A stretch of 41,262 nucleotides of DNA from an uncultured Pseudomonadota bacterium (GCA_950059285.1 CATLTV010000024.1:1-41262); one strand, 5' to 3'; counted from the first letter of the stretch, positions 1-41,262 are shown. Numbers and translations are program-made. The notes: generated from the sequence alone by a model not told the origin.

Positions 1-22
1 CCCGCCCCTCCTCTCTTTCTTG

Positions 23-53
23 GCACTGTAAATTTTGTAAAAATTTACAGTGC
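23..53. terminator. Perfect hairpin, 13-bp stem
   Basis: A perfect inverted repeat lies downstream of the minus-strand TonB receptor gene. The arms are 23-35 (GCACTGTAAATTT) and 41-53, with a 5-nt loop. Its position after the stop codon fits a terminator. The outer CACTGTAAA resembles the start of the dispersed palindromic repeat next to it, so it may belong to the same repeat cluster. Confidence 0.45.
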
Positions 54-70
54 TCTCCATGATACTGAAT

Positions 71-127
71 TTTTTATCAGTGGTGTAAAACTTTTACAGT
101 GAACTGAAGGTGTAAAAGTTTTACAGG
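71..127 (-). repeat. Dispersed palindromic repeat, copy A plus a second half-copy
   Basis: Two 15-bp palindromes stand in tandem: TGTAAAACTTTTACA at 84-98 and TGTAAAAGTTTTACA at 111-125. Read on the minus strand, 71-105 matches 14024-14057 with two mismatches in the first 34 bases. Bases 81-104 are identical to 25641-25664 on the opposite strand. The stretch lies just past the stop codon of the TonB receptor gene. It could be a REP-like element, a terminator or a protein-binding site; the sequence alone does not decide. Confidence 0.6.
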
Positions 128-2530
128 TTATTTGAAGGCATCCATGTCGAGCTTGAGCGTGACCCAGAATGATCGGCCTGGTACGGGGACAAGCGAGTTT
201 TGGAAGCCCTGTGCGCGTGTGGCGCTGGTGTCATCTCCTGCGCTGGCTGACTCCGCGCCAGGGTGGAAGTAACGTGCATCGAGCAAGTTTTGAATCTGGA
301 GTCCGAGCACGGCAGGTTTGAACTTGAGCTGTGTGATGGCGTTGACGTGTGTGTAAGCGTCAAGTTTGCGGATGCCGTGTTCACGATCGGGATCGCGCAG
401 TGCATTGGCGAGATAGGGTGTGCGTGATGCAATCCAGCGTCCGTTGATGTTGACGTGTAGTAGGTCTGTGACAGGGAGGTTTATACCTGCATGAACCTTG
501 TGTGGTGCAATATCGCCAAGTTCAATCCAACGCCCTGCGTCCTGCCAGTTGCCCGAGTCAAAGTGGTATCGCCATGAGGATTGTGAATGCGTAAAGGAGT
601 AGTGTGCATAGACGTTTATGTCGTTTGAGGAGCGCATGAGGTTGGGGATATCATGACTGAGTTTGAGCTCTGTTCCCACCACACGACGTTGACCTGTGTT
701 GAGGGCGGCCTCGGCGATGACGTTGTTGTACATGGCATAGTAGGCCGAGATGTCAGAGCGGAAATTACCAAGTCTCAGCAGGTGATTGAGCTCAAAGTTG
801 TTGACCGTTTCAGGTTGCAACAAGGGGTTGGCGTTGCGGCCTTGCCAGCCGCCAAAGAGTTGAACAGGGGCGGGCTCCTGGAATGCTCGGCCATAGAGCA
901 GTTTGAGCGCTGCGGCATCAATGCCCTTGACGTACTTGGACCATTTGAAGATGGCCGCTAGCCGTGGGTTTGTGGATGAACCGTAAAGTGAGTTGATGTC
1001 GTGGCGTAAGCCTGCGTTGAATGTCCATGCGGGGAGATTAACGGTGGTTTGCACGTAACCACCGATGTCATCGGTCAAGATCTTGTTGTCATCGGGCATC
1101 ACCGAGGGTGTTTCGGCGGGGGTCTCGTAGGTGTCGCTTGAGGAGTGATAAATGGCTTCGCCATAGCCTTCAGGGCCTCCATTTGGATCGGCTGATGCGC
1201 TGTAAACTCCCCAGTAGCCGTTGATGGCGTAGGCGCGTGTGAGATCTTTTCGCTCGTACTTCAAGCCACCTGAGACGTCGACATGATCAGACAGCGTCCA
1301 GTTTAGATCCTGTTTGAAGAGTGTGGCGTCGTTGTCAGATAGCCAGGATGTGTGGCTGACATAAGAGTATTCCTCCTGGCCCTCTTGCCAGTCTGGTGTG
1401 GCCTCGGTCCAGTTCCCCATGATATCACTTTCTCGCCAGCTCAGGAACGTGGTCAGTGAGAGGTTCGTGTTGAAAGCATGGTTGTGTTCGGCCCAAACCT
1501 GGCGAGAGGTCAGCGTCCAGAATGCGTTGTTCTGGACGTGATCTGCGGCATAATAAGGTCCGTAGGCCTCCTTTCGTCGCCAGCTCATGATGCCAAATTG
1601 AAGGTTCTTGTAATTGAGTTTTACCTCATAGGCGTGATCGTCTGTAGGATCAAAGTACTGTCCATGAGGTACGCCTGCGTTCTGAATACCAGGGTTATAG
1701 TCAGGATCGTTGGGAGAGCCGTGGGGGATGAGCGGTCCCCAGATGGTGTCACTGCTGTAGGTGTCGTTCTCAAGCCAGACCCCCTGACCCGAGAGGTCAG
1801 CTTCATCGCTCCGAAAGAGTCTACCTGTGATGGAGAACGAGAGGTCGCCATATTTTCCCAGAACGTTTCCATCGACACCCCGGGAGTTCCAGCTTCCAGC
1901 GAGTAAATCGATGTGTGTACGCACGCCGTCCTGAGTCAGGCCACGCGCATCTTTGGTGATGACGTTGATGACCCCCAGAAAGGCGTTTGGGCCATACACC
2001 GCAGCGGCAGGACCATACAATACTTCGATGCGCGCAATGTTTGATATGGGATACTGGCGACTGATCGCGGCCTGGTGGGACCAGAGGTTGTTATCGACCT
2101 TGCCATCGATCATGAGCAAGGTGCGCTGTGTCCACGGTGTGCGGTAGCCACGCTGGTAGGCGAGCATGTACTGGGTGCCGTTGACCAGACTGACATCAAA
2201 ACCTGGGAGGTCCTGGATGACTTCAGCGAGGTTGTTGTAGCCACGATCCTTCATCTGTTGAGCAGTGATCACGACCACCGATGCAGGTGCATCAATCAGG
2301 TCCTGATCGCGTCTGGTGGCAGTGACCACTCTGGTGTCGAGGAAGCCACCAAGATCAATCTGGTTCAGGATCTCTTCGGGGGATGCGGGAGGTGCCTCGG
2401 CCTCTGATGCAGGTGTACGCGTGCTTGTGTCAGGTTTATTTTGAGCGATGACAGGATGTACAACGGTAAGCAAGAGCAGGTGTGCAAGTGAGAGAGTGAG
2501 TAGCCGTTGTGATATGTGAAGTGGTGTCAT
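128..2530 (-). CDS. TonB-dependent outer-membrane receptor
   Basis: This is an outer-membrane active-transport channel powered by TonB/ExbBD; the substrate cannot be read from sequence (siderophore, cobalamin or other). I take the ATG at 2530 (800 aa) because it opens directly on a signal peptide (MTPLHISQRLL, hydrophobic core, cleavage after VIA). The frame stays open upstream to 2707, but that extension lacks signal-peptide character. The plug domain follows, with VVTATRRDQDLIDAPASV, then DLPGFDVSLVNG and RIEVLYGPAAAVYGPNAF, all typical of plugs. The remainder is an aromatic-rich beta barrel. Near the C-terminus, NLLDARYFHPG matches the usual TonB-receptor closing motif. No clear Shine-Dalgarno sequence precedes the start. 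The gene stands alone, with palindromic hairpins on both sides. Confidence 0.92.
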   Translation of the reverse strand: MTPLHISQRLLTLSLAHLLLLTVVHPVIAQNKPDTSTRTPASEAEAPPASPEEILNQIDLGGFLDTRVVTATRRDQDLIDAPASVVVITAQQMKDRGYNNLAEVIQDLPGFDVSLVNGTQYMLAYQRGYRTPWTQRTLLMIDGKVDNNLWSHQAAISRQYPISNIARIEVLYGPAAAVYGPNAFLGVINVITKDARGLTQDGVRTHIDLLAGSWNSRGVDGNVLGKYGDLSFSITGRLFRSDEADLSGQGVWLENDTYSSDTIWGPLIPHGSPNDPDYNPGIQNAGVPHGQYFDPTDDHAYEVKLNYKNLQFGIMSWRRKEAYGPYYAADHVQNNAFWTLTSRQVWAEHNHAFNTNLSLTTFLSWRESDIMGNWTEATPDWQEGQEEYSYVSHTSWLSDNDATLFKQDLNWTLSDHVDVSGGLKYERKDLTRAYAINGYWGVYSASADPNGGPEGYGEAIYHSSSDTYETPAETPSVMPDDNKILTDDIGGYVQTTVNLPAWTFNAGLRHDINSLYGSSTNPRLAAIFKWSKYVKGIDAAALKLLYGRAFQEPAPVQLFGGWQGRNANPLLQPETVNNFELNHLLRLGNFRSDISAYYAMYNNVIAEAALNTGQRRVVGTELKLSHDIPNLMRSSNDINVYAHYSFTHSQSSWRYHFDSGNWQDAGRWIELGDIAPHKVHAGINLPVTDLLHVNINGRWIASRTPYLANALRDPDREHGIRKLDAYTHVNAITQLKFKPAVLGLQIQNLLDARYFHPGAESASAGDDTSATRAQGFQNSLVPVPGRSFWVTLKLDMDAFK

Positions 2531-2711
2531 GTGCAGGGTTAAGTCTTGTGGGTTTGGCACGTGATGGGCAGCAAAGCTCTGGACGTGTGAACCCCAAAGC
2601 GATGAGGTCGTCACACGAGGTCGTGGTCCAAAAGAGTCTTCCTTGACGGCATCTTTTACCCCTTGAAGAAAGGAGTGAAACGCATTCTTGATCGTGTGTA
2701 TGATCATATAC

Positions 2712-2749
2712 CAAAGTCGAAAGAATTGCCCACAATCCTTTCGACTTTG
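2712..2749. terminator. Hairpin, 12-bp perfect stem extended to about 16 bp
   Basis: The arms CAAAGTCGAAAG (2712-2723) and CTTTCGACTTTG (2738-2749) pair perfectly. Inside them ATTG/CAAT continues the stem after one mismatch. It lies downstream of the lipoprotein gene ending at 2834 and upstream of the TonB receptor, both on the minus strand. A terminator between the two genes fits best. No long T tract follows, so an operator for the receptor gene is also possible. Confidence 0.5.
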
Positions 2750-2833
2750 AACCCACTATTTGGTTCAGGTTCTGTTGACCTGAGCACCAGTCCCCTCATG
2801 TCATTGTGTCTTCGCTCTACTTGGTCTGCCCAC

Positions 2834-3994
2834 CTAGCGCGCGATATTTTCCTGGATTTTTTTATTTTTGTAGACAATGCGGTGGTGAATGCCACCAGCC
2901 CCATCGCTCTTGAGCGAGTGAATGACCTTGGCATCTCCCATGGTCCAGACACTACCAAAGACCACGTCTCCGAGGAGGACAGCATCAGCCCACATGGTCT
3001 GGTCCGATTTATGGCGATCGTTGGACCAGATTGTGGCGCGTTGCAAAGGTTCGCCATAGTTTGCAGTGATGGATTTATCGACACGGATGAAGTCATCAAG
3101 ATAGCTGCGAGCATCCTCATGCGTGTTGTGAAAGACAAACATCACTTGTGTGAGCTTCTCAAAGGTAAAGTGGTAGACCAGAGCCCCTGGAATACCTTCC
3201 ATGGATGCCTGATACGCGATGAGCTGTGGTGTGGCGCGCACAGGTTCGCCCTGGCTTTGCTTGATCTCATCACGAGGTGTGCCCCATGAAAAACCTGCGA
3301 TCTGGGTAGATGGTGCGTTGAATATGGTGAACTCTGTCGGGGTTGGCGCTTGATCGGGTGTCTCTTTGGGTGGTTGTGTTTCAGGAACAGTTGAGAGCGC
3401 CACATCTGTACGATCCTTCGTTGGCGGTGCTTTACCCTGGAGCGGTTTGGCCGAGGCGATGACCGCCTGATAAGACGTGCGAGCTTCCTGATAATGTTCT
3501 TCCAAAAAGCGCCCATAAATAAAGTAGACCGCGTCCGAGGTCATGAATGTCATACCCTCAATGATGATAGGTTCGGCACCAGATTCTCCCTTCAAGAGGG
3601 TACGCAAGCCCTCGACGCCATTGGCCCAGGAGATCGATTCTTCTGTAAATGTATATGCGCCTGATTCGCCACGAATGCGTTCCACGAGCAGGTTATGCAA
3701 ATTGGAGAGGTACAGGGATGTGTCATCTACAGTGCTGACATCAAGAGGAATCTGGCCAATCAGGATACGTGATGTGTCATCAGCGCTCGTGAGTTGTGCC
3801 TGATACAGGTTCTCGTTGTGTTGCTCCTGAGCAACACGCCACCCATGAGGAACCTGAACAAAACCTGCAATGGTGTCAGAAAGGCCCACGTGTGAGTCTA
3901 CTTCCGTGTTTGAAGTGGGTGTTTTACAGCCATACGCCATGATGATGCAGGTCAATATGCAGGCGTAATTTATGAGTGGTTGAGTGTTCTTCAT
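2834..3994 (-). CDS. Predicted lipoprotein, unknown function
   Basis: The family is not recognised. The ATG at 3994 gives 386 aa starting MKNTQPLINY, with a hydrophobic core and lipobox IMAYGC, so a lipid-anchored envelope protein is predicted. The mature part looks globular. There is a Pro/Thr-rich linker (APPTKDRTDVALS onwards) at roughly residues 190-215. A C-terminal module then begins TQIAGFSWGTPRDEIKQSQGEP, a pattern resembling short periplasmic or lipoprotein modules that start AGFxWGTPxxEI. The last residues are basic. It is monocistronic, with a hairpin at 2712-2749 downstream. A TTG one codon upstream (3997) is a weaker start. Confidence 0.8.
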   Translation of the reverse strand: MKNTQPLINYACILTCIIMAYGCKTPTSNTEVDSHVGLSDTIAGFVQVPHGWRVAQEQHNENLYQAQLTSADDTSRILIGQIPLDVSTVDDTSLYLSNLHNLLVERIRGESGAYTFTEESISWANGVEGLRTLLKGESGAEPIIIEGMTFMTSDAVYFIYGRFLEEHYQEARTSYQAVIASAKPLQGKAPPTKDRTDVALSTVPETQPPKETPDQAPTPTEFTIFNAPSTQIAGFSWGTPRDEIKQSQGEPVRATPQLIAYQASMEGIPGALVYHFTFEKLTQVMFVFHNTHEDARSYLDDFIRVDKSITANYGEPLQRATIWSNDRHKSDQTMWADAVLLGDVVFGSVWTMGDAKVIHSLKSDGAGGIHHRIVYKNKKIQENIAR

Positions 3995-4119
3995 CAAATC
4001 ATGTTCTCATATCTTCAATGGGGTTCGAAGAGCAGGCAAGAGAATGAGTGCGCTATATCGTCACGTTCTATCATTGTATTATAGGGACAAGACACAGAGT
4101 AATATAAGTACAGATCTTC

Positions 4120-4181
4120 ACCAGCAAACTAGAGAGCGCGAGGTCATGTGCACATGACCTCGCGCTCTCTAGTTTGCTGGT
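4120..4181. terminator. 62-bp perfect palindrome, no loop
   Basis: Bases 4120-4150 are the exact reverse complement of 4151-4181, a stem of 31 bp per arm centred on GTGCAC. It begins 15 bases past the stop codon of the protein kinase gene (minus strand). There is no T tract at either edge. The position fits a transcription terminator or processing hairpin, and the perfection of the repeat is unusual. Confidence 0.7.
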
Positions 4182-4196
4182 TGGATATGCGAAAAG

Positions 4197-5873
4197 TCAG
4201 GGCTCTTCACTCAGTGCTTTTAAATCGTCGTCAAGCTTCTGATCATTGGGGTCGACGGTCTTGAACCCATCAAGGTAAGAGCCTTTGCCCGACTTCTTCT
4301 GTGTGGGTGCGCCCGCATCGAAGGTGTGCATATCAGGTGCATGTGTTTCAGGTTTGGTGGGTGTTGTTTTTGGCGACTTCTTACGCGCAGAGGTTTTGCG
4401 TGTTGCTGATGTGATGACATCCAGTGTGCGTGGTTGTTTGGGGGGATCAGTGTTGTTGGTCGTGGTGCCAAAGTCAACAGCAGGTGGTGCTGCTGTGACC
4501 TCGACGGGAGATGATGTGATTTGTTTTGTGACAGGCTCAGGTGGCGCGTCAGATGGTGTGGTGAGTGAAGTTGTGGAATCTGGAGTTTGCACAGGCGTGT
4601 TGGTGCTCTCTTCAGCAGAATTTGAGCGTTGATATGCGAGCATTGCAATGAGCGCAATCAGCGAGGCGGCTGTGAGTGTTGCGCTGATTGCAATGCTTCT
4701 GTTTTTCTTTAATTTCTCCTTCTCAAGGCGCTGCAAACGCTCTGAAAGTTCTTCAAACTCCTGCGTTGATATTCTGGCGTTGCTGTCATCGGTGATCTCG
4801 TCGTCTGGAATCTCCCGTGCCACGGCGTCTGTGCTTACCTCGGGATCGGTGATGGGCGTATCATGCTCAGCCTCCATGGATGAGATGCGGTGCGGTGGCG
4901 TGGTGTTTCTGGATTCAAGGATGTACTGACCTGAGGAGCTTGCGGATGCAGGCGAGACTTTAATATCTCCCTCACCCACATCACCAAAAGGAATGACGAG
5001 GCCGCTTTCGTCGATGGGACGCTCAAAGAGGTCGAGGTGGAGTTTTGCCAGATCGTTGAGCAACGCTTGACAGTTTTGATACCTGTAGCGTGGATTTTTC
5101 TTCAGGCATTTGTCGATAATATGTGAGAAAGCCTCGCTGATTTCGGCGCGTTGTTCGTGTGCTCGGGGTGGCGTCTCGTTGACATGCGCGTAGGCCAGGG
5201 CGTAGGTGTCACCGTTTGTTTCAAAAGGAAGGCTTCCCACGAGAAGTTCATAAAGAGTGACACCAATCTGGTAAATATCGGTGGCTGGTGAGAGCGTCCT
5301 GCTCTTGATTTGTTCGGGCGCCATGTAAGCAGGAGTACCCCGAACCTCTGTGCCACGTTCGAGGAGTTTGTCGAACTTACGCGAGAGGCCAAAGTCAATC
5401 AGACGCAAAAGACCATCGGACTGGAGTATGATGTTGGCAGGCTTCAGGTCGCGGTGCAGATAGTTCATGTGGTGCAAGTAGCCCACAACACAGGTGAGCT
5501 GAATTGCAATGTACAGTGTTTCATCTTCGGGCAAATGCGAGCGTTGCTTGAGCACACGTTCAAGGGGCTCACTATGGATAAACTCCTGGATCATGGCCAC
5601 GCCTTCAGGGGCCTCCACCACATCAAAGACCCGTACGAGATTCTTGTGCGACAGCTCCGCAAGTGATCTTGCTTCAGTCAGAAAGAGCTCTGTGGCAGAG
5701 GAGCTTTGTTGTAATGCAGCGCTGAGCTGTTTGATAGCGACCTCACGGTTGAGGGTCTTATCAAGCGCTTTGATCACTGTTCCCATCCCACCATGACCAA
5801 GAATTTCCAGCGCTTCATAACGCGAGGTTAAATTCTTGGTAAGGATATGTTCCAGTGTATGTTTTGTACTCAC
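4197..5873 (-). CDS. Hanks-type serine/threonine protein kinase, single-pass membrane protein
   Basis: This is a PknB-like Ser/Thr kinase of 558 aa. The kinase domain spans roughly residues 15-280. It shows the glycine loop ILGHGGMGTV, the catalytic lysine in VAIKQL, HRDLKPAN, DFGLSR and the activation segment end GTPAYMAPEQ, so it should be active. A juxtamembrane region ends in a short charged helix (LSERLQRLEKEKLKKNR). One membrane helix follows at about residues 390-412. The tail after it is rich in Thr, Pro and Lys, would be periplasmic, and has no sensor domain I can name. The start is GTG, supported by AGGA about 8 nt upstream. The gene is monocistronic, with a long palindrome just downstream. 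The partner substrates are unknown. Confidence 0.93.
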   Translation of the reverse strand: MSTKHTLEHILTKNLTSRYEALEILGHGGMGTVIKALDKTLNREVAIKQLSAALQQSSSATELFLTEARSLAELSHKNLVRVFDVVEAPEGVAMIQEFIHSEPLERVLKQRSHLPEDETLYIAIQLTCVVGYLHHMNYLHRDLKPANIILQSDGLLRLIDFGLSRKFDKLLERGTEVRGTPAYMAPEQIKSRTLSPATDIYQIGVTLYELLVGSLPFETNGDTYALAYAHVNETPPRAHEQRAEISEAFSHIIDKCLKKNPRYRYQNCQALLNDLAKLHLDLFERPIDESGLVIPFGDVGEGDIKVSPASASSSGQYILESRNTTPPHRISSMEAEHDTPITDPEVSTDAVAREIPDDEITDDSNARISTQEFEELSERLQRLEKEKLKKNRSIAISATLTAASLIALIAMLAYQRSNSAEESTNTPVQTPDSTTSLTTPSDAPPEPVTKQITSSPVEVTAAPPAVDFGTTTNNTDPPKQPRTLDVITSATRKTSARKKSPKTTPTKPETHAPDMHTFDAGAPTQKKSGKGSYLDGFKTVDPNDQKLDDDLKALSEEP

Positions 5874-6576
5874 ACTCTATCCTGCATCGACGATCGATGA
5901 ACTTATCTTTACGTTCTACATCCTGTATCTTACTCGATGTAACAAAAAAATCCACACAAGGATGCGCTCTTGAATCATATACTCAAGATTGTACCACGGT
6001 TTAGATACGTTCTCAGTCCTCATACAGGTGAAGAAAGTTGTCGATTAAAAAGTTTGAGACGACATCTTCGGGTAGCACGCCTGCACACTCAGGGATGGTG
6101 CTCTTTGTCAGCGCCAGTCCATATGTGGCCACATCGCCAATACATGCCGAGCGCTGCTCCTCACGCGTGTGCATATCAACAAAGCGAGTATCAGGATTGT
6201 TCGGGCAGGGTCAAAACAGAGTTTTTGGTGTTCTTGATGGTGTTTCTGTGATTTTGGTCGGTCAAAAGCCTGAAAACGCATATTTCGACCGACAAGCGAC
6301 GCTATTGTCAGACACAGGTGTTGGTATGGATCGAATCGATATTTTTCATTACAGAGCAAACTGTGAATCCAATGTTGGAGTCTCGTCTGAAAAATGACCA
6401 TGAATAAGGAGGGGCTTATGTCGTGTCATGTGATGTATAGCCCTTTGAGGTCAAATCAGGAGAGATGATATAGTTTTAACGTTTTATTGAAAATTATGCA
6501 TGTATTTTCAATTATGATTGAACTTTATATTTAAAATGATGCATTAATTTGTGTTTTAGTCTTGTATTAAAAATGA
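5874..6576. other. Gene-poor stretch, about 700 bp
   Basis: No convincing full-length gene lies here. Apart from the possible remnant at 6013-6174, the open frames on either strand show no recognisable domain and no consistent codon pattern. Bases 6470-6576 are very AT-rich and could hold a promoter, but no clean -35/-10 pair was found. A partial inverted repeat (GTCGGTC near 6260, GACCGAC near 6290) is present. Confidence 0.5.
6013..6174 (-). pseudogene. Possible 3' remnant of a gene, 53 codons
   Basis: On the minus strand a frame open from an ATG at 6174 to a TGA at 6013-6015 encodes 53 aa (MHTREEQRSACIGDVATYGL, continuing to an acidic end LYED). Its residue mix and codon choice look like real protein, unlike neighbouring frames. 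The frame is closed by a stop about 12 codons upstream of the ATG, no good ribosome binding site precedes it, and the upstream bases do not continue the protein in another frame. It is most likely the tail of a decayed gene, or less likely a small real gene. The family is unknown. Confidence 0.3.
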
Positions 6577-6641
6577 TGTAAAACCATAGAGATGGGGCGA
6601 ATTTTGCGCAGCAAAATTCGCCCCATCTCTATGGTTTTACA
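6577..6641. terminator. Perfect hairpin, 31-bp stem, 3-nt loop
   Basis: The left arm 6577-6607 and right arm 6611-6641 are exact reverse complements around the loop GCA. The outer ends are TGTAAAACC and GGTTTTACA. It lies 18 bases past the stop of the minus-strand endonuclease III-like gene, so it should end that transcript. The arm ends provide short A and T runs but no long T tail. Confidence 0.72.
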
Positions 6642-6659
6642 CATGAATTTTATGAAGAC

Positions 6660-7352
6660 CTAACGCACATGGGCGCAGCAGTTTTTGAGGGGACAGCCCT
6701 GGCAGCCTGGATTTTTTGGTGTACACAGGGCCTTGCCGTGTTCAATCAGGACGGTGTGAAAAGCGTCGTGTTCGCCGTCGGGGATGTGTGGCAACACAGC
6801 ATCGTGAGCGGCCTGGCTGGACATGGTTTCGGAGCCCCAACCAAGGCGCTGACAGATGCGCAGGATACGTGTGCTCATGGAGAAGAAGGGCATGTTGGCG
6901 GCTCGCATCAGGACAAAGGTCGCAGTCTTTGGGCCAATACCCTCCATCTTAATCAGGATCGTGTAAGCATCCTCTGGAGACTCATCATGCAGGTCTTCAA
7001 GGCTGTAACACCCATAACGGTTGTATGTATCAAGGAGCATCTTCTGGATGCGCCTTGCCTTGATTTCGGCCAACCCTCCGACCTTGATGGCATCCTGGAT
7101 GTCGGAGGTTGGCGCGAGCGCGATGTGTTCCCAGTCAGCGTCATAACGAGAGAGCAAGGTGTCGAACGCCTGTGTGAAGTTCTTGCGATTGGTCGCCTGT
7201 GAGAGCAGTGCCTCAATGAGTGTGGCGAGTATATCGTCGGCGTCTTCATCGACCTCAGGACGTCCGTAATGGTCGTAGAGTGCGAGCATGACATCCTGAA
7301 CACTGGGATTCAAATTTTTTATATTCTTTATAGTTTTGTTCTTCTTATTCAA
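6660..7352 (-). CDS. Endonuclease III-like HhH-GPD protein with Asp-to-Ser change at the catalytic site
   Basis: This is an Nth-family DNA glycosylase fold of 230 aa from a TTG at 7352, or 209 aa from an ATG at 7289. The latter has AGGA 5 nt upstream and is close to the usual length of about 211 aa. LLSQATN at 49-55 is the Nth-type Gln region. The helix-hairpin-helix is MEGIGPKTATFVL, with the Schiff-base Lys at K142. The 4Fe-4S loop is intact: C210-X6-C217-X2-C220-X5-C226. The Nth motif VDTH reads MSTR here, so the general-base Asp (D138 in E. coli Nth) is Ser160. The TTG start is 5 nt past the stop of the upstream lipoprotein gene, which suggests cotranscription. It may bind damaged DNA without normal cleavage, or may use altered chemistry. 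Confidence 0.85.
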   Translation of the reverse strand: MNKKNKTIKNIKNLNPSVQDVMLALYDHYGRPEVDEDADDILATLIEALLSQATNRKNFTQAFDTLLSRYDADWEHIALAPTSDIQDAIKVGGLAEIKARRIQKMLLDTYNRYGCYSLEDLHDESPEDAYTILIKMEGIGPKTATFVLMRAANMPFFSMSTRILRICQRLGWGSETMSSQAAHDAVLPHIPDGEHDAFHTVLIEHGKALCTPKNPGCQGCPLKNCCAHVR

Positions 7353-7357
7353 CGTGG

Positions 7358-8764
7358 CTACTTACTATAGGTGAAGATGCATCGCGATAATGGGACGGCG
7401 ATATCAGCCAGGACATAGAGGTAATAGTCTTCGCCTGACTGGAGAGCTTCTGGAGGTGTGTCCTGTGAATCAGGCACGCTCTGGGATACGCCATCTTTAT
7501 CCTCGGGGACAACCCCATACTGAACCTGATTGCTCTTGAGCACCTGGCCGTCAAGGGCGACATCGATTCTCCATAACGTGCCCTCGGGCTTGTCGAGGTT
7601 AGGAGGTACGCCTGGATTCTCACTGCCTGCCTTGAGCACATAGATATAACGCGCGGCGCCTCCTTCCCATGTGATGAGACCATCACTACCAATGCCTTCG
7701 CCATTTTCACAACGACCAGGCTCGTATTCAAGCTGGGCACCGATGGGACCAGCCGTGTATTTTATGCCCTCAAAGTCTTCCTTGCCAAGACCTCGGTGGG
7801 CGAGCTCGTTTTCAAAGAATGCGACCATACGGGCGGGATCGGTGGAGGGAATGCCCGAGTTGATGCGGTCAAAGTAGTTGTTCTCCTCGGGAGGATAGGC
7901 ACCAAGTTCGCGGCTAGGGATGTAGTTTGCGCCCACGGCAAGCCCCGAATCGTAGAATGTATCCATGAAGTTTCCAGGCGCCTCGACGTACCAGTTTGAT
8001 GGGCCTTGTGGGGTGATTTCGGAGGAGTGACAGCAGATACAACCGCTTGATTCGATTTGTGATTTTACCCAGTTTAGCTCGGTCACATACGCGGGGTCCT
8101 GGAGGCGTTCATCATCAACATCTGCGCGTGCCATGTTGGGGGGAGCAGGATAATAAGGGCGTTGCGTGAGTACGGCTTCGCAGGAGGCGTAGTCATTGAA
8201 TTTACGTCCTTCTTCGGTCGCGCCGCTGATCATATTCCAGGTGCATACGTCGCCATTTTCGCTTTGCCCTGGAGGTTCGCCTGGCAGAGGTTCCTTGCAG
8301 GTGAGCGTGGGTGGCGTGAAGATTGTACCTGTGTATCCTTCATCATCGACGATGTCCTTGCCGCCGCACACGCTGCCATCAACCCAGGCACCGCCGCCAA
8401 AGAGCTCGCAGCCCCTTTTGTTGGTGTTGCACTCCTTGCTGTCAGTGGAGTTGACAAGGACGCGTTGCACCTCCTGAGTGCCACCATCAAGGATACATGC
8501 GCCAAGGGTGTTGTTCTTGTCACAGGGTTCACCGATGGAGAGGGTGCCATTGGAGTCGTTGCAGGTTGTTTCCATGGATGAGGAGGTCCAGGCCTCACCG
8601 AGGTATTCGCTGCACTCCTGAAGGTCGGTGAACTTGCTGGTGTAGATACAGTGACCTGCGACAATCTCGGGCACTTCCGTGCTACGGTCTCCTCCACAGG
8701 CCATCAGGCTCATGGAAGTGGTCAGAGTGAGCAGGCTACCAAGGACAATATTGTATTGAGGCAT
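7358..8764 (-). CDS. Cys-rich lipoprotein with a CXXCH motif
   Basis: This is a 468-aa secreted lipoprotein. The ATG at 8764 has AAGGTG about 6 nt upstream and begins MPQYNIVLGSL, with lipobox LMACGG. The N-terminal half holds several Cys-containing segments (HCIYTSKFTDLQEC, ECNTNKRGCELFGG), probably disulphide-bonded. At 242-246 the protein has CICCH, which matches the c-type haem attachment motif CXXCH, in a stretch that resembles a minimal cytochrome (WVKSQIESSGCICCHSSEI). Covalent haem is therefore possible but not proven, since a lone CXXCH can occur by chance in a Cys-rich protein. The C-terminal third looks like a beta-rich domain. It lies directly upstream of the endonuclease III-like gene. 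The family is otherwise unknown. Confidence 0.82.
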   Translation of the reverse strand: MPQYNIVLGSLLTLTTSMSLMACGGDRSTEVPEIVAGHCIYTSKFTDLQECSEYLGEAWTSSSMETTCNDSNGTLSIGEPCDKNNTLGACILDGGTQEVQRVLVNSTDSKECNTNKRGCELFGGGAWVDGSVCGGKDIVDDEGYTGTIFTPPTLTCKEPLPGEPPGQSENGDVCTWNMISGATEEGRKFNDYASCEAVLTQRPYYPAPPNMARADVDDERLQDPAYVTELNWVKSQIESSGCICCHSSEITPQGPSNWYVEAPGNFMDTFYDSGLAVGANYIPSRELGAYPPEENNYFDRINSGIPSTDPARMVAFFENELAHRGLGKEDFEGIKYTAGPIGAQLEYEPGRCENGEGIGSDGLITWEGGAARYIYVLKAGSENPGVPPNLDKPEGTLWRIDVALDGQVLKSNQVQYGVVPEDKDGVSQSVPDSQDTPPEALQSGEDYYLYVLADIAVPLSRCIFTYSK

Positions 8765-9055
8765 GGGGGCACCTTTTATGAATGGGAGAAGTGACGGGGA
8801 AACGTGTGACCTCACCCTTTGATGCACGCAAGGTGTGTTTTGGAGCAGATCTGTGGCAGTGGTAGAAAAAAATTAAAATTGATAGTTATTAAATATAAGG
8901 GTTCGTGTTACAATATGTGACATTTGGAAAAAAGCTCGGGGGCATCTTGTGACCAACATGGTTACGCTGTACATGGATTGAGCATATGTCATGTGACATG
9001 TGTCGTTGTGTGTGTGACCCCCGTTGGAATATGTTTTAATACAGAGGAGATGCTC

Positions 9056-9742
9056 GTGATAATAATGAAAAAAACACTTATGATATCATGTGTTATGACT
9101 ATGCTCGCCATGGGTTGCGAGCGAGGCACCCAGCAAGATGATCAACATCCTGTAGAGCAACAGCAGGCATCCACGACAGGAGCAGTGGATGGGAGCAAGG
9201 CGACAAAGTTGGACCCTTCCGAGGTCGCAGCCCAGGATGAAGCAAAGCGCGAGCAGTTGATTGGTATGCTGGGTGGCTTTGAGTATGAGCCTGGTCCTGA
9301 CAAGCTGTACGCTGTGGAAGAGGACAGGGCAAAGCTTCATGTGTTGTTGCTCAGTATTTATAAAGATGATCAGCTCAAAAAAGGTGTACGCCAACGTGGG
9401 CTTGGGCTGTTGCGCTACACAGATATGGCGTTGGCCAAAGATTTTTATGAAGGTTTTTTGCGTGCAGACGACAGCTCCAACTCGGATGTGAAGGTTGCGT
9501 TGCTTGCCTATGTGAACACGCCAGGAGTTGATCCTGAAGAGGTTCTTGTGGAGTTGCTCCAGAAGGATGATGTGCCCACGCGTATCATGGTGGTCAAGCA
9601 GCTCGCAAAGTTGCAACGTGAGAGTGCTAACAAGGCGCTTGATGAACACAGAAAATCAGAACAAAACAAGGCAGTCATCAAGGCAATTGATGCATCTATC
9701 GGAGCACCTGATCAGTCAGGAACAACCACGGAGGTGCAGTGA
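9056..9742 (+). CDS. Predicted lipoprotein, helical (HEAT-like), unknown function
   Basis: The GTG at 9056 has AGGAG 6 nt upstream. It gives 228 aa with the signal MIIMKKTLMISCVMTM and lipobox LAMGC, followed by a Gln/Asp-rich linker. An ATG at 9065 would lie 15 nt from the same ribosome binding site. The mature protein is mostly amphipathic helices with a HEAT-like look: KKGVRQRGLGLLRYTDMA, then SDVKVALLAYVNTPGVDPEE, then PTRIMVVKQLAKLQRESANK. It may be a scaffold or interaction protein in the envelope. Its stop codon overlaps the start of the next gene (TGATG), so the two are translationally coupled and probably act together with the metalloprotease-like lipoprotein. Confidence 0.8.
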   Translation: MIIMKKTLMISCVMTMLAMGCERGTQQDDQHPVEQQQASTTGAVDGSKATKLDPSEVAAQDEAKREQLIGMLGGFEYEPGPDKLYAVEEDRAKLHVLLLSIYKDDQLKKGVRQRGLGLLRYTDMALAKDFYEGFLRADDSSNSDVKVALLAYVNTPGVDPEEVLVELLQKDDVPTRIMVVKQLAKLQRESANKALDEHRKSEQNKAVIKAIDASIGAPDQSGTTTEVQ

Positions 9743-11775
9743 TGCAAGTGTTTAAACGATCACGTCGTCGTGGTGCCAATCAGGTGATGGGTGTGCTTGT
9801 GTTGCTTTTTGGCCTGGTGGCTTGTGGAGGTAATAACTCCAATGGTTCATCTGAAGATGATGACACCATGGAGATGACATCTACGAACAACGAGAGCATG
9901 TCCACCTGTTCGCCTGCCTGTGAAGAGGGTTCAACCTGTCAGAATGGTACATGTGTCGCTGCATCGGGAAATAACTCTACGCCAATGGTCACAGGGAGTG
10001 CCGTGGGTGCCGAGTGTACGACCAATGAGACATGTGCCGAGGATCTGTGTCTTACCGATGAGAGTATTCCAGGTGGGTATTGCTCAAAGGTGTGCGGCAC
10101 AGGATTGCCAGGCGCAGATGATAGCTGTCCAACGGGTTCAAGCTGCATTCAGATAGGCGATGGTGTGTCTGCATGTCTTGATTCCTGTGGTGCGGATTCG
10201 GAGTGTCGTTCAGGTTATGTATGTGAGGCGGTAGGCAGCGAGTCGGTGTGTTTGCCAATGTGCCAGAGCGATTATGACTGTGGACTTGATGAGGTATGTC
10301 AAAGTGGCAGATGCGAGGTTACCAATGCGGGTGGCACACGTGTAGGAGGTTCCTGCGCAGAGGACAGCACCTGTCAAAGCAGCGTGTGTTTGACCGAGGC
10401 CGATACGGACTGGCCAGGCGGCACATGTGTGGGTGACTGTACAGGCAGCGCCGATGGTAGTTTTTGTGATGGTGTGACCGCAGACTCAGGGTTGTGTATT
10501 AACTTTGATGAGGTGGGTTTGTGCTTCCCCTCATGTACCACGGCGCTTGATTGTCGCAATGGATATGTGTGCTCGGCAGATGATGGCATCGCCAATGAGG
10601 ATGGCTATGGCGTCTGTTTTCCTCACTGTGAGTTTACAGGGTGTGAAGATGGTACAACGTGCGATGTGTCAGGCTTTTGTGTGGAGTCTCAGGTGAATGA
10701 GCCTCAGGAGGTGCTCACCACAAACCTTGGGGTTTATGACCTGAATAACCAGTATTATCAAACACTTGAGTTTGATATTCCTGAAGATGCCGTGAGCTTT
10801 GCGATCACGATGGTCTCCGAAAATGGTGTGACAGTGCCCTCTCTTGATGGGCTTTATGGTCCGACAGGTCGTACGATCTTCAACATTTATGATCCGTTGC
10901 AATCGGCGATGAAGTTCTTTGGTTCAGAGGGTACACCGCTTGGTTTTGTCTATCCCAACACACCGGCGCTCAATGTCAATTCAGGGACGTATACCATGGA
11001 AGTCTCGGCCTATTCGTCATCACAGGTGACGATTTACTTGCATGTGAAGAAAGGTTCAGTGCCACAGATGGAGAAGATGCCACTGACGATGTGGTTCATG
11101 TACAACGATTATCTTGATGCGACGACTGCCCAGACCGATCCCAAGTTCCAGCAGGCCGTCTCGGAGATGCGTGCTATCTATGCTTCGGCAGGGATTGATA
11201 TTTCACCGATTCAATACCGTGATGTGCATGAGGATATTCGTTATGATTACGCCTCTGTCGTGCTTGATGACAGTACATCAGTAGAAGGTATGATCAGCGC
11301 GGCATTTGCCATGGAATCCACACCAGTGGAGGGTGCAAATCTCCTCTTTAATGACCAGCTTTTCCTGGAGGATGGTGGCGTGTTGTATGGTATCTCCGCA
11401 GGGCTTCCTGGTCCTGTTGGTGTGAACAATACGCAGACCTTGGGTGTGTTTGTGGCACTTGATACACATGCTGATCAGAACGGAGAGCTTGACGCCAGTG
11501 AGCTTGGTTCGACCATGGGTCATGAGCTTGGCCACTATTTAGGTCTGTACCATGTGTCTGAGGCCGATGGTTCCTCACACGATCCGTTGAATGATACGCC
11601 CGAGTGTGGTGCGTCTCGTGATGCAAACCGAGATGGGATTCTTTCTGGGGATGAGTGTGATGATGCGGCAGCCTCCAATATGATGTTCTGGACCTCCTCC
11701 GAGTTCCATACACAGAATCAACTCAGCGCAGCTCAAGGTTGGGTGTTACATAGAAACCCTGTGATCACGCAGTAA
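9742..11775 (+). CDS. Cys-rich lipoprotein with metzincin-type metalloprotease domain
   Basis: This is a 677-aa surface lipoprotein. The ATG at 9742 follows GAGGTG by 5 nt. The signal has an Arg-rich start (KRSRRRG) and lipobox LVACGG, then an acidic Ser/Asp/Asn linker. Residues of roughly 50-320 hold many EGF-like or disulphide-rich units (CSPACEEGSTCQNGTC, CGADSECRSGYVC, CQSDYDCGLDEVC). The C-terminal domain carries HELGHYLGLYH at 594-604, the complete HEXXHXXGXXH zinc site, and downstream NMMFW as a likely Met-turn. This points to an M43/pappalysin-like protease, probably acting outside the cell on proteins. The intervening beta-rich region may be a pre-peptidase domain. It is coupled to the preceding HEAT-like lipoprotein and followed by a 75-nt hairpin. 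Confidence 0.88.
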   Translation: MQVFKRSRRRGANQVMGVLVLLFGLVACGGNNSNGSSEDDDTMEMTSTNNESMSTCSPACEEGSTCQNGTCVAASGNNSTPMVTGSAVGAECTTNETCAEDLCLTDESIPGGYCSKVCGTGLPGADDSCPTGSSCIQIGDGVSACLDSCGADSECRSGYVCEAVGSESVCLPMCQSDYDCGLDEVCQSGRCEVTNAGGTRVGGSCAEDSTCQSSVCLTEADTDWPGGTCVGDCTGSADGSFCDGVTADSGLCINFDEVGLCFPSCTTALDCRNGYVCSADDGIANEDGYGVCFPHCEFTGCEDGTTCDVSGFCVESQVNEPQEVLTTNLGVYDLNNQYYQTLEFDIPEDAVSFAITMVSENGVTVPSLDGLYGPTGRTIFNIYDPLQSAMKFFGSEGTPLGFVYPNTPALNVNSGTYTMEVSAYSSSQVTIYLHVKKGSVPQMEKMPLTMWFMYNDYLDATTAQTDPKFQQAVSEMRAIYASAGIDISPIQYRDVHEDIRYDYASVVLDDSTSVEGMISAAFAMESTPVEGANLLFNDQLFLEDGGVLYGISAGLPGPVGVNNTQTLGVFVALDTHADQNGELDASELGSTMGHELGHYLGLYHVSEADGSSHDPLNDTPECGASRDANRDGILSGDECDDAAASNMMFWTSSEFHTQNQLSAAQGWVLHRNPVITQ

Positions 11776-11792
11776 GTTTTGGGTTTCGTTGA

Positions 11793-11867
11793 GCGAGAGT
11801 AAAAAAGAAGAGTGGGCGGCCTGTTGCTTTCAGCAACAGGCCGCCCACTCTTCTTTTTTACTCTCGC
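11793..11867. terminator. Perfect hairpin, 36-bp stem, 3-nt loop
   Basis: The arms 11793-11828 and 11832-11867 are exact reverse complements around the loop TTC. The GC-rich inner stem (GTGGGCGGCCTGTTGC) is followed on the right arm by TTCTTTTTTA. The left arm has the matching A run, so the structure could terminate transcription from either side. It begins 17 bases after the stop of the metalloprotease gene. This is the clearest example of the long-stem terminators in this window. Confidence 0.85.
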
Positions 11868-12020
11868 CAGGATTGGAGCCTGGTAAAGAGATGCTCTGGA
11901 TATGGTTAAACTGTACTCCATCAAAGATTTGAGGCTCGTGTATCAGATCCTTAGAAAACCAAGGTCTTGACCTGTAGGTAGGGTCGTTTATTTTATTAAT
12001 TTTATGAATAAAATCAACAA

Positions 12021-12050
12021 TTTACAATAAATATTTGTGTGTGGCATAAT
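12021..12050 (+). promoter_or_regulatory. Predicted sigma-70-type promoter for the Cys-rich surface protein
   Basis: TTTACA (12021-12026) and CATAAT (12045-12050) are separated by 18 bp in a very AT-rich stretch, about 90 bp before the start codon at 12140. The rest of 11868-12139 holds no gene that I can support. Confidence 0.45.
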
Positions 12051-12139
12051 GTTTGTAGAGTATAGGAAGCAGAACGTGGTTGAGAATCAGCCCATCCATT
12101 CAAGGTTCCCATATGAGCCCAACGCAAGAGGTTAGAGAG

Positions 12140-13318
12140 ATGAAGATCAAGTTATTGCCAGCATTGTTACTTTCGATGTCCACCTTGGTTGCCGCACCTG
12201 CATTTGCCCAGAGCATGGAGGGAGAGTGTAGCGCCGATGCAGATTGTCCGATGGATTACACCTGTGAAGAGATAGGTGCGTATGCCTGCGCATCTCCTCC
12301 TCCCTGTGCCGAGGGTGATGAAGAGTGCATGCAAGAAGAGGTGGAGCCTTGTGAATCAGGCGTGATCATGGTTTGTGTAGCACCTCCACCCGAGCAGTGT
12401 GACCCTGATGCAGCGGATGCCTGTGGCGAAGGTCTGGAGTGTGTGACCTATACCTATGAGCAATGTTCAGGAGGCCGCCCGGATGTGGCTGTATCATGTT
12501 CGGTGACACCTGATGGTGAGGAAGAGTGTGAAGAGAGTCCAGGAAGTGGTGAGCCTGCTGAGGAGCCCTCCTGCATTACAGAGAGTGAGAGCTACTGTGT
12601 GCCGCAGTACTTTGCACCTTGTGAAGAAGATCTTGATTGCGGTGCAGGGTTCCGATGTGTCGACGAGCCAGCGCCTTGCTACGAGACATGTAGCGCAGGT
12701 GGTGGTGTGGATGGTGCAGACATGGAACCAAGCTGTGAAGAGACCTGCGAGGACTCATCTGGCCGCAAGTACTGTGAGCTTATTGAGGTGGAGTGTTCCA
12801 GTGATGCAGATTGTGCGGAAGGTCTTGGTTGTGTGACATTTGAAGAAGCGTACGCCACACCTGATTGTGCAGAACCCTTGCCTGTTGATGAGGATGTTGA
12901 TGGCGGTTCTGGTAGTGGAGAAGATCCTGATGATGGCGGAGAGCCTGACGATGAGCCTGTGGATCACTGTGGAGATAGTGAACCTGTTGAGGTGGAGTCC
13001 AAAAGCTACTGCGTGCCTCCAGAATGGGATCGTTGGGTAGATAGCCCCACATCACCTGGCGAGTATGTGGATTACGATGAAGGTGTGTCCGAGGCGGCAG
13101 GGCGTGGCTCCGAAGCTGGTGGAAGCAATGGAGAAGATGACTGGACGCTTGTGGATAAGCAGGGCCCCTCTGCCGAGTTGGATGGCAGTGGTTCAGCCGG
13201 TGAGGTTGAAGGTGAGTCTGGTGGTTGTCAGACCACAGGCTCGGGAGCTCCTGCGGAAGGTCTTGGTTTGTTGGCGGCGCTGGGTATGATGCTTGGTTTG
13301 CGTCGTCGAAAAAAGTAA
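12140..13318 (+). CDS. Cys-rich secreted protein with MYXO-CTERM-like tail
   Basis: This is a 392-aa exported protein. The ATG at 12140 opens on a signal peptide (MKIKLLPALLLSMSTLVAAP, cleavage after AFA). GAGG lies 8 nt upstream; the frame extends to 12080, but that extension lacks signal character. The mature part is acidic and very Cys-rich, with repeated units such as CSADADCPMDYTC and CEEDLDCGAGFRC, then a Gly/Asp/Glu-rich low-complexity linker (GGSGSGEDPDDGGEPDDEP). The C-terminus has a Cys, about 12 small residues, a hydrophobic segment (LGLLAALGMMLGL) and RRRKK, as in MYXO-CTERM sorting signals. It is therefore probably surface-anchored after processing. The function is unknown. Confidence 0.87.
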   Translation: MKIKLLPALLLSMSTLVAAPAFAQSMEGECSADADCPMDYTCEEIGAYACASPPPCAEGDEECMQEEVEPCESGVIMVCVAPPPEQCDPDAADACGEGLECVTYTYEQCSGGRPDVAVSCSVTPDGEEECEESPGSGEPAEEPSCITESESYCVPQYFAPCEEDLDCGAGFRCVDEPAPCYETCSAGGGVDGADMEPSCEETCEDSSGRKYCELIEVECSSDADCAEGLGCVTFEEAYATPDCAEPLPVDEDVDGGSGSGEDPDDGGEPDDEPVDHCGDSEPVEVESKSYCVPPEWDRWVDSPTSPGEYVDYDEGVSEAAGRGSEAGGSNGEDDWTLVDKQGPSAELDGSGSAGEVEGESGGCQTTGSGAPAEGLGLLAALGMMLGLRRRKK

Positions 13319-13334
13319 GATTTTGAGCAACTAA

Positions 13335-13374
13335 AGAAAAAGCACAGGAGGATTATTTCTCCTGTGTTTTTTTT
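13335..13374 (+). terminator. Rho-independent terminator
   Basis: The stem CACAGGAG/CTCCTGTG has the loop GATTATTT. A run of T follows on the plus strand and an A run precedes it. This is a conventional short terminator for the Cys-rich protein gene ending at 13318, in contrast to the very long hairpins elsewhere. Confidence 0.85.
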
Positions 13375-13425
13375 ATGTGAAGTTGTATTGTGTCATTTGG
13401 ACACTATAAGAACAGGAGGTTATTT

Positions 13426-14013
13426 ATGGCACAGTATGTAGAGCTCTCGAGGGGAAGTTTTCTCGTGCATAATCTATGCACGCAAGAGGAGTGTCTTGAG
13501 TCGATCGAAGCGTGTGAGCGAGAGGGATTTTCCGAAGCCCCCGTGACGACCAATCAGGGGCCTGTGATGATGTCGCATATTCGTGATAACGAGCGCGTCA
13601 TGATCGATGATGCGGCGTGGGCATCCCGTCTGTATGAACGTTTAAAACCCTTTATTCCAGAGCACTTGGCAACTATTCCCTACAAGGATCGAGCGTATAA
13701 AGCGGTGGGGTTAAACGAGCGTTTGAGGTTTTATCGTTATCAACCAGGGCAGAGTTTCAAGATGCATCGGGACGGGTATTTTCAGCGCGCCGATTCCATG
13801 GAGCGAAGTTTTCTGACGGTGTTGCTCTATTTGAATCAGTCGATGACAGGTGGTGAGACGCTTCTTTATGTGGGTGATACGATTGATGTGACGCCAGAAA
13901 CGGGTCAGATATTGTGTTTCAGGCATGAGTTATTGCATGAGGCTGTACCTGTGGAGACAGGCCGCAAGTATGTGTTGCGTACAGATGTGATGTATGCGCC
14001 AGAGCCTCTGTGA
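13426..14013 (+). CDS. 2OG-Fe(II) oxygenase, prolyl-4-hydroxylase-like
   Basis: This is a 195-aa non-haem iron dioxygenase that should use 2-oxoglutarate and O2 to hydroxylate a substrate, possibly a protein. The ATG at 13426 has AGGAGG about 6 nt upstream. The double-stranded beta-helix core carries the iron ligands H114 and D116 (MHRDGYF) and H171 (LLHEAVPV). K181 (GRKYVLRTD), ten residues after the distal His, is the usual 2-oxoglutarate carboxylate contact in prolyl 4-hydroxylases. RFYRYQPGQSF before the first His is also typical. No signal peptide is present, so it is cytoplasmic. It stands alone and converges with the operon to its right. The substrate is unknown. Confidence 0.9.
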   Translation: MAQYVELSRGSFLVHNLCTQEECLESIEACEREGFSEAPVTTNQGPVMMSHIRDNERVMIDDAAWASRLYERLKPFIPEHLATIPYKDRAYKAVGLNERLRFYRYQPGQSFKMHRDGYFQRADSMERSFLTVLLYLNQSMTGGETLLYVGDTIDVTPETGQILCFRHELLHEAVPVETGRKYVLRTDVMYAPEPL

Positions 14014-14023
14014 TGAGGTGAAA

Positions 14024-14057
14024 AGTTCACTGTAAAAAGTTTACACCACTGATAAAA
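14024..14057 (+). repeat. Dispersed palindromic repeat, copy B
   Basis: The element begins AGTTCACTGTAAAAAG and ends TTTACACCACTGATAAAA. It is nearly identical to the reverse complement of 71-105 and shares its core with 25641-25664. It sits in the 47-bp gap between two convergent genes, 3' to both. A terminator or REP-like role is possible. Confidence 0.6.
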
Positions 14058-14060
14058 TGT

Positions 14061-15242
14061 TCACATGTGTTTGAGTGTGTCGTAGGTGAGCGTGATGTGC
14101 ATGTGAGGGTCTTGTGCTCTGAGTGATGCGTGGAGCTGGTCAAGCTGCGGTGTGCCTTGTGTGTGTGGTACGAGGCAATGGATTGAGAGGTGGCCAGGCA
14201 TGGGTTGAGAGATGTGATGATTGAGGACGTGGTGTGTGGGGTCATTGAGGACGCGTAACCAGAGGACCGCCGAACGTTGTTGGTTGTTTGAGGTGTAAAA
14301 GGTGTGTAGTGCGCGTCCCGTGAGATTTTGAAAGCTTTGTCCATGGTGGTCACAGTGGGGGCAGGTGTGTGCGTTGATGACGTGTGCGACGGCATCTCCT
14401 GTGACATAGCGGGTCAGCGGCATGGCGCGATTGCGTAGCGTGGTGACGACAAGTGCATTGTCTGTCATGCGTTCGACAATGGAGCTTCCAGGGGGGATGT
14501 GCCAGATCTCCTGAGGTGAATGTGGGCATTGAATGGCGACGGGGCCAATCTCGGAGAGGCCGTAGCTGTTGATGAGCAAGGTGTCTGGCAGGTGGTGGTG
14601 AAGAGCGTCGATAAGATCGGGGTGAAGATATCCAGAGGTGGAGATGATGATCTCGACATGGGGTAATTTTGTGGGGTGTTGAAGTAAGCTTTTTAACTCA
14701 AATGGAGTTAGTGATAAGATATTGGTTTTAAATGAGTTTATTGTTTTTATGGCCTCTTCTACAGAGGTGCTGTCATGGCGTAGAATGGTGGCATCCCAGA
14801 GTGGAGCTGGTTCGGAGAATGTGTGTGCTTTGGTGGCGATGGAGAGGTAGAGGATATTGGGTTTGGAGGGGAGAGGAAAGTGTGACAGCGAGAGGGCGTA
14901 TTCAAGGTGAAGGTAGTAGTGTGCAAGGGACCAGGCGCACATCCAGACATCGACAGGGTCACCCGTGGTGCCCGAGGTTCGTCCAAGGTATCCGCCATGT
15001 GTTATGGATTTGAGATCGCCGATAAAAGCACCTGCGTGTTGTTGAAGCATCGTGCGCGTGATCAGAGGTGCTTGTGTGGGTATGGGGTTTTGCGGATCAA
15101 GGTCGTGGAGTTGAAACCAGTGTGACTGTTGTCGTGCGTTGATGATTTGGGGGTGAAGCGTGGTTGAGCGCACTTCGGGAGGGGTGGAACGCCACCAGTG
15201 TGTGTAGGCAGAGAGTTGTTCGTGGTAGGTATCGTAGTGCAT
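14061..15242 (-). CDS. Adenylate-forming enzyme, PaaK (phenylacetate-CoA ligase)-like
   Basis: This is a 393-aa AMP-binding enzyme predicted to activate a carboxylic acid as acyl-adenylate. The phosphate loop is GRTSGTTGDPVDVW at 87-100. A central YGLSEIGP, then LTRYVTGDAV, match conserved motifs of the superfamily. CPHCDHHGQSFQNLTGR matches the PaaK/CapK-type Cys-containing segment before the GR hinge. It is a little shorter than PaaK (about 430 aa). The C-terminal subdomain is short, and I cannot place the usual catalytic Lys with confidence. This is the last gene of the MoxR-vWA operon, 17 nt after the preceding stop. A CoA ligase role is known for the family. A role with the ATPase complex, such as modifying a protein or small molecule, is inference. 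Confidence 0.85.
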   Translation of the reverse strand: MHYDTYHEQLSAYTHWWRSTPPEVRSTTLHPQIINARQQSHWFQLHDLDPQNPIPTQAPLITRTMLQQHAGAFIGDLKSITHGGYLGRTSGTTGDPVDVWMCAWSLAHYYLHLEYALSLSHFPLPSKPNILYLSIATKAHTFSEPAPLWDATILRHDSTSVEEAIKTINSFKTNILSLTPFELKSLLQHPTKLPHVEIIISTSGYLHPDLIDALHHHLPDTLLINSYGLSEIGPVAIQCPHSPQEIWHIPPGSSIVERMTDNALVVTTLRNRAMPLTRYVTGDAVAHVINAHTCPHCDHHGQSFQNLTGRALHTFYTSNNQQRSAVLWLRVLNDPTHHVLNHHISQPMPGHLSIHCLVPHTQGTPQLDQLHASLRAQDPHMHITLTYDTLKHM

Positions 15243-15259
15243 TGATAAACAGACTTGAA

Positions 15260-15865
15260 TTATGTGCTGGATGAACCACTTACGGCAGTATTGTAGGTTT
15301 TTTCTTCGTATTTTTTGGCGAGCTGTTGGACGCGGTCTTGCCAGGTGTCGGCGCGAAGTTCGGAGGTTTTTGCGATGGTTTTGGCGTCTTCAAGGGTCAT
15401 ATGTTGAAGTGCAGTGTTGGTGCGGGTGCAAAAAATGGCGAGCATACTTGTGGTGAGTTCGTGGAGTCCGAGTTCAGTGGTGACATCAAAGGGTGTGGAG
15501 ATGTCCTGAATAAGGTGTGGGTCATTGAGGAGAAAGCGGGTGATGATGACGGCCTGTGTGGGGCGGTTTGCTGCGTTGATGTGGGGAGATTGTACGGCTC
15601 GAAGGAGAGGTTCAAGCGTGGTGGGGGGTTCAAGCATAAGGATGATGCAGGCAGCGCGTACACAGGCGTCAAGGAGGTTGATATTTTGCCACAATGATGC
15701 GGTGTGAATGAGTGATTCTTCAAGGGCTTTGGCCTCGTGACGAGAGAGGGAGTCGTCAAGTTCCTGAAGCAGTGAGGCGGTGGCTTTTCGACCGAAGCTT
15801 GTCATGGTGAGGGTGAGCTTCTGGTGTGTGAGTGCGTTAATGTGGTCTTGTTTTTCTTTATTCAC
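15260..15865 (-). CDS. Unknown helical protein of the MoxR-vWA operon
   Basis: The family is not recognised. I choose the GTG at 15865 (201 aa, starting VNKEKQDHINALTHQ), which has GAGG 8 nt upstream and overlaps the end of the preceding gene by 8 nt. The frame continues to 15913, but that start would overlap the upstream gene by more than 50 nt. The protein is almost wholly alpha-helical (LLQELDDSLSRHEAKALEES, CVRAACIILMLEPPTTLEPL), with a HEAT or ARM look. There is no signal peptide, membrane helix or catalytic motif. It probably serves as a structural subunit of the complex encoded by the operon. Confidence 0.78.
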   Translation of the reverse strand: MNKEKQDHINALTHQKLTLTMTSFGRKATASLLQELDDSLSRHEAKALEESLIHTASLWQNINLLDACVRAACIILMLEPPTTLEPLLRAVQSPHINAANRPTQAVIITRFLLNDPHLIQDISTPFDVTTELGLHELTTSMLAIFCTRTNTALQHMTLEDAKTIAKTSELRADTWQDRVQQLAKKYEEKTYNTAVSGSSST

Positions 15866-16418
15866 CGTAGGGCCTCGCTGGACGATGTTTTGTATCAATG
15901 GCTTGTTTTGCACGGATCAAGGCTTGTTGAAATTCTTCGCGGCGTTGGTTGAGCTGTTGGAGGACGTGATCCTGTTCCTTGAGGAGGTAGCTTGATGTGT
16001 CGGGGCGTTCATCTTCGATGTGGATGTTGAGTTGAGCGGCGACCTGTCTAAGGAGCGCTTCATGGTTGAGAGGATCGGAGAGCTCGTCGTTGCTGATAAA
16101 TCGTGAAGAGAGTCGTTCAATGGCGCTCATGAGTGCGGGAATGGAGAGTTCAGGGAGAGGGCCAAGGTAGTCCTGAATGGTGTCATCGCTGAGTGTGGCG
16201 AGCAGGATGTAAATGATGCGTGTGTTGATGGTGGTGTGTTGTTGGAGTGCAAGCGAGGTGTTGGCTTCAGCGAGCATCTGTTCCGAGGCGTTGAGTCGTC
16301 GCAGGAGGATGAAGATGTCGTCAAGTGATGGTGGTCGTTTGAGCGAAGATTGATAGGATGCGAAGATACGCATCGCATCGGAGAGAGGGAGTTGTTTGGG
16401 GGTATCAGAGGTTGTCAT
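15858..16418 (-). CDS. Unknown helical protein of the MoxR-vWA operon
   Basis: A 186-aa protein of no recognised family. It is helical throughout: PSLDDIFILLRRLNASEQML, then INTRIIYILLATLSDDTIQDY, then a long charged C-terminal helix (KEQDHVLQQLNQRREEFQQA) that may form a coiled coil. It has no export signal or catalytic motif. It starts 64 nt after the vWA gene stops; that gap is very AT-rich and could hold an internal promoter. The start has AAAGG about 12 nt upstream. The next gene overlaps its end, so the two are likely made together. Confidence 0.78.
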   Translation of the reverse strand: MTTSDTPKQLPLSDAMRIFASYQSSLKRPPSLDDIFILLRRLNASEQMLAEANTSLALQQHTTINTRIIYILLATLSDDTIQDYLGPLPELSIPALMSAIERLSSRFISNDELSDPLNHEALLRQVAAQLNIHIEDERPDTSSYLLKEQDHVLQQLNQRREEFQQALIRAKQAIDTKHRPARPYGE

Positions 16419-16482
16419 GTGAAAATAACCTTTATATTTTAGTGTGTTAAGTTATTGTTTTTATTTGTTTATTATTAAAATG

Positions 16483-18276
16483 CTAAGAGTTTATTTTTTG
16501 CGTAAATTTGCGTGTGGCGACATCGGCGCAGGCGTTGACGACATCTTGCCAGGTACGGCAACCAAAGACGGACCAGTCTTCGGGGAGGTTGTAGCCGACG
16601 CTTGATGCGTTGCCATTGAGGATGACAGTGCCACCGCCTTTGAATTCATTTTGGACACGAGCCAGAATGGAGGTGACCTGTTCAAGAGGATAGATGCGTG
16701 GGTTTTGGAACCAGGTATCGATGCCATCATCGGAGAGGATTACGGTGTGCACCACATTGGATCGATCCTGGTGGGAGTTGAGCGCGGTTTCCCAGTGTTT
16801 TACGGGGAACTGTGTACCTCCTCGGATGCTGTGGCATAGGGTGGAGAGGACGGTTTCCTTGGATGTGCTGAATGTGTTGGTAGAGAGGAGGTTGCGTTCA
16901 TCATAGCTCCAGATGGTGACACGCACCGCGCCGCCCTGTCGAAGGACGCTCAGGGCAAAGATGAACGCACCCAGGGCGATGTGACTCATGGAGCGGTGTG
17001 GGTCGGGCATACTCCCCGAGGTGTCGACGTAGATGTCGAGGTCAATGGGGAAGGGTTCGGCCCCGAGGGGTTCTGGATCAGAGCCATATTCCCAGGCGAC
17101 CGTGTTGACGCCAGGGATGGGATGTCCGCTACGAATGGAGGACTGGAGCCAGTCGATCTCCTCGATGGGGTCGCCAAGGGACCATTCTTTGAGTGATTCG
17201 GGGTAGAGTTCGGAGTGTCCGCCACGGTCGGCAGTGAAGCTGACGAGGTGGGCATTGGCCATGGATTCGTAGTAGTTGATGATGATCTCGGTGGGGGAGA
17301 TGATCATGCCAGCAGCGGTGCCATTGATCATATCGGATGCGAGGCGAGGGGAGTAATCGGGGAATGTGGGTGACTTGCTGCCAGTGAGGGATGCTTTGGA
17401 TTGTTTGGCGAGGATGCGTTTGGCCTGTTCTGCGGCGTTGTCCATGGACATCATACCACCAGATCGGAGCCATTTGCGAAGCTCGTCGGCGTCTTCAGGA
17501 GTGGCGGCCACGAGGTTATCGAGGCTCTGGGGTTGGGAGTTTTGAGGTGATGGATGTTCACTGTCAGCGTTCGCCAACAACCTACACGCCAATGTGACGT
17601 AAGGGATCAAATCAGCTCCTCGCCTGCCCTCGCCGTGTAGCTCATAAATGGCGCACAGCGCTTCGGAAAAAACGTTATATTTTTCAAAGCTTTGAGTGAA
17701 TCCAACGAACATCGGTTCGCAATTCCAGAGGCGTTCCATTGCGCCAAGCATGAGGCCAAAGGAGAAGCTTTCGATGGGTTGGTTTTTACAGATGCGCTTG
17801 TAGATTTCTGGGCAAGGCAGGTTGTGTTGGGTGACGAGGATGGTGTTGATGAGGAGGTCGAGGGCGATATTGACGTAACCAGGGAGTTTGTTTTTATCCA
17901 TGGAGACCTGTCGTGCAGCAGCGAGATATCGCATCTGATTGGTGAGTCCTGCGGGCGCGACGGCGTGGTGTCCAATTTCGTGTGCCATGAAGGTGAAGAG
18001 GAATTCATCGACATGGAGTGAGCGCATGTGTTTGAGGTTGAGGTTGGTTTCAAATGTGAGCGCGTTGATGCTGGCGAGGCTTTCTTGTGCGTAGTAGGCG
18101 GCCTCTTCCTCGGATGTTTCAATCATGAAAGGGTCGCGCAAAAAGAGTTCATCAAGCCAGATTTGTCCTGCGCGTTGCCAGAGTACGCGCTCCGAGTCGG
18201 AGAGGTCGCGGGTTTTTGGCCGTGAGGAAGAGGAGGTTGATGTACCTGTGGTGTGATGTGATGGCAGGTGGCTCAT
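16483..18276 (-). CDS. vWA protein with zincin-like (DUF2201-type) N-terminal domain
   Basis: This is a 597-aa partner of the MoxR ATPase. The N-terminal half resembles the putative metallopeptidase domain that often precedes vWA-like domains in DUF2201 proteins. It has HEIGHH at 99-104, an HEXXH-type motif inside FTFMAHEIGHHAVAPAG. The C-terminal half is a vWA domain with a complete MIDAS: D418-T-S420-G-S422, then GGTQFP (Thr) and LSDDGIDTW (Asp). It should bind a divalent metal and a protein ligand. MoxR plus vWA pairs act as chaperones or remodellers that load metals or mature complexes (established for RavA-ViaA and methanol dehydrogenase MoxR). Whether the zincin motif is catalytic is unknown. 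The gene starts 5 nt after the preceding stop. Confidence 0.88.
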   Translation of the reverse strand: MSHLPSHHTTGTSTSSSSRPKTRDLSDSERVLWQRAGQIWLDELFLRDPFMIETSEEEAAYYAQESLASINALTFETNLNLKHMRSLHVDEFLFTFMAHEIGHHAVAPAGLTNQMRYLAAARQVSMDKNKLPGYVNIALDLLINTILVTQHNLPCPEIYKRICKNQPIESFSFGLMLGAMERLWNCEPMFVGFTQSFEKYNVFSEALCAIYELHGEGRRGADLIPYVTLACRLLANADSEHPSPQNSQPQSLDNLVAATPEDADELRKWLRSGGMMSMDNAAEQAKRILAKQSKASLTGSKSPTFPDYSPRLASDMINGTAAGMIISPTEIIINYYESMANAHLVSFTADRGGHSELYPESLKEWSLGDPIEEIDWLQSSIRSGHPIPGVNTVAWEYGSDPEPLGAEPFPIDLDIYVDTSGSMPDPHRSMSHIALGAFIFALSVLRQGGAVRVTIWSYDERNLLSTNTFSTSKETVLSTLCHSIRGGTQFPVKHWETALNSHQDRSNVVHTVILSDDGIDTWFQNPRIYPLEQVTSILARVQNEFKGGGTVILNGNASSVGYNLPEDWSVFGCRTWQDVVNACADVATRKFTQKINS

Positions 18277-18281
18277 GATGT

Positions 18282-19172
18282 TTACTTTGAATCAGTGAGG
18301 AAGAGGGCGACCGAGCCATCGAGGGTGAGTCCTGCGAGGGTGTGTGGGCCGACCTGAAACAGAGTGGGGACGACAGAGGGTTGGGGGGAAGGTGTGGTGT
18401 TGGGTTGTTGAAGGTGAAGTGGTTCTGTGAGCCTTGGTTCGGGAGTGTAGCCAAGCAATGCGTTGCTGTGTGTGGGGATGATGGTGTGAATGTCTTCAGG
18501 TTGATTGTAGGCGATGAGGTTGTGTTTGGGATCCATGCCAAGTTTGCTGACAAAGTGCCAGGGTTGTTTACCAAAGGGGTCAATCAAAGCCAGTGGAGTG
18601 AGCTTATGAGTGTCCCATGGGAGGGAGAGCCAGTGCGTGCCCTTGTGTGAGAGCGATGTGGAGTCAAGATGATGGAAATATTCAGGATTTTTTATTGTAC
18701 GTGAAGGTGTGCTTGATGAGGTTTCGCCCGAGATGAGGTAGTGAATGCACTGTGTCAGGGCGTGAGCATCGAGGGTGACGTTGGGTTGTAAGAGTTGTGC
18801 TGAGAGGTAGTCATCCAGTGAGGAGAGCTGGGAAGGATCGGGCAAGGCGGCGACGAAGTTAAAGAGATTGACGGAGGTGATGGGAGTGATGGGAGCAGGT
18901 GCATGTTGGACGAGTCGGATGAAGAGAGTCCAGCGAGTGGCGCTTGCGGCTTCATCAAACCAGCCAAGACGCATGGCAAGTTTGAGGAAGCGAATTTGGC
19001 GAGGCTGTTCGAGGATATCGTGTTGCCACAGGGGGACGAGATCCTTGATGAAGGCGCGCGTGATTCTGGGGTTCCAGTGAGGGACGACATCCTGGAGTGA
19101 GTGCCAGAGTGCGGCGTGAAGCTCGGAGGTCTGGATCAGGGCCTGGTTTAGTTTTTCTTGCTTTGACTTCAT
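18282..19172 (-). CDS. Unknown protein of the MoxR-vWA operon
   Basis: A 296-aa protein lying between the ATPase and vWA genes. Residues 1-170 are helical (ALWHSLQDVVPHWNPRITRA, then RQIRFLKLAMRLGWFDEAAS). The C-terminal 110 residues look beta-rich (WLSLPWDTHKLTPLALIDPF, then HTLAGLTLDGSVALFLTDSK), a pattern that could be a few propeller-like strands. Beta-propeller partners are known in some MoxR-vWA ternary systems, so this may be the equivalent third component, but the match is not strong enough to name. There is no export signal. It starts 57 nt after the ATPase stop and is followed by the vWA gene after 5 nt. Confidence 0.78.
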   Translation of the reverse strand: MKSKQEKLNQALIQTSELHAALWHSLQDVVPHWNPRITRAFIKDLVPLWQHDILEQPRQIRFLKLAMRLGWFDEAASATRWTLFIRLVQHAPAPITPITSVNLFNFVAALPDPSQLSSLDDYLSAQLLQPNVTLDAHALTQCIHYLISGETSSSTPSRTIKNPEYFHHLDSTSLSHKGTHWLSLPWDTHKLTPLALIDPFGKQPWHFVSKLGMDPKHNLIAYNQPEDIHTIIPTHSNALLGYTPEPRLTEPLHLQQPNTTPSPQPSVVPTLFQVGPHTLAGLTLDGSVALFLTDSK

Positions 19173-19229
19173 GGTGATAATGCGCCGCGTGTGTGGTTTA
19201 TCCTGTTGACTTCTAGTGTTTATTTCGGT

Positions 19230-20807
19230 TTATGAGTCTTGAGCTTCAAGCCATGAGGCGTAGGATTGGTAGCGCATGTAGTAGTATTTCAGGGCGAGTA
19301 CGGATTCGTAGAGGAACGCGTCAAGTTCGTAGCGTTTGGCGAGTTTTTGAATGAGTTTTTGAATGTGAGACATGCGCTTTCGCGTGTCTTTGAGGGAGAG
19401 TCCATCGAGGCCCTTGTTGAAGGTTGTCTCAATTTTTGCGACCTCATCATCCATATCACGGCCCGAGGTTTCAAAGCGGTCCATGGCGAGGTCAAAGAGG
19501 TTGCGAATCCAGCCCACGCGGTCCATGCGATAGATGCGGTTATCGGGGTTTTGGAAGAAGGGGGAACGCAGGTTAGGGTGTAGTTTTTCGTGCAAGATGA
19601 AAGGGATAATTTGTCTTACATCTTCGACACTTACTTCGGATTCATTGCGGAACCAGGCGAGTGCTTTTGCAAAGGTGAGCAAGGTCATGAAGGAGCGTAC
19701 CGAGAGGCCCTGATGAGTTTGTGTGCAGAGGTGTTGAGTTTTGTCGCGAGGGCAATCCTGGTTGCAAATTTCGCTAATTTTAACGCCTGAGAGACGAGCT
19801 GTGTCCTTGGATTTGTACTCAAAGATGGGGGAGACGAGGTCACAGAAGTCAAACTGGGACATGAAGTAACGAATGATACGCAGGACCGAGGGGGGAATGG
19901 TGACGGTCATGACATCCTTGGCCATGAGGTCGAGTTCTTCAGGCGTGAAGATCAGCCCTGCGGGGACGACCTCATCGGGTTCAATGCCACGTTCGATACG
20001 GTGCAGGAGCTCATCAAGGAACTGGCTGTTGAACTGGAGGGCCTTGACGACGATGTCGATGCGGTCTTTGAGTGCTTCAATGACCTGGAAGGTGCCGCCG
20101 CCAGCGTCATCGTTGGCGGTGAGGAACCATGCAGAGGGTGGTGAGTAGAGGATCTGGTCAAAGATTTCGGCGTAACCGCTGCCCATGAGTGTGAGCAGTG
20201 AAGATTGTGTGCGGGTGGGGATGCGGTTGTATTCGTCGATGATTTTGACGCGCATACCGATCCATTTGCGCCAGGCGACATTGAGGTCATCGGGGCTTTC
20301 TGCCTTGAGGAGGTCGCCAGGCATGGGAGAGCCGAGCAGGTCGGTGACGGTCATCTGGGGTTGTCCATGTCGGATGGCCTGATTGAGTTCAAGTTTGGTG
20401 TAGCCAGCGAGGATGCCAAGGAGTGTTGCTGTGGCGGTCTTTCCCTTGCCAGGGCCGCCGATGAGGAGCGCACGTTTGCGGACCACAAAGTTGAGCAATG
20501 GGAGCAAGACGTAGGAGCAAAAGGAGTGTTCCGAGGGGAGTGTGACAGAGGAGCCTTCACGAAAGGAGATGGTGAGGTCATCGTGGCGACCGTAGGCGAT
20601 GTCATAATGGGGAGAGATGATCGCGTGGTTGACAATCCAGTAGTATGCCTTGCGTGCTTTTTCGCGAAGTGCAGGGGCATGTGAGACAGGTGTTTCGATG
20701 CCTTCTTCATTGAGGAGTGCAGCGAGTTCCACGAGGTTTGGCGCTGCGCCTTCCTGAGAAGGGAGCGTGGGAGAGGCAGAGATATGTCCGTAACGTTGGC
20801 TGCTCAT
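19230..20807 (-). CDS. MoxR-family AAA+ ATPase
   Basis: A 525-aa AAA+ ATPase. The Walker A is GGPGKGKT at 117-124 and the Walker B is VKIIDEYNRIP at about 187-197, the MoxR form of IDE-x-NR. Sensor 1 is FLTANDD (N232) and the arginine finger region is EALKDRID (R249). The protein is longer than classical MoxR (about 330 aa), with an N-terminal helical extension and a large C-terminal region. A Cys-containing insertion (CNQDCPRDKTQHLC), which might bind a metal, precedes that region. All ATPase residues look intact. It overlaps the upstream gene by ATGA, which implies translational coupling. It is the motor of the operon's predicted remodelling complex. Confidence 0.93.
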   Translation of the reverse strand: MSSQRYGHISASPTLPSQEGAAPNLVELAALLNEEGIETPVSHAPALREKARKAYYWIVNHAIISPHYDIAYGRHDDLTISFREGSSVTLPSEHSFCSYVLLPLLNFVVRKRALLIGGPGKGKTATATLLGILAGYTKLELNQAIRHGQPQMTVTDLLGSPMPGDLLKAESPDDLNVAWRKWIGMRVKIIDEYNRIPTRTQSSLLTLMGSGYAEIFDQILYSPPSAWFLTANDDAGGGTFQVIEALKDRIDIVVKALQFNSQFLDELLHRIERGIEPDEVVPAGLIFTPEELDLMAKDVMTVTIPPSVLRIIRYFMSQFDFCDLVSPIFEYKSKDTARLSGVKISEICNQDCPRDKTQHLCTQTHQGLSVRSFMTLLTFAKALAWFRNESEVSVEDVRQIIPFILHEKLHPNLRSPFFQNPDNRIYRMDRVGWIRNLFDLAMDRFETSGRDMDDEVAKIETTFNKGLDGLSLKDTRKRMSHIQKLIQKLAKRYELDAFLYESVLALKYYYMRYQSYASWLEAQDS

Positions 20808-21496
20808 GGGTGTTGTGATCCTGTCTGTTGAAGATGAAGGTGAAGGTGTTCAAGTGCGCTGCGAAGGAGTGGGGATAGGTGTTCGGGGTGGACGGAGAGC
20901 AGCCATGTGGGCAGGGCGAGCTGCTTCATCATGGCGAGTAAGTGCTCGGGGTGGTCGGATGCGTGTATGGCCTGGAGCTGGTGCATCTGAGCGTGAAGGT
21001 TTTGCAAGTCCTGTTCGAGCTGTCGTGCGTGTGAGATGGCGCTTTCGTATACAGATTCAACAGGTTGATTTCTATATTCTTTTAAGGTGTTTTGCGCCTC
21101 TTCCACGGAGGTGCTGTGTAAAATTTTGGCAAGCTCTTCGGGTGAGCGTATGTAGATGCCCTGTTCAAAAGGGAGGGGCTGTGTGCTGGGGTCAAGCCAG
21201 ACGTGATTTTTATGGATGTCTGGGTTGTGCTGATCTTCCTGTGGAGGAGAGGATGTGTGGACCTCAAGGGGATGATCCTCATGTTCAAAGATGGCAAAGA
21301 TGCCAAGTTCGCTACCACAGCCGTAATCCCAGGAGTCGGTGTGTTGTGCGATCTCGTGGTCGGGCGTGTCGTCCTGGGGGAGTTTTGCGAGGAAGGTGAC
21401 AGTGTGTGCAGTGCAATGTAGGGACTGTCTTGATTTCAAGGCATGAATCAGTGAGGAAGGTCCAAGACTGCGGGTATAGCGAATGGAAGAAGTCAT
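20804..21496 (-). CDS. Unknown His-rich protein, first gene of the MoxR-vWA operon
   Basis: A 230-aa protein of no recognised family. Residues 1-130 look mixed alpha/beta with many His and Asp (HEIAQHTDSWDYGCGSELGI, EHEDHPLEVHTSSPPQEDQH). Residues of about 130-190 form a long Gln/Glu-rich helix with coiled-coil character (ARQLEQDLQNLHAQMHQLQA). A helical C-terminus ends in a His/Leu repeat (LEHLHLHLQQTGSQHP). The His-rich parts could bind metal, which would suit a MoxR-vWA metal-insertion role, but that is inference. The ATG at 21496 has no clear ribosome binding site. Its stop overlaps the ATPase start (ATGA). Confidence 0.78.
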   Translation of the reverse strand: MTSSIRYTRSLGPSSLIHALKSRQSLHCTAHTVTFLAKLPQDDTPDHEIAQHTDSWDYGCGSELGIFAIFEHEDHPLEVHTSSPPQEDQHNPDIHKNHVWLDPSTQPLPFEQGIYIRSPEELAKILHSTSVEEAQNTLKEYRNQPVESVYESAISHARQLEQDLQNLHAQMHQLQAIHASDHPEHLLAMMKQLALPTWLLSVHPEHLSPLLRSALEHLHLHLQQTGSQHP

Positions 21497-21540
21497 AGAA
21501 TGTCACGCGGTGGCGGGTGTCTTTTTCGAAGTATATTCAG

Positions 21541-21546
21541 AGTATA
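21541..21546 (-). promoter_or_regulatory. Possible -10 element for the MoxR-vWA operon
   Basis: On the minus strand TATACT lies about 45 nt before the first start codon of the operon. A weak TTCCAA stands about 15 bp upstream as a -35. A second TATACT-like hexamer lies a few bases closer to the gene. This is the only promoter-like pair in the gap below the tandem hairpins. Confidence 0.3.
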
Positions 21547-21570
21547 AGACTCATCATCAGTTTGGAAGTC

Positions 21571-21623
21571 ATAAAAGAGCGAGCACTTAGTGTTTTTATA
21601 ACACTAAGTGCTCGCTCTTTTAT
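21571..21623. terminator. Perfect hairpin, 24-bp stem (first of a tandem pair)
   Basis: The arms 21571-21594 and 21600-21623 are exact reverse complements with loop TTTAT. It lies between the end of the minus-strand MYXO-CTERM-like gene and the start of the MoxR-vWA operon. It would be the second hairpin met by a transcript leaving the former gene. The arms end in ATAAAAG/CTTTTAT. Confidence 0.72.
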
Positions 21624-21630
21624 TTCAAAA

Positions 21631-21673
21631 AATAAGCAAAGGATTTTAGCTTCGCTAAAATCCTTTGCTTATT
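21631..21673. terminator. Perfect hairpin, 20-bp stem (second of a tandem pair)
   Basis: The arms 21631-21650 and 21654-21673 pair perfectly around the loop TTC. It is separated from the previous hairpin by 7 bases and is unrelated to it in sequence. It lies 30 bases past the stop of the minus-strand gene ending at 21704, so it should be that gene's first terminator. Confidence 0.72.
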
Positions 21674-21703
21674 CAATATCTTGTATGATTTGAAAATGAT
21701 GGT

Positions 21704-22540
21704 TTATGAGGTACGACGTCGGTACAGGAGGCCCACAATGGAGAAGAACAGTACCATCAGAGGGGCGGAGTCAGGTGTGGATGGTGCAAGTTCGGCGCTT
21801 GAGCATGCGACTCCCTGAGTAGATTCACTATCGTCTTCGCCCTGGTCAGTTTTAGACCAGTAGCCCATATCAAGATAATCTTCACAGCAAGCTTGATGAC
21901 CAGCGTCGTATGATTCCCAGTTGCCATCGTCGGGTTTATCGTAGCCCTGATCTGAGCCACTGTCAGGTTCTACAAAATCCATGTCTTCTGTAACAGGAGC
22001 CATATCAGGAGCCATATCTTCATCAAGAGATGGTCCCATATCAGCGCTCATATCAGATCCCATATCGACAGGGTTCATATCAGGGACTGGATCGTAGAAG
22101 AATCTGGAGATGATCTGCCCCGAGTGTACGACGTCGTAGGTGATGCCAGGTGTGAGCGCAGTTTGAACTTCAAAAGCCTGAGGGTGTCCGCATTGGTTGG
22201 CAAAGATTGAATCTTCCTGGAACTCTCCCATCAGGTCAGTGCCATCAAGGGCGAGTAGTTTGAGGTCTTCAGGAAGGATGGGTTCGTTCTCGGGGTCAGA
22301 ACACATGCCTGGAGCGCAACACTGGACGGTGCAACTTGCGAGCAGGAGGGGTTGCTGGTCGATATCAGTCCAGATAGGGACATGACTTGGTGTGGACAGC
22401 GTGATGGCATTGCAGCCAGCGTCCACGACAGTGCCTTCACACTCAAATGAGCAGGTTGCAAAGGCATCATGTGCAATACACAGAGATGCTGCCGAGAGGA
22501 GTATAAATATTAGGTGATGTGCACACATTTTGAACGCCAT
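21704..22540 (-). CDS. Secreted protein with Asp/Met-rich linker and MYXO-CTERM-like tail
   Basis: A 278-aa exported protein of unknown function. The ATG at 22540 (or a second Met four codons on) opens on a signal peptide (FILLSAASLCIAHDAFA). The mature N-terminal domain has paired Cys (CSFECEGTVVDAGC, LLASCTVQCCAPGMC) and is beta-rich. Next comes a low-complexity linker of Asp, Met and Pro (DMGSDMSADMGPSLDEDMAP) and a second Cys pair. The C-terminus has Cys, a Ser/Pro stretch, a hydrophobic helix (PLMVLFFSIVGLLY) and RRRTS, as in MYXO-CTERM tails. It is probably surface-displayed after processing. It is monocistronic, with tandem hairpins downstream. Confidence 0.85.
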   Translation of the reverse strand: MAFKMCAHHLIFILLSAASLCIAHDAFATCSFECEGTVVDAGCNAITLSTPSHVPIWTDIDQQPLLLASCTVQCCAPGMCSDPENEPILPEDLKLLALDGTDLMGEFQEDSIFANQCGHPQAFEVQTALTPGITYDVVHSGQIISRFFYDPVPDMNPVDMGSDMSADMGPSLDEDMAPDMAPVTEDMDFVEPDSGSDQGYDKPDDGNWESYDAGHQACCEDYLDMGYWSKTDQGEDDSESTQGVACSSAELAPSTPDSAPLMVLFFSIVGLLYRRRTS

Positions 22541-22600
22541 ACATAAGCCTCATGGGTGTAATTTCTATATCGTCTTAATGCACTCAGTTTGTATATGAAC

Positions 22601-22628
22601 AGAACCCTTGCGAGATCGCAAGGGTTCT
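22601..22628. terminator. Hairpin, 13-bp stem, with T-rich tail on the plus strand
   Basis: The arms AGAACCCTTGCGA (22601-22613) and 22616-22628 pair perfectly. T-rich sequence follows on the plus strand up to about 22653. It sits between two minus-strand genes, downstream of the RNA ligase gene, so it should end that transcript. The T tail lies on the other strand, so antisense transcripts would also stop here. Confidence 0.6.
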
Positions 22629-22661
22629 GTTTTTGTTTGTTTGTTTTGTTTTTAAAATCAA

Positions 22662-23735
22662 CTAGTTATACTCTGTTCCACCTTTCCTCAGCAGGTAGTC
22701 GTCACTGACACTTTTGAGCTGCACTCGCCCGATTTCAGGATCGCGGCGCTCCTGTTGTGTACGGACTACAACACCTTCACGGATATGTGCTTCGGTGCCT
22801 GAAACAGACTCCTTGCCCGAGGTGAGTTCGAGCATTTTTGCCTTGTCAAATGGACCTCTCCAGAGCACAGGGACACGTTCAAAACCATGCGTTGTGCAAA
22901 ACGCATCAAGTTCATCGTCGTTGAGGTAGCGCCCTTCAGGATCGGTCGGGCCATGGATAAAGACGTCGAACACACGGAACATGTGTGTACCGCGTGTCTT
23001 TTGTCCGTAGGAGAGGTCCTGGACGCCAGCACCAAAGACTTCGCCGAGGATAAACAGTGGATGTTCCGTGTCAGCGAAGCGCTCTTCAATGTGAAGAGCA
23101 CGCGCGACCTGGAGGTAGAGGTTGTGACTGTTTGCCTCGGCATCTGGTTTAAACGCGAGTCCCTTGTGGCCAAGCCCCTTGGAGGCGACGACAAGCTGTC
23201 CATAATCAGGGTGTGCCATGTCTTTTGTGACCATACCAAGCTGGCACCATGTGCCATGTAGCTTTTCAGTGATGACCACGGGTTCGCCAGGTTCGAGTAC
23301 CTCGGGGTAACGTTTAAACGCCTCGATGTCGTAGCGAATACAACGATCCAGACCCGCGCCATAGAGTTCGCCGTTCATGTAAGAGGGGACTATTGGTTCG
23401 TACTTGGTGATGCCAAGGATATCGGTGACATCCTGTCCCTTGTGCCATTCCGGGCGAGCTGCGTAGCAGATGCCCTGAGACAGAACACCGCGCAAACGCA
23501 TGGCGCGTACGCGGTTTTTGGCGCTCCCTGCGAGTTTTCCCACGAGGCCAAGTTCTTCCAGCACGTTTTCGGGGACGATGGAAGCTTCGGGGATATACGC
23601 AGCGAGGTCACCTGTACAAAACTGGCCTTTGGGGACGATGCTGAGGTAGTCACCTACCTGTGCAAGTTCAAGGCGATCAGCGTTTGGATGGGGTGAGATT
23701 TTGAGTTCTTCCACTGTGACTTTAAACGTGGACAT
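22662..23735 (-). CDS. ATP-dependent RNA ligase, Rnl2/DraRnl-like
   Basis: A 357-aa covalent nucleotidyltransferase. The ATG at 23735 has GAGGTC just upstream; the frame runs on to 23807, but that extension has no support. Residues 1-100 resemble the N-terminal OB-like domain of Deinococcus-type RNA ligases (SPHPNADRLELAQVGDY, then PKGQFCTGDLAAYIPE). Motif I is EKLHGTW with the adenylated Lys K158. Later motifs are GEVFGAG (E232), FRVFDVF, EGVVVR (E320) and QLKS (K341). All residues needed for ligation are present. Known relatives seal 3'-OH/5'-phosphate nicks in RNA. The gene stands alone, with no obvious partner nuclease or kinase beside it, so the RNA target is unknown. Confidence 0.88.
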   Translation of the reverse strand: MSTFKVTVEELKISPHPNADRLELAQVGDYLSIVPKGQFCTGDLAAYIPEASIVPENVLEELGLVGKLAGSAKNRVRAMRLRGVLSQGICYAARPEWHKGQDVTDILGITKYEPIVPSYMNGELYGAGLDRCIRYDIEAFKRYPEVLEPGEPVVITEKLHGTWCQLGMVTKDMAHPDYGQLVVASKGLGHKGLAFKPDAEANSHNLYLQVARALHIEERFADTEHPLFILGEVFGAGVQDLSYGQKTRGTHMFRVFDVFIHGPTDPEGRYLNDDELDAFCTTHGFERVPVLWRGPFDKAKMLELTSGKESVSGTEAHIREGVVVRTQQERRDPEIGRVQLKSVSDDYLLRKGGTEYN

Positions 23736-23937
23736 GATGACCTCGCGTGTAGGGTTGAAATGAGCGTGCATAATACAACATGTGTGTGTTGTGCGCCTGT
23801 CTCTCAAGGGTGATGTGGCATGATTTTATTTCATGACATCAAGAAACCTCTTATTTTGAAGCAACAAGACGATACGCCTGCCCGATAACCTTGTGACATT
23901 TCAGCCCCTGGAGGGGGATAACAAAGAAGAGGTTATT

Positions 23938-24999
23938 GTGAAAATATTCAATCGTTCCAACAATGTAAATGTGACATCATCGGATGCATTTCCCGAGGGT
24001 GTGGCAGGAAAAGAGACGGCCAAGAAGTCGGGCGCCATGTCATTCATGAGAGATATCTTTGACAAGGCGACGTCGTTGCGTCCTGGGAGTATTGCAGAGA
24101 CGATCTGTGATCGCCTGGGGTTGCCCGAGAGTCTGGGGGATGTGGCAGGGATTTTTGGTTCACTGGCAACGATGAACCTGGTCGAGGTGACGGAACACGC
24201 GGCGGACTTGTGTAAGGATGTGGCTGAGAGAACAGGTCACGACAAGCTTGCAGGCTTTTGCGAAGCCTATGAGCAGAAGGTTGGGAATTTTAATAAAATC
24301 ACAGGGAAGCTGGCATTTATGGTGGGCTCCACACTGGCCACAGGAGGAGCTGGGGCGGCAGCGTTGGGCGCATCGACAGGAGCGGTTAGCATTGGGGGTG
24401 TGACCATGAGCGGTGCACAGCTTTTTCAGTGCGTAGGCCTGGTGGATCGTGCAATTGGCGCAGGTGAGTCATGGGAAGGTGGAGACAAGATGGGCGCGCT
24501 CAAGAGCGTGCTTGGTGTGGCGGGTGATGCGCTTGGTATGGGCGAGCTTGTGGGGCTTGATCCCAAACAAATTGGGGAGTTTCAGGAGATGCTCACCAAA
24601 GGTGGGTCTGTGCTCAACATGTGTGAGGGGTTGATAGGTGCGGATGGCGGAGTGAACAAGGGCCAGCTTGGCAAGCTCTTGTTGACAGCACTTGGACAGA
24701 CGGGCGTGGCGGATAACCTCTCGGGGAGTGATAACGCGTTGCTCCAGTCCATCGCCGGTATGCTTGGTGATGATGCGCAGTTCCCGGATGTGGTGTCACA
24801 GCTGTTGACACAGGTTGCGAGTGGCGCGCTTGAGGGAAGCAATGGCGAGGGAAAAGACGCAATAAACCAGATTGTGTCATTGCTTGTTGCTGGGCAGAAC
24901 GCACCAGAAGAGATGGGATTTTTGGGACAGCTCTTCAACATGGCGGCTCATGGACAGCAGGAACTCAAGGCATATCAACTCGCAGATATGAAGGTGTGA
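23938..24999 (+). CDS. Unknown Gly/Ala/Leu-rich hydrophobic protein
   Basis: The family is not recognised. The GTG at 23938 has AAGAGG 6 nt upstream and gives 353 aa; a GTG at 23893 is open but has worse spacing. There is no N-terminal signal peptide. Residues of about 130-185 form a hydrophobic Gly/Ala stretch (FMVGSTLATGGAGAAALGAS, then GGVTMSGAQLFQCVGLVD) that could insert in a membrane. The rest is small-residue-rich helices (KSVLGVAGDALGMGELVGLD). The next gene, 65 nt downstream, encodes a TPR protein. An export substrate paired with its TPR chaperone, as for type III translocators, would explain the pairing, but this is only inference. Confidence 0.78.
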   Translation: MKIFNRSNNVNVTSSDAFPEGVAGKETAKKSGAMSFMRDIFDKATSLRPGSIAETICDRLGLPESLGDVAGIFGSLATMNLVEVTEHAADLCKDVAERTGHDKLAGFCEAYEQKVGNFNKITGKLAFMVGSTLATGGAGAAALGASTGAVSIGGVTMSGAQLFQCVGLVDRAIGAGESWEGGDKMGALKSVLGVAGDALGMGELVGLDPKQIGEFQEMLTKGGSVLNMCEGLIGADGGVNKGQLGKLLLTALGQTGVADNLSGSDNALLQSIAGMLGDDAQFPDVVSQLLTQVASGALEGSNGEGKDAINQIVSLLVAGQNAPEEMGFLGQLFNMAAHGQQELKAYQLADMKV

Positions 25000-25064
25000 A
25001 CCTCAAACCCATAACAGTTTAAATTATTGAAACTAAACACTTTTAAAGTAAAAAAGGAAGAAAT

Positions 25065-25547
25065 ATGAAAGCCAATGCAATTGAAGAAGAGTTGATGGAG
25101 CACGAGAGTATTTTGAGTCATGTGCCATCGAGTTGGGTGGAGAGCTTGCACACTCAAATGATGGAGCACGCGAAGGCAGGGCGAGTGAGTATGGCGCTTG
25201 ATTATGCAAGAGGGGTTTTGATGGTGAACCCTGATGATGCGAGGAGTTGGTTGAGTGTGGGGATGTTGCACCGCGAGCTTGGTCAGCTTGGCGTGAGCGC
25301 GAAGTGTCTGGCGCAGGCATCGGCAAAAGATCCAGATTCACGTGCGGTGAAGCTTGAGCGTGGTGAGCTGTTGGTGTTGATGGGTGATGCGCGTCAGGGT
25401 TTGGAGTTGATTCGTGATGTCTTCTTGGAAGGATATCAGGAGGCTCTCCCTGTGGATGAGCAAGATATGATTACGTTAAGAGCGGGTGGATTGTTGGAGA
25501 GCGTGCAGCGTGTGGTGGATGCGCTTGAAGAGGTTCGAGCATCATAG
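25065..25547 (+). CDS. TPR-repeat protein
   Basis: A 160-aa cytoplasmic protein. A ribosome binding site (AAGGAAGAA) lies just before the ATG. Residues of about 40-125 hold at least two tetratricopeptide units: AGRVSMALDYARGVLMVNPD, then ARSWLSVGMLHRELGQLGVS ending in KDPDS, then a third partial unit (GDARQGLELIRDVF). The size and arrangement resemble SycD/LcrH-type chaperones, but generic TPR scaffolds look the same. It probably binds the product of the gene upstream. A very long hairpin follows 15 bases after its stop. Confidence 0.85.
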   Translation: MKANAIEEELMEHESILSHVPSSWVESLHTQMMEHAKAGRVSMALDYARGVLMVNPDDARSWLSVGMLHRELGQLGVSAKCLAQASAKDPDSRAVKLERGELLVLMGDARQGLELIRDVFLEGYQEALPVDEQDMITLRAGGLLESVQRVVDALEEVRAS

Positions 25548-25561
25548 GATGTGAGCACGAA

Positions 25562-25645
25562 AGTGAAAAGGCGAACGCGTCGGGGGTGGGCGCGATGTTG
25601 CTTTGGCAACATCGCGCCCACCCCCGACGCGTTCGCCTTTTCACT
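25562..25645. terminator. Perfect hairpin, 40-bp stem, 4-nt loop
   Basis: The arms 25562-25601 and 25606-25645 are exact reverse complements around the loop TTTG. It lies between convergent genes (TPR protein on plus, histidine phosphatase on minus) and merges at its right edge with a copy of the dispersed repeat. It is the longest stem in the window. A bidirectional terminator is the simplest reading. Confidence 0.8.
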
Positions 25646-25664
25646 GTAAAAGTTTTACACCACT
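25641..25664 (+). repeat. Dispersed palindromic repeat, copy C
   Basis: It contains TGTAAAAGTTTTACA flanked by TCAC on the left and CCACT on the right. All 24 bases match the minus strand of 81-104. It overlaps the right foot of the 40-bp-stem hairpin and lies 3' to both neighbouring genes. Confidence 0.6.
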
Positions 25665-25678
25665 ATACATATGTGTAG

Positions 25679-26314
25679 TTATGGGGCGAGCAGCAGGCTC
25701 CATGATTGTTGTTCAGGGTGCCAACGTATGACAAAGAGTGTGGCGTTGGGGATGCGAGAGAAGGCGCTTTGTTGATCGGGGAGCAGTGTGCCAAGGACAT
25801 GTCTTACGACACCGCCATGGCTGGACATGGCGATGGTTTCACCAGCGTGTTTTTCCTTCCATGTATTGATCAAAGCGCAGGCACGTTCCACGACTTCAGC
25901 GCGTGACTCGCCATCTTTGAATCGGAGGTCTTTGGCCTCGGGGTGTCCAGGATCACCAAGCCAGAGGTCAATAAAGCGTTGGCCCATGAGCTCGATTGAT
26001 TCATCGCGAGTGAGTCCTTCAACCTGTCCCATGCGAGCTTCGCGAAGATCGGGAGTGGTGGTGACAGGGATATCAAAAACATCGGCGACAGCCTGTGCGG
26101 TGTGTGATGCACGTTTCAGATCACTGGAGTAAATGTGCGAGATGGGGAAGTCGTCTGCAAGCGATTGGCACTGGTCAGCGAGCGCCTGTGCTTGTTGTTG
26201 GCCGACTTCATTGAGAGGAATGTCAATGTGGCCCTGAAAGCGGCGATCCACATTCCACTGTGTTTGTCCGTGTCGAAAGACGCAAAGGGTGAGTGCTTGA
26301 GATGTCTGTGTCAT
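25679..26314 (-). CDS. Histidine phosphatase family protein (phosphoglycerate mutase-like)
   Basis: A 211-aa phosphatase of the histidine-phosphate branch. The ATG at 26314 begins MTQTSQALTLCVFRHGQTQW, with the phosphorylated His at H15 in the RHG motif. The catalytic acid lies in LREARMGQVEG, and the second His in SSHGGVVRH. FQGHIDIPLNEVG is typical of cofactor-independent phosphatases such as the GpmB and CobC groups. All catalytic residues look intact. The substrate cannot be assigned: a sugar phosphate, nucleotide or alpha-ribazole phosphate are all possible. The frame is open to 26413, but the extension is not supported by homology. There is no strong ribosome binding site. It converges with the TPR gene. 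Confidence 0.9.
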   Translation of the reverse strand: MTQTSQALTLCVFRHGQTQWNVDRRFQGHIDIPLNEVGQQQAQALADQCQSLADDFPISHIYSSDLKRASHTAQAVADVFDIPVTTTPDLREARMGQVEGLTRDESIELMGQRFIDLWLGDPGHPEAKDLRFKDGESRAEVVERACALINTWKEKHAGETIAMSSHGGVVRHVLGTLLPDQQSAFSRIPNATLFVIRWHPEQQSWSLLLAP

Positions 26315-26496
26315 AAGAGGTGTCGTGTATGTTAGAGCGTAATAAAGAAGAATCTGTCGTGAAAAGCTTGTGTAAAGGTTGAATTTCAGTGTCGTAAAAA
26401 CAGAAGGTAACACAGCTACATTTCTTGGTTTTCACTCCTTGAACTTCAATCCTTTCTCCTTCGCTCTTCTTCCAACAGCTCCTTCTCTATCACGCT
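26315..26496. other. Point of GC/AT-skew reversal; possible replication terminus region
   Basis: Counting the plus strand in 60-base lines: 26281-26340 has 22 G and 7 C, 26341-26400 has 14 G and 5 C, 26401-26460 has 7 G and 17 C, and 26461-26520 has 7 G and 20 C. The same polarity holds for many kilobases on each side. A switch from G-rich to C-rich along the plus strand is the pattern of a terminus. No perfect dif site is visible. The closest partial likeness is TAACACAGCTACATTT at 26408-26423, which is not good enough to call. Confidence 0.55.
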
Positions 26497-28050
26497 CTAA
26501 TTTGCAAAAAATGAGCGCACGCTGTTCACCAACACACCATCACGGACAATCTCTGCTGCCCTCTCAATATCGGGGTAAAGCACCCTGTCCTCATGCATAA
26601 ATGGCACATGTTGCCTGAACATATCCCTCGCCTTTTTGGTCCCCTCACCCAGCGTATAACCCTCACGTAAATCCAACGCCTGCGCTGCGATCAACAACTC
26701 AATACCAAGAATACGCTCCACATTGGTCAACGCCTTCCATGCATGCAAACCTGCATGCATCCCCATGGATACGTGATCCTCCATGTTCGCACTCGTCGGA
26801 ATCGAATCAATCGATGCTGGCGCTGCTTGCAACTTGTTCTCCGACACCAACGCCGCCGCGACATACTGTGGAATCATCATCCCCGAGTTCAAACCAGGAT
26901 TTGATACCAAAAACGCAGGCAACCCCTCCGAGAAATGCTTGTCTGTCAACTTTGCGCTGCGTCGCTCCGAAATGTTGCCCAACTCAGCAAGCGAAATCTT
27001 CAAATAATCCAACGCCATAGCAACTGGCTCGCCATGGAAGTTTCCGCCTGAAAGAATCGATCCTTCTGGATCATCTTCTGATGGCATAAAGATCAACGGG
27101 TTATCTGTCACCGCATTGGCCTCGGTCACAATCACGCCCTTGACGTAATCCAACACATCACGACACGCACCATGCACTTGTGGCATACAACGCAAGCAAT
27201 ACGAATCCTGCACGTAGTCCGCCTTGTTGGGAATCTCCCCATCCTTGGCTCCCGCCAACTGACTTCCCGCCAACAGATTACGCACGTTCCTTGCGCTGTC
27301 GATCTGTCCCTTGCGGCCTCTTACAGCATGAATCCTGTGATCCAACGCAGCGGTCCTTCCTGCCACCGCCTCAAGGCTCATCGCCCCCGTGATGTCTGCC
27401 GAGTTCAACAATCTCTCGGTTTGACCCACCACAACCGCGCCAAGCGCAGTCATCGCCTGTGTACCATTAAGCAGCGCCAAACCTTCCTTGTAGGTCAATC
27501 TCACAGGATCCAAACCTGCTCGCTGCATCCCACGCATACCCTCGTAGCGCTCACCCTTGTATACAACCTCACCAAAACCAATGATCGGCAGACACATATG
27601 TGCCAATGGACACAGGTCACCGCTTGCTCCCACACTCCCCATCTCGGGAATCACAGGGTGCACGCCTCGGTTAAGCATCTCCACAAGAAGATCCAGTGTA
27701 CTTAATCTGATGCCCGAATTCCCCTTGGACAACGCATTGATTCTGAACAACATCATCGCCCTGACGACTTGCTCTGGCAACGGCTGACCCACGCCGCAGG
27801 CGTGACTCATCAACAGACGCTCTTGCATCACCTCTGCATCTTCTGGACGAATCACCTGATCTCGGTTTGCACCAAAACCTGTCGTCACACCATAGATCGC
27901 ATCCCCACTCTGGGCTCGCTGACGAATAAACTCCGCCGATGCCTCTACCGCGCTACGCGCGTCCTCCCCTAACTCAACCTTCTTGTACCTGAACACAACT
28001 TGCTCGATCGAATCAAAGTCAAGCTGATGTGATAATGTCAATGTAATCAT
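26497..28050 (-). CDS. hutH: Histidine ammonia-lyase
   Basis: This enzyme deaminates L-histidine to urocanate, the first step of histidine breakdown. It has 517 aa, the usual length. The MIO cofactor-forming triad is A142-S143-G144 in GSVGASGDLCPLAH, the same numbering as Pseudomonas HutH. YGVTTGFGANRD at about 53-64, GNFHGEP and the QDSYCLRCMPQVHG stretch are also family-typical. All key residues are present. The start has AGAGGTAAAGGT upstream. No hutU, hutI or hutC lies nearby, so the rest of the pathway must be elsewhere, or the enzyme may serve another role. The two neighbouring minus-strand genes are functionally unrelated. Confidence 0.95.
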   Translation of the reverse strand: MITLTLSHQLDFDSIEQVVFRYKKVELGEDARSAVEASAEFIRQRAQSGDAIYGVTTGFGANRDQVIRPEDAEVMQERLLMSHACGVGQPLPEQVVRAMMLFRINALSKGNSGIRLSTLDLLVEMLNRGVHPVIPEMGSVGASGDLCPLAHMCLPIIGFGEVVYKGERYEGMRGMQRAGLDPVRLTYKEGLALLNGTQAMTALGAVVVGQTERLLNSADITGAMSLEAVAGRTAALDHRIHAVRGRKGQIDSARNVRNLLAGSQLAGAKDGEIPNKADYVQDSYCLRCMPQVHGACRDVLDYVKGVIVTEANAVTDNPLIFMPSEDDPEGSILSGGNFHGEPVAMALDYLKISLAELGNISERRSAKLTDKHFSEGLPAFLVSNPGLNSGMMIPQYVAAALVSENKLQAAPASIDSIPTSANMEDHVSMGMHAGLHAWKALTNVERILGIELLIAAQALDLREGYTLGEGTKKARDMFRQHVPFMHEDRVLYPDIERAAEIVRDGVLVNSVRSFFAN

Positions 28051-28167
28051 ACCTTTACCTCTTAAACGACGACGACGAAAAAATGCTCAACAAGACCGAT
28101 TTCAGACACATAGTCTCACTGACACAACCACACCTAGAAGCAAGTACTCACCACTGGCAAGCAAAAT

Positions 28168-29301
28168 CTATGACGTCGTCAGCATAAACTCCCCTCCTCC
28201 CATCACCTGACCATTGATCTTTAACTCAACCTTGTGCTCACCCTCATAATATCTACGCGTTGTAATCGTCTTGATCGCGTGCTTCTTCGACAACGTCACG
28301 GTCTCTTTTGCCCCAAGTTCCAACACCTTCCACTTGAACACCTTCTCACTTCTCCCCCCATTTGCCTTGACGTGGTGAATCACAAAATCAACCACAAGAT
28401 CTTGCGGCTCTTCCGAGGTCGATACCAACACAACCTTGAGCTTGAGCGGATCTCCATCCAAACTCACATCCTCACTCCATGTAAAACCCTCAACATCAAC
28501 GTCAACCTCATCGCTAAAACCAAGCAACGCCAACGCTCCCACATCCCCCTTCTTGACCAACGAACGCAACGCATGCTTCTTCACCCACGCCCTGCGGGCT
28601 TTGATCTCCCCCTCGCCCTCTTCCCACTCCGCAAGCTTCTCAACTACCCAATCACCATGCAATCGCGTCATATCATTGAGGTTGTTAGCCACACTTCGTC
28701 GCACATAGTCCGACTCATCATCCTTCAATTCATGAATCAAATCATACACTTGATCCTGATTCTCAACGAGCCACTTCACACGAATCCCCCAGGGCAAATA
28801 TGCCCGCGTTCCCTCGGACACCAACCTGCGCACATGCTTTGACTCATCTGTAACCCACCCCTCAAGCACTCGCCAGGTCTCCTCACGATGACGCTCAAGA
28901 AACGGCCGAATATCAAACTCGCCCGTAAAATACGTCGTCAGCTCCTTGAGCCCCTCAAGTGATAACGCCACTTCATCCAAACCACGCAAACTCACCCACG
29001 CGGTTAATGGCCACAGCTCAAACGACTCAGCGGTATCCCCCCCTCCTAAACCTGCCAACTCTCGCAGTGACAACACCGCATCAAGCTGCGCTTCATACCC
29101 AGAAAATGCATCGTCCAGAATCTCCCCCAACGCACACGCCACGCGTTGCACCCTCGCTTTTAACTCAAGCTCAACAAGCTCACGTTTCACCTGCTCCATC
29201 ACACCTAACGCCAACGCTCCATCTACACCTTCAACTCCTCTCAACCCATCACACAATCGTTCACAATACGCTTCAGATATAATTTCCTTAAAATTCATCA
29301 T
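28168..29301 (-). CDS. alkC: DNA alkylation repair glycosylase, AlkC-like
   Basis: A 377-aa HEAT-like-repeat DNA glycosylase that removes cationic alkylated bases such as 3-methyladenine. The start MMNFKEIISEA has GGAGGTGAA just before it. I use the first Met (29301), but the second (29298) is equally good. Family signatures are VRRSVANNLNDMTRLHGDWV and KKHALRSLVKKGDVGALALL, both typical of AlkC. The C-terminal ~110 residues (KLKVVLVSTSEEPQDLVVDF onwards, ending MGGGEFMLTTS) form the Ig-like domain known to complete DNA binding in AlkC. No membrane or export signal is present. A terminator-like hairpin stands in its leader, so expression may be controlled after initiation. Confidence 0.9.
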   Translation of the reverse strand: MMNFKEIISEAYCERLCDGLRGVEGVDGALALGVMEQVKRELVELELKARVQRVACALGEILDDAFSGYEAQLDAVLSLRELAGLGGGDTAESFELWPLTAWVSLRGLDEVALSLEGLKELTTYFTGEFDIRPFLERHREETWRVLEGWVTDESKHVRRLVSEGTRAYLPWGIRVKWLVENQDQVYDLIHELKDDESDYVRRSVANNLNDMTRLHGDWVVEKLAEWEEGEGEIKARRAWVKKHALRSLVKKGDVGALALLGFSDEVDVDVEGFTWSEDVSLDGDPLKLKVVLVSTSEEPQDLVVDFVIHHVKANGGRSEKVFKWKVLELGAKETVTLSKKHAIKTITTRRYYEGEHKVELKINGQVMGGGEFMLTTS

Positions 29302-29658
29302 TTCACCTCCAAAGTTTAAAATCTCACAACCTGAACAAACTAACAGCACCAACACACGTGCTCAACCAAGAAAAAAGGAGCGCCATGAAATCGAAATTTC
29401 ACAACGCTCCTTTTACCGTGGTGGCCATCAGTGGGTGCCTAACGGCCTATGTTTACGGTCAATAATGCAGTTTACACAGGTTCATCTTCCTGAAAAGTCT
29501 TTTTATTATCAGACAGATATAGAATGATATTTCTAATTGAAGCTGTCATGACAGTTTTGTATGTGCAACTTTTTCACCTTGTCTTTAACCTCTCCGTGTT
29601 ACCTTTTGATTTGGCCATTTTAGACCTCTTACACTCCCTCTTCCACTGACAACAAACT
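29302..29658. promoter_or_regulatory. Divergent intergenic region with alkC leader structures
   Basis: This is the gap between divergent alkC (minus) and murF-alr (plus). Besides the hairpin at 29373-29414 it holds a 12-bp perfect palindrome, CTGTCATGACAG (29543-29554), that could be an operator. On the minus strand an 8-codon frame (MNLCKLHY then stop) lies near 29460-29490, with AGGAAG directly before its ATG. ACCGT/ACGGT and GGCC/GGCC pairs between 29415 and 29460 could fold. No promoter hexamers were assigned with confidence. Confidence 0.4.
29373..29414 (-). terminator. Terminator-like hairpin in the alkC leader
   Basis: The arms AAAAGGAGCG (29373-29382) and CGCTCCTTTT (29405-29414) enclose an inner stem TGAAAT/ATTTCA with loop CGAA. 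On the minus strand the structure is followed directly by a run of six T. That makes it a good intrinsic terminator pointing at alkC, about 70 nt before its start codon. No gene on that strand lies upstream within the window's gap, so attenuation of alkC or the end of a small RNA is likely. Confidence 0.6.
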
Positions 29659-32118
29659 ATGCTCACGCTCCCCTTTCTACGTCAGGCTCTGCCCGACAAT
29701 TTTTTTTACTTGCATCAAACAACCGTTCCAAAAAACCTCATTTGCACTATAGACTCCCGGTCACAGCTCTCACCAAATTCACTCTTCATTGCCTTGCGAG
29801 GGGAACGTTTTGATGGCCACGACTTCCTTGAAGATGTCGCAAAAGCTGGTGTGCAGGCCGTTCTTGTCGAAGACCTTGAGCGTGTCAAAAACCTCCCCTT
29901 TACACTCGTCATCCACGCGAAAAATTCCCTGCGATCACTGCAAAACATCGCCGCGCTCTGGCGTCAGCAACACCACACAAAAGTCATCGGCATCACAGGC
30001 TCTTTTGGTAAAACAATCACCAAGGAACTCCTCAGCGCGATCCTCTCGCAACGCTTTACTGTCTACCGCAGCCCTGGCAGCTACAACTCTCAGACAGGCG
30101 TCCCCCTCAGCGTCCTGAACATTCAGGCTGAACACGACATCGCCATCATTGAGGCTGGCATCAGTAAACCTCAAGAAATGCAACACCTTGAACATATCAT
30201 CAAACCTGACCTCGGCATCCTCACCTCCATCGGTCTTGCTCACCCCAAAGGGCTCCCCACCGAAGACATCACTCGCCAGGAAAAGATGATCCTCTTTGAA
30301 CACATCAAAGATAAACACCATATTACAACCCCTGACTTCGCCTTCCCAAAGCTTATCACCTCAAGCTACAGCCCTTCATCCTCAAGCTGGAACCTCTCCG
30401 TTCAGCTCTCCCCTTCCGATGCATCCACACATACATTCACGCTTCATGCACCTGGACCTCATATGCCACGGCTCGCATTGATGTGCATCAAGGTCGCCTC
30501 CTCTCTTGGCTGCTCCATTCATGACATCCGACAGGGCTTAGCAAGCTACCAACCCTCACCCATGCGGCTTGAGGTCCACACTACACCAGACCAGATCACA
30601 CTGATCAATGACACCTACAGCGCAGACCCCGTGAGCGCAAAAGCCGCTGTAGAAACACTCATACAACATGCTGGTAAACAAAGAAAAATAGCAATCCTTG
30701 GCGAAATGCTAGAACTCGGAAATCAAAGCCAACACGCACACAATGAGCTTGGCCAGTGGCTCGCAAACACACACCAGATCGACCAGCTCATCACAGTGGG
30801 CCAAAACGCCCGCTGGATCGCTCAGGGCGCTCAATCCTCTGGATTCCCCTCAGAACACATCCTCACCTGCCAGAACCTCGACGAACTTGGCAAACTCCTC
30901 ACACAAAACACACTCCTTCAACCTGGCGATGTGGTCCTCTTTAAAGCATCGCGTGCCATCGGCCTTGAACGTGTCGCCAAACTCTACCTCGAAAGCCTCG
31001 GACCAACTCGACTCACTATCAACCTCGGGGCAATCAAGGACAACTTCCACATCCTCAAACATCACATCCCCTCGGACACCAAAATACTCGCTGTTGTCAA
31101 AAGCTTTGGTTACGGCAACGATGCAACGCGCGTCTCCATGACCCTCATTCGTGAAGGCGTCAACGCACTCTCAGTCGCTTACGCCGATGAAGCTATCCCG
31201 CTCCGAAAAACAGGGATCAACCTCCCGATTCTTGTCCACAACACCCTTGATGAAGACCTCGAGAAAATCGTCAAATATAACCTGACTGCGTTAATTTACT
31301 CGGCAAAAACAGCAGAGCGCCTCAACCATATTTCAGAGCAAAATCAATCCATTACACCTGTGCACATCAAGATCGACACGGGCATGAATCGGCTTGGCCT
31401 ACAACCCCATGACGTCGACGCCTTCATCCAACAGATCAAACATCTCCAACACCTTGATATCAAAGGCATCATGACACACCTCGCGGCCGCCGACATCGCC
31501 GAGGAAGACGCCTTCACACACACACAACTTGACCGCCTGAAATACGCCATCAATATACTGCACACCCACGACATCTATCCTTCTGAAATCCACGCCGCCA
31601 ACACCGCCGCATCCTGGCGATTCCCTGAAGCAAGCTTTGATATGGTTCGTGTTGGTCTTGGCCTCTACGGACTTGATCCAAGTCATGATGTCCAGGTCGC
31701 CCATGCGCCCTTGAGAGAAGCTCTTCAACTCTCCACAAGAATCATCCACTTACATACCGTAAAACAAGGTGAATCCATCGGTTATTCAAGAAGCTACGTC
31801 GCCCCTCATGACCAACTCATCGCCACCATCGCCATCGGTTACAACGACGGTCTCTCTCGTCAAATGAGCAATGGCGGACAGCTCCTCATTCGTGAAACCC
31901 TCTGTTCCATCGTGGGTAAGGTCTGCATGGATGTCTGTATGGTCGATGTCACTCATATCGCTGACGCCGTGCAGGTCGGTGATGAGGTCGTGATCTTCGG
32001 TCAACAAGGCTCTCAACACCTCCATATCAACACCATGGCTGAACGCTGCAACACCATCTCCTATGAGCTCCTCTGCAACATCTCCCCACGCGTCAGAAGA
32101 ATCTTTATTACGGACTGA
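29659..32118 (+). CDS. Bifunctional MurF / alanine racemase fusion
   Basis: An 819-aa cytoplasmic fusion that joins two steps of peptidoglycan precursor supply: alanine racemase makes D-Ala, and MurF adds D-Ala-D-Ala to UDP-MurNAc-tripeptide. The N-terminal ~450 residues are MurF, with ATP loop GITGSFGKT, the following YRSPGSYNSQTGVPLS, and GEMLELGNQSQHAHNE. The C-terminal part is racemase, with PLP-binding K481 in AVVKSFGYGND and the catalytic Tyr Y728 in GYNDGLSR. VGKVCMDVCMVDV is the conserved segment beyond it. Both halves look intact. The same domain order is common in Bacteroidetes. The start ATG has no clear ribosome binding site. The gene is divergent from alkC. Confidence 0.92.
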   Translation: MLTLPFLRQALPDNFFYLHQTTVPKNLICTIDSRSQLSPNSLFIALRGERFDGHDFLEDVAKAGVQAVLVEDLERVKNLPFTLVIHAKNSLRSLQNIAALWRQQHHTKVIGITGSFGKTITKELLSAILSQRFTVYRSPGSYNSQTGVPLSVLNIQAEHDIAIIEAGISKPQEMQHLEHIIKPDLGILTSIGLAHPKGLPTEDITRQEKMILFEHIKDKHHITTPDFAFPKLITSSYSPSSSSWNLSVQLSPSDASTHTFTLHAPGPHMPRLALMCIKVASSLGCSIHDIRQGLASYQPSPMRLEVHTTPDQITLINDTYSADPVSAKAAVETLIQHAGKQRKIAILGEMLELGNQSQHAHNELGQWLANTHQIDQLITVGQNARWIAQGAQSSGFPSEHILTCQNLDELGKLLTQNTLLQPGDVVLFKASRAIGLERVAKLYLESLGPTRLTINLGAIKDNFHILKHHIPSDTKILAVVKSFGYGNDATRVSMTLIREGVNALSVAYADEAIPLRKTGINLPILVHNTLDEDLEKIVKYNLTALIYSAKTAERLNHISEQNQSITPVHIKIDTGMNRLGLQPHDVDAFIQQIKHLQHLDIKGIMTHLAAADIAEEDAFTHTQLDRLKYAINILHTHDIYPSEIHAANTAASWRFPEASFDMVRVGLGLYGLDPSHDVQVAHAPLREALQLSTRIIHLHTVKQGESIGYSRSYVAPHDQLIATIAIGYNDGLSRQMSNGGQLLIRETLCSIVGKVCMDVCMVDVTHIADAVQVGDEVVIFGQQGSQHLHINTMAERCNTISYELLCNISPRVRRIFITD

Positions 32119-32121
32119 ATA

Positions 32122-32148
32122 CATCGATGTCCCAAGAAGACATCGATG
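32122..32148 (+). terminator. Hairpin, 10-bp stem, after the murF-alr fusion
   Basis: CATCGATGTC (32122-32131) pairs with GACATCGATG (32139-32148) across a 7-nt loop. It begins 4 bases past the murF-alr stop. No T tract follows, so termination is likely but not certain. A related GACATC recurs twice just downstream. Confidence 0.45.
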
Positions 32149-32261
32149 CGACATCAGAGGACATCACCCATGTCTGGTAACTCACAGATGATCTCCCTAG
32201 CCTGACCATCAATGCGCACACATCGCGCCAAGATAGATTCAGTCAAAAGCGGAGGTCCTAC

Positions 32262-33524
32262 ATGAGTCACACAAAAATCAAGCATATTATTTCAGCACTT
32301 ACCATCTCAACACTTTTTGCATGTGGTGGAGAGCCAGCCAGCATAAACAACGACACAACCATGTCAGCCGACATGAACCAAACCACCTCCGACATGGGTT
32401 CTCAGACCTCCACGGATATGGGCTCCACCATGAATAGTGACATGTCCTCCACACAAAACGACATGGACACCACCACACCATTCCAAACAGGAATGACATC
32501 CTGTGGTGCACTCCCCACAGGAGAAGCAATTGAGTGTCAACCAAGCCAATACTGCAAAGACTCCACATTAAATCAATGTGAACTTGGTTGCCTGAGCGAT
32601 ATGAACTGTCCTGGCAATGAAGAGTGCAACAAGGAAGAAGGACGCAACACAGGTCTGTGCCAACGTAAAGCTGGTGACGCAGGCATTCCTCCTGATGAGC
32701 CCAACCGTACAGGTATGACCGAATGTGGGTTTAACGTATTTGAAAACTCCACCGTGGAATGTCAGCCAAGCCAGTACTGCAAAGACTCCACATTGAATCA
32801 GTGTGAAGCAGGTTGCTTGAGCGACATGAACTGCCCTGGTGATGAGATTTGCACCAAAGAAAGCGGCCGCTCAGTCGGCACATGTAGCGCAAAACCAGTG
32901 ACAGACCCATGTGATAATGTCACATGCAGCGCAGGCGAAGTATGCAGCGAAGGCTCCTGTGTAAGCACCGATCCTTGTGATGGTGTCACATGTAATGCAG
33001 GTGAAGTCTGTAGCGAAGGCACCTGCGTGAGCACCGATCCTTGCGCAGGGGTATCCTGTGGAGCAGGTGAAGTTTGTCAACAAGGCATGTGTGTAAGCAA
33101 TGATCCTTGTGCCACGGTCACATGCAACAGCGGTCAGGTGTGTGAAAATGGCACCTGTGTTGTCCGCTCCTGTGTCCCCAACGGCACCGCTCAGGATGGC
33201 TGCGCCACAAACCAAATTTGTGGTTATGACGCAAATGACAACCCCGTATGCTACGAACTCCCTCCCTGTGATGCGCAAGGAGAATGCGACCCTGGTGTCT
33301 TTGGCGCAGTCTGCTCCAGTGAGTTTATCAGTGGTAAAGACCCACAATGTATCCCGGAAACATGTGTAGACGACACACACTGCCCCGCCTCACAATACTG
33401 CTACAGAGAGGCAGGTTTTCCAGCAGGTTTCTGTGAAACTGGCGAGTTTGGATCGTTCTGTAATACGAACAGTCAATGCCAGGCAGGTCTTGAATGTGAT
33501 AGCTTCACAGGTACTTGCTTCTAG
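32262..33524 (+). CDS. Cys-rich lipoprotein with tandem internal repeats
   Basis: A 420-aa surface lipoprotein of unknown function. The start has GGAGG 6 nt upstream. The signal ends in lipobox LFACGG. A Ser/Thr/Asp/Met linker follows (DMGSQTSTDMGSTMNSDMSS). Two copies of a repeat of about 60 residues come next, each with ECQPSQYCKDSTLNQCE and a GCLSDMNCPG element. Then four EGF-like units of 20-21 residues (CSAGEVCSEGSCVSTDPC and variants) stand in tandem. A last Cys-rich domain ends in AGLECDSFTGTCF. The repeats look like disulphide-bonded binding modules. A 74-bp palindrome begins right after the stop. Confidence 0.88.
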   Translation: MSHTKIKHIISALTISTLFACGGEPASINNDTTMSADMNQTTSDMGSQTSTDMGSTMNSDMSSTQNDMDTTTPFQTGMTSCGALPTGEAIECQPSQYCKDSTLNQCELGCLSDMNCPGNEECNKEEGRNTGLCQRKAGDAGIPPDEPNRTGMTECGFNVFENSTVECQPSQYCKDSTLNQCEAGCLSDMNCPGDEICTKESGRSVGTCSAKPVTDPCDNVTCSAGEVCSEGSCVSTDPCDGVTCNAGEVCSEGTCVSTDPCAGVSCGAGEVCQQGMCVSNDPCATVTCNSGQVCENGTCVVRSCVPNGTAQDGCATNQICGYDANDNPVCYELPPCDAQGECDPGVFGAVCSSEFISGKDPQCIPETCVDDTHCPASQYCYREAGFPAGFCETGEFGSFCNTNSQCQAGLECDSFTGTCF

Positions 33525-33525
33525 A

Positions 33526-33599
33526 AAATAAAGTGAAGACCAGGAAGCGGTCATTTGAGTCTAGACTCAAATGACCGCTTCCTGGTCTTCACTTTATTT
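33526..33599. terminator. 74-bp perfect palindrome between convergent genes
   Basis: Bases 33526-33562 are the exact reverse complement of 33563-33599, 37 bp per arm, centred on TCTAGA. It starts 2 bases after the stop of the lipoprotein gene and includes the stop codon of the regulator on the other strand (33594-33596). It fills the whole gap between the two convergent genes. The arms end in AAATAAAG/CTTTATTT, so both directions gain a short U-rich end. Confidence 0.82.
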
Positions 33600-36458
33600 C
33601 CTCTCAATCATTCTGACAGGGCATCCAATCGAGTATCCATTTCGAGTCGTTGCAATGAACGGAAGATCACCAAGCTCATCACGTAACTGTTTGCGAAGCT
33701 TACGGATTGCCAGCCGCAAACGATTGTCATGCATCAACGGGTGATACTCGCTGACATCATCCCATGTTCGTGTAATTAGCTCCTCCTTGTCCACCTCACC
33801 AGGGTTTTTAAGCAGGTGTTTGAGCAGATGAAACGGAATACTCTCAGTATCCAACAACACCTCTTGAGATACCTCATCCGTGAGCAACCAGACCTGCCCC
33901 GTGTTCATGTGAATGCTCCACAATGGAGAGGATGCCTCCACGGAGGGAGTGCTACTTTCTTGCAGGCCAGGTAGCACCACCACGCTTTGCTCTTCAAGAA
34001 CCTCGCTCATGCGAGAATACAACATCTGCTCCAGGGCATTCAAATCATCCACATGCACGTCACCTAACATGGTGGCACACATGGTATACGCCAGCGCTGC
34101 ATGTTGCACGCGCTCAAATAGATCCTCCAAACCCTGAATTTCCAGGGATTTTTTGGAACGCAGGAGACGCCATAAAATCAACTCTTCAGCAAATCTTTTT
34201 GAGCCCGTCACGCTGACAAACTCATCAAGAAATTCAATCGCTTGTTCGAACTTTGAAGGCACAAAAAGAAAGCTATGTATGCAGTAGAGCTGACATATTT
34301 CCTGGCCCACACGATACATCGCAAAATGGCGAGCAGTGGCGATCGCAGCGCTCAACTCGTCGGTGCACTCTACACCCTGAATCGCACGCCCTGTGGCCTG
34401 AGCCATCATCTCAAACAGGTAATTTTCTTCCTCTCCAGCAATGAGCTCTACAGGTATATCAGGAGAAGGATTATCAACTTGTGGCTCATGTAAATACGTC
34501 CACATTTGCTGTGCACTTTTCACCATGGGGATGCCATCCCACTCTGCCATATAGTGCTCAATTTGCGGTTTGTGGATGGCATCTAACCTTCGTCCATAAT
34601 GAGCCCAGGCCATGATCCTCATAATGTAATGCTCTGCTTTTGACTGCACCGAGATATTCTGCGCGCGCAACCCCTTAAACTGCTCGACGCACTCAGCAAT
34701 ATGCTCCACATGTCCTCGAGAAATAGCATTTGCAAGATCGATATTACACACCATCGCAAACATGGATGTAGCACTCTGAAAAGAGTATCGCGCAAGCTGA
34801 ATGCAGCGATCGGCAAGCTCCTCATCGCCCGTATCCGTCCAGAGCGCACCCAACATGATAGGCGCAGTACCTCGCAGATTTCCAATCGCGTTACTCATAC
34901 CAAAGAAACGTCGAGCAACCCTGGCAGCCTCGCGATATTGCTTGAGGATATAATAATTCTGAACAACCACAATCGCCCAATAACTCTGCTCGGCATAAGG
35001 CAAAGACTCAAAGACCTCCATAATATCACGCAAAAGTGCTCGCCCATCCAGAACACGACCAGAATACGCCAGAGCCTTCATACGCACGATTCTTGTGCGA
35101 AGATTCATCCACTTGTCTTCCGTGGAGGTGGGCTCCAATGTGTCCAGAGCCTTCTGAAACTCTGCGGTCTGAATGTATGATCGAGACAAAAGAATACGGA
35201 TCTGATCACAGAACATCTTCTCTTTTGACCCCATATCTGGACGCTCATGCTGCTCAAGCAACACGTTACCTTGCTTTTGCAATGCCTCAAACTTGCCCTT
35301 CATCAGCAACAAATAGAGCCAGTACATGGAGTCCTCTAATTCAAGATCCTCCTGCCACCTGAGCGCTTCAGCCTTCTCAAAATCGGCCATGTAACACGAC
35401 GCGCGAAAGAGCCACACCTGTAATCTAGGCTCTTTCAAACCATCAAGAATCACATACAAATCAACAAGATAACCAACCCTCCTGAAGTGCTCAAAATGAA
35501 GTTCGAGCACCTCTTCAATCCTGGGCAATAACCTGTGATAAACCGCACACTTCAGAGCTGCAAACCACACATCAACCTGCTCCTCTCCTTCAGCTCGAAT
35601 CATTACATCAAGTAATGTATGTACATGTTGTATCTCCACACCATGCTCACACTGAAGAGCCTCTCCTTGATCTGGTGAGAGCACCAATCCTGCAGGTGAT
35701 ACCTGCACTACACCTGCATCCTGGAGTTGAGTAAGCTCAACCTCACTCACTTCACACGCTTTGAATACACACGATGACACCACAGCATAATGCGTCGCGT
35801 TCAACACTGAAATCACCTTGAGCTGAGCCACACTTGGCTCAAGCAAGGGCATCACCTTGGTTTTGTATGAGCCTGAAGGGCTCACACTCATTTGAAGAGG
35901 ATCTTGCATCGCAGCATCCCTCAACGATGTATCACGCAGCGGCGCATCACCCACATGAGTTACACACGCAGTATCAACCACATCCACAAGCGACATATCA
36001 CCCAACAGAAGCCAGGTCGCAGAACACGCATAACGCTGCACACAAGACGCAAACACTCCAAGCGCATGCGCATCCACCAGATGCGCATTTTCAATGATGA
36101 CTTTGAGGTGATGAAGATCCGCAAAATCAATCATATGCGTCAACATATCCTCCACACTTCCCTGATGTTCAAGCTTATAACCCTGCGCACTATCCAAAGA
36201 AATTTGACGAAATATATCAATTACATAGGCACAAAACGCTGGCGCATCAATAGCCTCATCCAACACGATGCAGACCACCTCCGAGCGCCTTTGCTCCACG
36301 GATAGCCCCACTCCTTGCCATGCAAACACGGCCTCTCTGACACGAGGCACATCACCCACAAAACACATCAACGGTGGGCGCTCCACCACATCGTTCAATG
36401 CGCCCATGCGCTCTGTCTGTACATTTGGAATTCTATAACGAAGAGGGATCACAACCAT
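33594..36458 (-). CDS. Large regulator with TPR-like middle and C-terminal winged helix
   Basis: A 954-aa predicted transcription regulator. The frame opens at 36518 (GTG), but the ATG at 36458 (MVVIPLRYRIPNV) seems better. Residues of about 15-190 resemble a STAND/MalT-like ATPase that has lost its P-loop: no GxxGxGKT is present, and the Walker B position reads VIIENAHLVDA. The middle is helical, with TPR-like repeats (LTRALAYSGR-type, KALDTLEPTSTEDKWMNLRT, EAARVARRFFGMSNAIGNLR). The last ~110 residues are an OmpR-type winged helix (FHLLKHLLKNPGEVDKEELI, NRLRLAIRKLRKQL, ATTRNGYSI). A protein-sensing rather than ATP-driven regulator is likely. Targets are unknown; it converges with the lipoprotein gene. 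Confidence 0.83.
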   Translation of the reverse strand: MVVIPLRYRIPNVQTERMGALNDVVERPPLMCFVGDVPRVREAVFAWQGVGLSVEQRRSEVVCIVLDEAIDAPAFCAYVIDIFRQISLDSAQGYKLEHQGSVEDMLTHMIDFADLHHLKVIIENAHLVDAHALGVFASCVQRYACSATWLLLGDMSLVDVVDTACVTHVGDAPLRDTSLRDAAMQDPLQMSVSPSGSYKTKVMPLLEPSVAQLKVISVLNATHYAVVSSCVFKACEVSEVELTQLQDAGVVQVSPAGLVLSPDQGEALQCEHGVEIQHVHTLLDVMIRAEGEEQVDVWFAALKCAVYHRLLPRIEEVLELHFEHFRRVGYLVDLYVILDGLKEPRLQVWLFRASCYMADFEKAEALRWQEDLELEDSMYWLYLLLMKGKFEALQKQGNVLLEQHERPDMGSKEKMFCDQIRILLSRSYIQTAEFQKALDTLEPTSTEDKWMNLRTRIVRMKALAYSGRVLDGRALLRDIMEVFESLPYAEQSYWAIVVVQNYYILKQYREAARVARRFFGMSNAIGNLRGTAPIMLGALWTDTGDEELADRCIQLARYSFQSATSMFAMVCNIDLANAISRGHVEHIAECVEQFKGLRAQNISVQSKAEHYIMRIMAWAHYGRRLDAIHKPQIEHYMAEWDGIPMVKSAQQMWTYLHEPQVDNPSPDIPVELIAGEEENYLFEMMAQATGRAIQGVECTDELSAAIATARHFAMYRVGQEICQLYCIHSFLFVPSKFEQAIEFLDEFVSVTGSKRFAEELILWRLLRSKKSLEIQGLEDLFERVQHAALAYTMCATMLGDVHVDDLNALEQMLYSRMSEVLEEQSVVVLPGLQESSTPSVEASSPLWSIHMNTGQVWLLTDEVSQEVLLDTESIPFHLLKHLLKNPGEVDKEELITRTWDDVSEYHPLMHDNRLRLAIRKLRKQLRDELGDLPFIATTRNGYSIGCPVRMIERK

Positions 36459-36539
36459 GGACTTACTCGAATGTAACTTGTTCTTAACAACGACGACTAA
36501 ATCATGGACGAACCACACCGTAACCTATTCAATAGCGCA

Positions 36540-36582
36540 AAAAAGAACGCGCTGTCCTTCATAAGGACAGCGCGTTCTTTTT
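36540..36582. terminator. Perfect hairpin, 20-bp stem, 3-nt loop
   Basis: The arms 36540-36559 and 36563-36582 pair around the loop CAT. The stem holds GAACGCGCTGTCC, with an A run on the left and a T run on the right, so it could act in both directions. It lies between the minus-strand outer-membrane barrel gene and the regulator, after the former. Confidence 0.78.
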
Positions 36583-36625
36583 GCTTATACGCTCCATGTT
36601 TCACATGAAACACACTTGATAAAAC

Positions 36626-37228
36626 CTAAAACACAAGCTCGACGTGCGCACCAATATCAAGCCAGTTGATTGGATCTGCGTCGGGGTTACTTCCAGGGAA
36701 CAATGCGTTGTAACCGGCATGAAGACCCAGGTTCACAAAGGGAATCGCGGTGAAATCAATCGCAATACCAGCATCAAAACTCAGACCATCGTTGTCCTTA
36801 AATGCCCATGTGCCTTGTGTATCAACAAAGCCATAACCAATGTGTGAGTACAATGATCCACCCACAAGGAAATCAAACCCAACACGAGCGCCAGCACGTG
36901 CTGACAACAAACGCTGACGTGAGTTTTGAGCTGTATCTGTCGCGCCAGAACCCACAGACTCAATCGCAAATCCCATGTAGTTCACCTGAAGCTCAGGTGC
37001 CAACCTCAACACAGGAATGAAGTCCTCCTGCCAACCTAATCTGAGGTTCGCCCCCAGACCAAGACTGTCCGAGCTGACCTCACCCAGTTGAAATGCACCA
37101 TTCAAATCAGCGCCGACCAAGATGTCGGCGTGTGCATCTTGCTCCTGCATCACGCTCATAAACGAAAAAGTCAATGCAATCAGAGGGATAAGTTTACATA
37201 CTTTAATTAAGGTTTCTCTTCCTGACAT
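36626..37228 (-). CDS. Predicted outer-membrane beta-barrel protein
   Basis: A 200-aa exported protein. The ATG at 37228 has AAAGGATG about 6 nt upstream and opens on a signal peptide (LIKVCKLIPLIALTFSFMSV, cleavage after AHA). The frame runs on to 37276. The mature part shows alternating hydrophobic residues and Gly-rich turns that suit eight or so strands: ILVGADLNGAFQLGEV, LGANLRLGWQ, GARVGFDFLVGGSLYSHIGY. It ends ELVF, with the C-terminal Phe used by the BAM complex. The size is close to OmpA/OmpW-type barrels. The function is unknown. It has a hairpin downstream and stands alone. Confidence 0.82.
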   Translation of the reverse strand: MSGRETLIKVCKLIPLIALTFSFMSVMQEQDAHADILVGADLNGAFQLGEVSSDSLGLGANLRLGWQEDFIPVLRLAPELQVNYMGFAIESVGSGATDTAQNSRQRLLSARAGARVGFDFLVGGSLYSHIGYGFVDTQGTWAFKDNDGLSFDAGIAIDFTAIPFVNLGLHAGYNALFPGSNPDADPINWLDIGAHVELVF

Positions 37229-37575
37229 GGCACATCCTTTGGCTTTTATCCTGTAGTCTTTTCTATCTTCACTCAAACATGATCATTTAGACGCATCATA
37301 TATCAAGTTGATTCATCCTGACGATCACACTTTTACAAAGAGTTTCTCCTCTCTACTCACAAACAAGCATAACGGTTACACTACCTTTGCAACAGACAGA
37401 ATCACACCTGTTAGTCGCAACAACCATGTGCTCTTGTGCATCATACCGACAATACGCTACAAATGGCCCAACTTGATCGCTGAGATTGTATGTCTCGGTT
37501 CAGAACGATAACAATATTGGCCGCAGCATCCATCTCTCAAGACTATAAATGACACTTCCGACGAGGCTTACCCCC
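37229..37575. other. Divergent intergenic region
   Basis: This 347-bp gap separates the barrel gene (minus) from the dipeptidase gene (plus). Open frames here are short and show no family likeness. Promoters for both sides are expected, but no hexamer pair could be chosen with confidence. Confidence 0.5.
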
Positions 37576-38946
37576 ATGAGTACAGATTCCATTCAGGACT
37601 ACCTTGACCAGCACCAAGAACGCTTCATGACAGAACTCATTGAGTTCTTGAAAATCCCCAGCGTCTCCACCGCCCCCGAACATGCTGAAGATGTCCAGCG
37701 CTGTGCCGAATGGGTCAAGTCTCACCTCATCGGCATCGGTATCGACAAGGTTGAAGTCCACCCCACACCTGGACATCCCATCGTTTACGCTGAACACTGC
37801 ACTCAGCCCGATAAACCCACCGTCCTCCTCTATGGACACTACGACGTACAACCTCCCGAACCTCTTGATGAATGGGTCACACCTCCCTTTGAACCCGATG
37901 TCCGTGATGGCAAAATCTTTGCCCGTGGCGCAACTGATGACAAGGGACAGGTCTTCGCTCACTTCAAAGGTCTTGAAGCACTCCTTAAAACCACAGGCGA
38001 ACTCCCCGTTAACGTCAAGATCGTGCTTGAAGGCGAGGAAGAAGTTGGCAGCGTCAACCTCGAGAACTGGATCAATGCACATGTGGATATGCTCACGTGT
38101 GACTCCGTTGTTATCTCTGACTCCTCCATGTTTGCGCCTGGCCTCCCCTCCATCACATACGGCTTGCGTGGCCTGATGTACTGCGAAGTCTCTGTCACTG
38201 GACCAGGCCACGACCTCCACTCTGGCATGTACGGCGGGGCCGTCCCCAACCCCATCAACGCACTCGCCACGATGATCGGTAAACTCACCGATGAATCAGG
38301 TAAAATCCTCGTGGATGGCTTCTATGATAACATTGAACCTCTCACCGAAGAGGAGCGCGCACAGTTTGCAAGCCTTCCTCATACGGACGAAGGATTCCTC
38401 AAAGAAGTCAACGGTGTAGGCCTTCATGGAGAAGACGGATTTACGACGCTTGAGCGCATCTGGGCTCGCCCCACACTCGACTGTAACGGTATCTATGGTG
38501 GCTTTACAGGTGAAGGCGCAAAGACAGTCATCCCAAGTAAAGCACACACCAAAATCTCCTGCCGTCTTGTACCTGGTCAAAACTCTGCGGACATCGGCAA
38601 AAAGATGGAGGCTTACCTTCGCAAAATCGCACCTGATTATGTCAAGGTCGACTTCCACCTTCACCATGGCGGAGAACCAATCGTGGTCAACCTCGATAAC
38701 CCCACTGTTCAGGCCGCACAACGTGCCCTCAAACAGGCATGGGACAAGGACGCTGTAGCCATTCGTTCAGGTGGCTCCATCCCTGTGGTCGCGACCTTTG
38801 GCGATATCCTCAACGCACCCGTGGTCCTGATTGGACTCGGACTCGCGGATGACCGTCTGCACTCCCCCAACGAGAAGTTTGATGTCACAAACTTCTACCA
38901 TGGCATCACCACCAGCGCTTACTTCTACAGCGAGCTGGCAAAGTGA
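37576..38946 (+). CDS. M20-family dipeptidase
   Basis: A 456-aa zinc peptidase of the M20 group, close in pattern to CNDP/PepV-like dipeptidases that cleave dipeptides in the cytoplasm. The ATG at 37576 has GAGG 9 nt upstream; another ATG at 37549 is open. Metal ligands and catalytic residues are visible: GHYDVQPP (His), GATDDKGQ (bridging Asp), EGEEEVGS (catalytic and metal Glu), ISDSSMFAPG (Asp), and LHSPNEKF near the C-terminus (His). The central lid domain holds GPGHDLHSGMYGGAVPNP. All are intact. It heads a three-gene operon with the membrane protein and DUF423 protein, linked by short overlaps. There is no signal peptide. Confidence 0.93.
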   Translation: MSTDSIQDYLDQHQERFMTELIEFLKIPSVSTAPEHAEDVQRCAEWVKSHLIGIGIDKVEVHPTPGHPIVYAEHCTQPDKPTVLLYGHYDVQPPEPLDEWVTPPFEPDVRDGKIFARGATDDKGQVFAHFKGLEALLKTTGELPVNVKIVLEGEEEVGSVNLENWINAHVDMLTCDSVVISDSSMFAPGLPSITYGLRGLMYCEVSVTGPGHDLHSGMYGGAVPNPINALATMIGKLTDESGKILVDGFYDNIEPLTEEERAQFASLPHTDEGFLKEVNGVGLHGEDGFTTLERIWARPTLDCNGIYGGFTGEGAKTVIPSKAHTKISCRLVPGQNSADIGKKMEAYLRKIAPDYVKVDFHLHHGGEPIVVNLDNPTVQAAQRALKQAWDKDAVAIRSGGSIPVVATFGDILNAPVVLIGLGLADDRLHSPNEKFDVTNFYHGITTSAYFYSELAK

Positions 38947-39593
38947 ACCACATGCGAGGAACAGCACAACACACACCAGAGCCCTCCACTTCAGGCCCTT
39001 CGCTGGCCATCAAGGTGGGGCTAGCGCTCTCCTTTGTGCTGTTCCTCGTCATGACAACCTGGCTTGTCATCGATTATAAAACGTCGAAAATAAAGATAAA
39101 AAAAGAGACCCTCCCCGAGTTTGCTCCCTCACACACCTTCACGCTAGGCGATCCTGACCTGTACTTCATGTGGTTTGACCACAATAACACGCAAAAGAGC
39201 GCACGCACACTTACACACATTCCATCGTGGACCTACCCTGCGCTTGAAGTATGGACCCCCGCCTGGGGACCAAGACCTGTCGCCGAAGGCGGCTACCTTG
39301 TTGACCTCTCCACTCCCATTCAAGGCCAACAATACACCGCAACACTTGTGCCTCGAAACACCATCTTCCACACATCTCATGCCGCTGATGCTGGCAACGC
39401 ACATGGCATCCTGACCACTTTCTTTGCTCAGGAGCTCGCCAATCTCAACCCATCAAGCGATCGCACCAAGAACACCATAAAACTCCAGGAAAACCTTGGT
39501 TTCATTGAGGAAAACAGACCCCTCACAACCCAGGAAATCATTCAAATCATTCGCGCTACAGAACGCGAAAAACAGAGGTCAACATCACCATGA
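38943..39593 (+). CDS. Membrane-anchored protein of unknown function
   Basis: A 216-aa protein of no recognised family. The GTG at 38943 overlaps the dipeptidase stop (GTGA), which suggests coupling; an ATG at 38952 is the alternative. One membrane helix (AIKVGLALSFVLFLVMTTWL) lies at about residues 22-44. The rest is probably periplasmic, with aromatic beta-like stretches (LYFMWFDHNN, YPALEVWTPAWGPRPVAEGG) and a charged helical C-terminus (TTQEIIQIIRATEREKQR). It overlaps the next gene by ATGA. Confidence 0.8.
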   Translation: MNHMRGTAQHTPEPSTSGPSLAIKVGLALSFVLFLVMTTWLVIDYKTSKIKIKKETLPEFAPSHTFTLGDPDLYFMWFDHNNTQKSARTLTHIPSWTYPALEVWTPAWGPRPVAEGGYLVDLSTPIQGQQYTATLVPRNTIFHTSHAADAGNAHGILTTFFAQELANLNPSSDRTKNTIKLQENLGFIEENRPLTTQEIIQIIRATEREKQRSTSP

Positions 39594-39991
39594 TACTTAA
39601 ATTCATCGGCCCACTCGCTGCTATCTTTGGGGGACTAAGCGTCGCGCTCGGAGCCTTCGGAGCTCACGGCCTCCGCGCCAAAGTCCTTGATGGCTCACTT
39701 GAACCGCGCATGTTGGAAGTCTGGCAAACCGCTGCATCTTACCAGATGTACCACGCACTTGCCCTGCTTTGTGTCACCTGGTTACTGACACAAAAACCCG
39801 AGCTTACAAGCGCACATATCGCTGGATGGGCATTCATCGCGGGTATCGCGATCTTCAGCGGCTCACTCTACACCATGGTCTTTACGGGCATAAAATGGCT
39901 CGGCGCAATCACCCCCATTGGCGGGGTGGCGTTCCTCATCGGTTGGGGCGCGCTCGCGTTCTCACTCTTGCAACTTGGCAAGGCAAGTTAG
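39590..39991 (+). CDS. DUF423 family membrane protein
   Basis: A 133-aa inner-membrane protein with four predicted helices. GGLSVALGAFGAHGLRAKV at the N-terminus, then SYQMYHALALL and SGSLYTMVFTGIKWLGAITP, are the hallmark segments of the DUF423 (YgdD) family, whose function is still unknown. The length is normal for the family. It overlaps the upstream gene by four bases (ATGA), so it is cotranslated. It converges with the ADP-ribosylglycohydrolase gene, leaving only 5 bases between the two stop codons. Confidence 0.92.
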   Translation: MILKFIGPLAAIFGGLSVALGAFGAHGLRAKVLDGSLEPRMLEVWQTAASYQMYHALALLCVTWLLTQKPELTSAHIAGWAFIAGIAIFSGSLYTMVFTGIKWLGAITPIGGVAFLIGWGALAFSLLQLGKAS

Positions 39992-39996
39992 TTCAA

Positions 39997-40902
39997 TCAC
40001 ACGGTGACGTTTAAAAGGTCCCCTGACAACGCCTCCAGCACAGCTCTCCCCTCCAGCTCTTTGAGCCATGATGAGGGGAGTTTTTTATGCCCATGACGAG
40101 CCCCCCAGATAGCACCAGCCATGGCACTGATGGTGTCCGCATCGCCTCCACAGCTCCAGCTCAACGACATCATCGACTCAAAGTCCCGCTCAAAATGTGA
40201 AAGCGCCATATAAAGCGCAGACATACAGGACTCCAGCGCGGTCATACCCACACCTGGCGAAATCCTGATCTGCTGGGCTGTCCTGAGTGTGGATGCAGTC
40301 AACCATTCACGCACATGATGAAGCGCTTCGTGATACTCTTGTTGCACATCAAGCACCTGAAGTTCATCAACAATTGCAATGGGCTCCATATCCTTCAGCG
40401 CCATATGCGTGGCACATGCGATCAACCCTGCACCATCCTGACCAAGCGGATGTGCATGTGTAATCCTTGCCTGTTGTTTGGCGGCATCAAAGAGCACTGA
40501 CTGGTCATCAAACAGGAGCGCCAGAGGTGCCGCGCGCATCGCCCCTCCATTGCCAAGCGAACCCTCCTTGTAGACTGCTCGATTGACCTCGTTCCAGTGC
40601 GCCCCTCGCTTGATTTTCTTTAAAAGTTTGGCTGCCGCAGGACCATAACCACGACTCCAACGATAACTTTGCGCGAACTGTGTTGCGATAGCATCCAGGT
40701 CAAGCTCGCCGTGCTCAACGATGACCCCCATCATATCGAGCATCATCTGTGTATCATCCGTAAAACGTCTCTTTCGGTCCGATGTCTTACCAATCATTCC
40801 CCACACAAAACGCTCAAGAACTCCCCCCTCATAAGGGGCACCAAATGCATCTCCAAGTGCAAGACCAAGGACGCAGCCCTGACTTCTATCTAATGTGGTC
40901 AT
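39997..40902 (-). CDS. ADP-ribosylglycohydrolase family protein
   Basis: A 301-aa cytoplasmic hydrolase that should remove ADP-ribose from proteins or other acceptors (DraG/ARH group). The two metal-binding motifs are complete: RFTDDTQMM near residue 45, and SCGGDADTISAMAGAIWGA near residue 250. GLALGDAFGAPYEG at the N-terminus, GSLGNGGAMRAAP and ITHAHPLGQ are also conserved. No toxin or ADP-ribosyltransferase gene lies beside it here, so its target is unknown. The ATG at 40902 has no strong ribosome binding site. A long hairpin lies 17 bases upstream of the start and probably ends a gene beyond it. Confidence 0.93.
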   Translation of the reverse strand: MTTLDRSQGCVLGLALGDAFGAPYEGGVLERFVWGMIGKTSDRKRRFTDDTQMMLDMMGVIVEHGELDLDAIATQFAQSYRWSRGYGPAAAKLLKKIKRGAHWNEVNRAVYKEGSLGNGGAMRAAPLALLFDDQSVLFDAAKQQARITHAHPLGQDGAGLIACATHMALKDMEPIAIVDELQVLDVQQEYHEALHHVREWLTASTLRTAQQIRISPGVGMTALESCMSALYMALSHFERDFESMMSLSWSCGGDADTISAMAGAIWGARHGHKKLPSSWLKELEGRAVLEALSGDLLNVTV

Positions 40903-40919
40903 AACAGGCTCCCAGAATA

Positions 40920-40984
40920 GTTTATCTTGAAGATAATGGTGGGTTTACCTTGAAGATAAACCCACCATTATCTTCAAGATAAAC
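40920..40984. terminator. Perfect hairpin, 28-bp stem, 9-nt loop
   Basis: The arms 40920-40947 and 40957-40984 are exact reverse complements around the loop CCTTGAAGA. The loop repeats part of the arm (TTGAAGAT), so alternative pairings exist. It is upstream of the minus-strand hydrolase gene and probably terminates a minus-strand transcript that begins further right. Confidence 0.7.
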
Positions 40985-41262
40985 AACCATAAACAACTAA
41001 AAACAAAAGAATTTTATAACTTATTTCAAAAGCAGGACCGAGGAGGAGAAGTGAGAGGAGTTCAAGCTCAAGGAGATGAGCCCGAAGCTGTGACAGCGTC
41101 ACCGCGAGTGGCTCTGATTACAAAAAACGCAGGGATTGGGCTCCTCTTACAATCATCCGATGGGAGGGTTTTGAAACAAGTTCTAAGAGGGTGTTGACAG
41201 TTTTCTAGTGAGGGGCCAAACGACGTACCATAAGTCCGATTGAGGTGATATCAATCCATGCT
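40985..41262. other. Unassigned right end; weak signs of a mobile-element edge
   Basis: No gene can be supported in these 278 bases. A local hairpin GTGAC-AGC-GTCAC (41090-41102) lies inside a wider GAGCC/GGCTC pair (41078-41114). The stretch around 41160-41205 (GAGGGTGTTGACAG) resembles the ends of some insertion sequences, and on the minus strand short frames are broken by stops. The window edge prevents a decision. Confidence 0.3.

What the first reader, a model, noticed from the sequence alone, without database searches (positions are those of the whole stretch)
14061..21496. Seven-gene MoxR-vWA operon with four unrecognised partners
Tightly spaced minus-strand genes encode a His-rich protein, a long MoxR ATPase, a helical plus beta-rich protein, a vWA protein with intact MIDAS and an N-terminal HEXXH-type motif, two helical proteins and a PaaK-like enzyme. 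MoxR-vWA pairs are known chaperone or metal-insertion machines, and some take part in three-component systems with a beta-propeller partner. The partners here match none that I know. The ATGA overlaps and short gaps argue for one complex. Possible roles are maturation of an unknown metalloenzyme, or a regulated conflict or defence system.
Basis: partly seen in the sequence, partly recalled or inferred. Interest (0 to 1): 0.68.

Follow-up and report, generated by a model that had tools for sequence, protein, structure and literature searches.

The report
Widespread uncharacterised MoxR–vWA–PaaK operon
The seven genes are a divergent, myxobacterial version of an undescribed operon found across bacteria and Asgard archaea, in which a ring-shaped ATP-driven motor is nearly always paired with a peptidase-like adaptor protein and usually with a carboxylate-activating enzyme; many relatives add genes for making NAD, so it probably matures or remodels a dedicated enzyme or protein rather than being any known metal-insertion or defence system.

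Summary
The seven minus-strand genes are real. They belong to an operon family that I could not find described.

In order, five components recur: a MoxR ATPase (F), a helical plus beta protein (X), a vWA protein with an N-terminal HExxHH domain (D), a small helical protein (Y) and a PaaK-like adenylate-forming enzyme (A). One genome scan returned 454 MoxR relatives. I examined 93 loci, from Asgard archaea and at least ten bacterial phyla. All five components were found in 48 of 65 loci with enough flank; 54 loci keep the order F-X-D-Y-A.

Window genes F, D, C (=Y) and A are homologous to family members. G is probably the upstream gene of a Myxococcota subclade. E sits in the X slot without detectable similarity. 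B is an orphan.

New facts: HExxHH in all 75 long D proteins; a conserved C-terminal Glu (54/61) or Arg-Glu (46/61) on Y; NAD-salvage genes pnuC and/or nadR beside the operon in 32 of 65 loci; a radical-SAM gene in 10.

Best reading: a NorQD/CbbQO-like remodelling machine dedicated to its co-encoded partners, most likely the adenylating enzyme. The client and chemistry are inferred. It matches none of the four described MoxR-vWA conflict systems and was not found in phage, plasmid or viral collections.

The parts
20804..21496 (-). Gene G (230 aa), first gene; probable divergent homologue of the gene just upstream of MoxR in the Myxococcota subclade (L022, L025, L026, L027)
   Evidence: Profile of the four positional genes scores G 9.0 bits against a maximum of 5.0 in 2000 shuffles; best non-self phmmer hit of G is that gene in L026, E=0.4. 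No match by single sequence in 57 class genomes
19230..20807 (-). Gene F, MoxR-type AAA+ ATPase (525 aa) with a Cys/His cluster C-x3-C-P-x2-K-x2-H-x-C-like (CNQDCPRDKTQHLC) in the C-terminal (lid) half
   Evidence: AAA_lid_2 1.6e-7; 45-51% identity to 12 class relatives; Walker A and B in 93/93; Cys cluster in 13/93
18282..19172 (-). Gene E (296 aa), in the X slot between MoxR and vWA; sequence homology to X not detectable
   Evidence: Position and length only; profile score inside the shuffled range; no convincing homologue in 284 phylum genomes
16483..18276 (-). Gene D, vWA protein (597 aa): N-terminal HExxHH metallopeptidase-like domain, low-confidence linker (~240-306), C-terminal vWA with MIDAS
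   Evidence: H99/E100/H103/H104, N136/D140/N144, E181, D418/S420/S422, D516 invariant; AlphaFold2 model's best PDB matches are NorD vWA in NorQD, E=2e-4
15858..16418 (-). Gene C (186 aa), member of family Y; ends in ...PYGE
   Evidence: Profile built without it scores 17.9 bits against a maximum of 7.5 in 1000 shuffles; family ends in E in 54/61 and RE in 46/61
15260..15865 (-). Gene B (about 201 aa, GTG start overlapping C; the ORF list gives an upstream GTG at 15913), orphan protein
   Evidence: No family, no homologue; overlap seen
14061..15242 (-). Gene A (393 aa), PaaK-like adenylate-forming enzyme; keeps TSGTTG, YGLSE and RYVTGD motifs but lacks the K-V-x2-Y tail of most relatives
   Evidence: AMP-binding 5e-8; nearest NCBIfam model DVU_1553 family; member of the A family; tail compared
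21575..21619 (.). 20-bp perfect palindrome, terminator-like, between the operon and the upstream gene 21704-22540

Best explanation
A dedicated enzyme-remodelling (maturase or activase) machine that works like NorQ-NorD and CbbQ-CbbO. F forms an AAA+ ring. D docks on it through its vWA domain, and ATP turnover pulls or twists the linker between the vWA and the N-terminal HExxHH domain. The client is encoded in the same operon, most likely the PaaK-like adenylating enzyme A, acting with the small protein Y (gene C) and X (gene E slot). Y's conserved acidic C-terminus is presented to the machine, either as the sixth ligand of D's MIDAS metal or as the end that A or D acts on. The pathway probably draws on NAD or an NAD precursor, at least in the many hosts that add PnuC and NadR, and in some it involves a radical-SAM step. 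Shown: gene order and co-inheritance, invariant HExxHH and MIDAS residues, vWA resemblance to NorD, conserved Y tail, recurrent NAD-salvage neighbours. Inferred: complex formation, identity of the client, tail-MIDAS contact, any chemistry.
For: Five-gene order in 54 loci, 48 of 65 well-flanked loci complete. F and D trees co-vary, Spearman 0.90 against a permuted maximum of 0.22. D's model matches NorD vWA of the NorQD complex best; in NorQD, ATP-driven twisting of the NorD linker is proposed to enable metal insertion and MIDAS is a proposed client site (PMC13036017). In known MoxR-vWA pairs the client is often encoded beside the pair (own knowledge), and A is the only recognisable enzyme common to most copies besides F and D. 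Y tail E in 54/61, RE in 46/61. PnuC/NadR in 32/65 loci.
Against: No complex or client has been demonstrated. A was not found in 15 of 65 loci, including members of the window's own subclade (L025, L026, L032, L033). The window's A lacks the usual C-terminal lysine tail, so it may not be an active ligase. D's HExxHH domain is invariant, which a pure adaptor would not need. The window's genome has no PnuC by Pfam search. E is not alignable to X.
Confidence: 0.4

Rival explanations
1. An ATP-dependent processing protease: F unfolds or feeds, and the zincin-like N-terminal domain of D cuts a client (Y's tail, A, or an unknown protein).
For: HExxHH in 75/75 long D proteins; E181 and N136/D140/N144 invariant; two D homologues match Peptidase_M48, best 2.4e-5; remote similarity to DUF2201; Y has a conserved C-terminus.
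Against: No protease activity is known to me for DUF2201-type relatives; the third zinc ligand was not established; no cleavage product or sorting motif was identified.
Confidence: 0.2
2. Metal insertion into an unknown metalloenzyme, as the first reader proposed (NorQD-like in substrate as well as mechanism).
For: Nearest structural relatives include metal-insertion chaperones; Cys/His cluster in F of the window's subclade; radical-SAM genes inside some operons.
Against: No metalloenzyme is always present; radical-SAM in only 10/65 loci at high score; the Cys cluster is missing from most of the family; PaaK-like enzymes are not known to need metal insertion.
Confidence: 0.15
3. A regulated conflict or defence system, related to the MoxR-vWA ternary systems.
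For: Patchy presence (13 of 57 class genomes); NAD salvage could restore NAD after NAD-depleting immunity; orphan accessory genes in the window.
Against: No PADLOC match; none of the VMAP, iSTAND, FtsH or beta-propeller third components of PMC7159879 in Pfam scans; absent from phage, plasmid and viral collections; F is about 50% identical across phyla and no effector domain was recognised.
Confidence: 0.12
4. Part of a biosynthetic pathway in which Y is a carrier or precursor protein: A adenylates its C-terminal carboxylate (or a small acid to be attached), radical-SAM or other enzymes tailor it, D releases it.
For: Conserved Arg-Glu C-terminus of Y; radical-SAM, an aminotransferase-like gene (L033, L084), or Asn-synthase-, glycosyltransferase- and deacetylase-like genes (L031) seen in some copies.
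Against: Tailoring genes differ between loci and are usually absent; some copies, including the window, lack A's presumed catalytic-lysine tail.
Confidence: 0.13

Closest known systems
NorQ-NorD (MoxR-vWA pair for nitric oxide reductase; PMC13036017, PMC9976466)
   Same: MoxR AAA+ plus separate vWA protein of similar size (NorD 69 kDa) with N-terminal domain, linker and MIDAS; D's model matches NorD vWA best
   Different: D's N-terminal domain carries HExxHH; extra conserved X, Y and PaaK-like genes; no nitric oxide reductase gene among the window operon proteins or recurrent neighbours
DUF2201 (PF13203/PF09967, COG3864) predicted metal-dependent peptidase-vWA proteins
   Same: HExxH then N-x3-D-x3-N motif and C-terminal vWA; hhalign E=2.9e-5 (vWA part) and 5.9e-4 (N-terminal part; reversed control 0.16)
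   Different: No D protein scanned matched the Pfam model; D has a longer insert after HExxH, and comes with X, Y and A
MoxR-vWA ternary conflict systems: VMAP, iSTAND, FtsH, beta-propeller (PMC7159879)
   Same: MoxR plus vWA core with extra components in one operon
   Different: None of the defining third components recognised
DVU_1553 family AMP-dependent CoA ligase / PaaK
   Same: A-family enzymes match along the ANL core (PDB 9s3l 1.3e-27)
   Different: Far below the equivalog cut-off (41.6 against 300 bits for the window copy)
RavA-ViaA
   Same: MoxR plus vWA pair (own knowledge)
   Different: Not compared in detail; its known partners are not among the operon proteins

Membership tests
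MoxR AAA+ ATPase (F) | Walker A/B, sensor 1, Arg finger, AAA_lid_2 | tested here: met
   the AAA_3 model itself is below cut-off (21.5 of 27 bits)
vWA co-chaperone (D) | vWA fold with MIDAS DxSxS...T...D | tested here: met
NorQ-NorD / CbbQ-CbbO metal-insertion or activase systems | known client enzyme (NOR, Rubisco) encoded alongside | tested here: not met
   no such gene among the seven window proteins or the recurrent neighbours
NorQ-NorD / CbbQ-CbbO metal-insertion or activase systems | vWA finger inserted in the AAA+ pore | not testable with these tools
   needs a complex model or structure
DUF2201 family | passes PF13203 model | tested here: not met
   no member of A4 matched at 0.01; no match in own genome
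DUF2201 family | HExxH...N-x3-D-x3-N plus vWA architecture | tested here: met
   (remote similarity)
MoxR-vWA ternary conflict systems | VMAP, inactive STAND, FtsH or vWA-fused beta-propeller third component | tested here: not met
   Pfam at E<=1 on all seven proteins, definitions from PMC7159879
PaaK-like ANL ligases (A) | ANL core motifs A3, A5, A7 | tested here: met
PaaK-like ANL ligases (A) | C-terminal catalytic lysine (K-V-x2-Y region) | tested here: not met
   missing in the window copy, present in most relatives; that this is the catalytic lysine is inferred from the ANL family
X family (gene E) | sequence homology to X | tested here: inconclusive
   same slot and length, no sequence signal
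Y family (gene C) | matches Y profile built without it | tested here: met
   17.9 bits, above all 1000 shuffles

The most novel reading that the evidence does not exclude
An ATP-powered protein-tail processing system: the PaaK-like enzyme activates the C-terminal Arg-Glu carboxylate of the small protein Y (or a ligand for it), while the MoxR ring drives the vWA-metallopeptidase D to bind, cut or load that tail. I know of no described system that combines an AAA+ ring, a vWA-zincin and an adenylating enzyme in this way.
Probability: 0.1. Interest if true: 0.85.

Novelty: new variant of a known kind. Interest (0 to 1): 0.6.

Why it matters
MoxR-vWA machines have few known clients. Here is one conserved from Asgard archaea to Mycobacterium and Pseudomonas, with a fixed set of partners, a peptidase-like vWA protein, an enzyme that may be its client, and a recurrent genomic link to NAD salvage. 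Several carriers are named species or genera represented in the genome collection (Hahella, Marinobacter, Massilia, Chitinimonas), so the client question can be tested directly.

Tried and rejected
Pfam, NCBIfam, PADLOC and PHROGs on single window proteins gave little beyond AMP-binding and AAA_lid_2. Single-sequence searches for E, G and B found no convincing homologue. Testing E against the whole X profile and subclade profiles failed, so I do not claim E is X. B as a second Y copy: score inside the shuffled range. RNA ligase (22662-23807) and 2OG oxygenase (13390-14013) as system members: not recurrent at other loci. X against PDB by sequence and by fold: no significant match. Y against PDB: none. 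Literature searches for MoxR with PaaK, PnuC, NadR, AMP-binding or radical SAM: no relevant paper. Searches of plasmids, phages and viral contigs: none. The greedy ORF calling was misleading in GC-rich genomes and was replaced by profile-anchored calling. The E-value 4e-16 for gene C and hhalign 99.6% include the window sequence in the model; I rely on the leave-out test.

Full report
Observation. The seven minus-strand ORFs are present at the stated coordinates with the stated tight spacing; a strong palindrome at 21575-21619 marks the boundary with the upstream gene. The window is one whole contig of a 6.6-Mb draft genome. It is probably Myxococcota: genome G042, in the same class, holds a contig identical in length and match coordinates to CAINDO010000263.1, 'uncultured Myxococcales bacterium'.

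Family searches on the single proteins recognise only F (AAA_lid_2, weak AAA_3) and A (AMP-binding, nearest NCBIfam model DVU_1553). The other proteins have no family.

Conservation. F has orthologues at 45-51% identity in 12 other genomes of the class (13 of 57 with the window's own). A pattern scan of GTDB genomes with the F alignment found 454 relatives; the best 80 lie in records named Helarchaeota, Sigynarchaeota, Lokiarchaeota, Planctomycetota, Spirochaetes, Chloroflexi, Acidobacteria, Verrucomicrobia, Gemmatimonas, Actinobacteria (including Mycobacterium persicum), Proteobacteria, Myxococcales/Deltaproteobacteria and others. Anchoring on F, iterative profiles show the same partners in order: X (~330 aa), D (vWA, ~590 aa), Y (~195 aa), A (~450 aa). 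Of 65 loci with at least 9 kb downstream, D is found in 61, X in 60, Y in 53, A in 50, all five in 48; 54 loci in all have F<X<D<Y<A on one strand. Trees of F and D co-vary (Spearman 0.90; 500 permutations at most 0.22).

Placing the window genes. D and A join the family profiles. C joins Y in a leave-out test (17.9 bits against a maximum of 7.5 in 1000 shuffles). G matches a profile of the gene directly upstream of MoxR in L022, L025, L026 and L027 (9.0 bits against a maximum of 5.0 in 2000 shuffles), with matching motif order. That is modest but positionally supported evidence. E is in the X slot with similar length, but neither the global nor the subclade X profile recognises it. B has no relative. 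The F tree puts the window with a divergent, mostly Myxococcota subclade (L022, L025-L027, L031-L033, L047; support 0.999, midpoint-rooted). A Cys/His cluster in the C-terminal half of F (CNQDCPRDKTQHLC in the window) was found in 13 of 93 copies; it is absent from the bulk of the family.

Anatomy. D has an HExxHH motif in 75/75 long copies, invariant N136/D140/N144 and E181, and an intact MIDAS. Its AlphaFold2 model (mean pLDDT 76.8) has a low-confidence linker at about 240-306 between the N-terminal and vWA parts. Best PDB fold matches are NorD vWA domains of the NorQD complex (E=2e-4), followed by many other vWA domains. DUF2201 proteins from relatives share the HExxH...N-x3-D-x3-N motif and vWA at remote-homology level. 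X is a very confident model (pLDDT 96.1; helical N-terminal part, beta-rich C-terminal part) without a significant PDB match; the weak hits are largely beta-propellers. Y ends in Glu in 54/61 and Arg-Glu in 46/61 complete copies, against scattered last residues in X, D and A; the window's C ends PYGE. A keeps ANL motifs; most copies carry a C-terminal K-V-x2-Y that I take to be the catalytic-lysine motif, which the window copy lacks.

Neighbours. pnuC (PF04973, 1.6e-47) and nadR (PF13521, 3.6e-37) occur next to the operon in 32/65 loci, mostly directly after A or before F on the same strand, across several phyla. A radical-SAM gene of one family is in 10/65, in several loci between D and Y. 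A few loci carry other tailoring-type genes. The window's genome has no PnuC by Pfam search.

Mechanism. In NorQD, the MoxR ring acts through a vWA finger in its pore, and twisting of the NorD linker is proposed to open the client (PMC13036017). I infer the same mechanical role for F and D. The client is most likely co-encoded; A is the only recognisable enzyme common to most copies besides F and D, and Y's conserved acidic tail is a natural MIDAS ligand or activated carboxylate. This is inference. The invariant HExxHH leaves a peptidase role open.

Novelty. The four described MoxR-vWA ternary systems (PMC7159879) have other third components. No paper in the searched library links MoxR to PaaK, PnuC or NadR; the library is open-access only, so absence there is not proof. 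I rate it a new variant of a known kind: the motor and adaptor are known kinds, while the assembly, its partners and its neighbours are, as far as I could find, undescribed.

Noticed in passing
window 26000-27000: GC skew of the + strand switches from about +0.1 to +0.4 to about -0.3 near 26.5 kb, largely independent of gene direction; possibly a replichore switch point.
   Followed up: partly
window 29659-32118 (+): MurF-like ligase fused to a complete alanine racemase in one 819-aa protein.
   Followed up: partly
window 22662-23807 (-): RNA ligase (PF09414) with PHA02142 OB-fold domain, one gene away from the operon; not recurrent at other MoxR loci.
   Followed up: partly
window 13390-14013 (+): 2OG-Fe(II) oxygenase that also matches the Pox_C4_C10 model (3.6e-8), convergent with the operon.
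   Followed up: no
window 39997-40902 (-): ADP-ribosylglycohydrolase (PF03747, 3.5e-60).
   Followed up: no
L028 (G002) 11248-17595: Second vWA-Y pair after the PaaK gene in a complete genome of the same family: F-X-D-Y-A-D'-Y'.
   Followed up: partly
L031, between D and Y: Asparagine-synthase-like, glycosyltransferase-like and PIG-L deacetylase-like genes inside the operon region (read by eye from the sequences).
   Followed up: no
L033 and L084/L087/L100: Shared extra pair after Y or A: a radical-SAM gene and an aminotransferase-like protein (by eye), in Myxococcota and Mycobacterium; no Pfam match for the latter.
   Followed up: partly
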